Positions 1-54,862 of a DNA stretch of 54,862 nucleotides are shown piece by piece; within the stretch, counting starts at the first letter, position 1; the number at the start of each line of letters is the position of its first letter. The notes below the pieces were generated by a model. The model saw nothing but the letters and a program-made list of their open reading frames with translations. It did not search any database and was not told the DNA's origin. Both the position numbers and the translations under genes were made by a program. The stretch is from Ignavibacteria bacterium RIFOXYB12_FULL_35_14 (GTDB taxonomy: Bacteria; Bacteroidota; Ignavibacteria; Ignavibacteriales; Ignavibacteriaceae), in the NCBI GenBank assembly GCA_001803045.1, contig MHAR01000008.1:1-54862 (forward strand), given 5' to 3'.

Positions 1-1
1 C

Positions 2-1624
2 TGGAAGCATCTGCCTCCTCCATTTGCTAAACTAGTCAACGGAAGTTATACGATGGATTTGCTAAATGCTGTTTTTAGAGATGCCCTAAACATAGATATC
101 CCAGCTGGAGCTAATCAATTGGAAGTACAAATATTTTCCGGACCTGGTGGTCCAAGTGCTTCACCAGCTTCAATTTGTTGGGTTACTGCCTCATTATCAG
201 CTCCTGTAACTTCTCTATTAGCCGAAGTAGGAGACAGAATATGGAAAGATATTAATAAAAACGGAATCCAAGATGATGGGGAATCAGGATTTGAAGGAAT
301 CACCGTTTGTCTATTTAAGTGTGATGGAACTTGGCTAAATATGTGCATGCAGACAGATGCTAATGGAAATTATTTATTTAAGGACCTTCCGCCAGGTAGT
401 TATAAAGTGGCAATGAATATTCCAGATAGCTGGTCATTATCACCGCAAAATGAAGGTGATGATGATGCAAAAGATTCCGATTTCGGTTCGACTGACATTA
501 ATCCAAGTTATACAGATTGCTTTGAGTTAAGTCCTGGAGAAAGTGACTTAACCTGGGATGCTGGCATATATCTAAAATCAATCACTCAATTAAACAAAAT
601 TGGTGACTTTGTTTGGCATGATAAAAATGTTAATGGAATACAAGATACTGGTGAGCCAGGAATTGCCGGCGTAAAAGTTGAATTGTTAAGCGGAAGTACA
701 GTCATAAATTCAACTACAACTGATGCTAATGATAAATATGAATTTAATGATCTCGCAAATGGTAATTATTGTGTTCGAGTAGCAGCATCAAACTATGAAA
801 GCGGTGGCGTATTCTTCAATACTGCACAAACTAAGTGGTATGCAACCAAGAAGAATCAAGGATCCAACGATGCTAAAGATAGTGATGCTTTAAAAAATGA
901 ATCCGTTTGTGTTGATTTGAACAATAACGATGATCTTACACTCGATTTTGGATTCTACAAAACATGTGTAAGTATTACTAAGTTAGCGGATAAACAAACA
1001 GCAAAACCAGGTGAATATATAAAATATACATTCATAGTTGAAAACTGCGGAGATATTACTTTAAGCGGTGGTGTTGACTTATATGATAAACTGCTCAATC
1101 CTACTGCACCACATAAAATTGCTAATATTACCCCAGTTTATCCTGGAACTTCAAAATCTATAACAAAAACTTATTGTGTAAAATCCAACGACTGTGGAGA
1201 TTTAGTTAACACTGTAAAAGCTGTTGGTCATCCAATTGATGGCTCTGCAAATGTTGAGTTTAGTGCTTCCGTAACCGTTAAAATTGATTGCACGAAGCCA
1301 GCTAAGTTAGGTGATAGAGTATGGTTAGATAAAGATAAAGATGGGATACAAGACTATGGTGAAGATGGAATTAAAAATGTTGTGGTTAAATTATACGATT
1401 GCAACGGGAACTATATTAAATCGACAACCACAGACTACTATGGAAAATACTACTTCAGCAATTTGACTCCTGGAGATTACAAAGTGAAATTCTTTGCTCC
1501 AACGGGTTATGTTTTCACAAAGCAAGATCAGGGTTCTAATGATGAAAAAGACTCTGATGCAGATCCAGCAACCGGTTTTACCAAATGTATTACATTAGGT
1601 TCCGGTGTCACGGATCTAAAATGA
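2..1624 (+). CDS. Secreted SdrD-B-like repeat protein, 5'-partial, ends at an in-frame TGA
   Basis: The frame is open from base 2, so the gene starts left of the window; the ATG at 53 is internal. The visible part has three SdrD-B-like domains, each with GD(R/F)(I/V)W.D....GIQD near its start and an NEGDDDAKDSD or NQGSNDAKDSD-type calcium-binding loop near its end. They lie at about 225-575, 600-960 and 1305 onwards. A DUF11-like domain (ITKLADKQTAKPGEYIKYTF) lies between the second and third. Such proteins are exported and act at or outside the cell surface as adhesins or matrix proteins. The first domain ends DLTWDAGIY. The third reads DLK, then TGA (1622-1624), then DAGLY, so the stop replaces the expected Trp. 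The frame then continues to 2050. Family assignment is strong; the ligand or role is unknown. Confidence 0.85.
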   Translation, partial: WKHLPPPFAKLVNGSYTMDLLNAVFRDALNIDIPAGANQLEVQIFSGPGGPSASPASICWVTASLSAPVTSLLAEVGDRIWKDINKNGIQDDGESGFEGITVCLFKCDGTWLNMCMQTDANGNYLFKDLPPGSYKVAMNIPDSWSLSPQNEGDDDAKDSDFGSTDINPSYTDCFELSPGESDLTWDAGIYLKSITQLNKIGDFVWHDKNVNGIQDTGEPGIAGVKVELLSGSTVINSTTTDANDKYEFNDLANGNYCVRVAASNYESGGVFFNTAQTKWYATKKNQGSNDAKDSDALKNESVCVDLNNNDDLTLDFGFYKTCVSITKLADKQTAKPGEYIKYTFIVENCGDITLSGGVDLYDKLLNPTAPHKIANITPVYPGTSKSITKTYCVKSNDCGDLVNTVKAVGHPIDGSANVEFSASVTVKIDCTKPAKLGDRVWLDKDKDGIQDYGEDGIKNVVVKLYDCNGNYIKSTTTDYYGKYYFSNLTPGDYKVKFFAPTGYVFTKQDQGSNDEKDSDADPATGFTKCITLGSGVTDLK

Positions 1625-2050
1625 GATGCTGGTCTTTATAAGTCCTCAACAGTTTGCACATACACTCTGGGTTATTGGAAAACACATTCTAAGTATGGTC
1701 CTGCTAATCCACGCAACTCAACTTGGGATCTAGTCGGTGCAAAAAAGGAAGATACTGATTTCTTCAAATCCGGAAAAACTTGGTATAAAGTATTTTGGAC
1801 AAGTCCGAGTGGTAATGTTTATTATAACCTCGCCCATCAATACATGGCTGCTAAGCTAAATGTATTAGCTGGTGCTTATGCTCCGATAGATGTTGCCAGT
1901 GCTATCACTGAAGCCGAAACATTATTTAATACTTATACACCTAACCAAGTTAAATATCTTTCATCAAGTAAAAAAGAAAAATTCCTTAAGCTTGCAGAAC
2001 TACTCGAAAAATATAATGAGGGCAAAATAGGTTCCGGACACTGCGATTAA
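1625..2050 (+). pseudogene. C-terminal continuation of the SdrD-B protein beyond the TGA
   Basis: This stretch is in the same frame as the upstream gene and has no stop until TAA at 2048-2050. It begins DAGLYKSSTVCTYTLGYWKTHS, completes the third SdrD-B domain and adds a C-terminal domain with the CTYTLGYWKTHS motif often seen at the end of such repeat proteins. An ATG at 1844 could give a 68-aa product, but it falls inside the domain and has no clear ribosome binding site, so a separate gene is unlikely. Either a recent TGG-to-TGA mutation split the gene, the TGA is read through, or the base is a sequencing or assembly error. The intact reading frame on both sides argues that the event is recent. 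Confidence 0.75.
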
Positions 2051-2068
2051 TAGTAACTTGATTTAAAT

Positions 2069-2099
2069 AAAGCGGCAACCCACAACTGCCGCTTTTTTT
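2069..2099 (+). terminator. Rho-independent terminator
   Basis: A perfect 9-bp stem AAAGCGGCA / TGCCGCTTT (2069-2077 and 2087-2095) with a 9-nt loop runs into a T tract. It lies 18 nt after the TAA at 2050. This supports 2050 as the true 3' end of the SdrD-B gene. Confidence 0.9.
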
Positions 2100-2188
2100 A
2101 TTCTTGCATTTGATTTAACTAAACCTGTTTTTATATTCCCACCAAAATTAATTCAGAAATCTTTACAAACCGCAAAAGGATTTTACAA

Positions 2189-3004
2189 ATGAATCAGAAT
2201 AAAGACCAGAAAATTTTATCTGCATATGAAAAAGCTGCTCAAGAGGGAATTGATTCAAGATGCATTCCACAGAAATTAGCTGGGACTGTTCCCGAACATG
2301 ACGATATCGTTTATCCGGCTTATCATCAATCTGATCACGAGACCTGGAAGACATTATATCAAAGGCAAATGGCGGCTTTACCAAACAGAGTTTGTGAAGA
2401 ATACGTAAATGGAGTTGACAGATTAAATTTTTCTCCTGATAGAATTCCTTCCCTAAAAGAACTCAGTCATATTTTTAATTTAACTACCGGATGGAAAGTT
2501 GCACGTGTACCGGGATTAATTCATGAACAGGATTTTTTTGGATTGCTGCACCGAAAAGTTTTTCCTTCAACAGACTACATAAGAGGGAAAGAGGAATTAG
2601 ACTACACTCCTGCACCCGATCTTTTCCACGATATGTTTGGTCACATGCCATTACTGACCGACCAAAACTTTGCTTCATTTTATCAAATGGTTGGTGAGGC
2701 AGCCCTAAGCGCAAAAGGAGAGACTCGAAAAGAGCTTGAAACTCTACATTGGTTCACAGTTGAATTTGGCCTCATCAAAAAATCGGAAGGTATGCGGATT
2801 TATGGTGCTGGAATTATTTCTTCAAAGGAAGAAATAAAACATGCACTTTCTGATAATGTTAAAGTTTACCCCTTCGATCCCGATCGTGTTGTTAAGCAAG
2901 AATATGATGTTTGGCATCTGCAGCCGATTCTCTTTGCCATTGATTCTTTTCAACAACTTGAGGATGGTTTTAGAACTTGGACAAAGAAGCAAGGATTGAT
3001 ATAG
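2189..3004 (+). CDS. phhA: Phenylalanine 4-monooxygenase (aromatic amino acid hydroxylase)
   Basis: This enzyme hydroxylates phenylalanine to tyrosine with O2, non-haem iron and a tetrahydropterin cofactor. The 271-aa protein carries the family signature PDLFHDMFGHMP, giving iron ligands His147 and His152, and the third ligand Glu192 in WFTVEFGL. Its length fits the bacterial single-domain form without an ACT regulatory domain. The start follows an AAAGGA-like site. A possible Bacteroidota-type promoter, TTTG-N19-TATATTCC, lies at 2109-2139. The pterin genes at 4.0-6.4 kb probably supply the cofactor. A pterin-4a-carbinolamine dehydratase, needed to recycle it, is not in the window. Confidence 0.95.
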   Translation: MNQNKDQKILSAYEKAAQEGIDSRCIPQKLAGTVPEHDDIVYPAYHQSDHETWKTLYQRQMAALPNRVCEEYVNGVDRLNFSPDRIPSLKELSHIFNLTTGWKVARVPGLIHEQDFFGLLHRKVFPSTDYIRGKEELDYTPAPDLFHDMFGHMPLLTDQNFASFYQMVGEAALSAKGETRKELETLHWFTVEFGLIKKSEGMRIYGAGIISSKEEIKHALSDNVKVYPFDPDRVVKQEYDVWHLQPILFAIDSFQQLEDGFRTWTKKQGLI

Positions 3005-3172
3005 CAGCAATCATTTGTAGTTATAAACATTTCAGAAATCTCCAGTTAATTATTGAACTTTAAAGCATTTCATTTGTTTAACAATCTAGTGTTTCTTGAA
3101 TGTACCGAGGCAATTCATTAAGTTTTCACTGTATCATTCAACCAGTAATTATTTAGGAGTTTTACTATCCAA

Positions 3173-3501
3173 ATGTCGGAGATACTAAAGTGATCAAACC
3201 CATCCCACGGTGAGAAGCTAAGCAATATTTCGAAAATGAATCCTCATTAAAATTAATTGACGTTAATGAGCTGCGGGAATGTTAGCTTGTAAAACTGGAG
3301 AACTCCCAATTAATTTCTTTGAGAGGTTTAACAAATCATTTGAAGAAGTTTAAACCAAACAATTCATTCTTAATTTATTGCCATCATGGTTCACGGAGTT
3401 TTTATGCTTGTACATATTTGCTTCAACAAGGATTTAAAGAAATTTATAATTGGGAAGGCAGAATTGATGCATGGTTAAAAAAGTTGATAAATCAATTCTG
3501 A
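3173..3501 (+). pseudogene. Decayed rhodanese-like sulfurtransferase
   Basis: The C-terminal half (ATG 3319 to TGA 3501) is a normal rhodanese end, with the active-site loop YCHHGSRS and then GFKEIYNWEGRIDAW. The same frame upstream gives VIKPIPR, stop, EAKQYFENESSLKLIDVNELREC, stop, LVKLENSQLISLRG, which matches the N-terminal half but has stops at 3211-3213 (TGA) and 3283-3285 (TAG). The natural start, ATG 3173 with AGGAG at 3155-3159, is in another frame, so at least one frameshift (near 3190) and two nonsense changes have occurred. The internal start at 3319 would make a 60-aa half domain lacking the first strands, which is unlikely to fold. Confidence 0.8.
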
Positions 3502-3546
3502 AATATTAAAAAATAATTTTTAGTCTTAATTCAGAAAGGTTTAATT

Positions 3547-4005
3547 ATGTTAGTAGAAGGTAAAGAAGCTCCAAGTTTTAAACTTAAAGATCAACATGGG
3601 GAGGTTATATCACTTGATTCTTTAAAAGGAAAAAATGTTGTACTTTATTTTTATCCAAAAGACGATACATCGGGATGCACTAAAGAGTCTTGCAATTTTC
3701 GTGATGAATTACCCAAGTTCTCCAAGTTTAATGCGGTAATACTTGGTGTCAGTCCGGATTCAGTTGAATCACATAAAAAGTTTGCGGAAAAATATAAATT
3801 AACTTTCAGCTTGCTAAGTGATGAGAAAAAAGAAGTGTTAAAAAAATATGGTGTTTGGCAGGAAAAAAGCATGTATGGTAAAAAATATATGGGAGTAGTT
3901 AGAACTACTTTCGTTATCAATGAAAAAGGAATGATTAAAAAGATTTTTCCGAAAGTGAAAGTTGATGATCACAACAAAGAAGTAATAGAAGCATTGAAAG
4001 CATAA
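3547..4005 (+). CDS. bcp: Thioredoxin-dependent peroxiredoxin, BCP/PrxQ type
   Basis: This cytoplasmic thiol peroxidase reduces H2O2 and organic hydroperoxides using thioredoxin. The 152-aa protein has the AhpC/TSA fold motifs: YFYPKDDTSGCTKESC places the peroxidatic Cys44 and, five residues on, the resolving Cys49, the spacing typical of BCP. GVSPDSVESHKKFAEKY and VVRTTFVINEKG complete the family pattern. The ribosome binding site is AAAGG at about 3535. It ends 3 nt before the pterin synthase start, so it is probably co-transcribed with the pterin genes. Confidence 0.95.
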   Translation: MLVEGKEAPSFKLKDQHGEVISLDSLKGKNVVLYFYPKDDTSGCTKESCNFRDELPKFSKFNAVILGVSPDSVESHKKFAEKYKLTFSLLSDEKKEVLKKYGVWQEKSMYGKKYMGVVRTTFVINEKGMIKKIFPKVKVDDHNKEVIEALKA

Positions 4006-4008
4006 ATT

Positions 4009-4416
4009 ATGGTATATATTACGAGACGCGAAACTTTCTCCGCAGCGCATAGACTTTTCAATCCAATATTTTCAAATGAAGAAAACGAAAAAAATTTTGG
4101 GAAGTGCAGTAATCCCAATTGGCATGGACATAATTACGTACTTGAAGTTGTGATTGCGGGTGAACCAAATCCTGAAACAGGATTTGTTCTAAATATCGCT
4201 GACCTAAAAGAAATAATAGAGTATAACGTGTTATCACAGGTTGATCATAAAAATTTGAATACGGAGACTGATTTTATGAGCGGAATAATTCCGTCAACGG
4301 AGAATCTTACAATTGCAATTTGGAAAGTTCTGGTTGATAAAATTCCCAACGGAAAATTATACGCGGTTAAGTTATCAGAAACAGAAAATAATTTTTTTGA
4401 ATACCGAGGAGAATGA
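4009..4416 (+). CDS. 6-pyruvoyl-tetrahydropterin synthase (PTPS/QueD family)
   Basis: PTPS converts 7,8-dihydroneopterin triphosphate to 6-pyruvoyl-tetrahydropterin. Zinc ligands are His14 (FSAAHRL), His39 and His41 (NWHGHNY). The catalytic Cys33 lies in [14 protein letters not shown], Asp79-His80 in VDHKNL and substrate-binding Glu124 in KLSETENN. This arrangement resembles the animal PTPS more than the queuosine enzyme QueD. No queC, queE or queF is nearby, and folE and two reductases follow directly, which favours biopterin over queuosine synthesis. The stop (4414-4416) overlaps an ATG at 4413. A general annotation might read 6-carboxytetrahydropterin synthase; the context argues for the PTPS reaction. 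Confidence 0.88.
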
Positions 4417-4418
4417 AA

Positions 4419-4988
4419 ATGAATAAAGTAAAAGTTCAAAAATTCATTATTGACTTGCTGACAGAATTAGGTGAAGATACTAAGAGAGAAGGATTGAGAA
4501 ACACACCAAAGCGTGTTACTAAAGCATACGAATTCTTAACGACTGGTTACAAAGTAAATATTAAAAAGCTTTTGAATGATGCAATCTTCAATGAAAAGTA
4601 TGATGAAATGGTATTAGTAAAAAACATTGACTTCTACAGTCTTTGCGAACATCATCTGCTTCCGTTTTATGGGAAAGTTCATGTGGCATATATTCCTGAT
4701 GGAAAGATTGTCGGATTAAGTAAAATTCCTAGAATTGTAGATATGTTTTCTCGCAGGTTGCAAGTTCAGGAGAGAATGACGCAGCAGATTGCAGATACAA
4801 TCGATAAATTTTTGCAACCGAAAGGTGTAGCTGTTGTTTCGGAAGCTTTTCACATGTGCATGATGATGCGAGGTGTTGAAAAACAAAATTCATCTGCTAC
4901 CACAAGCGCTGTCCACGGAGTTTTTAAGGATGATGCACGTACGCGCACAGAATTTCTTGAATTAATAGCTCACAAAAATTTACAATGA
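4419..4988 (+). CDS. folE: GTP cyclohydrolase I
   Basis: FolE opens GTP to 7,8-dihydroneopterin triphosphate, the entry step to folate and biopterin. Motifs are [20 protein letters not shown], with zinc ligands Cys and His in CEHH, the later zinc Cys in [12 protein letters not shown], and the substrate loop [20 protein letters not shown]. Two in-frame ATGs exist. The one at 4413 sits 1 nt from the AGGAG at 4407-4411 and is too close. The one at 4419 is 7 nt away and gives MNKVKV (189 aa), so I chose 4419. The stop overlaps the next gene's ATG (ATGA, 4985-4988), indicating translational coupling. Confidence 0.95.
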
Positions 4989-5698
4989 AAAATCAACCAA
5001 ACGGAATTTGGATCACCGGTGCAAGTTCCGGAATAGGCAAAGCTGCAGCTAAGGAATTTGCGAGAACAGGTTCTAAAGTTTTTGTTTCATCTAGAAGAAA
5101 ATCCGAACTCGAGCGTTTGAACACTGAACTGAATAATGAAAATCTTTCCGTGGAAATTTTTCCTTGCAACATTGCTTCTTCTTCAAATGTCAATCAAACT
5201 ACTAAGAAAATTTTAGCGATAAATAACATAGATTGCCTTATCAACAATGCAGGTATCACTTCATTCAAGCTGGCTGAAGAAAATTCAATAAATGAAATTG
5301 ATGACATAATTAGCACAAATCTTTTAGGTCCTATCTATTCAATAAAAAGTGTTCTTCCTTCTATGATAAAACAAGGCGGAGGAACAATTATTAATATTCT
5401 TTCCGTAGTAACCAAAAAAGTGTTTTCCCAAAGCAGTGCTTACTCAGCATCTAAACATGGATTGATCGGTTATACAAATTCTCTTCGTGAAGAAGTTAGG
5501 AAACATAATGTTAGAATAATCAATGTTATTCCTGGAGCGACACAAACTCCAATGTGGAATTCTGAAGTAAGAGAAAAATACGGTGATAGAATGATGACAC
5601 CCGAAGAAATTGCTCAAGTAATTGTTTGGCTTTACTTGCAAAAGGGGAATCTTGTTACCGAGGAAATTGTTCTAAGACCAATATTAGGAGATTTATAA
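4985..5698 (+). CDS. Short-chain dehydrogenase, probable sepiapterin reductase
   Basis: This is a 237-aa classical SDR. The NADP-binding motif TGASSGIG starts at residue 11, NNAG is at 87-90, and the catalytic residues are Ser140, Tyr153 and Lys157 (SAYSASK). The C-terminal part ([29 protein letters not shown]) closely resembles what I recall of the sepiapterin reductase of Chlorobium tepidum. It is translationally coupled to folE. Sepiapterin reductase would reduce the 6-pyruvoyl side chain to give tetrahydrobiopterin. SDR membership is certain; the substrate is inferred from position and C-terminal motifs. Confidence 0.8.
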
Positions 5699-6409
5699 AT
5701 GGTGCAAAAATATGTTACGATTGTTACCGGTGCAAGCAGAGGAATTGGCAAAGGAATTGCTCTCAGATTAGCAAAAGAAGGGCATGAACTAATGCTTTTT
5801 GGAAGAGATAAAACTGCTCTTGAAAAGGTTAATAAAGAAGTTCGAGTATTAGGTGTTAAGACGGAAATGTTTTTAGGCGATGCAGTGGATCCAAAATTTG
5901 TTAATGAATCAGTAAGCGACATTATTAAAACTTATGGCAGAGTTGATCACTTGATCAACAATGCAGGAATGGGAATTCTGAAGAAATTTGTTGATTCAAA
6001 TTTGGATGAGTTTAAAAAGCAGATTGACGTAAATCTTTATGGAGTGTACAACTTTACAAAGGCAGTGATTGATAATATGATAGCAAATCGTAAAGGATCA
6101 ATCATCAATATTTCTTCTCTTGCAGGAAAAAACGCTTTTGTTGGAGGGACAATATACGGCGCAACTAAGCATGCATTGATGGGCTTCACAAAATCTTTAA
6201 TGCTGGAAGTGAGAGAATATAATATTAGAGTTGCAGCAATTTGCCCCGGTTCGGTAAACACCGACTTTTTTATTGATAAAGATATTAAACCTGATTTAGA
6301 TAGAATTCTTCGTCCTGAAGATGTCGCAGAAGCAGTTGTAACAATTATAAATTTACCAATTCGTGCTTTAATAAGTGAAATTGATATAAGACCAACAAAT
6401 CCAAAATAA
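5699..6409 (+). CDS. Short-chain dehydrogenase, second reductase of the pterin cluster
   Basis: This is a 236-aa classical SDR: TGASRGIG at residues 10-17, NNAG at 87-90, Ser140, Tyr153 and Lys157 (YGATKHA). It starts at the base after the previous stop, so the two reductases are tightly linked. In vertebrates the side-chain reduction of 6-pyruvoyl-tetrahydropterin can be shared by two reductases, and a second SDR here could do a partial reduction or make a different pterin such as a stereoisomer. It lacks the PMW / EEIVLRP C-terminus of its neighbour. It may instead be a general 3-ketoacyl reductase-like enzyme; the exact substrate is unknown. Confidence 0.78.
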   Translation: MVQKYVTIVTGASRGIGKGIALRLAKEGHELMLFGRDKTALEKVNKEVRVLGVKTEMFLGDAVDPKFVNESVSDIIKTYGRVDHLINNAGMGILKKFVDSNLDEFKKQIDVNLYGVYNFTKAVIDNMIANRKGSIINISSLAGKNAFVGGTIYGATKHALMGFTKSLMLEVREYNIRVAAICPGSVNTDFFIDKDIKPDLDRILRPEDVAEAVVTIINLPIRALISEIDIRPTNPK

Positions 6410-6433
6410 GCTCCATTTTCTTTCTTTAATTAG

Positions 6434-6484
6434 AGATATGCCAGATTTTTATTAACTACTGGCGGACCGAAATCTGGCATATCT
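6434..6484. repeat. 15-bp perfect inverted repeat between converging genes
   Basis: The arms AGATATGCCAGATTT (6434-6448) and AAATCTGGCATATCT (6470-6484) are perfectly complementary, with a 21-nt loop. The element lies between the end of the plus-strand reductase (6409) and the end of the minus-strand gene (6492). It may serve as a bidirectional terminator, although neither side has a proper T tract. It could also be a small mobile palindrome. Confidence 0.65.
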
Positions 6485-6491
6485 AATAAGT

Positions 6492-7052
6492 TTAAATCTC
6501 ATCACTCTCAATTTCAACTTCAACATCTTTTTCAATTTCATCCATATCCGGTGGGCAGGGTAATATATTATGCATCTTCTCTCGAAACATACGCATTCCA
6601 TCCCTAAAACCATCCATATCAAATTTGAACCTGAAATCACGTTCCCGCTTTTCCATAAATAATTTTTTCTGTTTTTCATCAAGCAAGGAGTATTTGTCCA
6701 TTTTCAATTTAGCTTTTTCCATTTGAATTTTATTCTCTGCCTGTATAATTTCTTCTTCTGCAGATAGGTAATCATTTTTACTGAAGTTCCCTTTTCTGAT
6801 AAGCTCACGCTTCATCAATTTGCTTTTTTCGAGTTCCGCACGAAGGTCAATCATTTTTTTCTCAAATTGCAAATCAAGGTCTTCAAATTGCTTCTCTTGG
6901 TGTTCAGAAAGTTTTAAGTCATTTTTCATCTCCCATTTGAATGGGCTCTCTTTCTTGAATTTGAAAACCTTTTCCTCTTGAGCTAATGAAAATGATGAAC
7001 ATAGTACTAAAACGCTGAGAAAGAACAGTAAATGAAGTTTTGTTTTGAACAT
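6492..7052 (-). CDS. Secreted Spy/CpxP-like helical protein
   Basis: The 186-aa protein starts with a signal peptide (LHLLFFLSVLVLCSSFSLAQ) and the rest is charged and helical. A central LKLSEHQEKQFEDLDLQFEK..IDLRAELEK..L stretch is typical of the Spy/CpxP (LTXXQ) periplasmic family, whose members act as small chaperones or metal/stress sensors. The C-terminus is acidic (EIEKDVEVEIESDE). AGGAG lies 6 nt before the ATG. It shares layout with the proteins at 7480-7965 and 9258-9734, all next to an ECF sigma factor, so a role in envelope stress is likely but inferred. Confidence 0.75.
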   Translation of the reverse strand: MFKTKLHLLFFLSVLVLCSSFSLAQEEKVFKFKKESPFKWEMKNDLKLSEHQEKQFEDLDLQFEKKMIDLRAELEKSKLMKRELIRKGNFSKNDYLSAEEEIIQAENKIQMEKAKLKMDKYSLLDEKQKKLFMEKRERDFRFKFDMDGFRDGMRMFREKMHNILPCPPDMDEIEKDVEVEIESDEI

Positions 7053-7197
7053 AAAAGCTCCTGTTAATTTTTAATATTAAGACGCTGAGCAAAGTAGAAG
7101 GTTCCCCGATACGCTCCAAAGTTGCAAGTAACCTAAATTCTGAATTTTTATATTTATCGAATAAAGCAATAAGGTTTTACATACCCATTTTGGAATA

Positions 7198-7476
7198 TTA
7201 CTGAGGATTAATAAAATAGGAGTAAGGTTTTTTAGTCATCCCAATCAAAGTATAGTTCTTCACTTGTAAAAATCGCTTTGAATATTCATCGACAATAATT
7301 CTAGAAATATTATCTAAGAATAAAATCTTAGCAGCAGAGACAAATGCGTTCTTTATCAACCTTATTTGCTTATTATCAATTAGTAAAATTTTACTTTTAA
7401 ATATATTTTTAATATAGAATGAAACAAAAAAGCCGGTGTTTAGCCGGCTATGAAATGGATATAATTTGTTTGGTAA
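7198..7476 (-). pseudogene. Possible remnant of an ABC-transporter ATPase C-terminal part
   Basis: On the minus strand a frame of about 93 codons is open between stops, with no usable start. Its translation contains KQIRLIKNAFVSAAKILFLD, which lines up with the end of the ABC signature and the Walker B strand (.QR.ALARAFVS.PKILFLDEP). DEYSKRFLQVKNYTLIGMTK follows, resembling the stretch from the D-loop to the H-loop, where His is replaced by Lys. The Walker B Glu is replaced by Asn. The terminator of the next gene lies inside it. The match is by eye only and the identity is tentative. Confidence 0.3.
7425..7449 (-). terminator. Rho-independent terminator of the 7480-7965 gene
   Basis: Read on the minus strand, AGCCGG (7449-7444), a 7-nt loop and CCGGCT (7436-7431) form a GC-rich hairpin followed by six T (7430-7425). 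It lies 31 nt beyond the stop at 7480. Confidence 0.88.
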
Positions 7477-7479
7477 TTA

Positions 7480-7965
7480 TTACCAGTGAATTCTTTTTCT
7501 TTCACGGTATTGGGGACAATCAAAGTCGCAGCCGCCCCATCCTTTTCTGTTAAAATATTTCTGTCTTTTTTCAAATTGCTTTTCCTTTGCTAATATCTTT
7601 CTCTGATCTTTATTCATTAAATCAAGAATATCCATTCTATGGTTTGCAGCAGCTAATTTGATATCCTCTCGAAGCTTTGTCATTTTATTATGTGCTGCGA
7701 GATATTCACTTCTGGTGAAGTCATCTTTACTCATAACTTCTCTCAATTCTATCCTCGCTTTTTCTAACTTTGCTTTTAGATCAACCATGGATTTTTGATG
7801 TTCGATGCGTAATTTTTCAACTTGGTCTTTCTGTCCATCGGTTAGATTGAGCTGGCTTTCGAGTCTTTTCAGGTTCCAGCCCTCTCCAGGTTGTGAAAAG
7901 GTTAATGGCGAAAGAAAAGCTATCGAGAGAACGACTAGCATTGCTTTTTTTACTATGTTTTGCAT
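7480..7965 (-). CDS. Secreted Spy/CpxP-like protein
   Basis: The 161-aa protein has a signal peptide (KKAMLVVLSIAFLSPLTFSQ) and a helical core beginning LESQLNLTDGQKDQVEKLR, the LTXXQ-type motif of Spy/CpxP proteins. Second and third helices follow (MVDLKAKLEKARIELREVMS; LMNKDQRKILAKEK). The C-terminus carries GWGGCDFDC, a possible metal or disulfide site. A strong AGGAGGT lies 6 nt before the ATG, and the gene ends in its own hairpin terminator. It is divergent from the ECF sigma gene at 8100, which suggests a shared regulatory region. Function as a periplasmic stress or metal-binding chaperone is inferred from the family. Confidence 0.8.
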   Translation of the reverse strand: MQNIVKKAMLVVLSIAFLSPLTFSQPGEGWNLKRLESQLNLTDGQKDQVEKLRIEHQKSMVDLKAKLEKARIELREVMSKDDFTRSEYLAAHNKMTKLREDIKLAAANHRMDILDLMNKDQRKILAKEKQFEKRQKYFNRKGWGGCDFDCPQYRERKRIHW

Positions 7966-8099
7966 TTTGTACCTCCTATTGGTTTTAGATTTTAACTTTT
8001 CACAAATTTGACAATAAAAAAATTCCTTTGGTTTAAAACATAGTATATTAAACCTGCTCTTAGTAAATATTGTCGAATTATTAAAGATAAATACTGTTA

Positions 8100-8654
8100 A
8101 TGTCCGAAGATACTTCAGATTTTGAATTGGTTAAGAGTTTTATAAATGGAGACGAAGCTTCATTCAATAAAATCATTAATAAGTATAAGCATAAGATTTA
8201 CTGGCATGCAAGGAGAATGACGGGAAATCACCTCGATGCCGATGAAGTGGTTCAAGAAGTTCTTTTAGTAATGTATAAGAAGCTTAAAGATTTTCAATTT
8301 AAGTCTTCACTCTACACTTGGATCTTTCGAATTGTCTCAACTAGGAGTTTGAATTATTTAAGAAAGAGATCTTTGAGGAAAATATTTTCTTTTGATGATC
8401 CCTCAACAGGTTTAATTAGCAGTAATGAAGATGTAGTCAATAATTTAGAAATGAGAGAAAAACTTCAAAAAATTGATAAACTTCTTCAGAGGCTTACAGT
8501 GAAGCAAAGGGAAATTTTTATTATGAGAAATTATAATGAACTTTCATACGAGGAGATATCTAAATTAACCGGTAAAAGTATTGGTGGTTTAAAAGCAAAC
8601 TACTTCCATGGAGTAAATAAAATTTTGGAGCTATTGAAAAATTATGAAAATTAA
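8100..8654 (+). CDS. ECF-family RNA polymerase sigma factor
   Basis: This 184-aa protein has a sigma region 2 at about residues 21-90 (DADEVVQEVLLVMYKKLKDF, then YTWIFRIVSTRSLNYLRKR) and a region 4 at about 125-178 (LTVKQREIFIMRNYNELSYE, then KLTGKS..GLKANYFHGVNK). There is no region 3, as expected for ECF sigma factors. The next gene overlaps it by 11 bp and has a membrane segment, the usual arrangement of a sigma factor and its anti-sigma. Its targets probably include the neighbouring Spy-like genes, which is inference from position. Confidence 0.92.
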   Translation: MSEDTSDFELVKSFINGDEASFNKIINKYKHKIYWHARRMTGNHLDADEVVQEVLLVMYKKLKDFQFKSSLYTWIFRIVSTRSLNYLRKRSLRKIFSFDDPSTGLISSNEDVVNNLEMREKLQKIDKLLQRLTVKQREIFIMRNYNELSYEEISKLTGKSIGGLKANYFHGVNKILELLKNYEN

Positions 8655-9249
8655 TAAACGAATAATTCTTTACCTGGATAATCAAATGAAGGAAGAGGAG
8701 AAACGGGTTTTTGAAGCTGAATTGGACAAATCTCCCGAACTTTCAAATCAACTCAAACATTATAATAATGTCATGCAAAGCTTGAAAATTGATGAACAGA
8801 ATTATTCTGATCAAGATTATTTTGTGAATCTCGTTCCGAATATTAGAAAAATCCTATCAGCAGAGAAAAAGCCATCCAAATTTAAAACTGCCTATGCACT
8901 AACAGCATTTGCATCAGTATTAGTAGTTGTTCTGTTAATCTTCAATATTTTCAGGGCATCTGAAAACAATTCTGTAGATAAACTGCTTTCGACATTAAGT
9001 GAAAACGAAGTAACTGAGATATTGGATTATTATTCAGATGATTTATCGACCATGAACACCGAACAGCTAAATGGAACTTCTGATTCACTTCTTACTGAAC
9101 TAATTTCTTCTGAACTGAATCTTCAAGAAGCAGATTTGAACAGCTTAGTTTTTACTGATGAAATTAGTATCGAGAGCGTATATTCAGAAATTAAATCGGA
9201 AGAAGCAGATTTTATCTACAACGAAATTATAAATAAAAAATATTTTTAG
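8644..9249 (+). CDS. Probable membrane anti-sigma factor
   Basis: The 201-aa protein has a short helical cytoplasmic N-terminus (ILYLDNQMKEEEKRVFEAEL), as in anti-sigma factors that cap ECF proteins. One membrane helix lies at about residues 83-103 (AYALTAFASVLVVVLLIF), followed by an acidic periplasmic part of about 95 residues. No zinc-binding HxxxCxxC motif is present. It overlaps the sigma gene by 11 bp, and the secreted Spy-like protein follows 8 nt later. The assignment rests on topology and context rather than a strong domain match. Confidence 0.75.
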   Translation: MKINKRIILYLDNQMKEEEKRVFEAELDKSPELSNQLKHYNNVMQSLKIDEQNYSDQDYFVNLVPNIRKILSAEKKPSKFKTAYALTAFASVLVVVLLIFNIFRASENNSVDKLLSTLSENEVTEILDYYSDDLSTMNTEQLNGTSDSLLTELISSELNLQEADLNSLVFTDEISIESVYSEIKSEEADFIYNEIINKKYF

Positions 9250-9257
9250 GAGAAAAA

Positions 9258-9734
9258 ATGTTACACAAAAATTTATTAACGATTTTATCAGTTTTTATGC
9301 TTCTGACATCGGTGTTGGCGCAAAGACATGAACGAATGAAACCAATGCAGAAAATGGAAGAATTGAGAAAGATTAAGTTGATTGAAATTCTTCAAATGAA
9401 TGAAGAAACGAGCGTAAAGTTCTTCACCCGACGTTATGAACATATGAAAAGGATTGAAAATCTTAACCAGACAGGCAAAGAAAAAATGGATCAGATTGAT
9501 GAACTGTTAACTGGACAAAAAGAAAATAGTGACCAGGTTCTTAAAAAAGCGATTGATGAATATCTGCAAATACAAGAGAATATAATGCGAGAACGTCAAA
9601 ATTTCTTAAAGTCTGCTACTGAGATCTTGACCATTGAGCAAATGGGCAAACTAGTTGTATTTGAAGAAAAATTTCGCAATGAGGTCAGCGGCCTGCTATT
9701 CAGAGAGAGGTTCAAGAAGCAGCGAGACAATTAA
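9258..9734 (+). CDS. Small secreted Spy/CpxP-like protein
   Basis: The 158-aa protein has a signal peptide (NLLTILSVFMLLTSVLAQ) and an all-helical, charged mature part with the pattern LRKIKLIEILQMNEETSVKF, and later FLKSATEILTIEQMGKLVVF, where LTIEQ resembles the LTXXQ signature. It is the third gene of the sigma/anti-sigma transcript. A periplasmic partner that tells the anti-sigma factor about envelope state, as CpxP does for CpxA, is a reasonable guess without direct proof. AGGAG lies at the stop of the preceding gene. Confidence 0.7.
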   Translation: MLHKNLLTILSVFMLLTSVLAQRHERMKPMQKMEELRKIKLIEILQMNEETSVKFFTRRYEHMKRIENLNQTGKEKMDQIDELLTGQKENSDQVLKKAIDEYLQIQENIMRERQNFLKSATEILTIEQMGKLVVFEEKFRNEVSGLLFRERFKKQRDN

Positions 9735-9775
9735 ATTAACTTTGCAAATAAAACAGTGTAAAAATCTCCACTCTG

Positions 9776-9806
9776 TTGATTTTCTAACCCTTCCGCTATA
9801 TTTTTG
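9776..9806 (+). promoter_or_regulatory. Bacteroidota-type promoter of tRNA-Leu
   Basis: TTG (9776-9778), 20 nt, then TATTTTTG (9799-9806), a full match to the -7 consensus TAnnTTTG. Transcription would start near 9812, a few bases before the tRNA. Confidence 0.6.
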
Positions 9807-9818
9807 GCGTTAATTATT

Positions 9819-9902
9819 GCGGAAGTGGTGAAACTGGTATACACGCTACTTTGAGGGGGTAGTGCCGTAACTGGCTTGCGGGTTCGAGTCCCGCCTTCCG
9901 CA
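9819..9902 (+). tRNA. tRNA-Leu (GAG)
   Basis: A class II tRNA of 84 nt. The acceptor stem GCGGAAG / CTTCCGC is perfect. The anticodon stem CTACT / GGTAG encloses the loop TTGAGGG, giving anticodon GAG. The variable arm GCC-GTAACT-GGC is long, as in leucine tRNAs, and the T arm is GCGGG-TTCGAGT-CCCGC. The 3' CCA is not encoded in full. Confidence 0.95.
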
Positions 9903-9931
9903 CACACATTTATCAACAATAAAGGATGAAC

Positions 9932-10696
9932 ATGAAAAAAGTCACTTTCTCTGCATTCGCAGTAATTTTATTTCTGGTATCAGTTCTTTCTGTTTATGCA
10001 CAAGAAATGAATCCTGAGGCTGCTAAGCTTTATAACGCGGGTAATGAAAAACTTAAAGCCGGCAATTATGGTGCTGCTATTACGCACTATGAGGATGCTT
10101 TGAAAATTCAACAAGATTATCGAATTTTTTATCAGAAGGGAATTTCTCAACGAAAAGCAGGCAAGCTTCAAGACGCTAAGGTAACTTTTGAGGAATGTAT
10201 AAAATTAAAATCCGATTTTGATGGAGCTTATAACGCTCTTGGTGGTGTGCTCTTTTCTATGGGGAACCTTAATGAAGCAGTTTCAAATTTTGAGAAAGTA
10301 TTACAAATATCAACAAACAATAATACAAAGAATACTGTAAAGAAGAATTTAGCTAAGGCTTATGCTAAACTTGGCACTAACGAAATTTCCGGTGGAAATT
10401 CTTCGAAAGCCATTGAGTACCTAACAAAATCAATTGAGTACGATAATTACGATGCAGCTTATCTCTCGCTTGCTAAACTTTATTCCGAGACTGGAAATTA
10501 TGACAAATCTCTTACAGCTAGTGAAAGTGCTATGAAATATAGATCATCAATCAGCAAAGGCGGACCTTATTATTACATGGGCATCGCTTACAAGTTTAAA
10601 GGTGATACACAGAAAGCGAAAGAAATGTTCAATAATGCAAAGGCAGATCCTCAATACAAAAAAACTGCTGAGTACGAACTTACACTTTTGCAGTAA
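9932..10696 (+). CDS. Secreted tetratricopeptide-repeat protein
   Basis: The protein of about 254 aa has a signal peptide (KKVTFSAFAVILFLVSVLSVYA) and then about six TPR units, for example AKLYNAGNEKLKAGNYGAAI, FDGAYNALGGVLFSMGNLNE and GPYYYMGIAYKFKGDTQKAK. TPR arrays bind other proteins, and this one should act in the periplasm. ATGs exist at 9926 and 9932. AAGGA at 9922-9926 is correctly placed only for 9932. It lies 29 nt after tRNA-Leu and has its own terminator, so it forms a small unit with the tRNA. The partner is unknown. Confidence 0.85.
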   Translation: MKKVTFSAFAVILFLVSVLSVYAQEMNPEAAKLYNAGNEKLKAGNYGAAITHYEDALKIQQDYRIFYQKGISQRKAGKLQDAKVTFEECIKLKSDFDGAYNALGGVLFSMGNLNEAVSNFEKVLQISTNNNTKNTVKKNLAKAYAKLGTNEISGGNSSKAIEYLTKSIEYDNYDAAYLSLAKLYSETGNYDKSLTASESAMKYRSSISKGGPYYYMGIAYKFKGDTQKAKEMFNNAKADPQYKKTAEYELTLLQ

Positions 10697-10718
10697 TTCC
10701 GTTTTATGTTTGATTTAT

Positions 10719-10750
10719 AATCCCTCTTAATAGCTGGAGGGATTTTTTTT
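10719..10750 (+). terminator. Rho-independent terminator after the TPR gene
   Basis: The stem AATCCCTC / GAGGGATT (10719-10726, 10737-10744) has a 10-nt loop and runs into eight T. Confidence 0.9.
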
Positions 10751-10863
10751 ATCTGGCAATATTCTTCATTCTTTTGATTGAATTTTCCTTACAGCGATCA
10801 TTCAAGAAAAAGGGCTTACTTAAGACTTTGCTTTAAGTGAGTTTGCATATTCCATTAAATAGC

Positions 10864-10895
10864 TTGCTTTTAAAATTATTAAAAACCTATATTTG
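10864..10895 (+). promoter_or_regulatory. Candidate promoter of the DUF92-TPR-TonB operon
   Basis: TTG (10864-10866), 21 nt, TATATTTG (10888-10895), a full TAnnTTTG match. The predicted start is near 10901, 79 nt before the DUF92 gene. The 283-nt gap from 10697 holds only the preceding terminator and this site. Confidence 0.5.
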
Positions 10896-10979
10896 TCACG
10901 AATTAAAAAGAGTTTTTAGATTTGGTGTCAAAGTTCATTTAGGCTCACTATCAATTTCTTAATCATGAATCTAATTTAG

Positions 10980-11771
10980 ATGATATTGAACGTATTTTCT
11001 GGTGTAATCTTTGGATTAATTATTTCGATAATTTCTTACAAGCTAAAATTGCTTAAACTAAATGGTGCAATTGCAACTTTCTTTTTGGCATGGATCATTT
11101 TCGGTTTCGGGCATGTTAAATGGACAGTTCCCATTTTGATCTTTTTCATTTTATCGAGTTTGCTATCAAAACTTCAAAAAAAAATAAATCCCAAAATTAA
11201 TTCTGTTTTTCAAAAGGGTAATGTACGAGACCATGTTCAAGTTTTGGCTAATGGAGGATTTCCTGGAATATTAGTTTTAATAAATCAGATTCACAGTTCG
11301 GAACTTTTTTATATTGCTTACGTCTCAGCAATAGCCGCAGTTTGTTCGGATACTTGGGCAACAGAAATTGGGACACTAATTAAAGCAAAAACTTTTAACA
11401 TTATTAATTTTCATCAGGTTGAACAAGGAATTTCCGGTGGAGTTTCGTTACTAGGTTTTACCGGTGCGGCATTGGGAGCTATCATAATTTCAACTTCAGC
11501 GTTACCGTGGTTAAATAATATAAGTGAACTCATGACGATCATTTTTATTTCGGGATTACTTGGAAGCACCTTGGATAGTGTTTTGGGTTCTACTTTGCAA
11601 GGAAAATTTAATTGCATCATTTGTGACAAAACTGTTGAAAATAAAATTCACTGCGGGAAAAATTCAGTTCATATAAATGGAGTTACGTGGTTGAACAACG
11701 ATGCTGTCAACTTAGCAGCAAGCTTTTTTGGAGGATTTTTTTCTATTGCACTAGTGAAATTAATCATATGA
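10980..11771 (+). CDS. DUF92 integral membrane protein
   Basis: This is a 263-aa polytopic membrane protein of the DUF92 (TIGR00297) family. It starts NVFSGVIFGLIISIISYKLK. The diagnostic stretches are LANGGFPGI, AAVCSDTWATEIGTL, GISGGVSLLGFTGA and GLLGSTLDSVLGSTLQG. The family includes the plant and cyanobacterial phytyl-phosphate kinase VTE6, so a prenyl-phosphate kinase activity is possible, but it is not shown for this clade. The stop overlaps the next gene's ATG (ATGA, 11768-11771), coupling it to the TPR protein. Confidence 0.88.
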   Translation: MILNVFSGVIFGLIISIISYKLKLLKLNGAIATFFLAWIIFGFGHVKWTVPILIFFILSSLLSKLQKKINPKINSVFQKGNVRDHVQVLANGGFPGILVLINQIHSSELFYIAYVSAIAAVCSDTWATEIGTLIKAKTFNIINFHQVEQGISGGVSLLGFTGAALGAIIISTSALPWLNNISELMTIIFISGLLGSTLDSVLGSTLQGKFNCIICDKTVENKIHCGKNSVHINGVTWLNNDAVNLAASFFGGFFSIALVKLII

Positions 11772-14743
11772 ATAAAATAATCTTATCTCTCATCTTTTTG
11801 ATGCTTCTTTCTTCTCAGATTCTCCCGCAATCGGCTGCTGAAAAATTTAATCTTGGGACGAAGGCATTTGTTACTAAAGATTATGTAGAAGCGTACAACT
11901 ACTTTGAGAGTTTCTTCAATGAGCATAATGAGATTGATGAAATGTACTCCACTGCAAAGTATTATTCCGGTGAATCACTTTTAAATTTAGGTGAAAAGCA
12001 CGCAGCAAAAGAACGATTCGAGTTTCTGGTTAATAATTATAAATGGTCAACTTTCAGAGATGCTGCGCTATATAAATTGGGATTGATTTATTTCGATACA
12101 AAAAAGTTCGAACAATCAAGAGATCGATTAAATATTCTGATCAATAATTATCCAACAAGCCAATATTTTGGACCTGCGTTGTATTGGATTGGCGAATCGT
12201 ATGTTGAAGAGGGAGGAATTGATGTAGCTATAAAATATTTAGAAGATGCTGTAGCTAAAAGAAAAAGTAACAAATATATTGATTATTCGATCTACACCTT
12301 GGCAAATGTATATGAAAGAAAAGGTGAATATCAAAAAGCCGTTGAATATTACGATCAGCTTCTTTCTTTCCATAAAGAAAGTAAGTTTGCGCCAATAGCA
12401 CAATTCAGAATTGGTTATTGCTACTTCCAATTGAAAGAATATCAATCAGCAATTCTTGAACTTAACAATCCAACCATTGAATCTTTACCAACCGACATTC
12501 ATTCCGAAGCTTTATACTTGCTCGCTAATTCACACTACAGGCTTTCAGAGTTCTCAAATGCGGAAGATGTTTTTCTGAAATTTATTGTTGATCATCCCGG
12601 TTCTAATTTATTGAGAAATACAAAGTACGGACTTGCATGGTCATATTTTCAACAAGAAAAATACAATGATGCCTTCGAAGTTTTTAACACTTTATCCTTA
12701 GTTGATGATAGTATTGGTGGGAATTCTTTTTATTGGAAAGCTGAATCAAAACGTTATGCCGGCAAAGAGAGCGAAGCATTGACGATCTTTAAAGAATTTG
12801 TTCAAAAATATCCGGGCTCGGTTTTGGTAAACAATGCAAAATATCAAGTCGGAGGAATTTTCTTTACCGGAGATAAATTCAAGGACTCGGAAAAATATCT
12901 TTTAGAATCTGTTGATTCAGATAATGCAATCGTTAAATCAAAAGCATATATACTGCTCGGTGAAATGAACTTGAACAATCAAAATTATTCAGCAGCAAGA
13001 AAGAATTTCAAAACAACACTTAGCATTGCTGACACACTCTCCGATATTTATTCCAACGCTTTGTTAGGTTTAGGAATAAGTTCATTTTATTTAAAGCAAT
13101 ATAATGAAGCAGCCAGAAGCTTAATCGATCTTGAAACAAAAGATGCGAGCTTCAATCACAATAAAGTTAGTTTTTATTTAGCTGAAAGTTACTTTGCAAA
13201 AGGCAATTATGCCGAAGCTGTGAAGCGATATAATAAAATTGATAAAGACGATAGAGGATTGAACGGCTTAAGTCAGTATGGAAAAGGATATTCCTATTTC
13301 AATTTGAAAGATTATGAAAATGCGATATTATCTTTTTCCAATTTCATAAAGAAAAATCCAACCGATATAAGAAATCTAGATGCTCGTTTACGACTTGCGG
13401 ACAGTTATTATGGTAATAAAAATTATATTTCTGCTGGAAGGATTTATAAAGAAATATTTTTGTCGAATGAAGAAAAAGCTAGAGATCCGTATGTTCACTA
13501 TCAGTATGCACAAGCCCTTTTCAAGGGAGGAAACACTTCAGAGGCAATTAGCGAATTCAGAATATTGCAAAGCACATTTCCCGAGTCCGAATACGCTGAT
13601 AAATCATTGTACATTGTTGGATGGATATTCTTTCAAAAGAATAGTTATAACGATGCAATTAATAGCTACAGAGTTTTGCTGAATACATATCCCAATTCTT
13701 CACTTAATCCCATAGTGTATTATTCTATCGGTGATGCTTTCTTCAACTTGAATAAATATGACTCGGCGATAGTCAATTACCAAAAAGTTATAAATCAATA
13801 TCCGTACTCAAATTATGTATTCGATGCGGTAAATGGAATTCAATATTGCTATGTTGCGCAGAACCAGGATGATAAAGCAATTAAATTGATAGATGAATTC
13901 GTGAGTAAAAATCCGGGACTTAGCTTTTCGGATCAAATATTTTTTAAGAAAGGAGAGATTTATTACAGTCAAGCTTCTTATGAAAAAGCCAAGACGAGCT
14001 ATAAGGAATTTGCATCGGGTTATCCTAAAAGCGAGCTGATTGCAGATGCATATTACTGGATTGGTAAATCTGCGCAAAACCTTAATCAGTTCGACGAAGC
14101 AATATTCAATTTCAATAGAGTTTTTGATTCTTACCCTAACAGTGAATTAGCCGCAGCATCTGTAATTGAGATGGGAAATATTTATAATCAGCAGAAAAAA
14201 TACGACTTAGCTTTAGCTGTTTATGATAAGGGAAGTGAAAAACTTTCGAATTCGCCGCAAATTGCCGAAATACTTTTTATGCGGGCAACTACATATGCCA
14301 ACAGCGGCGATATAATCAATGCATATCAAGTGTTTGATGAGATAGTTCAATATCATAGGGAAACTGTTTTTGCAGATAGATCGAAATTTGAAATTGGTTT
14401 GATCGAATATTCTGCACGGAGATATGACAATGCTGTGGTTTATTTGAGAAGCTTAGGTGATTCACGAACCGATGAGCTTGGAGCAAAAGCACAATTTTAT
14501 TTAGGAATGTCGCTATTCGAACAAGGAAAAACCGGCGAGGCAATTTCAGCATTTGTTAGAGTTAGAACTGTGTATTCATCCTATGGCGAATGGCTTTCGC
14601 GCTCAACTCTAATGCTGGGTGATTGTTACATAAAACTGAAAGATTTTGAAAAAGCCAGGCAATTTTATCGCGATGTAATTGCTAAACATCGCGGTGATGA
14701 GATCGGCAGAAGCGCACAGAAGAAATTGAGAGAAATCGAATGA
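11768..14743 (+). CDS. Large secreted TPR protein of an envelope operon
   Basis: The protein has 991 aa from ATG 11768. An ATG 81 nt upstream, inside the DUF92 gene, is in frame, but only 11768 gives a clean signal peptide (NKIILSLIFLMLLSSQILPQ). The rest is more than twenty TPR-like helical hairpins with the YfiO/YbgF flavour, such as AKYYSGESLLNLGEKHAAKE, YWIGESYVEEGGIDVAIKYL and YYWIGKSAQNLNQFDEAIFN. It probably serves as a long periplasmic scaffold. It is coupled at both ends (ATGA at 11768 and again at 14740-14743) to the DUF92 and barrel genes, so the three are likely made in step. Confidence 0.9.
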   Translation: MNKIILSLIFLMLLSSQILPQSAAEKFNLGTKAFVTKDYVEAYNYFESFFNEHNEIDEMYSTAKYYSGESLLNLGEKHAAKERFEFLVNNYKWSTFRDAALYKLGLIYFDTKKFEQSRDRLNILINNYPTSQYFGPALYWIGESYVEEGGIDVAIKYLEDAVAKRKSNKYIDYSIYTLANVYERKGEYQKAVEYYDQLLSFHKESKFAPIAQFRIGYCYFQLKEYQSAILELNNPTIESLPTDIHSEALYLLANSHYRLSEFSNAEDVFLKFIVDHPGSNLLRNTKYGLAWSYFQQEKYNDAFEVFNTLSLVDDSIGGNSFYWKAESKRYAGKESEALTIFKEFVQKYPGSVLVNNAKYQVGGIFFTGDKFKDSEKYLLESVDSDNAIVKSKAYILLGEMNLNNQNYSAARKNFKTTLSIADTLSDIYSNALLGLGISSFYLKQYNEAARSLIDLETKDASFNHNKVSFYLAESYFAKGNYAEAVKRYNKIDKDDRGLNGLSQYGKGYSYFNLKDYENAILSFSNFIKKNPTDIRNLDARLRLADSYYGNKNYISAGRIYKEIFLSNEEKARDPYVHYQYAQALFKGGNTSEAISEFRILQSTFPESEYADKSLYIVGWIFFQKNSYNDAINSYRVLLNTYPNSSLNPIVYYSIGDAFFNLNKYDSAIVNYQKVINQYPYSNYVFDAVNGIQYCYVAQNQDDKAIKLIDEFVSKNPGLSFSDQIFFKKGEIYYSQASYEKAKTSYKEFASGYPKSELIADAYYWIGKSAQNLNQFDEAIFNFNRVFDSYPNSELAAASVIEMGNIYNQQKKYDLALAVYDKGSEKLSNSPQIAEILFMRATTYANSGDIINAYQVFDEIVQYHRETVFADRSKFEIGLIEYSARRYDNAVVYLRSLGDSRTDELGAKAQFYLGMSLFEQGKTGEAISAFVRVRTVYSSYGEWLSRSTLMLGDCYIKLKDFEKARQFYRDVIAKHRGDEIGRSAQKKLREIE

Positions 14744-16338
14744 AAAATTTTTTAACATTCATTTTCATTTTTACCTTTTCCTCTTCTGTCTTTGGGCAGG
14801 ATGATAAAGGAAAGAATCCAAATGTTGAACTTCCCGATTTCGTTATCACAGGCAGCGATGTTGTAGCGCTTCAAAAAGGAAAAAAGATTGATCCGGGCAC
14901 AATTCCTATCTTGGATGAACAATTTCTTAAACCCAATTATTCTCCGGAGGATTTAGCATTGCGGGAATTGTCCGATCCGGTCAGGAATCAATTCAGCTTA
15001 ACTGACTCCTTAAATTATTTCACGGGTAAGTTAGAAGCCGGTGCCGGCATTTACACTTTACCAATAGTTAATTTTTCTTTATCCAGTCCTTTTGAGAATG
15101 GTCTCTTTCAAATTACTGCAAGCGGAAAGAACAGAAGAGCATTTATAGATAACAGCGAGCAATATTATATCAATGGCGGTGTAAATGTTTTTTATCAGTT
15201 AGAGAATGAATCGATGCTCCTCAACGGTACTAAGTTTCAATTTCACGGCGACTATGGTAGAACTTCATATCAACTTTATGCTGCAAATGATCCGTTCATC
15301 AAAAGAAATTTGAACAAGGGCAATGTTTCATTAAATATTGAAAATTTATTGGAAGAGAAATTCAATTATGCCATTAATTTTTCAGACGACATTCATTCGC
15401 TTCAGGATAATATTTATTCTGAAAACCTCTTGAACATTGGTGCAAATTTCCGGGCGAACATCTCGGAATTTAGTTTCGGAGTCAGGTCATTATACAAAGT
15501 TCAATTTCTGAAAAACGATATTGTGAATGAAAGCACTAAGGATTTTATTTCAGTACTACCATTTGTTGGCTATTCATATCAAAATAATCTTAAAGCATCG
15601 ATTGGATTAAATTATTCTAATTTTAATGATCAGGCTAAAACTTATCCTTATTTATTTTTCGGCTCAAAAGTTAACGACTGGTTTTCAATCCTAGCTGAGT
15701 ATTCTCCGCAAACGGTTTTTTTAGGGAATGGATATTTCTTAGATATGAATCCATATTTTTTCATTCAAAATTTTGTCAATGTTACTTATGAAAAGAATAA
15801 TGCATTCCATGTTTCTGCAAAATATGATTATGATAAGTTTTATGAAATAAATGGCGGGCTAAAATATTTCTCATCACCTTCACTCCCATATTTTTATAGC
15901 TCAGCTCTTAAAGGAAGATTTAATGTGGCAGTATCGTCCGCAAAAAGTTATACGGGATATGTTAATCTGCTTTTTCATCTTGGTCCTTATGGATATTTTT
16001 ATGGCAGCATCGAGCTGAATCAGACAAAAATGAGCGATGGAAAAATTTTGCCTTATCATCCGGCATTATCTTCGTACTTGTCTTACGGTTACAATTTTAA
16101 TTTTGGATTGAATTCAGAGTTGACTTTAGATTATCTTTCCAAGCAGTACATGGATATTTCAAACGACAATTTTATTAATCCTTTTGTAAATTTAGCATTA
16201 GATTTTACATATAAAATTTCACCAGAATTCAATTTGACATTGGAACTCAACAATTTGCTTAACAGGAAGAATTATCGTTGGTTTGAGTACGAGGAAATGC
16301 CTCTTGATCTTGTATTTGGTTTGATTTACAGATGGTAG
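14740..16338 (+). CDS. Outer-membrane beta-barrel protein without a plug domain
   Basis: The 532-aa protein has a signal peptide (KNFLTFIFIFTFSSSVFGQ), then a short stretch VELPDFVITGSDVVALQ that may act as a TonB-box-like region. Many alternating hydrophobic and aromatic beta strands follow. It ends in FGLIYRW, an aromatic C-terminal residue as used by the BAM machinery. The strand pattern of the C-terminal half (FTYKISPEFNLTLELNNLLN) resembles TonB-dependent receptors, but no plug domain is seen. It is encoded between the TPR scaffold and the HU/SPOR, TolQR and TonB genes, which suggests it is energised by them. Confidence 0.8.
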   Translation: MKNFLTFIFIFTFSSSVFGQDDKGKNPNVELPDFVITGSDVVALQKGKKIDPGTIPILDEQFLKPNYSPEDLALRELSDPVRNQFSLTDSLNYFTGKLEAGAGIYTLPIVNFSLSSPFENGLFQITASGKNRRAFIDNSEQYYINGGVNVFYQLENESMLLNGTKFQFHGDYGRTSYQLYAANDPFIKRNLNKGNVSLNIENLLEEKFNYAINFSDDIHSLQDNIYSENLLNIGANFRANISEFSFGVRSLYKVQFLKNDIVNESTKDFISVLPFVGYSYQNNLKASIGLNYSNFNDQAKTYPYLFFGSKVNDWFSILAEYSPQTVFLGNGYFLDMNPYFFIQNFVNVTYEKNNAFHVSAKYDYDKFYEINGGLKYFSSPSLPYFYSSALKGRFNVAVSSAKSYTGYVNLLFHLGPYGYFYGSIELNQTKMSDGKILPYHPALSSYLSYGYNFNFGLNSELTLDYLSKQYMDISNDNFINPFVNLALDFTYKISPEFNLTLELNNLLNRKNYRWFEYEEMPLDLVFGLIYRW

Positions 16339-16363
16339 ACCCAAAAATAAAACATAGTAAGAA

Positions 16364-17836
16364 ATGATAAACTCTAAAGAACTACTGCAAAAATTTTCCC
16401 GGCGATTAGGAATACCTGAATCAGAAGGAAAATTAAGTCTTGAAATTTTTGCAAAACTCATTTCACAAAAGCTTGGATTTGGTGATGAAGTTGAGATTGA
16501 TTCATTGGGATATTTTGCATATAAAAAAGTTAAACCGGTTCATTCAGAAAGCGATGAATATCAAAAAATCATACTTTTTTCTGAAGAAAAAATATCAGGA
16601 CAAAATAAAAATTTCTTGCTGTTCTTTTTGCCTGATGATTCAAAGAAAGAGTTTCCGCATATTGATTCGTATTTAAATCTAAGTTTTGGAAAACCTTTAA
16701 TCACTTCCGAGAAGATTGCTGAGAGTGAATTTATTCTTTCTACCTCAAATAATGAAATGATCAGTTTGATTGAATCTAAAGCGGAAAAATTATTTTCTGA
16801 AGCCATAATTTACCGTAACACTGAAATAGCGCAGCAAGAATTTATTGTTGCTCCAAAAGACGAAGAAGTCTTATTTGATACGGGATCACGGGGAGAGCCT
16901 ATCGAAGAAATTGAAAAGGCAGAGACTGAGTTTGAACCTGATGAACCAATAATTGGTGATGAGAAAAAATTAAGCGAAACATTTGATGATTATGAATTAG
17001 TTGAACCGGGCAATGTGACATCCCTGGAAGAATCAGTGAGCGAAGATGAAAAAAATGCAAAATGGATTTTTGATGACCTTACCATTGAAGATGATATGGG
17101 AACAAATAATGAACTAAAATCCGATGTTACAATAAATGGTTATTCTGAAGTAAAAGATCCGTTCTCGAAAAAAACTACCATCACGGATTCTAGAAATCAA
17201 AATAATAATTTTAAAAAGCCATTAGATGTTAGCTTAGGGCTGAAACCGAAGAAGAACATAATGAGGAAGTTAGTTCCGGCATTAGTTGGATTGATAATTA
17301 TCGGCGCAGCAGCAGCCGGTGTGTATCTTAACTACGATAAAATAAAGAGTATGGTTTTTAGGGATGGCAGCAATATTTCCCAAACTGTTGTAGCTAAAAA
17401 GCGAATTGAACCAGTTGTAATTGACAGGACTTTTGAAATTCCAGTGACTTATCCATACAAATTAGAAAAAGAGAATGTAGATCAAATCCCGGATTCATTA
17501 ATAATAAACCCCGCAGTTTTTATTAGGAAGCATACTTTGCAAGCTGATGATTTAAGTAGCAGCGAATTGATTCCCAGTTCCGGAAATGGAATCAGTAATG
17601 AATTAGTTAGGGTGAAGGAAAATATTTATCAAAGGGGTTCACAATTTATAGTTCAAGTTTCTTCGTGGAAATCAAAATCAAAAGCTGAAAGAGAATTAAG
17701 AAAGTATATTGAGAATGGTTTTCGTGCAGACTTAATTGAAGAATCTTCAAACGATCTTGGAAAATATCACAGAGTTATGATTGGTGGTTTCAACTCGATT
17801 GTTGATGCAAATATTTTTTTAAATAAGAATAAATAA
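16364..17836 (+). CDS. HU/CCDC81-like plus SPOR-domain membrane protein
   Basis: The 490-aa protein has an HU/IHF-like N-terminus (LLQKFSRRLGIPESEGKLSL ... GDEVEIDSLGYFAYKKV, about residues 5-58) and a second, similar segment to about 115. A long acidic linker follows, then one membrane helix at about 303-322 (LVPALVGLIIIGAAAAGVYL) and a C-terminal SPOR domain at about 425-488 (QFIVQVSSWKSKSKAERELR ... HRVMIGGF). SPOR domains bind denuded septal peptidoglycan. The HU-like part would lie in the cytoplasm. This domain order is known in Bacteroidota as HU-CCDC81/SPOR proteins, and a division-linked role is probable. It lies 15 nt before tolQ. Confidence 0.85.
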   Translation: MINSKELLQKFSRRLGIPESEGKLSLEIFAKLISQKLGFGDEVEIDSLGYFAYKKVKPVHSESDEYQKIILFSEEKISGQNKNFLLFFLPDDSKKEFPHIDSYLNLSFGKPLITSEKIAESEFILSTSNNEMISLIESKAEKLFSEAIIYRNTEIAQQEFIVAPKDEEVLFDTGSRGEPIEEIEKAETEFEPDEPIIGDEKKLSETFDDYELVEPGNVTSLEESVSEDEKNAKWIFDDLTIEDDMGTNNELKSDVTINGYSEVKDPFSKKTTITDSRNQNNNFKKPLDVSLGLKPKKNIMRKLVPALVGLIIIGAAAAGVYLNYDKIKSMVFRDGSNISQTVVAKKRIEPVVIDRTFEIPVTYPYKLEKENVDQIPDSLIINPAVFIRKHTLQADDLSSSELIPSSGNGISNELVRVKENIYQRGSQFIVQVSSWKSKSKAERELRKYIENGFRADLIEESSNDLGKYHRVMIGGFNSIVDANIFLNKNK

Positions 17837-17851
17837 AGGAATAGTGTTGTT

Positions 17852-18508
17852 ATGAATTTATTTTCGATCTTTCTTAAGGGCGGCATTTTAATGTGGCCGA
17901 TTCTTCTCTGCTCAATTATAGGTTTAGCGGTAGTTATCGATAGGTATGTTGTAATCAGAAAAGCAAAAATAAATGTGCCGGCATTTATGGTTAGAATTAG
18001 AGGATTCATTAAGAAGAAAGATATTTCCGGTGCTGTGAGTCATTGTATGGAGGAAAAATCCCCCGTTGCAAATGTGGTAAGAAAAGGATTGAAAAAATAT
18101 AAACTCGGGCATGAACGGGTTAAAGAATCAATTGAGAATGCTGGAAGTCAAGAGGTAAGCAAATTGGAAAAAGGATTGCCCATACTTGCAACAATTTCCG
18201 GTATTGCTCCACTGTTAGGATTCCTCGGTACAGTAACCGGAATGATCTCGGCTTTTATGCGAATTGAAGATTTGCAAGGTTCTGCAAATCCAAGTGATCT
18301 TGCAGGCGGTATTTGGGAAGCATTGATAACAACTGCATTTGGTCTGATCGTAGGAATTCCTGCTCTTGCGCTTTATAATTATTTTGTCAGCGCAGTTAAA
18401 AAATTAGTCGGTGAAATTGAAATGGTAGCAAATGATGTTGTTGATGTTGTTCAGGATACATCAACAGCGCAAGCAGAACTTGATGAAGAAATTGAAATAG
18501 ATCTTTAG
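17852..18508 (+). CDS. MotA/TolQ/ExbB-family proton channel
   Basis: The 218-aa protein has three membrane helices, at about residues 11-30, 108-135 and 155-178. The MotA/ExbB signature is present: ATISGIAPLLGFLGTVTGMI and then GGIWEALITTAFGLIVGIPA. With the next protein it forms the proton-driven stator that powers TonB- or TolA-type proteins across the periplasm. It is followed by the ExbD-type gene after 9 nt and the TonB gene after that. Whether it is a TolQ (division) or ExbB (uptake) protein cannot be decided. The SPOR neighbour favours a Tol-like role, and the TonB and barrel neighbours favour uptake or export. Confidence 0.93.
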   Translation: MNLFSIFLKGGILMWPILLCSIIGLAVVIDRYVVIRKAKINVPAFMVRIRGFIKKKDISGAVSHCMEEKSPVANVVRKGLKKYKLGHERVKESIENAGSQEVSKLEKGLPILATISGIAPLLGFLGTVTGMISAFMRIEDLQGSANPSDLAGGIWEALITTAFGLIVGIPALALYNYFVSAVKKLVGEIEMVANDVVDVVQDTSTAQAELDEEIEIDL

Positions 18509-18517
18509 GATTGAAAA

Positions 18518-18922
18518 ATGAAATTTAAAACATCGAGTGAACCGTTAAGTATTTTTGCTTATTCATCATTAACAGACATTGTAATGCTGCTGCTGGTATT
18601 TTTCTTGCTTACTTCACAATTTGTAATGCAAACCGGTGTTAAGGTTAAGCTTCCGGGTTCAAAAACAAATGAACAGTCAATTCCTTCAAGACTGATAGTT
18701 ACTTTAACTACGGGTGGAGGAATATTTGTTGGCGATGAAGAAATTGGAATTAATGACCTTCCCGGAAAGCTTGAATCAATTAAGCTCGGAAAGTTGGAAG
18801 ATAATCTTATAATCAGGGCTGATAAATCTGTAGCTATCGATATGGTAATTAAAGTCATTGATGCGGCTAAATCAGTTGATATTGATAAATTTACTATCGA
18901 AACAGAAAGAGAAAAACTTTAA
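18518..18922 (+). CDS. ExbD/TolR-family biopolymer transport protein
   Basis: The 134-aa protein has one N-terminal membrane helix containing the essential Asp20 (SSLTDIVMLLLVFFLLTSQF), then the periplasmic ExbD/TolR domain with VKVKLPGSKT and NLIIRADKSVAIDMVIKVID. It is the partner of the TolQ/ExbB-type gene 9 nt upstream; the Asp carries protons through the stator. It is shorter than many TolR proteins only at the C-terminus, which ends ETEREKL. Confidence 0.93.
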   Translation: MKFKTSSEPLSIFAYSSLTDIVMLLLVFFLLTSQFVMQTGVKVKLPGSKTNEQSIPSRLIVTLTTGGGIFVGDEEIGINDLPGKLESIKLGKLEDNLIIRADKSVAIDMVIKVIDAAKSVDIDKFTIETEREKL

Positions 18923-18932
18923 GAAAATTAAC

Positions 18933-19631
18933 ATGACATATAATGCAATCAGAAATATGTCCTTCTCTTTTTCATTTCTATTCCATGTTTTTTTGCTATT
19001 AATTTTTTTGCTGATAACTATAACGCTTGATTACCCGCCTCGAGAGTATGTGGAATTGTCTTTCGGTCGATCCGGAGATATTGGGTCTTCTGGCGCTCAA
19101 GGAAATCAAATTGAAGAAGTTGAACAGCTATCAAGTCCGCAAGAAAAAAATCAGACTTTAGACAAAAGTGAAGATGTAAAAGAAGTTGAACTTCCTAAAG
19201 CAAAAAATACAGAGGAAGAAAACGTTATAAAACCTGCGGATAAGAATAAGGAAGTTGCATCAGTCAGCAATTCTAAAAGTGAACAAGAACCTAACTCGAA
19301 TGTTTCAACAGAAGCACAAGGCAATCAATTGCAAGGGGAGGGAAGCTTTGGTTTTGATATTGATTGGGGCGGAAAAGGTAAGCGACAAATTTGGAGCTAC
19401 CCGCTTCCGAAATATCCTGCAGGAGTTTACAAGGAAATTGATATCAAAATTATTTTCACGATCAAGCCCGATGGTTCTGTTGGTTCAGCAAGATTGCTGA
19501 CAAAAGCTGATACTAAGCTTGAAAATGCTGCATTAAACTCGCTTAGGCAATGGAGATTCGAACCATTGTCATCTTCTTACAAACAGATAGAACAAACTGC
19601 TATTATTGTTTTCCCGTATCGCCTTCAATAG
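18933..19631 (+). CDS. TonB-family energy transducer
   Basis: From ATG 18933 the protein has 232 aa. An upstream in-frame ATG at 18858 lies inside the ExbD gene and would put 25 extra residues before the anchor, so I prefer 18933. It has a short N-terminus, a membrane anchor at about residues 10-31 (FSFSFLFHVFLLLIFLLITI), and a charged, Glu/Lys-rich linker rather than the usual Pro-rich one. The TonB C-terminal domain is at about 155-230 (YPLPKYPAGVYKEIDIKIIF, then PDGSVGSARLL and AALNSLRQWRFEP). It closes the operon and meets a converging gene with a 29-bp overlap. Confidence 0.92.
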   Translation: MTYNAIRNMSFSFSFLFHVFLLLIFLLITITLDYPPREYVELSFGRSGDIGSSGAQGNQIEEVEQLSSPQEKNQTLDKSEDVKEVELPKAKNTEEENVIKPADKNKEVASVSNSKSEQEPNSNVSTEAQGNQLQGEGSFGFDIDWGGKGKRQIWSYPLPKYPAGVYKEIDIKIIFTIKPDGSVGSARLLTKADTKLENAALNSLRQWRFEPLSSSYKQIEQTAIIVFPYRLQ

Positions 19632-19905
19632 TATGGATAGGTTTGTAGTAAAGCCGGTAGAATAAATACTCACCGATGGTTAGAAGAGTCAAAGCAAAAG
19701 TATCTCTATCAAAATGAATCCCTAATCCCTTCGGTTCCATTACCGCTTTTGCAATTATGCTCGCTATTGACCAACCGACGGTAAACAAGACTGCTATCAA
19801 TCCAATATTTAAAAAAGCAGCAGATAATTTCTCTTCCTGCCATTTAGTTGTGAATATGACTAACGAAAAAATTAAGTGGATGAAAAATATTAATGAAATT
19901 ATCAT
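19603..19905 (-). CDS. Small unknown membrane protein
   Basis: The 100-aa protein has about three hydrophobic segments (IISLIFFIHLIFSLVIFTT; FLNIGLIAVLFTVGWSIASI; TFALTLLTIGEYLFYRLYY). I do not recognise a family. Its last 29 bp overlap the end of the tonB gene on the other strand, so it may end in the shared region. It follows the 167-aa membrane protein by 16 nt on the same strand and looks like the last gene of a four-gene minus-strand operon. Its position and clean hydrophobic pattern support a real gene. Confidence 0.6.
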   Translation of the reverse strand: MIISLIFFIHLIFSLVIFTTKWQEEKLSAAFLNIGLIAVLFTVGWSIASIIAKAVMEPKGLGIHFDRDTFALTLLTIGEYLFYRLYYKPIHTIEGDTGKQ

Positions 19906-19921
19906 AGTATAAATTTTTAAT

Positions 19922-20425
19922 TCATATACGCTTATTTCTTCTATTTATAAACGCCATACCGAGTAAACCGCCAATCAAACCAAAGATTGATGAAGTGATT
20001 GATGTAGCCATAAAAAAGTAGATAGAGTAGCTAAGTGAAAATCCTTTTGTCTGAATATCATCTGTCATCTTTTTGTATATCTTAAAAACCTCATCCAATA
20101 AATTTTGCGGTGCAAATGATCTGAAAGCAATCTCAACTTGCGGAAGTGATTTTACAAAATCGTTTGTTTGAAATATCGCCGTGAACGTAATTTCGAATAA
20201 GGTTGCGAAGACAGCAGAAAAAATACCTGTCATTAAACCAAATATTACGGCTTGTTTACCTGAAATTTTCTCTACGCTTTTATTAGATTTTTGATAAAGG
20301 TATAATGACAATCCTGCTGCAAATGGTATTATAAGGCAGCAGCTAATTTCCTTTAAACCCGGGACAATAGTTAATACCGATGCTCCAAAACCGCAGACAA
20401 GAGGTGAGATGAATTTACTTTTCAT
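19922..20425 (-). CDS. Unknown four-helix membrane protein
   Basis: This 167-aa protein has four predicted membrane helices: residues about 5-22, 27-45, 56-88 and 135-160 (SIYFFMATSITSSIFGLIGG), with a soluble loop (QVEIAFRSFAPQNLLDEVFK) between the third and fourth. The arrangement recalls the DUF4199-type membrane proteins of Bacteroidota, but I cannot confirm this. It overlaps the DUF2085 gene by 11 bp and so is probably co-translated with it. Confidence 0.65.
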   Translation of the reverse strand: MKSKFISPLVCGFGASVLTIVPGLKEISCCLIIPFAAGLSLYLYQKSNKSVEKISGKQAVIFGLMTGIFSAVFATLFEITFTAIFQTNDFVKSLPQVEIAFRSFAPQNLLDEVFKIYKKMTDDIQTKGFSLSYSIYFFMATSITSSIFGLIGGLLGMAFINRRNKRI

Positions 20426-20891
20426 AATTGCTTTGTGTTTTTAAGTAGTTTAGTTGTTCTAAAACGAATAGCAAAAGAGTTGAACCCAAAAGTAATCCGG
20501 TTACTAATGCAAATAATTTTGAGTAAGTGTAAATGCCAAGAGTAGTAAATGAAACATCAATTAACATTAAGATAAAAGAAGAAAGTAAAAAGTAAAAAGC
20601 TCTTTTGGGAATTTTTGTAAGGATTAGTGAAAACAGACCTGTTAAGAAAGCTCCCAAATAAATTCCAGTACATCTCGAGCAGACCAAAATATTTTCTCCC
20701 CAAAAACTAATTGTTTTTTCATGCGATTGATGGCAAACTTGTGAGTATGTTAAGTTTAGGAATGGTTTTGCAAATTGATAAACCTTTTCATGCTGGAAAA
20801 TTACCGGTGAGATTATTCCAAAACACAGTAAGCAAATAAAGATGAAGAAAATTATGAGATATTTTTTGGAATACATCTGCGAAAAAATCAT
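20415..20891 (-). CDS. DUF2085 membrane protein
   Basis: The 158-aa protein has the DUF2085 hallmark pair of motifs: VCHQSHEKTISFWGENILVC and then CSRCTGIYLGAF, after one N-terminal helix and before two more. The conserved Cys and His residues could bind metal or haem, but no function is established for the family. The gene overlaps the propeller gene by 4 bp (20888-20891) and the next membrane gene by 11 bp. Confidence 0.85.
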   Translation of the reverse strand: MIFSQMYSKKYLIIFFIFICLLCFGIISPVIFQHEKVYQFAKPFLNLTYSQVCHQSHEKTISFWGENILVCSRCTGIYLGAFLTGLFSLILTKIPKRAFYFLLSSFILMLIDVSFTTLGIYTYSKLFALVTGLLLGSTLLLFVLEQLNYLKTQSNYEK

Positions 20892-21733
20892 TCTTTTGAT
20901 TTATTAAATACAAAAATTTCTTTGGGTGTCAGCACATAAAGTTTATTATTCAGAACAGAACAGCTCAAAATTTTTAAGTCATTGTTAAATCCGATTAAAG
21001 CTATCTTATTTAGAATATTCTCACCAACTCCTATTAAGCTCATGTAAATTTCATTTTCATTATTTAGGATTAGGTTTACAAATGTAGTATTCAAATTTGT
21101 GAATGAATTGCCCAAATTAATTTTTTCTTTTCCATTTCCGAATTGATCGTAAAGAACAAGAAGGGAATCATCAAGGATGAGAATGGAATTATCAAAATTT
21201 ATTGCCAGCTTTTGAGGATTTTTCAGCGAAAATGTTCCCCAATCGAATCCGCCGAAGTTTTGAATGAAATTACCGAACAGATCAAATTTTAGAACGCGTA
21301 TATTTTCAGAATCTAAAACATAAAGATCACCCATAGAAGAAAGAGCGCAACTGAGCGGATAACCAAATCGTTCTTCCGGATTATCTCTTTCGCGGGTAGA
21401 TAATTCTGAAATGAAATTTAGATCCTTGTCGAATGCTTGTACTCGATGGTTTTGCTTATCACAGATGTAAACATTTAAAGGATTTGCGAAAACATCGGTA
21501 GGTGTATCAAATGCCGATTCGCCCCAGCCATAACCTCCGATTTCTTTGATTACATTTCCGAGAGTATCAAGCTTAATTAGAGAATCATCGCCATCATCAG
21601 CAATGTAAATGAATCCTGAAGAAGTAATTGAAAATGCAGAGGCAGATGTGAATTTTCCAAATGAATAATTGAAAATATAAGTCTGACAAAAAATTGTAGT
21701 GGAAAAGAAAATTATTGCTAAAAAAGTCTTCAT
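20888..21733 (-). CDS. Secreted NHL-type beta-propeller protein
   Basis: This 281-aa protein has a signal peptide (KTFLAIIFFSTTIFCQ) and NHL-like blades with the recurring pattern of a Tyr/Val strand, D..N.R(V/I).(A/K)FD, then GNFI. Examples are FIYIADDGDDSLIKLDTLGN, VYICDKQNHRVQAFDKDLNF and LYVLDSENIRVLKFDLFGNF. Such propellers bind proteins or ligands in the periplasm or at the cell surface. It is the first gene of the four-gene minus-strand operon and presumably gives a soluble partner to the membrane proteins. The specific role is unknown. Confidence 0.8.
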   Translation of the reverse strand: MKTFLAIIFFSTTIFCQTYIFNYSFGKFTSASAFSITSSGFIYIADDGDDSLIKLDTLGNVIKEIGGYGWGESAFDTPTDVFANPLNVYICDKQNHRVQAFDKDLNFISELSTRERDNPEERFGYPLSCALSSMGDLYVLDSENIRVLKFDLFGNFIQNFGGFDWGTFSLKNPQKLAINFDNSILILDDSLLVLYDQFGNGKEKINLGNSFTNLNTTFVNLILNNENEIYMSLIGVGENILNKIALIGFNNDLKILSCSVLNNKLYVLTPKEIFVFNKSKE

Positions 21734-21792
21734 ATTGATAAGTTAAGATAGAAAATATTGATGAGGAAATAAACGTAGAAGGACGATTTTAA

Positions 21793-21823
21793 TTGTGTTA
21801 GTTGAGGTAAATATTTAAGTTTG
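21793..21823 (+). promoter_or_regulatory. Candidate promoter of the BrxD/BrxHI-like module
   Basis: TTG (21793-21795), 20 nt, TAAGTTTG (21816-21823), a full TAnnTTTG match. It leaves a leader of about 130 nt before the GTG start at 21961. Confidence 0.45.
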
Positions 21824-21960
21824 TGAAGAGTAGGTAGAGAACGTATACTTTATTTTTAGTAAAAGATGGCAAAGCTATATCCGGACAAATTACAATTCAA
21901 AAATAATTACGTATTTGCTTTTTTACAAAATTACTTTTTTAAAAAAGGAGAAATAAAGTT

Positions 21961-24855
21961 GTGAAAATTTTTAAAATTTTAGAAAAGTATTCTGATGTCG
22001 CAATAGATCAATTAGCTGCTGATAAAGTTGATGAATCTGCAAATTTACGACTGCCAAGAAATATTATTGTTCAGGAAATTATATCTGCTCTGAGTTCACT
22101 GACTTATGTTGCAGAAGCTTTAGCACCATCCAAACCACCGAACTATGCTTTCATCAAATTATTGCTCGAAGCACAAGATCATATGCTGCCTGTTGAAGGA
22201 TTTCAGGAAAAAGTAATGCAAGCTACATTTGAAATGACAACAAAAGCCCAGAGCGGTGAAGGTCTTTTAACTATAAAGAATTATAAGCTATATATAAACG
22301 TTTTGAAAAATGCCTGGGAAAGTGGTAACGAAATTGATAGAAGTGAAGCTCAGCTTTTAGAAGCCCTGAGAAATGAACTCGGGATCTGGACGAGGGAACA
22401 TTTGCTGCTTGAACACCATACGGAAATAAAAAAATTATGGGATGTCTCTGACTCTTACGTTGCCGCGAGAAATCGTCTTTTACTAACAGGATTAGTTTTG
22501 ACTTTTGAAAACAACTTTGTGATTGCTGAAGAAGTTGCTTTACAAATTCGCAGGGTTTGGGGAATAGATTTAGAAAAAGACTGCTATGAACGAATGTTAA
22601 ACGGTGTGAAGAATGAACAGCTTTATAATGCCTTGGAAAAAGTTGTGTTAATGGTTAGCGGTACAAAAGAAGAAAAAATAGAAAGAATTATTAATGCTCT
22701 AGTCCCGCCATTTGAATTTTTAGATACGATTTCAATTGATGAATTAAGAGAATATTGCAGGCAAAATAATATTCAGGTTTCAGGAAAGAAGTCAGACGTA
22801 ATTTCAAATATTATAAATCATTTTGAGCAGCGAAATGATTTGAAAACAACTGAAGAAGCAAAAGGCGAACCACTGCTTCCTTTGGAACCCGAAGAAAGAG
22901 AATTAAACAATGAATCCTTTTCAAGACTTTTAGAGAATCTTAATAATGATCAACTCTATGATATGCTTTCTAAAGGGTATTTAAAAACAAGCGGAACTAA
23001 AGAGGAGAAAATTAATAGGTTAGTTGAAAGTCCCTGGTCTGAAAAAAGTTTATTGAATAATCTCAGGAAAATAGAACTTTCAAATTTGTGTTGGAGATTA
23101 GGAATACCAATATCAGGGATTAAAAGTGAAATAATTGAAAGAGTAATTGAAGGTGCTTCAGTTAGATTTAGTGAATCCTATCAAAAGGCTGCTGAAGAAG
23201 ATCAAGAGGGCAGTATAGAAGCCAAACAACCAGATATAGAAGAAAAGACTTCCGATGTTGGTGAAATTGAAGATTTAAAAAAACAAATCGAATTGCCAAA
23301 AGCTTTTGAAGAAATAGCCGCGCAGTTTCCCGAACTTGAAAAAGATGAACAAATTATTCTTGCTCTTTTAAAAGAAACAAAATCTTTAACAGAACAGGAT
23401 ATAGAACGCGCGAGTAAAAGACACGGGCTTGGGTGGTTTTTAATTAAAGCACGCTTGTCGGAAATGATATATAAATTGCGAAAATCACATAAGATGCCAA
23501 TTCGGGTTAAAAGTGTGAGAAGCATAAATATTTATGAATGGATCGGTGAAAAATTAATAGAAAATAATTTAAATGAATCTAAAATATCCAAAGATATAAT
23601 TGATGCACTGAGACAAGGAGTAGTTCCCGAAAAGAATCTTGATGTATTACTTATTGGTCAATCAAAAACTCATCAGTATTTAAAAAATTTATTGGATGAA
23701 ACAAAAATTAATGAATCATTCTTTAAATTTATTAGAGGCCCTTATGGAGCAGGTAAAACATTTTTGTGTTCGTGGTTTAGAGAATATGCATTAAATAATG
23801 AATTTGCTGTTTCAACAGTAAACATTGGACCTGACCAACCTTTATCTGATTTACCGATTTTCTTTTCAGGTTTAATTAATGGTTTAAGAACTCTGGAAAA
23901 GAGAGACTCAAGTTCTTTGGTAGATATTTTAGAATTGTGGCTGCTTAACATTCATAGAAAGACTGCTCAAATTGAAGGAATGACTTCTTTGGAACCTTCA
24001 ATTCAAAAGCAATTAAGAACTATTGTTGAAAGAAGAGTCGAATCAGAACTTGCCTACTTAGCGGATTTAGATCCGGGTTTTGCTCCTGCGTTGCGGGCAT
24101 TTTATATAGCAAGAAGCAATGGTGATCAAGTTACAGCATCTACAGCCGTTGCATGGTTAAGTGGAAGCAGATCAATGTCCACAAGTAATCTTAGAGAGAT
24201 CGGCATTAAAGGTTATTTAGAACCCAATGAAGTATTCCCAAGAATAAGAGCACTCTTAGAAGTCATTAAAGGTGCTCGTTATCAGGGTTTATTGTTATTG
24301 GTGGATGAATTGGAATTAATAAGAAGATTTCCTCATACAAGACAACGCGAACAAGCATTAGAAATACTTCGTTTATTAATTGATGAATCAGGTAAAAACG
24401 GTTTCCCAGGATGTCTTTTAATTTTCACTGGTACAGATGCTTTTTTTGAGGATGATCGTGCCGGGCTTAAAAGTTATGAAGCTTTAGCTGACAGAGTAAT
24501 AGTCCCCAATGTTTCTGAAACAATAAGTAGCATGAGACAACCGGTCATAACTTTAGAAGGGTTGAACTATCAAAAACTATTAGATGTGGCAAAGAAGATA
24601 AGAGATATTCATGGTGTTGCTTATAATTGGAATAGTAAAGAAAAATTAACAGATGAAATGTTGGAAAATTTAGTCCGGGAATGGACTGCATTCGGGGAAG
24701 AACAAATTAAAAGAAAACCTCGTCCTGTTTTAAGAGAATTAATAATTATTCTTGATCTGTGTGAAGAAAATCCAGGTCTTTCATATACTGATTTGATGAA
24801 GGTCAATAATAACAAAAATAATATTGCCTCACAGATAACATCAATATTAAACTGA
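21961..24855 (+). CDS. BREX-type P-loop ATPase (BrxC/BrxD family) with TerB-like and SAP-like N-terminus
   Basis: This 964-aa protein starts at GTG, 10 nt after AAGGAG (21945-21950). The C-terminal half is a DUF2791-type ATPase: Walker A GPYGAGKT at 593-600, Walker B LLLLVDELE with Asp782-Glu783, and a TGTDAFFEDDRAG sensor region. This family appears as BrxC/BrxD in BREX phage-defence loci. The first 160 residues are helical, with a TerB-like segment. Residues 218-290 and 329-398 are two copies of one unit, each made of two SAP-like helical motifs (QLY ... SGTKEEKI.R, then EL...C ... SG.KS..I), which suggests DNA binding. Residues 440-525 look winged-helix-like. No methylase, PglZ or other BREX gene is nearby. 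Confidence 0.8.
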   Translation: MKIFKILEKYSDVAIDQLAADKVDESANLRLPRNIIVQEIISALSSLTYVAEALAPSKPPNYAFIKLLLEAQDHMLPVEGFQEKVMQATFEMTTKAQSGEGLLTIKNYKLYINVLKNAWESGNEIDRSEAQLLEALRNELGIWTREHLLLEHHTEIKKLWDVSDSYVAARNRLLLTGLVLTFENNFVIAEEVALQIRRVWGIDLEKDCYERMLNGVKNEQLYNALEKVVLMVSGTKEEKIERIINALVPPFEFLDTISIDELREYCRQNNIQVSGKKSDVISNIINHFEQRNDLKTTEEAKGEPLLPLEPEERELNNESFSRLLENLNNDQLYDMLSKGYLKTSGTKEEKINRLVESPWSEKSLLNNLRKIELSNLCWRLGIPISGIKSEIIERVIEGASVRFSESYQKAAEEDQEGSIEAKQPDIEEKTSDVGEIEDLKKQIELPKAFEEIAAQFPELEKDEQIILALLKETKSLTEQDIERASKRHGLGWFLIKARLSEMIYKLRKSHKMPIRVKSVRSINIYEWIGEKLIENNLNESKISKDIIDALRQGVVPEKNLDVLLIGQSKTHQYLKNLLDETKINESFFKFIRGPYGAGKTFLCSWFREYALNNEFAVSTVNIGPDQPLSDLPIFFSGLINGLRTLEKRDSSSLVDILELWLLNIHRKTAQIEGMTSLEPSIQKQLRTIVERRVESELAYLADLDPGFAPALRAFYIARSNGDQVTASTAVAWLSGSRSMSTSNLREIGIKGYLEPNEVFPRIRALLEVIKGARYQGLLLLVDELELIRRFPHTRQREQALEILRLLIDESGKNGFPGCLLIFTGTDAFFEDDRAGLKSYEALADRVIVPNVSETISSMRQPVITLEGLNYQKLLDVAKKIRDIHGVAYNWNSKEKLTDEMLENLVREWTAFGEEQIKRKPRPVLRELIIILDLCEENPGLSYTDLMKVNNNKNNIASQITSILN

Positions 24856-27098
24856 TGGGCACTGATATTTATAACAAATCTTCAGAACTGGACAGTATTC
24901 ACGAGGGATTACAAAAGATTGTTATTGAAAAAGGATGGAAAGATCTTTCTGACATACAAAAAGCAGCGATTCCGGTAATCTTAAATAATAAAGATTGTAT
25001 AGTTGAGGCGCCAACAGCCGGGGGAAAAACTGAAGCTGTATTTTTTCCCGTTTTAACTCGTTCATCAAAAGACAAAAAATCTTCTGTCCAAATTTTATAC
25101 TTAGCACCGTTGCGTGCTTTACTTAATGATATTGAGTTACGTGCCGAATCTTATGCAGAGGCTTGTAGTTTACATTGCTTTAAATGGCATGGGGATGTTG
25201 GACAAAATGATAAAATTGAAGAATTCAAAAATCCTTCACAGCTACTCTTAACTACGCCTGAATCTTTAGAAGCAATAATGTTAAGAAAAGCAGGATGGAA
25301 TAAATTCTTTGATGGTCTTGAAGTAATAATAATTGATGAAGCACATAACTTCGCTTCGAGTGACAGAGGCAGCCATTTAATTACGTTATTAGAGAGATTG
25401 GAAACAGCAATTGATAAACAGCCTCAAAGAATAGCAATATCAGCTACTATTGGTAACCCGGAAGAAATGTTAAATTGGTTAGCGGGACGAAAAAGAAAAA
25501 TAGGTCAGCGAGTTAAGGTTATTGCAAAGGTAGAGAAGCAAAAAGAATTTAAAATCTCATTCTTTAATGAAGATAATGACACAGAAGATAATACAGCTTC
25601 TTCTGCTTTGAATCGTTATTTCCTTAATTTGTATAAATCACTTCCTAATAAAAAATCTATTATTTTCGGCGGTTCAAGAACTTATACTGAAAAGTTAGCG
25701 TCTGCAATCAATCGAATGAATACTCATTCAGGAACAAGAAACCCCGTCAGGGTACGCACTCATCATTCTGCAGTAAGTAAATTTTATCGTGAGGAAGCTG
25801 AGAGCTTAATAAAGATGAAGTCTTCTTTTGGAAGCGGATTAGAAGCTATTATTAGTACTTCTACACTTGAATTAGGTATTGATGTAGGAGAATTGGACCA
25901 GGTCATTCAGGCTGGTGCTCTTTCAAGTTCAAGTTCGTTTCTTCAGAGAGTTGGAAGAACCGGAAGAAGACCAAATAAGCCTCAGGTCTTTGAAGGATTG
26001 TGTTTAAGGGAAGATGATCTAATTCTACTCACCGCTGTTGTTAGTCTGGGATTAAAAGGTATATCTGACAAAATAAATTTTCCTACAAAAGCTTATCATA
26101 TAATGGCTCACCAAATTATTTGTTTAAGTCTTCAAAATAATGGCATAACTGTACAAAAGGCCTGGGATATTCTTTCAGCCGCATATTGCTATTCTAATAT
26201 TACTTTTGAAAAATTTAAAACATTGATTGATTATATGATAGAGCGTGAATATTTAAGAAACGTCGATGAATTATTAATAGTTGGCAGAGTATGTGAAAAG
26301 AATTTTTTAGGTGCCAATTGGAGGAAGTTATTTGCGGTATTTGATAGCAGCTTTATGTACGATGTTTGGAGTGAAAAAAAACATATTGGAACTTTAGATG
26401 CATCTTTTGTGGAAGCTTTAGATATACCCTTCTTTTTTGTATTAGGTGGAATCGAATGGGAGGCGGTAAAAGTAAAATATGAATCCAGAGAATTATTTGT
26501 AAGAAAAACAGAAATAGGCGATGCCCCTAAATGGATTGTTTATGGGGGTCAGGAGATTCCTTATGAAACTGCAAAGGAAGCCGGGGAAATATTATTTGGG
26601 AACGAAAGAATTAATTTCTTAACCAATGAAGCAGGAGAATGCATTAGTTCAAAAAGAGAAAAGTTAAAATTTATAAACTGGTCTGAAAATATTTGGCGAA
26701 TTGTTTTATTGAATGATAACAAAGCTGAAATCTGGACATTCACCGGAGACCGTATTAATAAAACCTTAGCAAAACTTATAACTTTATCCGGTGTTGGAAT
26801 GGCTACATCCAGTTATCAAAGAGTTGAAGTCCGCCGAAGGAAAAATGATGAAACAAAACTGGATATAGTAATTTCAGAATTCCTAAATAAATTGAAATCA
26901 ATTAATGAAGAATCATTTAAATATTTTGCAACCAAATTATTAGAAGAGGTCAGAACAACTAAGGTTTCCAAGTTTAGCAAACTACTTCCGGAAGCACTAT
27001 GGCGTGAAGCAGTTGCAGAACAAACTTTTGATTTAAGGGGCTTGGTTGAAAAAATAAAAAATAAGAAATTATTTACCGGAATGCAGATAGTTTTGTAA
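24855..27098 (+). CDS. DEAH helicase, BrxHI/Lhr-like
   Basis: The 747-aa superfamily 2 helicase has a Q motif (LSDIQKAAIP), motif I APTAGGKTE (52-60), Ia APLRALLND, DEAH at 161-164, SAT at 196-198, motif V STLELGID (336-343) and motif VI QRVGRTGR (364-371). The long C-terminal part after residue 380 carries an Lhr-like winged-helix/beta region rather than RecQ or UvrD features. The start shares one base with the ATPase stop (TGATG), so the two proteins are made in a fixed ratio. The order ATPase then helicase matches brxD-brxHI in larger BREX loci. Role in phage defence or DNA repair is inferred; here the pair stands alone. Confidence 0.85.
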   Translation: MGTDIYNKSSELDSIHEGLQKIVIEKGWKDLSDIQKAAIPVILNNKDCIVEAPTAGGKTEAVFFPVLTRSSKDKKSSVQILYLAPLRALLNDIELRAESYAEACSLHCFKWHGDVGQNDKIEEFKNPSQLLLTTPESLEAIMLRKAGWNKFFDGLEVIIIDEAHNFASSDRGSHLITLLERLETAIDKQPQRIAISATIGNPEEMLNWLAGRKRKIGQRVKVIAKVEKQKEFKISFFNEDNDTEDNTASSALNRYFLNLYKSLPNKKSIIFGGSRTYTEKLASAINRMNTHSGTRNPVRVRTHHSAVSKFYREEAESLIKMKSSFGSGLEAIISTSTLELGIDVGELDQVIQAGALSSSSSFLQRVGRTGRRPNKPQVFEGLCLREDDLILLTAVVSLGLKGISDKINFPTKAYHIMAHQIICLSLQNNGITVQKAWDILSAAYCYSNITFEKFKTLIDYMIEREYLRNVDELLIVGRVCEKNFLGANWRKLFAVFDSSFMYDVWSEKKHIGTLDASFVEALDIPFFFVLGGIEWEAVKVKYESRELFVRKTEIGDAPKWIVYGGQEIPYETAKEAGEILFGNERINFLTNEAGECISSKREKLKFINWSENIWRIVLLNDNKAEIWTFTGDRINKTLAKLITLSGVGMATSSYQRVEVRRRKNDETKLDIVISEFLNKLKSINEESFKYFATKLLEEVRTTKVSKFSKLLPEALWREAVAEQTFDLRGLVEKIKNKKLFTGMQIVL

Positions 27099-27261
27099 GA
27101 ATTATTTAATTGATTCAATAATAGTAGGCATTTAGACAACTAGAAAACTATGAGAAGAATCAGGATTCTTAAAATTACAAAATGTAAAAGGACAAAGAAA
27201 TTAAAAAATCAAAACAGTAATCTCAAAAAAATAAAACTTTTATATATTACCTTAAATCAAA

Positions 27262-27292
27262 TTGCATCTCACTCTCATTTCCCTTAATTTTT
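27262..27292 (+). promoter_or_regulatory. Candidate promoter of tRNA-Gln
   Basis: TTG (27262-27264), 20 nt, TAATTTTT (27285-27292), one mismatch to TAnnTTTG. The predicted start is about 5 nt before the tRNA. Confidence 0.45.
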
Positions 27293-27304
27293 CAATAAGT
27301 TTTT

Positions 27305-27377
27305 TGCCCCGTGGTGTAACTGGCAACACGCCTGACTCTGGATCAGGAAAGTTCAGGTTCGAGACCTGACGGGGCAG
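27305..27377 (+). tRNA. tRNA-Gln (CTG)
   Basis: The acceptor stem TGCCCCG / CGGGGCA is perfect, with discriminator G at 27377. The anticodon stem CCTGA / TCAGG encloses CTCTGGA, giving anticodon CTG. The T arm is CAGGT-TCGAG-ACCTG. A truncated copy of its 3' half follows three bases later. Confidence 0.95.
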
Positions 27378-27379
27378 CT

Positions 27380-27432
27380 GACTCTGGATCATCCCGACAA
27401 AGTCGGGAAGGTTCGACCCCTGACGGGGCAGC
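27380..27432 (+). repeat. Truncated tRNA-Gln 3'-half copy with inserted palindrome
   Basis: It repeats the anticodon region (CTGACTCTGGATCA) and the 3' end (CTGACGGGGCAGC) of the adjacent tRNA-Gln. Between them the variable region is replaced by the palindrome TCCCGACAAAGTCGGGA. The T loop is kept (AGGTTCGACC). It has no 5' half and cannot fold as a tRNA. A related, more decayed copy is at 40105-40152. Confidence 0.75.
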
Positions 27433-27434
27433 AA

Positions 27435-27454
27435 ATTTCGAATCAATTCGAAAT
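27435..27454. repeat. Short perfect hairpin after the tRNA-Gln copies
   Basis: ATTTCGAA / TTCGAAAT with a TCAA loop. It could end the tRNA transcript but has no T tract. Confidence 0.4.
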
Positions 27455-27717
27455 AGCTCGTCTAACTCACTTCATACTAAAGCTAATCTCTACTTTACAC
27501 TGACTGAACATTAACTCTAAAATGCTTGGGGGTCACATATTTTTAGCTCAACATTCAAATAGTGTTTACATTATCGAATTTAGTCTCAAAAGACCAGACG
27601 AAAATTCCTAAGCACAGATAATACATCTGATGCATCTTCTCTTTATTCGATATTTTTCACGAACGGAAACAATTATTAAATTACATTTTTATCATATCTT
27701 TCCAAATTAAGTTATAA
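27455..27717. other. Intergenic stretch, no feature recognised
   Basis: This is AT-rich sequence with no open frame of note on either strand and no clear promoter, RNA or repeat. Confidence 0.6.
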
Positions 27718-27919
27718 TATTTCGTCCCGATGGGACTTTTAAATGAATAACGGGAAAATGATCTACAAATATTTTGTCCCTATCGGGACATAAACCGTTT
27801 ATTCTGAAGAGTTTTTTATTGCTAATCCTGTTAAGGACTAAATATTTTTGGCACAGCTATGCCTCCAGCCAGAAAGTAAAACCCATAATAATTCCAAGTC
27901 CCGTATGGGACGAAATATG
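27718..27919. repeat. Cluster of GTCCC/GGGAC hairpin repeats
   Basis: Three copies share an ATATTT(C/T) lead and a GTCCC-3/4 nt-GGGAC hairpin: 27718-27736 (loop GAT), 27770-27790 (loop TATC) and, inverted, 27896-27919 (loop ATAC in reverse). A fourth, altered one reads AATATTTTTGGCACAGCTATGCC at about 27842-27864, with a GGCA/TGCC stem. They are irregularly spaced. The pattern fits interspersed palindromic elements seen between genes in this bacterial group. Confidence 0.65.
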
Positions 27920-28069
27920 AGGATTGAGTACAAGTAATTACAAATTATTTTGAAAACATTACAGATTCTGTATTTAAGTCTATCTATAAGATTATTTTGG
28001 ACACCAATGATTTTTTTAGAAAAGGATACACTGCCTGTGTGATTTTTTTAAAATAATGTAACATTTCAC

Positions 28070-28100
28070 TTGACATACTAATTTTCAAATCCTATCTTTG
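28070..28100 (+). promoter_or_regulatory. Promoter of the ilv-leu operon, Bacteroidota type
   Basis: TTG (28070-28072, within CTTGAC), 20 nt, TATCTTTG (28093-28100), a full TAnnTTTG match. Transcription should start near 28107, about 12 nt before the Ile/Leu-rich leader ORF. Confidence 0.6.
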
Positions 28101-28118
28101 TCCAACAATAAATCAACA

Positions 28119-28274
28119 ATGAAAAACACAACACAAAATATCGATTCAGTTTTCGTGGATGCCGAATTTGGCAATAGCAGTGTTGTGTCAAATAACCTGT
28201 CTTCAATCAACATCATTCTAGGGATTACTATTATTTTAGCTCTACTTGGTATTATTATTACCATTCTAGGCTAA
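28119..28274 (+). CDS. 51-aa Ile/Leu-rich ORF, candidate ilv leader peptide
   Basis: The ORF starts at ATG 28119 shortly after the predicted transcription start and ends in TAA (28272-28274), 109 nt before ilvD. Residues 30-50 contain ten Ile and five Leu out of 21 (INIILGITIILALLGIIITI), an extreme bias. The first 29 residues are polar with Val pairs. This is what a ribosome-attenuation leader for a branched-chain amino acid operon would look like. The alternative is a real single-helix membrane microprotein. A weak hairpin GGGTT-GACA-AACCC (28334-28347) lies between it and ilvD, but I see no convincing terminator, so the mechanism is unproven. Confidence 0.55.
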   Translation: MKNTTQNIDSVFVDAEFGNSSVVSNNLSSINIILGITIILALLGIIITILG

Positions 28275-28373
28275 GATAAAAAAGTCAATCCTAAATCAAG
28301 CTAAAAACATAAAAAGAAAAAAGTAAGATCGAAGGGTTGACAAAACCCGGAGATGCTTTTTGAAGATTTTTTT

Positions 28374-28380
28374 AGGAGGT
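28374..28380 (+). promoter_or_regulatory. Shine-Dalgarno AGGAGGT that sets the ilvD start
   Basis: The AGGAGGT lies 3 nt before TTG 28384. A farther in-frame TTG at 28360 lies upstream of this site and cannot use it. Confidence 0.7.
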
Positions 28381-28383
28381 CTG

Positions 28384-30063
28384 TTGCGATCTGACTTAAT
28401 AAAAAAAGGCTTTGATAAGGCGCCCCACCGCAGCTTACTTAAAGCCACCGGCGTAATTAAAAGCGATGATGATTTTGATAAACCATTCATTGGTATTTGT
28501 AATTCCTATATCGATTTAATACCCGGGCATGTCCATTTGCAAGAGTTTGGTAAAGTCATTAAGGAAGCCGTAAGGGAAGCGGGAGGTGTTCCTTTTGAAT
28601 TCAACACGATTGGTGTTGACGACGGAATTGCAATGGGGCATCTTGGTATGCGATACTCATTACCGAGTCGGGAGTTGATTGCAGACTGTGTTGAGACAGT
28701 TGTGGAAGCTCATCGTTTGGATGGCATGGTCTGTATTCCGAACTGCGATAAAATTGTTCCCGGTATGTTGATGGCGGCAGTTCGAGTTGATATTCCGACA
28801 ATTTTTATATCGGGAGGACCGATGAAAGCAGGTCGTACACCCGATGGAGAGAAAGTTGATTTAATTTCCGTGTTTGAAGGAGTCGGAAAATTTCAGGCAG
28901 GAACAATTGATGAGAAAAAATTAAAAGAATACGAAGACTTCAGTTGTCCGACTTGCGGTTCATGCTCGGGAATGTTTACTGCGAATTCTATGAACTGTTT
29001 GATGGAAGCCCTTGGACTCGCTCTACCCGGAAACGGGTCCATTCTTGCAATAGACCCGCTTAGAAAAGATTTAGCAAAGAAAGCAGCAAAGCAAATTCTA
29101 ACTCTCATAGAGAAAGATCTGAAACCGAGTAAAATACTTTCCCGCGAATCGTTTATGAATGCGTTTGCACTCGATATGGCAATGGGCGGCAGCACGAATA
29201 CTGTTCTACACGCACTTGCAATTGCAAATGAAGCAAAAATTAATTTCCAATTGAAGATGCTTAATGAACTTTCCGAAAGAGTTCCATATATCTGCAAAGT
29301 AAGTCCTGCTACTAAAAACGTTCACATGGAAGATGTTGATAGAGCGGGAGGAATTTCTGCAATACTAAATGAAATTTCCAAAGTGAATGTCCTCGATTTA
29401 TCAAGACCAACTGTAACCGGAAAAACCCTTGGCGAAAATATTGCCGATGTGAAAATTCTTGACAGCACAATTATCAAAACCGTTGAAGAACCATATTCAA
29501 AAACAGGAGGACTTGCCGTATTATTCGGAAATTTGGCGCCATATGGATCTGTTGTAAAAACAGGTGCCGTAGAATTAAACATGCAAATTTTTTCTGGACC
29601 GGCAAGAATATTTGAATCGCAGGAAGAAGCGGTAGAAAAAATATTAGCTGGCCAAGTTAAAACCGGTGACGTTGTTGTTATAAGATATGAAGGACCGAAG
29701 GGAGGACCGGGAATGCCTGAAATGCTTTCGCCGACAAGTGCAATTGTGGGTTTAGGATTTGGAGATAAAGTTGCTCTTATCACCGACGGAAGATTTTCCG
29801 GAGGGACACGCGGAGCCTGCATCGGTCATATTTCTCCCGAGGCGGCTGAACGTGGTCCGATAGCGGCTCTTCAAAATGGTGATGTCATAAATATTGATAT
29901 TCCAAAAAGAACTCTGAATGTGGAATTGGCGGATGAAGAGATTCAGCAAAGGTTGAATGCTCTTCCCGAATTCGTACCAAAAATAAAAAGCGGCTATCTT
30001 GCACGTTACGCAAGAATGGTCTCCTCTGCAAATACCGGTGCTATTTTAAAAAATAATTTCTAA
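28384..30063 (+). CDS. ilvD: Dihydroxy-acid dehydratase
   Basis: IlvD dehydrates 2,3-dihydroxy-isovalerate and 2,3-dihydroxy-3-methylvalerate to the 2-keto acids of valine and isoleucine, using an Fe-S cluster. From TTG 28384 the protein starts [20 protein letters not shown], the usual IlvD N-terminus, and has 559 aa, the normal length. A start at 28360 would add eight residues and lie upstream of the AGGAGGT. Cluster cysteines fall in [25 protein letters not shown] and [11 protein letters not shown]. It is the first enzyme gene of a nine-gene operon, downstream of the Ile/Leu-rich leader ORF. Confidence 0.97.
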
Positions 30064-30083
30064 TTAGATAGAAAGAATACATT

Positions 30084-31802
30084 ATGAAAAAATCAGAAAA
30101 CATTTTAGGTGGGGCAGAAATATTCTTTGAATGTTTAAGGCGGGAAAAAGTTGAACACATTTTCGGTTACCCCGGCGGAGCTGTCCTTAAAATCTATGAA
30201 CACCTCCATGATGTCAATTTCCTTCAGCATATTCTTGTTCGCCATGAACAAGGCGCAGTTCATGCAGCCGAAGGTTATGCCAAGGCATCCGGAAAAGTCG
30301 GAGTTGTATTAGTAACATCCGGGCCTGGCGCAACCAATACTGTCACAGGTATTGCAGATGCTTATATGGATTCTGTTCCCATCGTTATTTTTACCGGTCA
30401 GGTTCCTTCTCACTTAATCGGTAATGACGCTTTTCAAGAAGCAGATATTGTTGGAATCACCCGTCCTATTACTAAACATAGTTTTCTTGTTCGTGATGTT
30501 AATGACCTTGCAGCCACAATCAGAAAAGCTTTTTATATAGCCTCAACCGGAAGACCCGGACCTGTTCTTGTAGATTTACCTAAAGATGTGATTGCATCTA
30601 AATGTGAATTCATTTACCCGGAAGATGTAGAGATACGCGGATACAAACCAACATACAAAGGGCATGTCAATCAGATTAAAAAAGTTGTGGAAGTTATCGC
30701 TGCTGCAAAGAGACCATTACTTTATGTGGGTGGGGGAGTAATTATGTCGGGCGGTTCCCAAGAGCTTGCTTTTTTTGCGCGCGAAAATAAATTGCCGGTA
30801 GCAATGACACTTCAAGGGCTTGGTGCATTTCCCGGAACAGACAGTCTATCGGTCGGTATGCTTGGAATGCATGGAACCTATTGGGCAAACAGAGCAGTTG
30901 ACACTTGCGATGTGCTTGTTTCTTTAGGTGCAAGGTTCGATGATAGAGTTACCGGAAAAGTTGAAACGTTTGCTAAGAATGCATATAAAATTCACGTTGA
31001 TATTGATCCTACATGCATCGATAAAAACGTTGTTGTAGACCTGCCTATAGTTGGCGATGTAAAACATATAATTGCTGAAATTGCTTCGGAGATGCCAAAT
31101 CCGCCTGACACTGAAGAATGGTTATCCCAAATAAATGAGTGGCGCGAAGAATGTCCGCTCGTTTACGAAGATAATGACGGCAGGTTAAGAACTGAATTTG
31201 TAATAGAGAAGATATATGAAAAAACAAAAGGTGAAGCTGTCATTGTCACCGATGTCGGTCAGCATCAGATGTGGACAGCACAATTTTACAGATACAATCA
31301 TCCGCGCTCAAATCTAACAAGCGGTGGATTAGGTACAATGGGATTTTCGCTTCCTGCAGCAATCGGGGCTTCATTTGCCGTTAAAAACAGACCTATTATT
31401 TCAATAAGCGGCGATGGTGGATTTCAAATGAACATTCAGGAATTAATTACCGCCGCTGCAAACAAAGTTCCGGTGAAATTCATAATCATCAATAATAGTT
31501 TTCTTGGAATGGTTAGACAATGGCAAGAACTATTTCACGCAGAGAAATATAGCTTTACTGATTTAAGTGCAAGTAATCCAGATTTTGTAAAAGTAGGTGA
31601 AGCCTTTGGAATTGAATCTTACTCAACCGATAATCCAAAAGAAGTTGATTCACTTTTAGATAAAGCATTTTCGGTTAATGATCGGCCTATTCTGTTAGAA
31701 TTCAAAGTTGTAAAAGCCGATATGGTTTTTCCAATGGTTCCATCGGGAGGATCAATTTCCGAGATGATTGTCAAACGACTAAATCCAAAGAGGATGATTT
31801 AA
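30084..31802 (+). CDS. ilvB: Acetolactate synthase, large (catalytic) subunit
   Basis: This ThDP enzyme makes 2-acetolactate from two pyruvates, or 2-aceto-2-hydroxybutyrate from pyruvate and 2-ketobutyrate. The 572-aa protein has the catalytic Glu55 in VRHEQGAVHAAEGYA, the FAD-region stretch GPGATNTVTGIADAYMDSVP, and the ThDP motif SGDGGFQMNIQEL ... NNSFLGMVRQWQ near the C-terminus. It begins 20 nt after ilvD and is followed by ilvN after 1 nt, so the two subunits are made together. Regulation by valine would go through IlvN. Confidence 0.97.
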   Translation: MKKSENILGGAEIFFECLRREKVEHIFGYPGGAVLKIYEHLHDVNFLQHILVRHEQGAVHAAEGYAKASGKVGVVLVTSGPGATNTVTGIADAYMDSVPIVIFTGQVPSHLIGNDAFQEADIVGITRPITKHSFLVRDVNDLAATIRKAFYIASTGRPGPVLVDLPKDVIASKCEFIYPEDVEIRGYKPTYKGHVNQIKKVVEVIAAAKRPLLYVGGGVIMSGGSQELAFFARENKLPVAMTLQGLGAFPGTDSLSVGMLGMHGTYWANRAVDTCDVLVSLGARFDDRVTGKVETFAKNAYKIHVDIDPTCIDKNVVVDLPIVGDVKHIIAEIASEMPNPPDTEEWLSQINEWREECPLVYEDNDGRLRTEFVIEKIYEKTKGEAVIVTDVGQHQMWTAQFYRYNHPRSNLTSGGLGTMGFSLPAAIGASFAVKNRPIISISGDGGFQMNIQELITAAANKVPVKFIIINNSFLGMVRQWQELFHAEKYSFTDLSASNPDFVKVGEAFGIESYSTDNPKEVDSLLDKAFSVNDRPILLEFKVVKADMVFPMVPSGGSISEMIVKRLNPKRMI

Positions 31803-31803
31803 T

Positions 31804-32316
31804 ATGAAACACACAATTTCTGTATTGGTAGAAAATCATTTTGGCGCATTCGATCGTGTTGCCACTATGTTCAGCGGTAAAGGATTCAACATTAGAAGCA
31901 TTTCAATTGGTGAAACCGAAATTGTAGATATCTCACGGATGACGATTGTTACTGAAGGTGACGATCAAATTATTGATCAAGTGGTAAAACAATTGAACAG
32001 GCTGATTGATACAATCAAGGTAGTTGATCTTGCAAATACGTACCATGTTGAACGCGAGCTTGCTTTAATCAGTCTAAGCCTTCACAAAGGGTCAATGGAA
32101 CAAATAAAAAATATTTGCGACATCTTCCGGGGAAACGTTGTTGATATCACTAATAAATCGATGATGATTGAGGTTACAGGACCACCCGACAAAATTGACG
32201 CCGCCGTAAATGTTCTTGCCCCGTTCGGAATCAAAGAGATGGCTCGTTCTGGAATCGTGGCATTAAAACGAGGTGAGCAATTAAAAATTCAAAAAAAAGA
32301 TAACATTACAACTTAA
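31804..32316 (+). CDS. ilvN: Acetolactate synthase, small (regulatory) subunit
   Basis: The 170-aa protein has an N-terminal ACT domain (KHTISVLVENHFGAFDRVAT, then GKGFNIRSISIGETE), which binds valine in homologues, and the C-terminal activation domain (ERELALISLS ... MMIEVTGPPDKIDA ... EMARSGIVALKRG). Its 170-residue length fits the common IlvN/IlvH form. It activates IlvB and makes it sensitive to feedback. It starts one base after the ilvB stop. Confidence 0.96.
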   Translation: MKHTISVLVENHFGAFDRVATMFSGKGFNIRSISIGETEIVDISRMTIVTEGDDQIIDQVVKQLNRLIDTIKVVDLANTYHVERELALISLSLHKGSMEQIKNICDIFRGNVVDITNKSMMIEVTGPPDKIDAAVNVLAPFGIKEMARSGIVALKRGEQLKIQKKDNITT

Positions 32317-32329
32317 TTAAGGAAATAAA

Positions 32330-33346
32330 ATGAAAGTTTATTATGAACAAGATGCGAACATTGAACTGCTTAAATCAAAAAATATTGCTGTGCTCGGCTT
32401 TGGGAGTCAAGGTCACGCTCATTGCCTGAACTTGAAAGAAAGCGGTATGAATGTTTGTGTCGGTCTTCGAAACACATCTGCTAGTTGGGAAAAAGCCAAG
32501 AATGCCGGTGTTGAAGTTAAAACCATTGCCGACGCAGTTAAATGGGCGAATGTAATAATGATTCTTCTTCCGGACCAGAATCAGAAAGAAGTTTATGATA
32601 AGCAAATTGCTCCGAATTTAAATCCGGGTAACACGATTGCATTTGGTCATGGATTCAATATTCATTACAAACAAATTGTTCCACCACCAGATGTTAATGT
32701 TATGATGATTGCACCGAAGGGTCCGGGACATTTAGTTCGAAGAACATTTTTAGAAGGATCCGGTGTTCCCTGTCTGATAGCTATTCATCAGGATCCATCA
32801 GGACGAACAAAAGATCTTGCGCTTGCATGGGCGAAAGGAATTGGCGGCACAAGAGCAGGTGTTATCGAGACAAATTTTAAGGATGAAACGGAAACAGACT
32901 TATTCGGTGAACAAGCAGTATTGTGCGGCGGCTCTGCAGAACTCATCAAAGCGGGGTTTGAGACTTTGGTGGAAGCAGGTTATCCACCTGAACTGGCCTA
33001 TTTTGAATGTATGCACGAAATGAAATTAATTGTAGATCTCTACTATGAAGGAGGTCTTTCTAGAATGAACTACTCGGTGAGTGATACTGCCGAGTACGGC
33101 GGAATGACTAGAGGAAGCAGATTGATAACTGCCGATACAAAAAAGGAAATGAAGAGAATTCTTTCCGAAGTTCAGAGCGGACAGTTTGCAAAAGAATGGC
33201 TTGATGAATACAATGCGGGTATGCCAAAGATGAATCAGCTTAGAAAAGAAAACAGAGAACATATTATTGAAGAAGTAGGTGCAAAGTTAAGAGGAATGAT
33301 GAGCTGGCTCTTTAAGAAGAATAAAAAGGAAGAGGTTGGTGTATGA
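32330..33346 (+). CDS. ilvC: Ketol-acid reductoisomerase
   Basis: IlvC rearranges and reduces acetolactate to dihydroxy-isovalerate, and the ethyl homologue on the isoleucine branch, with NAD(P)H and Mg2+. The 338-aa class I enzyme has the dinucleotide motif [15 protein letters not shown] (residues 21-35), the [10 protein letters not shown] loop that sets cofactor choice, [13 protein letters not shown], and the Mg-binding [10 protein letters not shown]. Its last four bases (ATGA) overlap the leuB start. It is preceded by a GGAAAT-type site. Confidence 0.97.
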
Positions 33347-34440
33347 GTTACCAGGTTGTTTTACTTCCCGGCGATGGCATAGGCCCGGAGGTAACAAACG
33401 CCGCAGTTCAAGTGATGAAAACTGCTGCAGAAGTTTTTAATGTGGCGCTTGAATTCAACGAACAATTAATTGGCGGTTGTTCTTATGAAAAATATCAGGT
33501 TCCCTTAACCGACGAAACACTCCAAGCATGTTACGATTCAGACGCAGTATTCCTCGGTGCGGTCGGAGGTCCTAAATGGGAATCGCTTCCGCATCAACTT
33601 AAACCGGAAGCAGCTCTTCTCAAACTTAGAAAAGCACTTGGACTATTTACAAACATTCGTCCGGCAAAAGTTTATGATGCTTTGATTGATTCATCCACCA
33701 TGAAGAAAGAAGTTTTGCATGGAACTGATTTTATTGTTCTGCGCGAATTGACCGGAGGAATTTATTTTGGTGAACCGCGAGGATTTGATAATGAAAGGGG
33801 ATGGAATACGATGGAATATTCTCGTGAAGAAGTTGAACGCATTGGTAGAATGGCATTTAAGATGGCACGTGAAAGAAGAAGAAAAGTTACATCAGTAGAC
33901 AAAGCTAATGTTCTTGAAGTCTCTCAGTTCTGGAGAAACACAATTCACGAAGTTCATAAAGAATTTACTGATGTTGAGCTAAACGATATGTATGTTGATA
34001 ACGCAGCGATGCAAATTGTGCGAAATCCAAAACAGTTTGATGTTGTTCTTACTTCAAATTTGTTCGGTGATATTCTCAGCGATATAGCGGGCATGATTAC
34101 CGGAAGTTTAGGAATGCTGCCCTCGGCGAGTATCGGAAGTAAATATTCTTTGTATGAACCGGTTCATGGAAGTGCACCTGATATTGCAGGACAAGGCAGC
34201 GCAAATCCGCTTGCGGCAATTTCATCTGTAGCATTAATGTTCAATTATACTTTCGGAATACAAAAAGCGGCAGATGTAATTGAGAAAGCAATCGAACTGG
34301 CGCTTGCGAAAGGATTACGTACCCAAGATATTTTATCTGAGGGCTGCAAATTGGTATCAACACAAGAAATGACCAATGCTGTAATTGAAAACATAAATGA
34401 AATTTATCACAACCAGGCTCTTGGGGTGTTTAGCTTATAA
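33343..34440 (+). CDS. leuB: 3-isopropylmalate dehydrogenase
   Basis: LeuB oxidatively decarboxylates 3-isopropylmalate with NAD+ to 2-ketoisocaproate. The 365-aa protein has [12 protein letters not shown] at the N-terminus, [17 protein letters not shown], and the substrate-binding [14 protein letters not shown]. The dehydrogenase signature is [20 protein letters not shown]. With cimA present, this LeuB probably also handles the methylmalate step of isoleucine synthesis. It overlaps ilvC by four bases, and a 68-nt gap without a terminator separates it from leuA. Confidence 0.96.
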
Positions 34441-34508
34441 ACAGTTAAGCACTCGCTCAAAAAGAGAAGGATGAAAAATTTAACTTTTTAAAAGTCATAG
34501 GCAAGAAT

Positions 34509-36089
34509 ATGAACGAACGAATTATAATATTCGACACAACCTTAAGAGATGGAGAACAATCTCCCGGCGCATCATTAAATGTTTATGAAAAATTAGAGAT
34601 TGCCCGGCAGCTCGCAAAATTAAAAGTCGACGTAATCGAAGCCGGCTTTCCGGTCTCATCTCCGGCTCAATTTGAAGCCGTAAAAAGAATTGCAGATGAA
34701 TCGGAAGTGATAATTGCAGGATTAGCACGTGCAAAAGAAATTGATATCAAAGCTGTGTACAATGCATTACGAAATGCTAAGAAGCCGAGGATTCATACTT
34801 TTTCGAGCACGTCTGATATTCATATACTCGGGAAATTCGGTGATAGCAAGTACGGCGCTTCACTCGAGGAAAAAAGAAAAACTATTTTAAAAATGTCTTA
34901 CGATTCAATTGCTTACGCAAAAACGTTTTGTAACGATGTAGAATTTTCGGCTGAGGATGCAGGAAGAACCGATATCGGTTATCTATGCGATATAATTGAA
35001 ACTGCAATCGAAGCAGGTGCAACAACTGTCAATATTCCCGATACAACCGGATATACATTTCCATCTGAATTCGGTTTTAAGATTGCGGAATTGAAAAGAA
35101 GAGTTAGGAACATAGATAAAGTTATCATTAGCGTTCATTGTCATAACGATCTTGGGCTGGCAGTTGCTAATTCAATCATTGCAATTCAAAATGGCGCCCG
35201 ACAAGTTGAATGCACTATAAACGGAATTGGTGAAAGAGCTGGTAATGCTTCGCTTGAAGAGATTGTTATGGCTCTCAAAGTTCGTAACGACATTTGTAAT
35301 TATTACACAGACATCGACATAACAGAAATTTATAACACAAGCAGAATGGTTTCGGGATTTACTGGAATTGTTGTGCAGCCGAATAAAGCTATTGTCGGCG
35401 AAAATGCGTTCGCACATGAATCCGGCATTCATCAGGATGGCATGCTGAAGAATAAACAGACCTATGAGATCATGACTCCTGAATCTGTTGGAGTTAACAA
35501 AACAAAAATTATCCTTGGCAGGCATTCCGGCAGGCATGGTTTGAAATCACGCTTAGGTGAATTGGGTTATCATCCTTCTGAAGAAGACATGCAAAAAGTA
35601 TATGAAGCATTTCTTGAACTGGCGGATAAAAAGAAAGAAGTGTTCGATGACGACCTGAGAGTATTAATGGGTGATGAGATTTATAAAAAAGAAGAATTGT
35701 ACGAACTTCAATACTTACATGTCACTGCAGGAACTGATACTATTCCAACAGCGACAATTAAGATCAGATCAAACGAAAAAGTTATACAAGAATCTTGTAC
35801 CGGAGATGGACCTGTTGATGCATGCTTTAATGCAATAGAAAGAGCTCTCGAAATCAGACCTACAGTTGAATCTTACAATGTTCGTTCTGTTACTTCGGGA
35901 AGACAGGCACTCGGCGAAGCAATTGTCAGGATTAGAAACGGTGAAAATTCTTTCACAGGCAGAGGAACATCAACAGACATTATTGAAGCAAGCGCAAAAG
36001 CATATCTGCAGGCAATTAATCAATATCTGCTTTTTACAAAAACAAATTTAGAGTTTCATGAGGATGAGTTGATCATCAGAAATGTTTAA
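34509..36089 (+). CDS. leuA: 2-isopropylmalate synthase
   Basis: LeuA joins acetyl-CoA to 2-ketoisovalerate, the first step of leucine synthesis. The 526-aa protein has the HMGL-like catalytic domain with FDTTLRDGEQSPGASL at the start, the metal motif HCHNDLGLAVANS and NGIGERAGNASLEEIVMAL. Then come the linker (HESGIHQDGMLK) and a C-terminal allosteric domain (about 390-520) with EKVIQESCTGDGPVDACF, where leucine binds in homologues. It differs from the cimA product by the DGEQSPG start motif (DGTQGEG in CimA), which tells the two paralogues apart. Confidence 0.96.
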   Translation: MNERIIIFDTTLRDGEQSPGASLNVYEKLEIARQLAKLKVDVIEAGFPVSSPAQFEAVKRIADESEVIIAGLARAKEIDIKAVYNALRNAKKPRIHTFSSTSDIHILGKFGDSKYGASLEEKRKTILKMSYDSIAYAKTFCNDVEFSAEDAGRTDIGYLCDIIETAIEAGATTVNIPDTTGYTFPSEFGFKIAELKRRVRNIDKVIISVHCHNDLGLAVANSIIAIQNGARQVECTINGIGERAGNASLEEIVMALKVRNDICNYYTDIDITEIYNTSRMVSGFTGIVVQPNKAIVGENAFAHESGIHQDGMLKNKQTYEIMTPESVGVNKTKIILGRHSGRHGLKSRLGELGYHPSEEDMQKVYEAFLELADKKKEVFDDDLRVLMGDEIYKKEELYELQYLHVTAGTDTIPTATIKIRSNEKVIQESCTGDGPVDACFNAIERALEIRPTVESYNVRSVTSGRQALGEAIVRIRNGENSFTGRGTSTDIIEASAKAYLQAINQYLLFTKTNLEFHEDELIIRNV

Positions 36090-36098
36090 GAAATAAAA

Positions 36099-37394
36099 AT
36101 GGGAATGACAATCACAGAAAAAATATTTGCGAAAGCATCTAAGAAAACAAGAGTAGCTCCAGGTGAAAGTGTTTGGTTAGATGTAGATGTGCTGATGACA
36201 CATGATGTGTGCGGACCGCCAACAATTGCAATCTGGAAAAAAGAATTCGGTGAGAAAGCAAAAATTTGGGATAAAGAAAAATTGGTGATCTTTCCGGATC
36301 ATTACATTTTTACAAAAAACACGAACGCAAATAGAAATGTTGATTTACTTCGTGAGTTCGCAAGAGAATATGATTTGCCAAACTATTACGATGTTGGAAC
36401 CGAACGTTACAAAGGTGTTTGTCATATCGCCCTTGCAGAAGAGGGTTACAATGTACCGGGGACAGTTTTGTTCGGAACAGATTCACATACATGTACATCC
36501 GGCGCCTTTGGAATGTTTGCAACCGGAGTTGGCAACACAGATGCCGCTTTCATAATGGGAACCGGGAAAATATGGGAGAAAGTGCCTGAGTCCATCAAGT
36601 TTACATTCAACGGAAAAATGCCCGAATACATTACTGCTAAGGATTTGATCCTTCAAATTCTTGGAGACATAACAACGGATGGTGCAACCTACCGGGCTAT
36701 GGAATTTGGAGGTGAAGCAATTGGATCAATGAATATGATGGAAAGGATGACTTTGACAAACATGACAATCGAAGCTGGTGGTATGAATGGAATAATTGCC
36801 GTTGATGATGTTACAAGACACTATCTCAATGAAATTGATGTTACGCAATATGAAGAGTTTAATAGTGATGAAGATGCGTTTTATCATTCTCAATACAAAT
36901 ACGATGTTGAATTAATGGAACCCCTTGTTGCCAAACCGCATAGTCCGGATAACATGGACAAAGTAAAAAATGTTGAAGGTACCAACCTTACCAAATGTTA
37001 CATTGGCTCTTGCACCGGCGGAAAGCTGACTGATTTTCAGTTTGCAGCTAAATTGCTGCTCGGGCAAAAAGTGAAGGTAACAACCTTTATTGTTCCGGCA
37101 AGTACTCAAATTGCCAAGCAGTTGGAGGCAGAGGCAATAAGCGGTGTTTCTCTTAAAGATATTTTTACAAATGCGGGATGTATTATTGCAGAATCGTCTT
37201 GCGCTGCTTGTTTAGGCGGTCCTTCGGATACAATCGGTAGAAGTGTAGAAGGTGATGTGGTTATATCAACTACTAACAGAAATTTCCCGGGTAGAATGGG
37301 AAGTAAATTATCGCAGGTATATTTGGCCTCTCCGCTCACAGTTGCCGCTTCAGCAATATCCGGAGAAATAACTGATCCGAGAAAATTTTTATAA
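36099..37394 (+). CDS. leuC: 3-isopropylmalate dehydratase, large subunit
   Basis: LeuC carries the [4Fe-4S] cluster that isomerises 2- to 3-isopropylmalate and, with CimA, citramalate to 3-methylmalate. The 431-aa protein has the aconitase-type motifs FPDHYIFTKN, GTDSHTCTSGAFGMFATGVG and, near the C-terminus, the cluster cysteines in YIGSCTGGKLTDF and CAACLGGPSD. Its length of about 420-430 fits the archaeal/bacterial short type rather than the 466-aa E. coli type. The partner leuD follows after 152 nt, interrupted by an inverted-repeat element. Confidence 0.95.
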   Translation: MGMTITEKIFAKASKKTRVAPGESVWLDVDVLMTHDVCGPPTIAIWKKEFGEKAKIWDKEKLVIFPDHYIFTKNTNANRNVDLLREFAREYDLPNYYDVGTERYKGVCHIALAEEGYNVPGTVLFGTDSHTCTSGAFGMFATGVGNTDAAFIMGTGKIWEKVPESIKFTFNGKMPEYITAKDLILQILGDITTDGATYRAMEFGGEAIGSMNMMERMTLTNMTIEAGGMNGIIAVDDVTRHYLNEIDVTQYEEFNSDEDAFYHSQYKYDVELMEPLVAKPHSPDNMDKVKNVEGTNLTKCYIGSCTGGKLTDFQFAAKLLLGQKVKVTTFIVPASTQIAKQLEAEAISGVSLKDIFTNAGCIIAESSCAACLGGPSDTIGRSVEGDVVISTTNRNFPGRMGSKLSQVYLASPLTVAASAISGEITDPRKFL

Positions 37395-37420
37395 TTGCCC
37401 CCTCCTAAATGAGGGTGGCC

Positions 37421-37508
37421 AAAAAGTAACTCTGCAATTAAATGATCTGCGAAAATCAGTTAAAATCTGCATCATCAGTGTGCTATTTTAAAATAATTGT
37501 TACTTTTT
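37421..37508. repeat. 88-bp element with 10-bp terminal inverted repeats, between leuC and leuD
   Basis: AAAAAGTAAC (37421-37430) and GTTACTTTTT (37499-37508) are perfect inverted repeats. Between them the pattern ATCTGC-(n)-ATCAG occurs twice in tandem (ATCTGCGAAAATCAG and ATCTGCATCATCAG). The element has no coding capacity and sits in the only sizeable gap of the operon. It looks like a miniature palindromic insertion. Confidence 0.6.
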
Positions 37509-37546
37509 AATCAGCCTCACTTTTAAAGGCAAAAAAGGAATAAATA

Positions 37547-38104
37547 ATGGAAAAGAAAATAATTGGTAAAGCATATGTTCTTGGTGATAACATTGATACA
37601 GATCAAATCATTCCAGCTGAACACCTGGTATACAGCACAAGCGATCCGGAAGAATTAAAAAAGTATGGACACTTTGCATTATCAAGTGTGCCGATCGAGC
37701 AAGCTGGATTGCCATTCGGCGGTAAACCTTTTATTGACGGTGATAATCACAAGTCAAAATTTAACATAATCGTCGGCGGCTCAAACTTCGGATGTGGTTC
37801 ATCGCGTGAACACGCACCCCTTTCGCTTCAAGTTGCCGGAGTTAAAGCCGTTGTTGCAGAATCTTACGCAAGAATTTTCTATCGCAATTCTGTAGATGGA
37901 GGTTTTGTTATTCCCTTTGAAAGCAGCTCAAAGCTGAATGATAAAATTAAAACGGGTGATGATGTAGAAGTAGATTTAGAGAGCAGCAAAATCACAAATC
38001 ATTCAAGTGGAGAAACATATCGCCTCCGTCCGCTTGGAAGTGTGTATGACATTGTAAAGAGCGGTGGACTATTTAATTACGCGCGTGAAAATAATATGAT
38101 ATAA
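37547..38104 (+). CDS. leuD: 3-isopropylmalate dehydratase, small subunit
   Basis: LeuD is the swivel-domain partner of LeuC. The 185-aa protein has GDNIDTDQIIPAEHL at the N-terminus and the signature GGSNFGCGSSREHAPLSLQ, followed by SYARIFYRNSVDGGF. Its size fits the short LeuD type that pairs with a 420-430-aa LeuC. It starts 38 nt after the inverted-repeat element and ends 21 nt before cimA. Confidence 0.96.
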   Translation: MEKKIIGKAYVLGDNIDTDQIIPAEHLVYSTSDPEELKKYGHFALSSVPIEQAGLPFGGKPFIDGDNHKSKFNIIVGGSNFGCGSSREHAPLSLQVAGVKAVVAESYARIFYRNSVDGGFVIPFESSSKLNDKIKTGDDVEVDLESSKITNHSSGETYRLRPLGSVYDIVKSGGLFNYARENNMI

Positions 38105-38125
38105 AATTATACAAGAGAGAACCAA

Positions 38126-39718
38126 ATGGAAAAGAAGCTAATAGAACTATTTGATACAACTTTACGCGATGGAACTCAGGGCGAAGGAATTAATCTGTCA
38201 ATTATTGATAAACTTGCAATTGCTCAAAGGCTTGATGAGTTCGGAATTGATATTATCGAAGGTGGTTGGCCTGGCAGCAATCCGCGCGATGAAGAGTTTT
38301 TTCAAAAAGTAAAAAAGTTAAATCTAAAGCGGTCACAAATTTGTGCATTCGGTTCTACAGCAAGATTTCCTAATAAAATTTCTTCTGATATAAATTTGAA
38401 TGCTCTTCTTAAAGCCGAAACATCAACTGTTTCGATCTTCGGTAAAACATGGAAATTCCATGCTGAGAAAGGACTCGGTTTAACTGAAGATGAAAACGAG
38501 GAATTAATTTTTAAATCTGTTCAATTTCTTCGCGAACACGGGAGAAGAGTTATTTATGATGCCGAACATTTCTTTGACGGATTTAAGGACGACAGGCAAT
38601 TTGCTTTGCGCATGATTAAAGCTGCAGATGAAGCCGGAGCAGATGTCATAACTTTATGCGATACAAACGGAGGATCCCTTCCGCCTGAAGTAATGAATGC
38701 AGTACTCGCGGTAAAAGATATAATTAAAAAACCGATAGGAATTCATGCTCATAATGACTGTGAGCTTGCGGTTGCAAATTCATTAACAGCTATTGAAACC
38801 GGCGCAGTGCATGTTCAGGGAACTATAAACGGGGTCGGCGAAAGATGCGGCAATGCAAATCTTGTAAGCATAATCCCTAATTTATTTTTGAAAATGAATT
38901 TGGATACGAAAAATGAAATTCAAATAAATGAATTAACATCACTCTCAAATTTTGTTTTTGAAGTAATGAACTTAGTTCCGAATACGCGAGCGGCTTACGT
39001 GGGCGCATCTGCATTTGCACATAAGGGTGGAATACATGTAAGTGCTGTAATGAAGGATAATAAAATGTATGAACATATTGAACCTGACAAGGTAGGGAAT
39101 AAGCAGCGTGTTTTGGTTTCAGATCTGTCGGGTCAAAGCAACATCAAGTACAAAGCAAAAGAATTCGGGATAGATATATCGGCAGATAATGAATTAAGCA
39201 AGAGGTTAGTCGAGCACATTAAATCGCTTGAATACGATGGTTATCAATTTGACGGTGCTGAAGCTTCTTTTGAATTGATCTTGCGTTCCGAAACAAACGA
39301 GTTCATACCCTTTTTCAAAACACTGGATTCAAAAGTTCACGTTACATTTGATAATCAAAGGCACACTTCTGCTGAAGCGGTGTTAAAGATTGAGGTAAAT
39401 GGCGAAATAGAACACACGGCCGCAAACGGAGATGGTCCTGTGAACGCACTTGATAATGCATTGCGAAAAGCACTTACAAGATTCTATCCGGAAATATCAA
39501 AAATAAAATTGATAGACTATAAAGTACGCGTGCTGAATGAGAAACACGGCACATCGGCTAAAGTTAGAGTGTTAATTCAATCCGGCGATGGGATCGAAAC
39601 GTGGTCAACCGTCGGTGTTTCAGAAAATATAATTGAAGCAAGCTGGCAAGCTCTATGCGATAGCATAAATTATAAGCTTTTCAAAATCGAAAAAGAAAAA
39701 CATGTGTATCATATTTAG
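38126..39718 (+). CDS. cimA: (R)-citramalate synthase
   Basis: CimA condenses pyruvate with acetyl-CoA to give citramalate, a threonine-independent route to 2-ketobutyrate and isoleucine. The 530-aa protein belongs to the LeuA/CimA family. It starts FDTTLRDGTQGEGINLS and then reads IIEGGWPGSNPRDEEFF, the CimA/TIGR00977 pattern, rather than the FPVSSP motif of LeuA. Catalytic parts are IHAHNDCELAVANS and NGVGERCGNANLVS, and the C-terminal regulatory domain has AANGDGPVNALDNA. No ilvA (threonine deaminase) is in the operon, so isoleucine here likely depends on this enzyme with LeuCD and LeuB. Confidence 0.93.
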   Translation: MEKKLIELFDTTLRDGTQGEGINLSIIDKLAIAQRLDEFGIDIIEGGWPGSNPRDEEFFQKVKKLNLKRSQICAFGSTARFPNKISSDINLNALLKAETSTVSIFGKTWKFHAEKGLGLTEDENEELIFKSVQFLREHGRRVIYDAEHFFDGFKDDRQFALRMIKAADEAGADVITLCDTNGGSLPPEVMNAVLAVKDIIKKPIGIHAHNDCELAVANSLTAIETGAVHVQGTINGVGERCGNANLVSIIPNLFLKMNLDTKNEIQINELTSLSNFVFEVMNLVPNTRAAYVGASAFAHKGGIHVSAVMKDNKMYEHIEPDKVGNKQRVLVSDLSGQSNIKYKAKEFGIDISADNELSKRLVEHIKSLEYDGYQFDGAEASFELILRSETNEFIPFFKTLDSKVHVTFDNQRHTSAEAVLKIEVNGEIEHTAANGDGPVNALDNALRKALTRFYPEISKIKLIDYKVRVLNEKHGTSAKVRVLIQSGDGIETWSTVGVSENIIEASWQALCDSINYKLFKIEKEKHVYHI

Positions 39719-40104
39719 TTGCCTAAACAGAACTCTTGAATGGGATCAGAAACATAAAGAATGGATCGATTACATATATCTTGAATCTGATGAAGAAATA
39801 TTAAACACAGGATCCGTTATGGGTTGAAGTATATTTTTACGGACATTTTATCAGGCTGTCCATGTATTAAACACCTTCCACGTACAAAAAGAAAATAAAT
39901 TATCTTTGGTGAGAATAAAATAGATTATAAAGAAATTCTGCGGGGAATTATTTAAGCAGCATTTTATATCGAATTGCCTCAAGTATTAAAAACTGAATAA
40001 ATAAAAAATATTTTATAAATTTGACATAGAATTATACAGTTACTGTACAATTATTTTTTATTTTATTATTTGGTTCGACATTAGTTCACTGTAACCAGGT
40101 TTTT
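39719..40104. other. Intergenic stretch without a recognised gene
   Basis: AT-rich sequence after cimA. A plus-strand frame reads EWDQKHKEWIDYIYLESDEE and later FYQAVHVLNTFHVQKENK, but it is broken by stops and matches no family I know, so it may be the last trace of a gene. No terminator is visible for the ilv-leu operon. Confidence 0.5.
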
Positions 40105-40152
40105 CTCTGGATCAAGCACAAAGTCTGGAAGGTTCGACCTCTGATGGGTAGC
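40105..40152 (+). repeat. Decayed tRNA-Gln-like 3'-half copy
   Basis: CTCTGGATCA, then CAAAGTCTGGAAGGTTCGACC, CTGATGGG and AGC follow the same order as the copy at 27380-27432, including a worn version of its inserted palindrome. TGTAACCAGG just upstream (40090-40099) may be a trace of the D arm. Confidence 0.6.
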
Positions 40153-40234
40153 GGATGTATTGATGATGGATTCTGGTTGCTGGATAATTGATAATGATAA
40201 AACGGCACTTAGATTTTTTTTTCATTTCTTAAAG

Positions 40235-40251
40235 TCTCCCCTTTGGGGAGA
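40235..40251. repeat. Short perfect hairpin before tRNA-Glu
   Basis: TCTCCCC-TTT-GGGGAGA, 20 nt upstream of tRNA-Glu. It is similar in style to the hairpin at 40568-40590. Confidence 0.5.
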
Positions 40252-40271
40252 TAAAGTGGGGCTTCATTCTA

Positions 40272-40345
40272 GGCGCGTTCGTCTAGTGGCTTAGGACACC
40301 GCCCTCTCAAGGCGGGGATCACGGGTTCGAATCCCGTACGCGCTA
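40272..40345 (+). tRNA. tRNA-Glu (CTC)
   Basis: The acceptor GGCGCGT pairs with ACGCGCT, giving the G1-U72 pair usual in Bacteroidota tRNA-Glu. The anticodon stem CCGCC / GGCGG encloses CTCTCAA, giving anticodon CTC. The T arm is ACGGG-TTCGAAT-CCCGT. It lies 0.75 kb before hemX and hemA. Glutamyl-tRNA is the starting substrate of the haem route, but that is normally the TTC isoacceptor. Confidence 0.95.
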
Positions 40346-40367
40346 CAAAGATGGCTTAAAGCACCGC

Positions 40368-40733
40368 TCCCGATAAAATCGCATAGGCGTCAACTTAATT
40401 TTATAAAATATTAGCATAAGCCTTTATATAATAATGTTATGTCAGAATGATAAATTAAAGTGTATTTACCAATAAGCCCTTCTCTTGGCAAGATGGCAAA
40501 GCCATGGCAAGCCAGAAGGGTTGGGATGAGTTTGCTAATTTAACAGATATCCCAGAACCCTCTCTAATCTCTCCCTTGAGAAGGGAGAGACTTATTTTCA
40601 ATAACGACTTTACATTTTTTAATTCTGTCATTGTATATATTTTCTTCAATATTTAATTTATTTAGCAATAATATCTTTGTTTCACAATATTTTTTCTTGT
40701 CGTTAGGTTGACGCTAATGCGATAAAATCGGGA
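40368..40733. mobile_element. 366-bp non-coding element bounded by 27-bp inverted repeats
   Basis: The left arm (40368-40394) starts TCCCGATAAAATCGCAT and ends GGCGTCAAC. The right arm (40707-40733) is its inverted copy, matching at 22 of 27 positions. Both arms contain a nested CGATAAAATCG-type palindrome. The interior is AT-rich with no transposase. It lies directly between tRNA-Glu and a second copy of the tRNA-Glu 3' half, as an inserted element flanked by a target duplication would. Confidence 0.55.
40568..40590. repeat. Perfect 10-bp hairpin inside the inverted-repeat element
   Basis: TCTCTCCCTT-GAG-AAGGGAGAGA. It resembles the dispersed CCCTT/AAGGG palindromes common between genes in this group. 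Upstream (40482-40515) the unit ATGGCAA recurs around GGCAAAGCC. Confidence 0.55.
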
Positions 40734-40811
40734 CGGGGATCACGGGTTCTCCCGAAGATATTTTACCAAAGGCATTCCTACGGAACTTCGGAGTAATCCT
40801 GTACGCAATAC
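40734..40811 (+). repeat. Split duplicate of the tRNA-Glu 3' half
   Basis: CGGGGATCACGGGTTC (40734-40749) is identical to tRNA-Glu 40313-40328. Then a 44-nt insertion with CCGAAG / CTTCGG ends interrupts it. AATCC(T)GTACGC (40795-40806) then resumes the tRNA sequence. It lies right after the right arm of the 366-bp element. It cannot form a tRNA. Confidence 0.7.
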
Positions 40812-40966
40812 TTATCTAAAATCTTAGTCTTCAATCTGCCTTAGTTAATTTATTTAGCTTTCCATGACAGCAGTAATACACCAACTACGATGTGGGATCA
40901 TACTGGCAATGACAATAAGTATTGTTTTTATCCTAAAATCTTTCACACTTTCCGAACTATTTTACC

Positions 40967-40997
40967 TTGTTCAGCTAACATCTTTTGGTTAATTTTT
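40967..40997 (+). promoter_or_regulatory. Candidate promoter of the hem operon
   Basis: TTG (40967-40969), 20 nt, TAATTTTT (40990-40997), one mismatch to TAnnTTTG. The predicted start is about 20 nt before hemX. Confidence 0.4.
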
Positions 40998-41022
40998 TTA
41001 CCTAAAATTTAATGGACATTTA

Positions 41023-41847
41023 ATGAAGTCTGTAATTGATTTTCTAAATATTCTACTTCCATTTGCTTACACGGCAACCTTCTCCATTTATTTTTATGAT
41101 TTCATGAAAGGCGGGAAGAAGCTCACAAACTCAAAAAGATTATTCCTTTTTCTAACATTAATTCTTCATAGCATTTATTTAGTTATTAGAATCATTGCAT
41201 TCAATCATCCACCAATAACAAATGTTTTCGAAATTTTTACCGTCCTCGCGTTTTCTGTGAGTTTCGCTTACTTCATACTTGAATTATTGACCGACATTCG
41301 AAATACGGGTCCATTCATCATTATCATATCAATTATTTTTCAAGCCATTTCTTCTCTTTTTATAGAAGACTTGGTGGAAGTAAAAGAAATTTTGAGAAGC
41401 AATCTTTTGGGCTCACATGTTTTTAGTGCTCTAATTGGTTATGCCGGAATAACTATTTCGGCTGTTTACGGATTGCTTTACCTGATTCTTTACAAAGAAA
41501 TTAAGCTTAATAAATTCGGAATTGTATTCAACCAGCTTCCAAGCCTAGAAGTTTTAGAAACGCTAAGCTTTTATTCTGCAGTTATCGGTTTTTTTATGCT
41601 TACAATTGCAATTGTTGTAGGCGTTATTTGGCTGCCGACGGCTTTTCCGGATTTTTCTTATGCTGATCCAAAATTAATTGGAACATCAATCGTTTGGATA
41701 TTGTATGGATTGGGAATTGCGAGCAAACTTTTCGGGAATTGGCGCGGTCGAAAAGTAATTTTATTTTCGATTATAGGTTATATTCTTGCCATCCTATCAA
41801 CTCTGCTAAGTAATTTTTTAGCTCAAAGCTTTCACTCGTTTTATTAA
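41023..41847 (+). CDS. hemX: HemX/CcsA-type cytochrome c assembly membrane protein
   Basis: This 274-aa protein has about eight membrane helices and the CcsA-like pattern: NHPPITNVFEIFTVLAFSVS, NLLGSHVFSALIGYAGITIS and LIGTSIVWILYGLGIASKLF. HemX proteins of this family sit directly before hemA in many bacteria. They are thought to affect the amount of glutamyl-tRNA reductase, while the CcsA branch handles haem for cytochromes c. The WWD-type haem motif is not present. It is the first gene of a ten-gene haem operon and ends 3 nt before hemA. Confidence 0.88.
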   Translation: MKSVIDFLNILLPFAYTATFSIYFYDFMKGGKKLTNSKRLFLFLTLILHSIYLVIRIIAFNHPPITNVFEIFTVLAFSVSFAYFILELLTDIRNTGPFIIIISIIFQAISSLFIEDLVEVKEILRSNLLGSHVFSALIGYAGITISAVYGLLYLILYKEIKLNKFGIVFNQLPSLEVLETLSFYSAVIGFFMLTIAIVVGVIWLPTAFPDFSYADPKLIGTSIVWILYGLGIASKLFGNWRGRKVILFSIIGYILAILSTLLSNFLAQSFHSFY

Positions 41848-41850
41848 AAT

Positions 41851-43134
41851 ATGAATTTACTTTCACTTTCAATCAGCCATCATACAGCACCTGTTGAATT
41901 AAGGGAAGCTCTTCATCTTAACAATGAAGAAATAAAAACTTTTATTGAACAGGCTAAGGGAAAACTCTTCAACGAGGGTTTGATACTTTCCACCTGCAAT
42001 AGAACAGAAATTTACGGTATTCCATCCGATCCGAACATAAATCATTCTGTCGTTCAAAGTTTTATACTAGGATTAAAACCTGTACCGGAAATAAAATCAG
42101 AAATTTTCAAAAATTATTTTTCATTCGATGCGGTAAAACATTTATTTGGAGTTATTACCGGAATAGATTCTTTGCTTATCGGCGATAATCAAATTTATCA
42201 TCAGGTAAAAGACTCTATGCGTTACGTAGAAGAGCTTAAGTTCACTGGATTCTTAACCCAAAAATTATTTGATGCCGCTATCAAAACCGGGAAAAGAGCA
42301 ATCAACGAAACTGAGATAAGTGAAGGCGCCGTAACGGTAAGCTATGCAGCAGTACAATTAATTGAAAAAATATTTTCCAACTTGTCAAAAAAATCTGCAC
42401 TGGTAATTGGCGCTGGCGAAACAGGCGAAATAGCAGCTAAACATTTAAGAGAAAAATTAATTGGTAGACTCACCATAACAAATAGAACTTTTGAAAAAGG
42501 ACAGCTCCTGGCTGAATCTCTTCAAGCAAGAATAATTCCTTTCGAAAATTTCAAATCTTCGCTTCATGAATTCGACATAATCATCAGTGCAACAAGCTCG
42601 GAAAATTTACTTTTAACTAAAGATGAAATTCGCGCTATAATGAAGAAGCGTAATTTTGCAGATCTTGTTATAACCGACATTGCCATTCCAAGAAACATTG
42701 ATCCGGAATCAAAAGAAATAGATTATGTATTTTATCATGATATTGATTCACTGAACATTATTGTCGAGCAAAACCTAACAAAGCGTCGTGCTCAAATTCC
42801 CAGAGTAGAAAAAATAATTGATGAGGAATTGAAAAGCTTCTTCGATTGGTATCACTCGCTTGAGGTTGCGCCAACTATTAAAAGCATACGAGATCATTTT
42901 GAAAATATTCGTCTTGCGGAAGTTGAAAAGAATAAAAATAAATTTTCAAGCGAGGATCAGGAAAAGCTTGAGATAGTTACTAAGCGAATAGTTAATAAAA
43001 TCCTGCATCAGCCCACTGTTGAGCTTAAGAAACTTACCGAAGGCGAGAACAACCATGATGAAACTGCTGCAAAAGTAGGAATTATTCGCGAAATATTCGG
43101 AATAGACAACGCCAGCTCTAAGGAAGAAAAATAA
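41851..43134 (+). CDS. hemA: Glutamyl-tRNA reductase
   Basis: HemA reduces glutamyl-tRNA to glutamate-1-semialdehyde with NADPH, the committed step of the C5 haem route. The 427-aa protein has the nucleophile Cys49 in ILSTCNRTEIYG, the substrate motif DSLLIGDNQIYHQVK, and the NADPH motif VIGAGETGEIAAKHL. The C-terminal dimerisation domain follows (about 310-415). Control in other bacteria is by haem-triggered turnover, and the adjacent HemX may take part. The start follows hemX after 3 nt. Confidence 0.97.
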   Translation: MNLLSLSISHHTAPVELREALHLNNEEIKTFIEQAKGKLFNEGLILSTCNRTEIYGIPSDPNINHSVVQSFILGLKPVPEIKSEIFKNYFSFDAVKHLFGVITGIDSLLIGDNQIYHQVKDSMRYVEELKFTGFLTQKLFDAAIKTGKRAINETEISEGAVTVSYAAVQLIEKIFSNLSKKSALVIGAGETGEIAAKHLREKLIGRLTITNRTFEKGQLLAESLQARIIPFENFKSSLHEFDIIISATSSENLLLTKDEIRAIMKKRNFADLVITDIAIPRNIDPESKEIDYVFYHDIDSLNIIVEQNLTKRRAQIPRVEKIIDEELKSFFDWYHSLEVAPTIKSIRDHFENIRLAEVEKNKNKFSSEDQEKLEIVTKRIVNKILHQPTVELKKLTEGENNHDETAAKVGIIREIFGIDNASSKEEK

Positions 43135-44082
43135 TTGAAGACAAAGATTATAATTGGTTCACGCGGAAGTAAGCTGGCTCTCTGGCAAGCCGACTTTGTA
43201 AAAAGGGAGTTGGAGAAGCGCAATAAAAATCTTCGCGTAGAGATTAAAATCATCAAAACCAAAGGTGATAAAATTCTTGGTGTTGCTCTTTCAAAAATTG
43301 GTGACAAAAGTTTATTTACCAAAGAGCTTGAAGTAGCTCTACTGAACAAGGAAATTGATATTGCTGTTCATAGCTTAAAGGACTTGCAAACAATAATTCC
43401 GAACGGTTTGAAACTTGCGGCTGTTTCTAAAAGGCACAATGTTGAAGATGTGCTTATCGCTCGAAAAAAAGGAACGACCATATTTTCGTTTAAAGAAAAT
43501 GCAGTTGTAGGAACAGGATCGCTCCGCAGAAAAAGTCAGCTTCTTCATCTTCGCCCTGATATAAAGATTGAAGAACTTAGAGGAAATGTTCCGTCGAGAA
43601 TAAAAACCTTTCTTAATTCGAATTGGGATGCAATAATTTTAGCACGCGCAGGAGTTGAACGGCTTAAACTCAGCAAATTTATTTCCTCAGTTATATCCAG
43701 CGATATTATGCTTCCGGCTGTTGGTCAAGGTGCTCTCGGAATTGAGATTGGAGAAAACAATAAAATTGTGAATGAAATAGTTCGATCAATTCATCATGAA
43801 GATACTTACATTGCAGTTCTAGCTGAAAGAGCTTTACTAAGAACTCTTGAAGGCGGCTGCCAGGTTCCAATCGGCGCATTTGCAGAAATTAAATCAACAG
43901 GACTTTATCTTGATGCCTTAGTCGGTTCTTTAGATGGAAAGTTAACCTTCAGAAAAAAAGTTCGCGGATCAAAAAAATATCCGGAAAAATTGGGAATACA
44001 ACTTGCCAAGAGTTTGTTAAAAGCTGGTGCAAGTGAAATTCTTGACGAAATTTATTACACCGAAAGAAAAAATAAGAGTTAG
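43135..44082 (+). CDS. hemC: Hydroxymethylbilane synthase (porphobilinogen deaminase)
   Basis: HemC links four porphobilinogens into hydroxymethylbilane on its dipyrromethane cofactor. The 315-aa protein has GSRGSKLALWQADFV, the catalytic Asp83 in HSLKDLQT, TGSLRRKSQLLHLRPD and the cofactor Cys242 in LEGGCQVPIGAFA. It starts at TTG 43135, the base after the hemA stop. No ATG fits, and the TTG gives the normal N-terminus (KTKIIIGSRGSKLALWQ). Confidence 0.96.
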   Translation: MKTKIIIGSRGSKLALWQADFVKRELEKRNKNLRVEIKIIKTKGDKILGVALSKIGDKSLFTKELEVALLNKEIDIAVHSLKDLQTIIPNGLKLAAVSKRHNVEDVLIARKKGTTIFSFKENAVVGTGSLRRKSQLLHLRPDIKIEELRGNVPSRIKTFLNSNWDAIILARAGVERLKLSKFISSVISSDIMLPAVGQGALGIEIGENNKIVNEIVRSIHHEDTYIAVLAERALLRTLEGGCQVPIGAFAEIKSTGLYLDALVGSLDGKLTFRKKVRGSKKYPEKLGIQLAKSLLKAGASEILDEIYYTERKNKS

Positions 44083-44088
44083 AAGAAA

Positions 44089-44901
44089 GTGTTGAATATT
44101 AATTCTGAACAACCGCTAAAAAATAAAATTATTGTTCTAACCAGAAGCCCGGAACAGGCGCGTCAATCAAGTGCAATATTTGAAAAGTTGGGTGCGAAAG
44201 TCTTACTTTTTCCTACCATCAAGATTATTCCGCCGAAAAGCTGGGAAGAATTCGACAAATCTGTAAAACGATTGAGAGAATTTGATTACATTATTTTTAC
44301 TTCACCTAATGCTGTTAAGATGTTCTGCAGAAGATGTCAGGAAATTAGTGTTGAAGCAGATTTTCATTTGATTAAAGTGGTAGCTGTAGGAAAAAAAACC
44401 GAATCTTTGTGTGGCGAAAATAATATTCCTGTTCATATTACTCCATATAAGTTTACCAGCAAAGGAATAATTAAAAAACTAAAAGAGATAGACTTCGGTG
44501 GGAAACGATTTTTCATCCCAAAGTCAGCAATTGCTCGTAATGAACTTAAGCTGGGAATCGAAAAAGTTGGAGGAATTGTGCATGCTGCTGATGTATATGA
44601 TGTTGCAATATTTGAGAAAGAAGAAATTAAAGAGAACATAGAAGAATTATCAAAACATAAACCCGATGTATACATTTTCACAAGTCCATCAACATTTGAA
44701 AATTTTTCAAAGATACTCGGCTTAACCAAACCGGCTGAATATTTTCTTGATAGTCACATTGCCGCAATAGGTCCGACTACTAAATCCGCAATTGAGAAAA
44801 GAGATGTCGTAGTGGATATCATGCCTGAAGAATACTCGATGGATGCCATGGCTAAATCATTGGTGAATTTTTATCAAACCAAGCTTTTAAAAAAGAAATA
44901 A
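44089..44901 (+). CDS. hemD: Uroporphyrinogen-III synthase
   Basis: HemD closes hydroxymethylbilane to uroporphyrinogen III with D-ring inversion. The 270-aa protein has the two-domain HemD layout and the few conserved pieces of this variable family: VLTRSPEQARQ, YIIFTSPNAVKMF, VVAVGKKT, and in the second half DVYIFTSPSTFENF and IAAIGPTTKSAIEK. It starts at GTG 44089 (or TTG 44092), 6 nt after hemC. Identity is supported by the gene order. Confidence 0.92.
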   Translation: MLNINSEQPLKNKIIVLTRSPEQARQSSAIFEKLGAKVLLFPTIKIIPPKSWEEFDKSVKRLREFDYIIFTSPNAVKMFCRRCQEISVEADFHLIKVVAVGKKTESLCGENNIPVHITPYKFTSKGIIKKLKEIDFGGKRFFIPKSAIARNELKLGIEKVGGIVHAADVYDVAIFEKEEIKENIEELSKHKPDVYIFTSPSTFENFSKILGLTKPAEYFLDSHIAAIGPTTKSAIEKRDVVVDIMPEEYSMDAMAKSLVNFYQTKLLKKK

Positions 44902-44918
44902 AAAAAGGGGAAATATTT

Positions 44919-45983
44919 TTGAGTAATCTAAAGAATGATTTGTTTCTAAAAGCCTGTAAGCGACAACCTGTCGTTAGAACTCCAATTTGGATAATGCGTC
45001 AAGCAGGACGATATTTACCTGAATATCGATATATACGAAAAAAATATGATTTTTTGACTATGTGTAAAACTCCCGAGCTTGCAACGGAAGTAACATTACA
45101 ACCGGTAGATCTTATAGGTGTTGATGCTGCAATAATATTTTCAGATATACTTGTAATTCCAGAAGCGATGGGAATGAACCTGAAAATAATTGAAAGTAAA
45201 GGACCAGTACTTTATAATCCTATTCGAACTATTAACGATATTAAAAGATTAAAAGAGGTGGATCCTGCCAAAGAATTAAAGTACATTCTTGATGCCGTTT
45301 CACTAACAAAAAAAGAATTAAACGGACGAATTCCGTTAATCGGCTTTGCCGGCTCTCCTTGGACTTTGATGACCTACATGGTTGAAGGCGGCGGATCGAA
45401 AAATTTTTCTGAAATAAAAAAATTCATCTACAATCAGCCGAAAGCTGCACATATACTGCTTAATAAAATTGCCGATGCAGTTGCGGATTATCTTACAGCA
45501 AAAATCCGCGCCGGTGCTGATGCAGTTCAAATATTTGATACATGGGGGGGAATTCTTTCACAAAATGATTTTCAAGAATTCTCTCTTACCTATATTTCAA
45601 AAATCATTTCACAAATAAAACGAAAAGATGAACCGGTTATCGTTTTTTGTAAAGGCGTTCACTTTGGAATGGAACAGTTGGCAAATTCCGGTGCCGATGT
45701 AATAGGATTGGATTGGACAATGAATCTTGGAGAAGTAAGAAAAAAAATCGGGAATAAAGTTGCGCTTCAGGGCAATCTTGATCCGACCGTGCTTTATGCG
45801 CCCAAAGAAAAGATCAGAAAAGAGACCGTGAGAGTATTGCAATCTTTTGGGAAGGGTAATGGCCACATATTTAATTTGGGTCACGGCATCCCTCCCGATG
45901 TCAATCCTGAAAATGCTAAAGCGCTGGTAGCTTATCTTAAAGAAGAAAGCAAAATATTTCACCACAGAGGCACAAAGTCATAA
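44919..45983 (+). CDS. hemE: Uroporphyrinogen decarboxylase
   Basis: HemE removes four acetate carboxyls to give coproporphyrinogen III. The 354-aa protein has the signature PIWIMRQAGRYLPEYR at the N-terminus, IIFSDILVIPEAMGM with the catalytic Asp, GFAGSPWTLMTYM, QIFDTWGGILS and NLGHGIPPDVNPEN. It starts at TTG 44919, 5 nt after AGGGGAAA-type sequence; no closer ATG exists. The C-terminus ends HHRGTKS. Confidence 0.97.
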   Translation: MSNLKNDLFLKACKRQPVVRTPIWIMRQAGRYLPEYRYIRKKYDFLTMCKTPELATEVTLQPVDLIGVDAAIIFSDILVIPEAMGMNLKIIESKGPVLYNPIRTINDIKRLKEVDPAKELKYILDAVSLTKKELNGRIPLIGFAGSPWTLMTYMVEGGGSKNFSEIKKFIYNQPKAAHILLNKIADAVADYLTAKIRAGADAVQIFDTWGGILSQNDFQEFSLTYISKIISQIKRKDEPVIVFCKGVHFGMEQLANSGADVIGLDWTMNLGEVRKKIGNKVALQGNLDPTVLYAPKEKIRKETVRVLQSFGKGNGHIFNLGHGIPPDVNPENAKALVAYLKEESKIFHHRGTKS

Positions 45984-46007
45984 TGAAGTTGAGCAAAAGG
46001 AATTAGT

Positions 46008-47384
46008 ATGTTCAAAATAGATTTAGAAAAAATAAAAAAGTACGATAAGCCAGGACCTCGCTACACAAGCTATCCGACGGCTCCGCAGTTTAACGAGAGC
46101 TTTAAGGCAGCGCATTATCTTGATGAAATAATCAAAACCAATTACGGAGAAAATCTTCATGATCTTTCTCTTTATTATCATCTTCCTTACTGTGATACAC
46201 TTTGTTACTTCTGTGGATGCAACATGATAATAACACGCAACAGAGATCGCGTAAAGGAATATATTCGTTATATTAAAAAGGAAATGGATTTGTTAAGAAG
46301 CTGCTTGCTGCCAGATAGAAAAGTAACTCAGCTTCATTGGGGAGGAGGAACCCCAACTCACCTGAATCCCGATGAGATTGATGATCTTGCGTCGTATATT
46401 CAGTCTTCTTTCAACTTTAAAGATAGTTCAGAAAATGGATGTGAAATTGATCCCCGGGGATTAACCAAAGCACATCTCGAAGTTTTAAGAAAAAATGGCT
46501 TTAACAGAATCAGTATGGGAGTTCAGGATTTTAATGAGAAAGTCCAGAAAGCTACTAATAGAATCCAGCCCGAAGATATAACAAGACAAACAGTAAATTG
46601 GATTCGTGAATTAGGATTTCAGAGCTTGAATCTTGATCTGATTTACGGACTTCCTTATCAATCAACTGAAACATTTGCAGAAACAGTTAACAAGATAATT
46701 GATATCTCTCCCGACCGAATTGCGGTTTTCAATTACGCGCACGTTCCATGGATGAAGAAACACATGGCATTAATTCACGCTGAAGATCTCCCTGTACCCG
46801 AGGAAAAATTAAATATTCTTAAAATGACGATAGAGAAGTTAACATCTGCTGGATATGTTTTTATTGGAATGGATCACTTTGCGAAACCAAATGATGACTT
46901 GGCAATTGCTTTAAAAGAGAAAAAACTTTACCGAAACTTCCAGGGTTACAGCACAAATGCAAATGCAGATTTGTACGCCATGGGAATTACTGCGATCAGT
47001 CAGCTTCAAAAAATTTATGCGCAGAATTATAAGGCTGAAAAGGAATATTACAACGCACTTGATCGTGAAACTCTGCCAACTGTAAAAGGTTACCAGTTAA
47101 CTGAAGATGATGAGCTAAGACGTTTTATAATTATGAAAATTATGTGCGACTTTGGACTAAACTTCAAAACAGTTGAAGAAAAATTCAAAATAGATTTTAA
47201 AAAATATTTTGTATGGGGACTGAACAACCTTAGGGAAATGGAAACTGACGATTTGCTTACCTTAAATGACAACGGAATTAAAGTCACGGAAATGGGCAGA
47301 TTATTAATCCGCAATATTGCCATGAACTTTGACGGTTATATTGAGCGCAAAGAAGATACAGCTAGGTATTCTAGAACAGTATAG
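46008..47384 (+). CDS. hemN: Oxygen-independent coproporphyrinogen III oxidase
   Basis: HemN is a radical-SAM enzyme that decarboxylates coproporphyrinogen III to protoporphyrinogen IX without O2. The 458-aa protein has the cluster motif YCDTLCYFCGCN (Cys62, Cys66, Cys69, then Cys71), GPRYTSYPTAPQF at the N-terminus, WGGGTPTHL, and DLIYGLPYQS. These and the length are those of true HemN rather than the HemW paralogue. It starts at ATG 46008 after AAAGGAA. Confidence 0.96.
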   Translation: MFKIDLEKIKKYDKPGPRYTSYPTAPQFNESFKAAHYLDEIIKTNYGENLHDLSLYYHLPYCDTLCYFCGCNMIITRNRDRVKEYIRYIKKEMDLLRSCLLPDRKVTQLHWGGGTPTHLNPDEIDDLASYIQSSFNFKDSSENGCEIDPRGLTKAHLEVLRKNGFNRISMGVQDFNEKVQKATNRIQPEDITRQTVNWIRELGFQSLNLDLIYGLPYQSTETFAETVNKIIDISPDRIAVFNYAHVPWMKKHMALIHAEDLPVPEEKLNILKMTIEKLTSAGYVFIGMDHFAKPNDDLAIALKEKKLYRNFQGYSTNANADLYAMGITAISQLQKIYAQNYKAEKEYYNALDRETLPTVKGYQLTEDDELRRFIIMKIMCDFGLNFKTVEEKFKIDFKKYFVWGLNNLREMETDDLLTLNDNGIKVTEMGRLLIRNIAMNFDGYIERKEDTARYSRTV

Positions 47385-47404
47385 TCTTATTTAAGGAATT
47401 TAAT

Positions 47405-48358
47405 TTGCAAAAAATCGCTGTAGTGCTTTTCAATCTTGGCGGGCCAGATTCATTAGATGCAATAGAACCATTTTTATTTAATTTGTTCTGTGACCAGGAT
47501 ATTTTCAATTTACCGTTCGGACAAAAACTTTTTGCGCGATTAATTTCGAAGCGCCGTGCACCTAAAGTTGCAGTTCAATATAAACTTATCGGTGGTAAAT
47601 CTCCTATAAACGAGTGGACTGAGAAACAAAGAGCAATGCTTGAAGAAAATTTACGAAAAGATTTTCCATCTCTTGATGTTTATAAAGCTATGCGATACTG
47701 GAAACCTCTTACAATTGAAACCGTTTCTAATATTGAAAGTAAGAACTATGACAAAATCGTTTTGCTTCCGCTCTATCCTCATTACTCAAAAACAACAACA
47801 GGTTCTTCTTTTAATGAATGGAATAGACATTATAAAAATGATAGTTCCAAACTAATTTATGTTAACAGCTATCCAACTAACGAAAAATATATCGTGGCAA
47901 TTAATCAAAGAATTGATGAGTCAATACTACAATTTCCAAAGAAAGTTCGAAATGAAATACAAATTGTTTTCAGCGCGCACGGAACCCCGGTTAGTTTAGT
48001 AAAGAAAGGCGATCCATATGGCGGACATATCCGACAAACCATTGAAACTGTAATGAAGAGCAGACAATATTCACACAATCATCACTTATGTTTCCAAAGT
48101 AAAGTTGGTCCGATGAAATGGCTGGAACCGGCAACAGACAAAAAGATTAAAGAGCTCGCTACTTTAAATAAAAAACATTTACTGATAGTGCCTATAAGTT
48201 TTGTTTCCGATCATGTTGAAACTTTATTTGAACTTGATATTGAATATCGGCACGTTGCAGAAAAAGCTGGTATAGAGAATTACATTGTTATGAAAGGATT
48301 GAATGATTCGAAATTGTTTATTGATGCACTTTCCGATCTGGTAAAAAATAATTTATGA
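47405..48358 (+). CDS. hemH: Ferrochelatase
   Basis: HemH inserts Fe2+ into protoporphyrin IX. The 317-aa protein has VVLFNLGGPDSLDAIEPFL, GGKSPINEWTEKQ, LLPLYPHYSKTTTGSSF, the catalytic His192 in FSAHGTPVSLVKKGDPY, QSKVGPMKWLEPATD and the acidic SFVSDHVETLFELDIEY with Glu272. It starts at TTG 47405, 7 nt after AAGGAAT. Its last four bases (ATGA) overlap the hemG start. Confidence 0.96.
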   Translation: MQKIAVVLFNLGGPDSLDAIEPFLFNLFCDQDIFNLPFGQKLFARLISKRRAPKVAVQYKLIGGKSPINEWTEKQRAMLEENLRKDFPSLDVYKAMRYWKPLTIETVSNIESKNYDKIVLLPLYPHYSKTTTGSSFNEWNRHYKNDSSKLIYVNSYPTNEKYIVAINQRIDESILQFPKKVRNEIQIVFSAHGTPVSLVKKGDPYGGHIRQTIETVMKSRQYSHNHHLCFQSKVGPMKWLEPATDKKIKELATLNKKHLLIVPISFVSDHVETLFELDIEYRHVAEKAGIENYIVMKGLNDSKLFIDALSDLVKNNL

Positions 48359-49746
48359 ATAAAAAAAGGATCACAGTTTTAGGTGCCGGTATTTCCGGTT
48401 TAGTAGCCGCATATTGGCTTGACAAAGATGGCTTCGATGTAAAGATACTCGAAGCTAAATGTGAAGCCGGCGGTACAATGGAAACTTCATACGAAAAAGG
48501 ATTTCTAATTGATTATGGTCCAAATAGTGGACTTGAGACAACTCCATTGATTCGTCAACTTGTTGATGAAGTTGGTTTATCAAATGAAATGATTTACGCG
48601 AGTCAAATATCTAATAAGAGATATATTCTTCGCGATAATAAACTGCATCCCTTACCAATGAATCCTCTTTCATTAATCAAGTCAAAATTATTTTCAGCTA
48701 AAGGAAAATTTCGATTATTGGGTGAACCATTTGTTGGTAAATCTGATGACGGTTATTACCAGAGTATCGCTCAATTTGTCTCCAGACGATTGGGACGTGA
48801 ATTTTTGGATTACGCAATTGATCCTTTTGTTAGCGGTGTGTTCGCCGGAGACCCTAATAAATTAAGCGTAAAGTCGGCATTTCCGAAATTGTACCGATTA
48901 GAAGAAGTTTATGGCGGATTAGTTAAAGGCATGATTAAAGGCGCACGCGAACGAAAGAAACGTGCCGAGGAATCTAAACAAAGTGCAAAAATGTTTTCAT
49001 TCATAAATGGAATGCAATCTTTCCCCATAGCAATTGCTCGGAAATTGAAAGATAATATTTCTTATGAGTGCAAAGTGCAAAGTATAGAACGCAGAACGCA
49101 GAGTGCAGAATTTAAAACCAGTCGGTGGAAAATAATTTATGAAAATAGCGGACATACACATGAAATAATTTCCGATTATGTTCTATCTACTGTTCCGGTT
49201 CATTCGGCTTCAAAAATTTTTTCGTCTTTGGATAACGATTTTACAAAACATGCAGATAATATTTTTTACCCGCCTGTAATGGTTTTGTATTTGGGCTTCG
49301 ATAAAAAAGATATTGGAATTCCGCTTAATGGATTTGGTTATTTAATTCCATCGAAAGAAAAGAAAAATTTTCTTGGAGCTATCTGGAGTTCCGTAATCTT
49401 TCCAAATCGTTGCGATAATGATAGAGCAGCGTTCACACTTTTTATTGGCGGAGCTCGTTCTGCACATCTTTTCGAAAATGATACACAAGAATTAATTGAT
49501 AAGGTGCTGCATGAGTTTAAGCAGATAATGCATATAGACGCTGATCCAATTTTCTTAAGAGAAAAATTATGGCTGAAAGCTATTCCTCAATATAACATCG
49601 GTTACATCGAACACGATAATTATTTCAGTAAATTTGAATATGATCATCCAGGAATCTTTCTTAGCGGTAACTACCGCGGGGGAATTTCCGTAGGTGATTG
49701 TGTAAAAAATTCTTACGAAGTTTTTAAAAAAATAATTGAGAATTAA
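48355..49746 (+). CDS. hemG: Protoporphyrinogen oxidase, FAD-dependent HemY type
   Basis: The enzyme oxidises protoporphyrinogen IX to protoporphyrin IX. The 463-aa protein has the FAD motif VLGAGISGLVAAYWLDKDGF, KGFLIDYGPNSGLETT, the substrate-domain stretch FVSGVFAGDPNKLSVKSAFP, and the C-terminal FLSGNYRGGISVGDCVKNSY. This is the HemY family, called hemG in some schemes. About residues 238-255 contain an unusual Gln/Ser/Arg-rich insertion (CKVQSIERRTQSAEF) encoded by imperfect GTGCAAA / ACGCAGA repeats. This family usually uses O2, whereas the hemN step does not. Confidence 0.94.
   Translation: MNKKRITVLGAGISGLVAAYWLDKDGFDVKILEAKCEAGGTMETSYEKGFLIDYGPNSGLETTPLIRQLVDEVGLSNEMIYASQISNKRYILRDNKLHPLPMNPLSLIKSKLFSAKGKFRLLGEPFVGKSDDGYYQSIAQFVSRRLGREFLDYAIDPFVSGVFAGDPNKLSVKSAFPKLYRLEEVYGGLVKGMIKGARERKKRAEESKQSAKMFSFINGMQSFPIAIARKLKDNISYECKVQSIERRTQSAEFKTSRWKIIYENSGHTHEIISDYVLSTVPVHSASKIFSSLDNDFTKHADNIFYPPVMVLYLGFDKKDIGIPLNGFGYLIPSKEKKNFLGAIWSSVIFPNRCDNDRAAFTLFIGGARSAHLFENDTQELIDKVLHEFKQIMHIDADPIFLREKLWLKAIPQYNIGYIEHDNYFSKFEYDHPGIFLSGNYRGGISVGDCVKNSYEVFKKIIEN
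49066..49110 (+). repeat. In-frame GTGCAAA / ACGCAGA repeat inside hemG
   Basis: The stretch contains GAGTGCAAAGTGCAAAG followed by GAACGCAGAACGCAGAG and TGCAGAA. It is a low-complexity repeat that codes about 15 residues in a surface position between two conserved strands of the FAD protein, without breaking the frame. Confidence 0.6.
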
Positions 49747-50742
<996 letters not shown>

Positions 50743-50760
50743 CTTTTAACCGAGACATTG

Positions 50761-52053
50761 ATGAATATCAAAAAAAGCCAACAACTTTTCGAAGAGGCAA
50801 AAAAATATATTCCGGGCGGAGTTAATTCTCCTGTTCGAGCTTTCAAATCTGTTGGCGGAACGCCGCTATTTATGTCAAAAGGAAGTGGCTCTAAAATGTA
50901 TGATGTTGATGACAATGAATATATTGATTACATCGGAGGCTGGGGTCCGCATCTCTTCGGGCATAATCCTCACTTTATCAAAGAAGCATTACTTAAAGCA
51001 GTGGAGAAAGGTACAAGCTTTGGCGCACCGACAGAAATTGAAATCAAAATGGCAAAACTAATCTTGGAACTCGTTCCATCAATTGAAATGGTACGTATGG
51101 TTAATAGCGGAACCGAAGCAACAATGAGTGCTGTAAGAGCAGCTCGCGGTTATACTGGTAAAGATAAGATTATCAAGTTCGAAGGTTGCTATCACGGTCA
51201 TGGTGATTTCTTTTTGATTAAAGCCGGTTCCGGTGCGTTAACTTTTGGTGTGCCAACCAGTCCCGGCGTTACAAAAGGAAATGCCGCCGATACATTGGTC
51301 GCCGATTTTAACAACATCGAATCAGTAAAAAAATTAGTTAAGCAAAACAAGAATGAGATTGCAACTATTATCATAGAAGCTGTTGTTGGAAACATGGGAA
51401 CCGTTCGTGCGAAAGATTCTTTCACACAAGAGCTTCGCACAATTTGCGATGAAGAAAAAATTGTTTTGATATTTGATGAGGTAATGACCGGCTTCCGTCT
51501 GGCACAAGGCGGCGCTCAAGAAATTCTTGGTGTAAAACCTGATCTTTCAACATTTGGAAAAATTATCGGCGGCGGGCTGCCTGTTGGTGCTTACGGCGGC
51601 AATAAAGAAATTATGGAAATGGTTTCACCGAGCGGACCGGTTTATCAAGCGGGGACATTAAGCGGAAATCCTTTAGCTATGAATGCGGGATACGCTGCGC
51701 TTATATACATCAAAGAACATCCTGAAGTTTATCAGACACTCGAAGAGAAATCCGCTTATTTAGAAAACGGAATTAAAGACGGAATAAAATCGGTTGGCAA
51801 AAATTTCCAATTCAACCGCATCGGTTCTATGATGACATTCTTCTTTACTGAAGAGAAAGTAACTGATTTCAGTACAGCTGTAAAATCTGATACTAAGCTT
51901 TACGGCAAATATTTTCATGAGATGTTGAACCGTGGAATTTATTTACCGCCAGCTCAGTTTGAAGCGATGTTTGTTTCCATTGCACACACTAAAGCAGATT
52001 TAGATAAAACAATAAGAGCCAGTCAAGAAGCGTTAAAAGCAATTAGTCTTTAA
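50761..52053 (+). CDS. hemL: Glutamate-1-semialdehyde 2,1-aminomutase
   Basis: HemL turns glutamate-1-semialdehyde into 5-aminolevulinate. The 430-aa PLP enzyme starts MNIKKSQQLFEEAKKYIPGG and then NSPVRAF. It has VNSGTEATMSAVRAARGYTG, CYHGHGDFFL and the PLP lysine 267 in TFGKIIGGGLPVGAYGG. ATG 50761 gives the expected N-terminus; the TTG three bases earlier is less likely. It ends the ten-gene operon. With HemA and HemB it completes aminolevulinate synthesis and use within one transcript. Confidence 0.97.
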   Translation: MNIKKSQQLFEEAKKYIPGGVNSPVRAFKSVGGTPLFMSKGSGSKMYDVDDNEYIDYIGGWGPHLFGHNPHFIKEALLKAVEKGTSFGAPTEIEIKMAKLILELVPSIEMVRMVNSGTEATMSAVRAARGYTGKDKIIKFEGCYHGHGDFFLIKAGSGALTFGVPTSPGVTKGNAADTLVADFNNIESVKKLVKQNKNEIATIIIEAVVGNMGTVRAKDSFTQELRTICDEEKIVLIFDEVMTGFRLAQGGAQEILGVKPDLSTFGKIIGGGLPVGAYGGNKEIMEMVSPSGPVYQAGTLSGNPLAMNAGYAALIYIKEHPEVYQTLEEKSAYLENGIKDGIKSVGKNFQFNRIGSMMTFFFTEEKVTDFSTAVKSDTKLYGKYFHEMLNRGIYLPPAQFEAMFVSIAHTKADLDKTIRASQEALKAISL

Positions 52054-52271
52054 CATCTGGTAGTAGACTTGTAATTTTTTCACTAAAAATTGCATGATTA
52101 GAATTTTTCAACGATCAAATATGCAAAACAATAACGTACAGAATGAAAGTGGATTTTTTCATTGGGTATGTTTTCCTTACTGCTTGTTTAAATTGTTTGC
52201 TAATTGTTTCTTGGTATAATATTCTTCTTTGAATACGATATGATACAGTTTTACTTATCTGATATTAAGAA

Positions 52272-53099
52272 TTATCTTTTTTTTTCTCTTACCAATTTTG
52301 AAATTGTAGTTGATTTGAAGTAGCCTGCGATATCTGGTGAATCAGGCAATACCTGTGCAACGCTATCAGCTATTATTTCTCGCATCACTAAACCGGAGTT
52401 TAGATCAACGTAGTCGGTAAATTCAAGGTTCGGTACCCAAGTCCAATTAGATTCGACTTTATAACAATAGTAATCCTGCCCATTTGTATTAATGCTTTGT
52501 TGCTTTTCAATAAATCTTTCCCTGAAGAAAGGTATTGTTAATTCGATCCACCGTGAACCAATCCTTAATGGATATGTCAGAACTTTTCTTGATGGTGAGT
52601 AATATCGAATAGTATCTGTTTGCGGATAAAGCGCTGTGTTGGCATCCGCAAAACTTGGGAAAATTCCTATTGTTCTTACAAAGTTGTGCAATTGTTCAAG
52701 AGATGTATTTCTTTGTTTTGGCCAGACAAATTGTGAAGAACCGGCGTTGGAATAAGCTATTGCAAATAATCCTGAATCTGCATTTAGATACCAGATTCTA
52801 TTAATATTTTGAGGGGTACTTAAATCAAAACTTTCGAACAGAACTAAATCCTTGTATAATCCAAGAGTATAGTCTTCTTTGATAATTCTAACAATAGTAT
52901 TTCCTGAGGAACCATTAGAAGTTCTGTTAATGTGTCCTGTCGTGTCATAATATTCAAGTTTCCACTCAGTGTAATATTCCCACTCATGGCCTGTTTTAGC
53001 AGGATATTTTTGAGATGATGTCACGTCTCCAATATTAACAAGTTGCTCGCAACTGCTGAAAAGCATAAGAGCTGATAAAAGAAAAAGAATTTTCGGCAT
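52272..53099 (-). CDS. Secreted lipoprotein of unknown function
   Basis: The 275-aa protein has a lipoprotein signal peptide with lipobox LFSSC (Cys17), so it is anchored to a membrane by a lipid. The mature part is rich in beta strands and aromatic residues and has no known motif. Recurrent WYLNADSGL and WTWVPNLEFTDYVDLNSGLV patterns resemble those of DUF-type beta proteins common in Bacteroidota. It is divergent from the [2Fe-2S] gene and follows hemL after a gap of about 220 nt in which I see nothing. Confidence 0.75.
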   Translation of the reverse strand: MPKILFLLSALMLFSSCEQLVNIGDVTSSQKYPAKTGHEWEYYTEWKLEYYDTTGHINRTSNGSSGNTIVRIIKEDYTLGLYKDLVLFESFDLSTPQNINRIWYLNADSGLFAIAYSNAGSSQFVWPKQRNTSLEQLHNFVRTIGIFPSFADANTALYPQTDTIRYYSPSRKVLTYPLRIGSRWIELTIPFFRERFIEKQQSINTNGQDYYCYKVESNWTWVPNLEFTDYVDLNSGLVMREIIADSVAQVLPDSPDIAGYFKSTTISKLVREKKR

Positions 53100-53195
53100 G
53101 ACATTCTCTTTTTATAATAATCAAAAATATAAAATTGATTAGAAGCAAGAAAGGCAAATTTCTTCTTATATTTATTGATAAAAAAAGAAATTGTT

Positions 53196-53537
53196 ATGAA
53201 GTGTTTCGAAAAACATATTTTTATTTGTGAAAACAAAAGACCGCCCGAAAACCCTAAAGGATGCTGCTCTGATAAAGGAAGTTCTGAAATTCGAGAATTA
53301 TTTAAAAAGCGGTTACATGAACTTGGTATAAAATCCAAAATTAGAGCGAACTCTTCAGGTTGCCTAGATGCATGTGAATTTGGACCGACAATTGTGGTTT
53401 ATCCCGAACAAATTTGGTACGGAGGTGTTAAGCTTGAGAATGTTGAAGAGATAATTCAAAGCCATCTAATCGGCAATAAACCTGTGCAAAGATTATTGAT
53501 AAATCATCCCAATTATAATAAAGATGTTAAAAGCTGA
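53196..53537 (+). CDS. Thioredoxin-like [2Fe-2S] ferredoxin
   Basis: From ATG 53196 the protein has 113 aa (MKCFEKHIFICENKRP). An upstream TTG at 53175 would add seven lysine-rich residues and is less likely. Cysteines in HIFICENKRPPENPKGCC and SSGCLDACEFGPTIVVYPEQ give the C-x11/12-C ... C-x3-C pattern of the thioredoxin-like [2Fe-2S] ferredoxins. These carry electrons or act as redox sensors, often near hydrogenases or Fe-S enzymes. Its end overlaps the nth start by 14 bp; both products contain Fe-S clusters. Confidence 0.88.
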   Translation: MKCFEKHIFICENKRPPENPKGCCSDKGSSEIRELFKKRLHELGIKSKIRANSSGCLDACEFGPTIVVYPEQIWYGGVKLENVEEIIQSHLIGNKPVQRLLINHPNYNKDVKS

Positions 53538-54186
53538 AAAAGAGCGAGCGATAAAAATTTTATCACTCCTAAAAAAGGAATATCCCGAAGCAGAAATTGC
53601 GCTTGAATTTGTCAATCCTTTTCAGCTATTGATTGCTACAATTCTTTCGGCACAGTGCACAGATGCACGAGTTAACATAGTGACGAAAGCTCTATTCAAG
53701 AAATATAAATCCCCAAAAGATTTTATTAATGCAAGTGATGAAGAGTTAAAAAAAGATATTTTTTCAACGGGATTTTATCGTCAAAAAGCAAAAAGTATTA
53801 AGGCCTGCTGTAAAGAATTAGTTTCAATTTTCGATGGAAATGTACCATCTGATTTTGAATCATTAATCAAGCTTCCGGGAGTTGGAAGAAAAACTGCTTC
53901 AGTAGTTGCAGGAAATGGCTTTGGAATTCCGGCAATAGCGGTCGATACTCATGTAAAAAGATTATCGAACTTACTTGGGTTTATTAAAAGTGAAGACCCT
54001 GAAAAAATCGAAGCACGCTTGAAAGAACTACTACCCGAAAAAGATTGGATTATCTCTGGACATCTGCTCATGTCTCATGGAAGAAAAATATGTATTGCCC
54101 GAAAACCAAAATGTAAAAAATGTGTTTTGGGTGATCTCTGCCCAAGTTTTGATGCAGATACAGAATCAATTAAAGTTAAAAAGTAG
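53524..54186 (+). CDS. nth: Endonuclease III
   Basis: Nth removes oxidised pyrimidines from DNA and cuts the abasic site. The 220-aa protein has the helix-hairpin-helix LPGVGRKTASVVAG with catalytic Lys123, the catalytic Asp141 in VDTHVKRLSN, and the [4Fe-4S] cysteines 190, 197, 200 and 206 in CIARKPKCKKCVLGDLC, spaced 6-2-5 as in E. coli Nth. It overlaps the ferredoxin gene by 14 bp and is followed by the HD gene after 8 nt. Confidence 0.96.
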   Translation: MLKAEKERAIKILSLLKKEYPEAEIALEFVNPFQLLIATILSAQCTDARVNIVTKALFKKYKSPKDFINASDEELKKDIFSTGFYRQKAKSIKACCKELVSIFDGNVPSDFESLIKLPGVGRKTASVVAGNGFGIPAIAVDTHVKRLSNLLGFIKSEDPEKIEARLKELLPEKDWIISGHLLMSHGRKICIARKPKCKKCVLGDLCPSFDADTESIKVKK

Positions 54187-54194
54187 AATTCATT

Positions 54195-54761
54195 ATGGAA
54201 AGTATAGAACGAGATAGGGAAGTGTGTCTTTCTATTCTAAAGGAATACACAAAGAGCGAAAGCTTATTGAAACATGCTTATGCAGTTGAAACATGTGTCA
54301 AAGCTTATGCTAAAAAGTTTAGTGAAGATGAATTGTTTTGGGGGAATGTCGCATTACTGCACGATTTTGATTATGAAATGTTTCCAACTGCCGCGGAACA
54401 TCCATTCAAAGGTTCGAAAATTTTAAATGAGAAAGGATTTAGTGAAGAATTTAGAAAAGCAATTCTATCCCATGCAGATTATACAAATGTTCCTAGAGAA
54501 ACTTTACTTCAAAAAGTTCTTTTTGCCTGCGATGAACTTGTCGGATTTATCACAGCAGTAACATATGTCCGTCCCAGTAAATCAATTGATGAAGTTGAAG
54601 TGAATTCAGTTAAGAAGAAAATGAAAGACAAAGCGTTTGCAAAAAATGTCAGCAGAGAAGATATAACCAAAGGTGCTGAGCTTATGAATATTCCTTTGGA
54701 GGAACATATTCAGTTCTGCATTAATGCGATGAAAGAAAATAGAGCGGAATTGGGATTGTGA
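54195..54761 (+). CDS. HD-domain (HDIG-type) hydrolase
   Basis: The 188-aa protein has the HD-domain metal residues His27 (LKHAYAVE), His56-Asp57 (ALLHDFDYE), His69 (AEHPFKG) and His93 (ILSHADYT). This is the HDIG-related small phosphohydrolase family, often annotated as a predicted hydrolase or HDIG-domain protein. The substrate is unknown. It lies 8 nt after nth and probably shares its transcript. Confidence 0.85.
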   Translation: MESIERDREVCLSILKEYTKSESLLKHAYAVETCVKAYAKKFSEDELFWGNVALLHDFDYEMFPTAAEHPFKGSKILNEKGFSEEFRKAILSHADYTNVPRETLLQKVLFACDELVGFITAVTYVRPSKSIDEVEVNSVKKKMKDKAFAKNVSREDITKGAELMNIPLEEHIQFCINAMKENRAELGL

Positions 54762-54847
54762 TGGTTGATCAACTCCTTTGAATTATCTTTTTATGCCTCT
54801 ATCAATTTTTAGTATTGGTTATAGCTTTAATTAACGAAGCATTAAAA

Positions 54848-54862
54848 TGGCTAAAATTCAGA
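54848..54862 (+). CDS. Possible start of a gene cut off by the window end
   Basis: ATG at 54848 reads MAKIQ and runs off the window. The sequence just before it is A-rich. Nothing more can be said. Confidence 0.2.

Follow-up and report, generated by a model that had tools for sequence, protein, structure and literature searches.

We describe a two-gene unit, consisting of an ATPase with an extended N-terminal half and a helicase, in a 54,862-nucleotide stretch of DNA (the window) from Ignavibacteria bacterium RIFOXYB12_FULL_35_14. The unit is probably a horizontally moving system directed against foreign DNA, founded on a BrxD-BrxHI dyad and independent of BREX. On balance, and with a little less confidence, we also favour a narrower reading. 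The pair would belong to a third, as yet unnamed, family of stand-alone BrxD-BrxHI systems, in which the loader ATPase itself contains a SAP and winged-helix array for recognising the invader. The same recognition module would also occur joined to a PD-(D/E)xK-like nuclease. A role in defence is plausible because of the protein family, the mobility of the pair and the defence-type neighbours of some relatives.

Domain composition of the ATPase and helicase

A preliminary description of this DNA proposed a BrxC/BrxD-family ATPase overlapping a BrxHI-like helicase. Both open reading frames and the overlap are present in the sequence (Table 1), and profile searches agree with both assignments. 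PF10923 (BrxC_BrxD) matched the ATPase domain with 315 bits (cut-off 22.2). The NCBIfam model BREX_BrxD scored 261.4 bits, below its equivalog cut-off of 350 bits. Using PADLOC, BrxD ranked above SngB (177 bits) for the ATPase, and BrxHI (528 bits) above SngC (440 bits) for the helicase. The Walker A and Walker B motifs were kept in all 12 family ATPases. Helicase relatives are 46-63% identical; motifs I, II and VI were kept in 10 of 10 aligned proteins and motif III reads (S/T)AT. The shared stop-start sequence suggests translational coupling of the two genes, and their spacing ranged from -8 to +42 bases across the 12 loci measured. The proposal of a good promoter upstream did not hold; our scan, limited to the sigma-70 type, found one sigma-70-like site compared with a shuffle mean of 1.5, which is chance level. 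Searches with Pfam, NCBIfam and PADLOC identified no nuclease or toxin domain in either protein.

Table 1. Positions of the ATPase-helicase pair, its parts and its flanking genes in the window.
Feature	Position	Strand	Evidence
NHL-repeat protein, left edge of insertion	20888..21733	-	in 41/41 genomes searched, own included
AAGGAG, ribosome-binding site 5' of ATPase GTG start	21945..21950	+	sequence; GTG aligns with relatives' ATG starts
Fusion protein of 964 aa with a GTG start, putative recognition-loader: predicted N-terminal DNA-binding array and BrxD-type AAA+ ATPase	21961..24855	+	ORF; relatives 49-74% identical (alignment)
ATPase N-terminal domain, residues 1-204; tentatively winged-helix-like with helical insertion	21961..22572	+	AF2 model
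Four SAP-type repeats, ATPase residues ~205-405, two tandem pairs	22573..23175	+	PF02037, hhalign, PDB matches
ATPase residues 445-535, possible kinship to TerB_C tail of SngA	23293..23565	+	hhalign, PADLOC SngA
BrxC/BrxD-type AAA+ ATPase domain, residues 541-948; Walker A RGPYGAGKT, Walker B LLLVDELE	23581..24804	+	PF10923
TGATG stop-start overlap (TGA 24853-24855, ATG 24855-24857, one shared base)	24853..24857	+	
BrxHI-type SF2 helicase, 747 aa, Lhr-type winged helix	24855..27098	+	ORF; profile matches
tRNA-Gln(CTG), right edge of insertion	27305..27378	+	within 200 bp of NHL gene in three relatives

The ATPase had been said to carry an N-terminal half beyond that of typical BrxD. This half is indeed present and is conserved across the aligned relatives. 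The SAP model PF02037 matched two stretches of it (50.1 bits, cut-off 23.9) and was found in 11 of 12 family members; the exception, which the Pfam tally does not name, is presumably the truncated L036. The two SAP pairs align with each other (hhalign probability 99.6%) and the PDB matches of the repeats include the SAP domains of DEK, Ku70, SIZ1 and THO1. The AF2 model had a pLDDT of 75.1 for the N-terminal 543 residues and 82.6 for residues 1-210. With either model, Foldseek returned no match at E<=0.001. The VIA rows for residues 1-210 were mostly winged-helix proteins, as judged by their titles, with a best Z of 7.2 and none at Z 8. For the 543-residue model the best VIA matches were two TFIIH chains (Z 8.3 and 8.2, rmsd 5.1 and 5.3). 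In a structural comparison, residues 46-202 weakly resembled ORC winged helices (Z ~6). The N-terminal half is predicted to bind DNA.

Insertion site, distribution and genomic context

The ATPase-helicase pair is an insertion of ~5.5 kb adjoining tRNA-Gln. In the window, 5571 bp separate the NHL gene from the tRNA; for three of the four relatives examined, the gap is 156, 118 and 30 bp. The fused ATPase was absent from 58 of 58 relatives, including those of the same genus; one of the 58 has a 24% ATPase match of the Shango type. Pfam scans of eight window neighbours revealed ordinary genes and no integrase.

The pair recurs in other genomes. Scanning ~85,000 species genomes identified 10 full-length relatives of the fused ATPase, at 50-74% identity, and one partial. 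The hosts are Bacteroidota, Ignavibacteriota and bins labelled Aminicenantes, Brocadia and Deltaproteobacteria, most phylum labels coming from metagenome bins that possibly contain misplaced contigs. Two further fused ATPases are from Chitinophagaceae. In all 14 genomes the helicase is the next gene downstream, a count that includes L032, where the helicase is split into two ORFs, and L033, where it is cut by the contig end. Presence is very patchy: the window's own genome was the only positive among 395 in a draw from the phylum, and 4 of 294 genomes were positive in the family of Chitinophaga filiformis. In both the ATPase and the helicase tree, which are quick searches with long-branch warnings, the family forms a single clade with an SH-aLRT support of 100, separate from Shango and BREX-2. 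The ATPases fall outside the 15-member Shango clade, and the helicases fall on the BrxHI side rather than with SngC. None of 72,556 plasmid records covered 80% of the ATPase protein. Phage records, and two scans of viral contigs, contained no relative, and a phage or viral origin was discarded on this basis.

We also searched for BREX genes. The genome of the window has PF10923 at one place only, which is the window ATPase, and a single PglZ place (E<=0.001). The latter encodes a PorX-like protein of 522 aa comprising a response regulator and PglZ. This genome-wide scan covered PglZ and PF10923; within that scope, no BREX core was evident in the genome. Among the relatives, blastp detected PglZ/PglY in 0 of 11 fused loci versus 59 of 69 other BrxD loci in the same scan, L043 being counted in the 59 on a doubtful 49-bit match. 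PF08665 (PglZ) occurs at nine places in 8 of the 11 relatives' genomes. These places first looked BREX-like, but seven are PorX-like and the remaining two, L113 (L026 genome) and L114 (L027 genome), are PglZ proteins of another kind, on contigs other than that of the pair. The genomes of L026 and L027 may hold some BREX-type system elsewhere.

Some relatives adjoin CRISPR-Cas, caspase, TIR, OLD-like or HipA-like genes. By eye, no defence-type neighbours were recognised at L027, L031 or L032, so that such neighbours are seen at some loci only. At E<=1e-10, PADLOC matched 126 families among 72 flank proteins (Cas9, Cas1, AbiLi and RTasHel are among the 25 shown) and six among 84 control proteins (three PglZ models, mad2, mad3 and AriA); these tallies count families, several per protein and with the proteins unnamed, and yield no number of defence genes. 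The preliminary description had envisaged an independent defence unit. Independence is well supported by the recurrence of the pair and the lack of PglZ/PglY at the 11 loci tested; defence activity is plausible.

Relationship to known systems and a possible mechanism

Type 2 BREX (Pgl) encodes a BrxD-BrxHI pair of the same ATPase (29-31% identity) and helicase (~30-33%) families, with the same gene order and tight spacing. Conversely, the window family lacks PglY and PglZ at the 11 loci tested, forms a separate clade and has 540 fused residues of SAP-bearing sequence. One study classes BrxD as an ORC-Cdc6 AAA+ protein, proposes that it loads or activates BrxHI and describes added DNA-binding domains as absent from BrxD (PMC12839542). 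The window ATPase shares with ORC/Cdc6-type loaders this class and the weak winged-helix resemblance noted above. Whereas those loaders serve a replicative helicase at origins, the window ATPase would serve an SF2 helicase on foreign DNA.

The preliminary description held that BrxD and BrxHI always come with others in BREX. That context was incomplete; Shango dyads, accompanied by SngA, are already known outside BREX. PMC10250203 reports that Shango inhibits phages. Similarly, SngC, BrxHI, DruE and DpdJ are placed in a potentially distinct SF2 clade linked to antiphage immunity in PMC12278908. Like the window pair, Shango is a small operon in which a BrxD-like ATPase precedes a BrxHI/Lhr-like helicase, encoded last, without BREX partners. 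A further protein, SngA, is encoded ahead of the ATPase. Unlike the window pair, Shango has three separate genes. Its SngA has TerB-type domains. In the three SngA proteins scanned, Pfam detected no SAP domain, whereas the window ATPase carries SAP. Our literature search found neither a SAP-fused BrxD nor a named two-gene system; subscription papers and some preprints were beyond its scope.

Residues 40-290 of the window ATPase are homologous to residues ~42-316 of SAP-nuclease proteins from G139 and G129 (L016 and L017; hhalign probability 99.2%, E 2.2e-19), a region that includes two SAP-type repeats. In place of the ATPase, these proteins have a C-terminal PD-(D/E)xK-like motif, seen by eye, and L017 gave a weak match to the FokI cleavage domain (E 0.005). 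No helicase ORF was seen in their loci of 3.6-3.7 kb.

We propose that the N-terminal array, formed by the SAP repeats and probably winged-helix parts, would bind DNA and set where or when the pair acts. The ORC/Cdc6-like AAA+ ATPase, presumably oligomeric, would then load or drive the SF2 helicase. The helicase might unwind or clear target DNA, so that replication would be blocked or the DNA exposed to host nucleases. Complex formation, helicase loading, the target and a protective effect are all things that we infer for the pair. The pair would be a machine cut to two proteins, with a likely DNA-recognition part on the ATPase. If so, it would show how a two-protein helicase system could run with neither the modification partners nor the nuclease partners that BREX has, and the DNA-sensing module would be swappable, with a helicase or a nuclease as output. 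Two proteins are far easier to purify, assay and solve than a six-protein BREX locus. They could reveal if the ATPase acts as a helicase loader, and which feature of the DNA sets it off, questions that bear on BrxD and BrxHI in BREX and on SngB and SngC in Shango. For what the module recognises, its nuclease-linked form is an independent handle.

Alternative explanations

The pair could be Shango in the narrow sense, with SngA (TerB/TerB_C) fused to SngB, SAP repeats inserted and SngC next. We consider this unlikely. The SngA-SngB-SngC gene order does equal the fusion order, and the PADLOC models for SngB and SngC match the pair, but they are outscored by BrxD and BrxHI and neither protein groups with Shango in the trees. 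The motif EIDRSEAQLLEALRNELGI first suggested a simple SngA-SngB fusion with a TerB domain. Weak, well-placed hhalign matches were obtained for TerB in the N-terminal half (P 0.0026) and for TerB_C at residues 445-535 (P 0.001, probability 22%; seven control slices gave P 0.0064-0.47), controls having been run for TerB_C and the SAP pair, not for TerB. The PADLOC SngA model reached the N-terminal half, in its TerB_C-like part, in 2 of 11 members (best E 1.1e-4), but the unrelated DruL model matched equally many weakly. A whole-profile comparison with 14 SngA and SngA-like proteins was not significant (probability 1.2%), a Pfam tally of 12 members at E<=1 comprised 25 families, none of them a TerB model, and blastp found no SngA match in 11 relatives' loci. 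The simple fusion was rejected on the Pfam and profile results and is kept only as a rival. No TerB structure was among the listed fold matches, which is not evidence against TerB.

A system against foreign DNA remains our preferred reading. Counting against it are the lack of a nuclease or toxin domain that would account for an effector step, the restriction of defence-type neighbours to some loci and the absence of matches from the phage records and viral contigs searched. Three other explanations bear on it. A pair for DNA repair, replication restart or chromosome maintenance that incidentally moves between genomes is rather improbable. Some Lhr-type helicases are repair enzymes, SAP domains are present in repair and chromatin proteins (as the Ku70 and DEK matches illustrate) and the genes around the window copy are ordinary ones; the patchy presence, the insertion missing from the same genus and the defence-type neighbours of several relatives argue otherwise. 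That the pair is what remains of a type 2 BREX locus after decay is scarcely credible, even though BrxD and BrxHI give the best scores. The two-gene unit with this fused N-terminus recurs across 14 genomes, the aligned members keep their motifs and the family has its own clade; a BREX remnant was rejected on the PorX-like nature of the window genome's PglZ, its single PF10923 gene and the absence of PglZ/PglY from the relatives' loci. There is a slim chance that the pair is cargo acting for a mobile element, by rival exclusion or self-maintenance, and not for the cell. The integrase, plasmid, phage and viral-contig searches speak against this; in its favour, the insertion adjoins a tRNA gene and a partial serine-recombinase-like ORF was recognised by eye in L034.

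Two overlapping genes and the N-terminal half of the first product

The two ORFs of the pair were confirmed, as was their TGATG overlap. The good promoter that the preliminary description placed before them did not hold up; the scan result was not above chance. We found no nuclease domain in either protein with Pfam, NCBIfam or PADLOC. BrxC_BrxD matches residues 541-948 of the ATPase with 315 bits (cut-off 22.2). PADLOC models rank BrxD (264 bits) above SngB (177 bits) for the ATPase, and BrxHI (528 bits) above SngC (440 bits) for the helicase; SngB and SngC belong to the three-gene Shango system.

Coordinates of the pair and of other features discussed in the text
Feature	Location	Strand	Remarks
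ATPase ORF	21961-24855	+	964 aa
Helicase ORF	24855-27098	+	747 aa
TGATG stop-start overlap	ATPase ORF/helicase ORF junction	+	one shared base
tRNA-Gln	27305-27378		
Degenerate second copy of tRNA-Gln 3' half	27385-27432		by eye
51-aa ORF	28119-28274	+	upstream of ilvD
Second, separate insertion	28360-39718		GC about 0.40
tRNA-Glu	40272-40346		
516-aa solitary protein	L016:1270-2820		recognition-module relative + PD-(D/E)xK-like part
516-aa solitary protein	L017:946-2496		recognition-module relative + PD-(D/E)xK-like part
DnaQ-like exonuclease ORF	L028:5573-6409		by eye
Cas1, own genome	G000:C6:39160-40029		
Cas1, own genome	G000:C36:183-956		

The first gene product is a fusion of an N-terminal half to a BrxD-type ATPase. 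SAP domain matches occur at two stretches, and the N-terminal half contains two tandem pairs of SAP-type repeats. In hhalign, pair 1 matched pair 2 with a probability of 99.6%; values within pairs were 94.5-96.8%, and those for four unrelated controls ≤1%. A PDB search with the family profile matched the SAP domains of DEK, Ku70, SIZ1 and THO1 (E 0.005-0.05). The fold predicted for residues 1-204 is of fair confidence (pLDDT 82.6). Judged from their titles, its structural matches appear to be mostly winged helices; none reached Z 8. A longer N-terminal model gave two matches at Z 8.2-8.3, with rmsd >5.

Residues 40-290 are clearly related to the solitary 516-aa proteins of two other loci (prob 99.2%). 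Both have a PD-(D/E)xK-like C-terminal part, its motif spotted by eye, and that of L017 has a weak FokI match. These proteins are possibly stand-alone defence nucleases.

We also compared the N-terminal half with SngA. The TerB (P 0.0026) and TerB_C (P 0.001; seven controls, P 0.0064-0.47) regions align at the correct positions. The PADLOC SngA model matched 2 of 11 fused members (best E 1.1e-4), and the DruL model likewise matched two of 11. The full SngA comparison fails, and no TerB model appears in the Pfam tally of fused members. Together, these matches give no more than a hint of a link to SngA.

Relatives of the fused protein and relationship to BREX and Shango

An alignment of the ATPase and four BrxD proteins served as the query for a scan of a genome collection. 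The scan confirmed 492 stretches, of which the best 80 were considered. Ten of these 80 cover the whole or nearly whole ATPase at 50-74% identity. One more, L036, covers the C-terminal part at 58%; the absent N-terminal part was found on a different contig of that genome. In the remaining 69, the match starts at residue 485 or beyond (29-35% identity). Record titles of fused relatives name Candidatus Brocadia, Bacteroidetes, Aminicenantes, Ignavibacteria, Deltaproteobacteria and Chitinophaga. Isolates of Chitinophaga account for three of them; all others are metagenome bins, so the phylum assignment may be incorrect in some cases. With a profile of the N-terminal half, the fused protein was detected in 1/395 genomes of the window's phylum (its own), with SAP-nuclease proteins in two further genomes, and in 4/294 genomes of the family of Chitinophaga filiformis, two of them new. 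The fused protein is thus known from 14 genomes, the window's included.

The helicase ORF starts -8 to +42 bases from the ATPase ORF end at the 12 loci measured, and directly follows it at the two new Chitinophagaceae-family loci. At L032 the helicase is split into two ORFs; at L033 it reaches the contig end. Walker A and Walker B are present in 12/12 fused ATPases, and motifs I, II and VI in all ten aligned helicases.

The preliminary description had proposed a pair standing apart from BREX, and such pairs do occur in other genomes. By blastp, PglZ/PglY was found at 0/11 fused loci, a result valid only for the immediate surroundings because several are short contigs. Of the 69 loci with other BrxD proteins among the same best 80 of 492, 59 have PglZ/PglY, counting one doubtful 49-bit match (L043). 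In the window's own genome, PglZ matched a single gene, which encodes a response-regulator + PglZ protein. We take this protein to be PorX-like; it has relatives at 40-79% identity in 7/11 related genomes. The genome's single PF10923 place is the ATPase gene. The genome-wide search, which covered PF10923 and PglZ, gave no sign of BREX.

Trees were built by quick search and contain some long branches; the ATPase tree also gave warnings of long branches meeting. In the tree of 71 ATPase domains, one clade unites the 12 fused proteins (SH-aLRT 100) and another the 15 Shango proteins (100). BREX-2, TerY-P-type and other BrxD proteins share a separate branch (99). The helicase tree comprises 60 sequences, and two ligase-associated DEXH helicases serve as its root. 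In it, the ten fused-family members group as a single clade (100), which is placed with BrxHI (96) and excluded from the Shango clade (99). The Brocadia-bin copy is closest to the window in both trees, which fits joint transfer.

The pair is neither BREX nor Shango as defined, yet it is the same kind of machine. It differs from BREX in lacking PglZ/PglY at the 11 fused loci, and its ATPase falls below the NCBIfam BREX_BrxD cut-off (261 vs 350 bits). It differs from Shango in that both proteins fall outside the Shango clades. What is new is that there are two genes only, with a putative recognition part fused to a putative loader. We found no description of such a two-gene fused system in the literature searched.

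BrxD has been proposed to load or activate BrxHI (PMC12839542). SngC, BrxHI, DruE and DpdJ have been proposed to make up a helicase clade that is potentially distinct and linked with antiphage immunity (PMC12278908). Shango has been shown to inhibit several phages modestly in Pseudomonas (PMC10250203). From the anatomy of the pair, the N-terminal array would bind DNA, the AAA+ part would assemble there and then load or power the helicase, and unwinding would block the invader.

Neighbouring genes and the insertion at tRNA-Gln

Defence-type neighbours were recognised for only part of the family. Downstream of L030 are Cas9, Cas1 and Cas2-like ORFs, and PADLOC Cas9 and Cas1 models are among the matches listed for flank proteins. 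Pfam was run on 10 of 72 flank proteins, picked for their defence-like look. It identified a caspase and an ATPase_2 gene at L034; a caspase, a TIR-FGE protein and a TerB protein at L035 (C. filiformis); a UvrD/PIF1-like helicase and a HipA-like kinase at L036; and an AAA_15/AAA_21 OLD-like ATPase at L029. By eye, L033 has a UvrD-like helicase and the edge of L026 a CHAT-like fragment. At L028, a DnaQ-like exonuclease ORF overlaps the helicase gene end and is a possible extra effector. No defence-type neighbour was recognised by eye in L027, L031 or L032, and the scanned neighbours in the window are ordinary genes.

At E<=1e-10, the full set of 72 flank proteins gave matches to 126 PADLOC families. 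As a control, we took 84 proteins encoded near PorX in seven of the genomes that supplied flank proteins. They matched six families: three PglZ models (<=7 proteins each), which presumably reflect PorX itself, and mad2, mad3 and AriA. The contrast supports, without proving, a link to defence islands, because one protein may match many families, the tally is by family and not by protein, and the control is a conserved context. Cas1 occurs at two places in the window's own genome; therefore, the host probably carries CRISPR-type systems elsewhere.

The NHL-repeat gene left of the pair is present in 41/41 genomes searched (own included). In a genome of the same genus, 156 bp separate it from tRNA-Gln, which tRNA-Glu immediately follows. 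In two other relatives, the nearer tRNA of the Gln/Glu pair is 118 bp and 30 bp away; no tRNA was found near the NHL gene in a fourth. In the window the distance to tRNA-Gln is 5571 bp, occupied by the pair. The fused protein was found in 0/58 relatives searched, one of which has a Shango-type ATPase match at 24% identity. This presence and absence is direct evidence that the pair was gained or lost as one unit. There is no integrase among eight scanned neighbours.

Directly 3' of tRNA-Gln is a degenerate copy of its 3' half; a similar sequence occurs in L139. The two tRNAs are adjacent in three relatives and separated in the window by the second insertion, which has higher GC and contains ilvD and other genes. 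This ilvD shares 91% identity with the copy in a genome of a different family within the order, and ilvD was found in 23/41 genomes searched (own included; E<=1e-100). The 51-aa ORF, which ends in an Ile/Leu-rich run (SINIILGITIILALLGIIITILG), resembles a leader peptide that may mediate attenuation by branched-chain amino acids. At gathering score, Rfam gave no match there.

Other BrxD-BrxHI contexts were also observed. Five Actinobacterial pairs (L043, L052, L055, L056, L072) have ATPases forming one clade and helicases forming another, both inside the BREX-2 side. In translations of L043, L055 and L072, vWA, PP2C and kinase-like genes apparently precede the pair in place of BREX genes, a context that we take to be TerY-P type. 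A Deinococcus psychrotolerans plasmid (L021) has two BrxD-BrxHI copies in a non-BREX context, each after a different uncharacterised protein. Plasmid records with Shango-type SngB (E<=1e-40) number 680, of which 449 are from Klebsiella and 144 from Salmonella. In one Salmonella plasmid record (L162), the operon order is TerB_N protein, ATPase, helicase.
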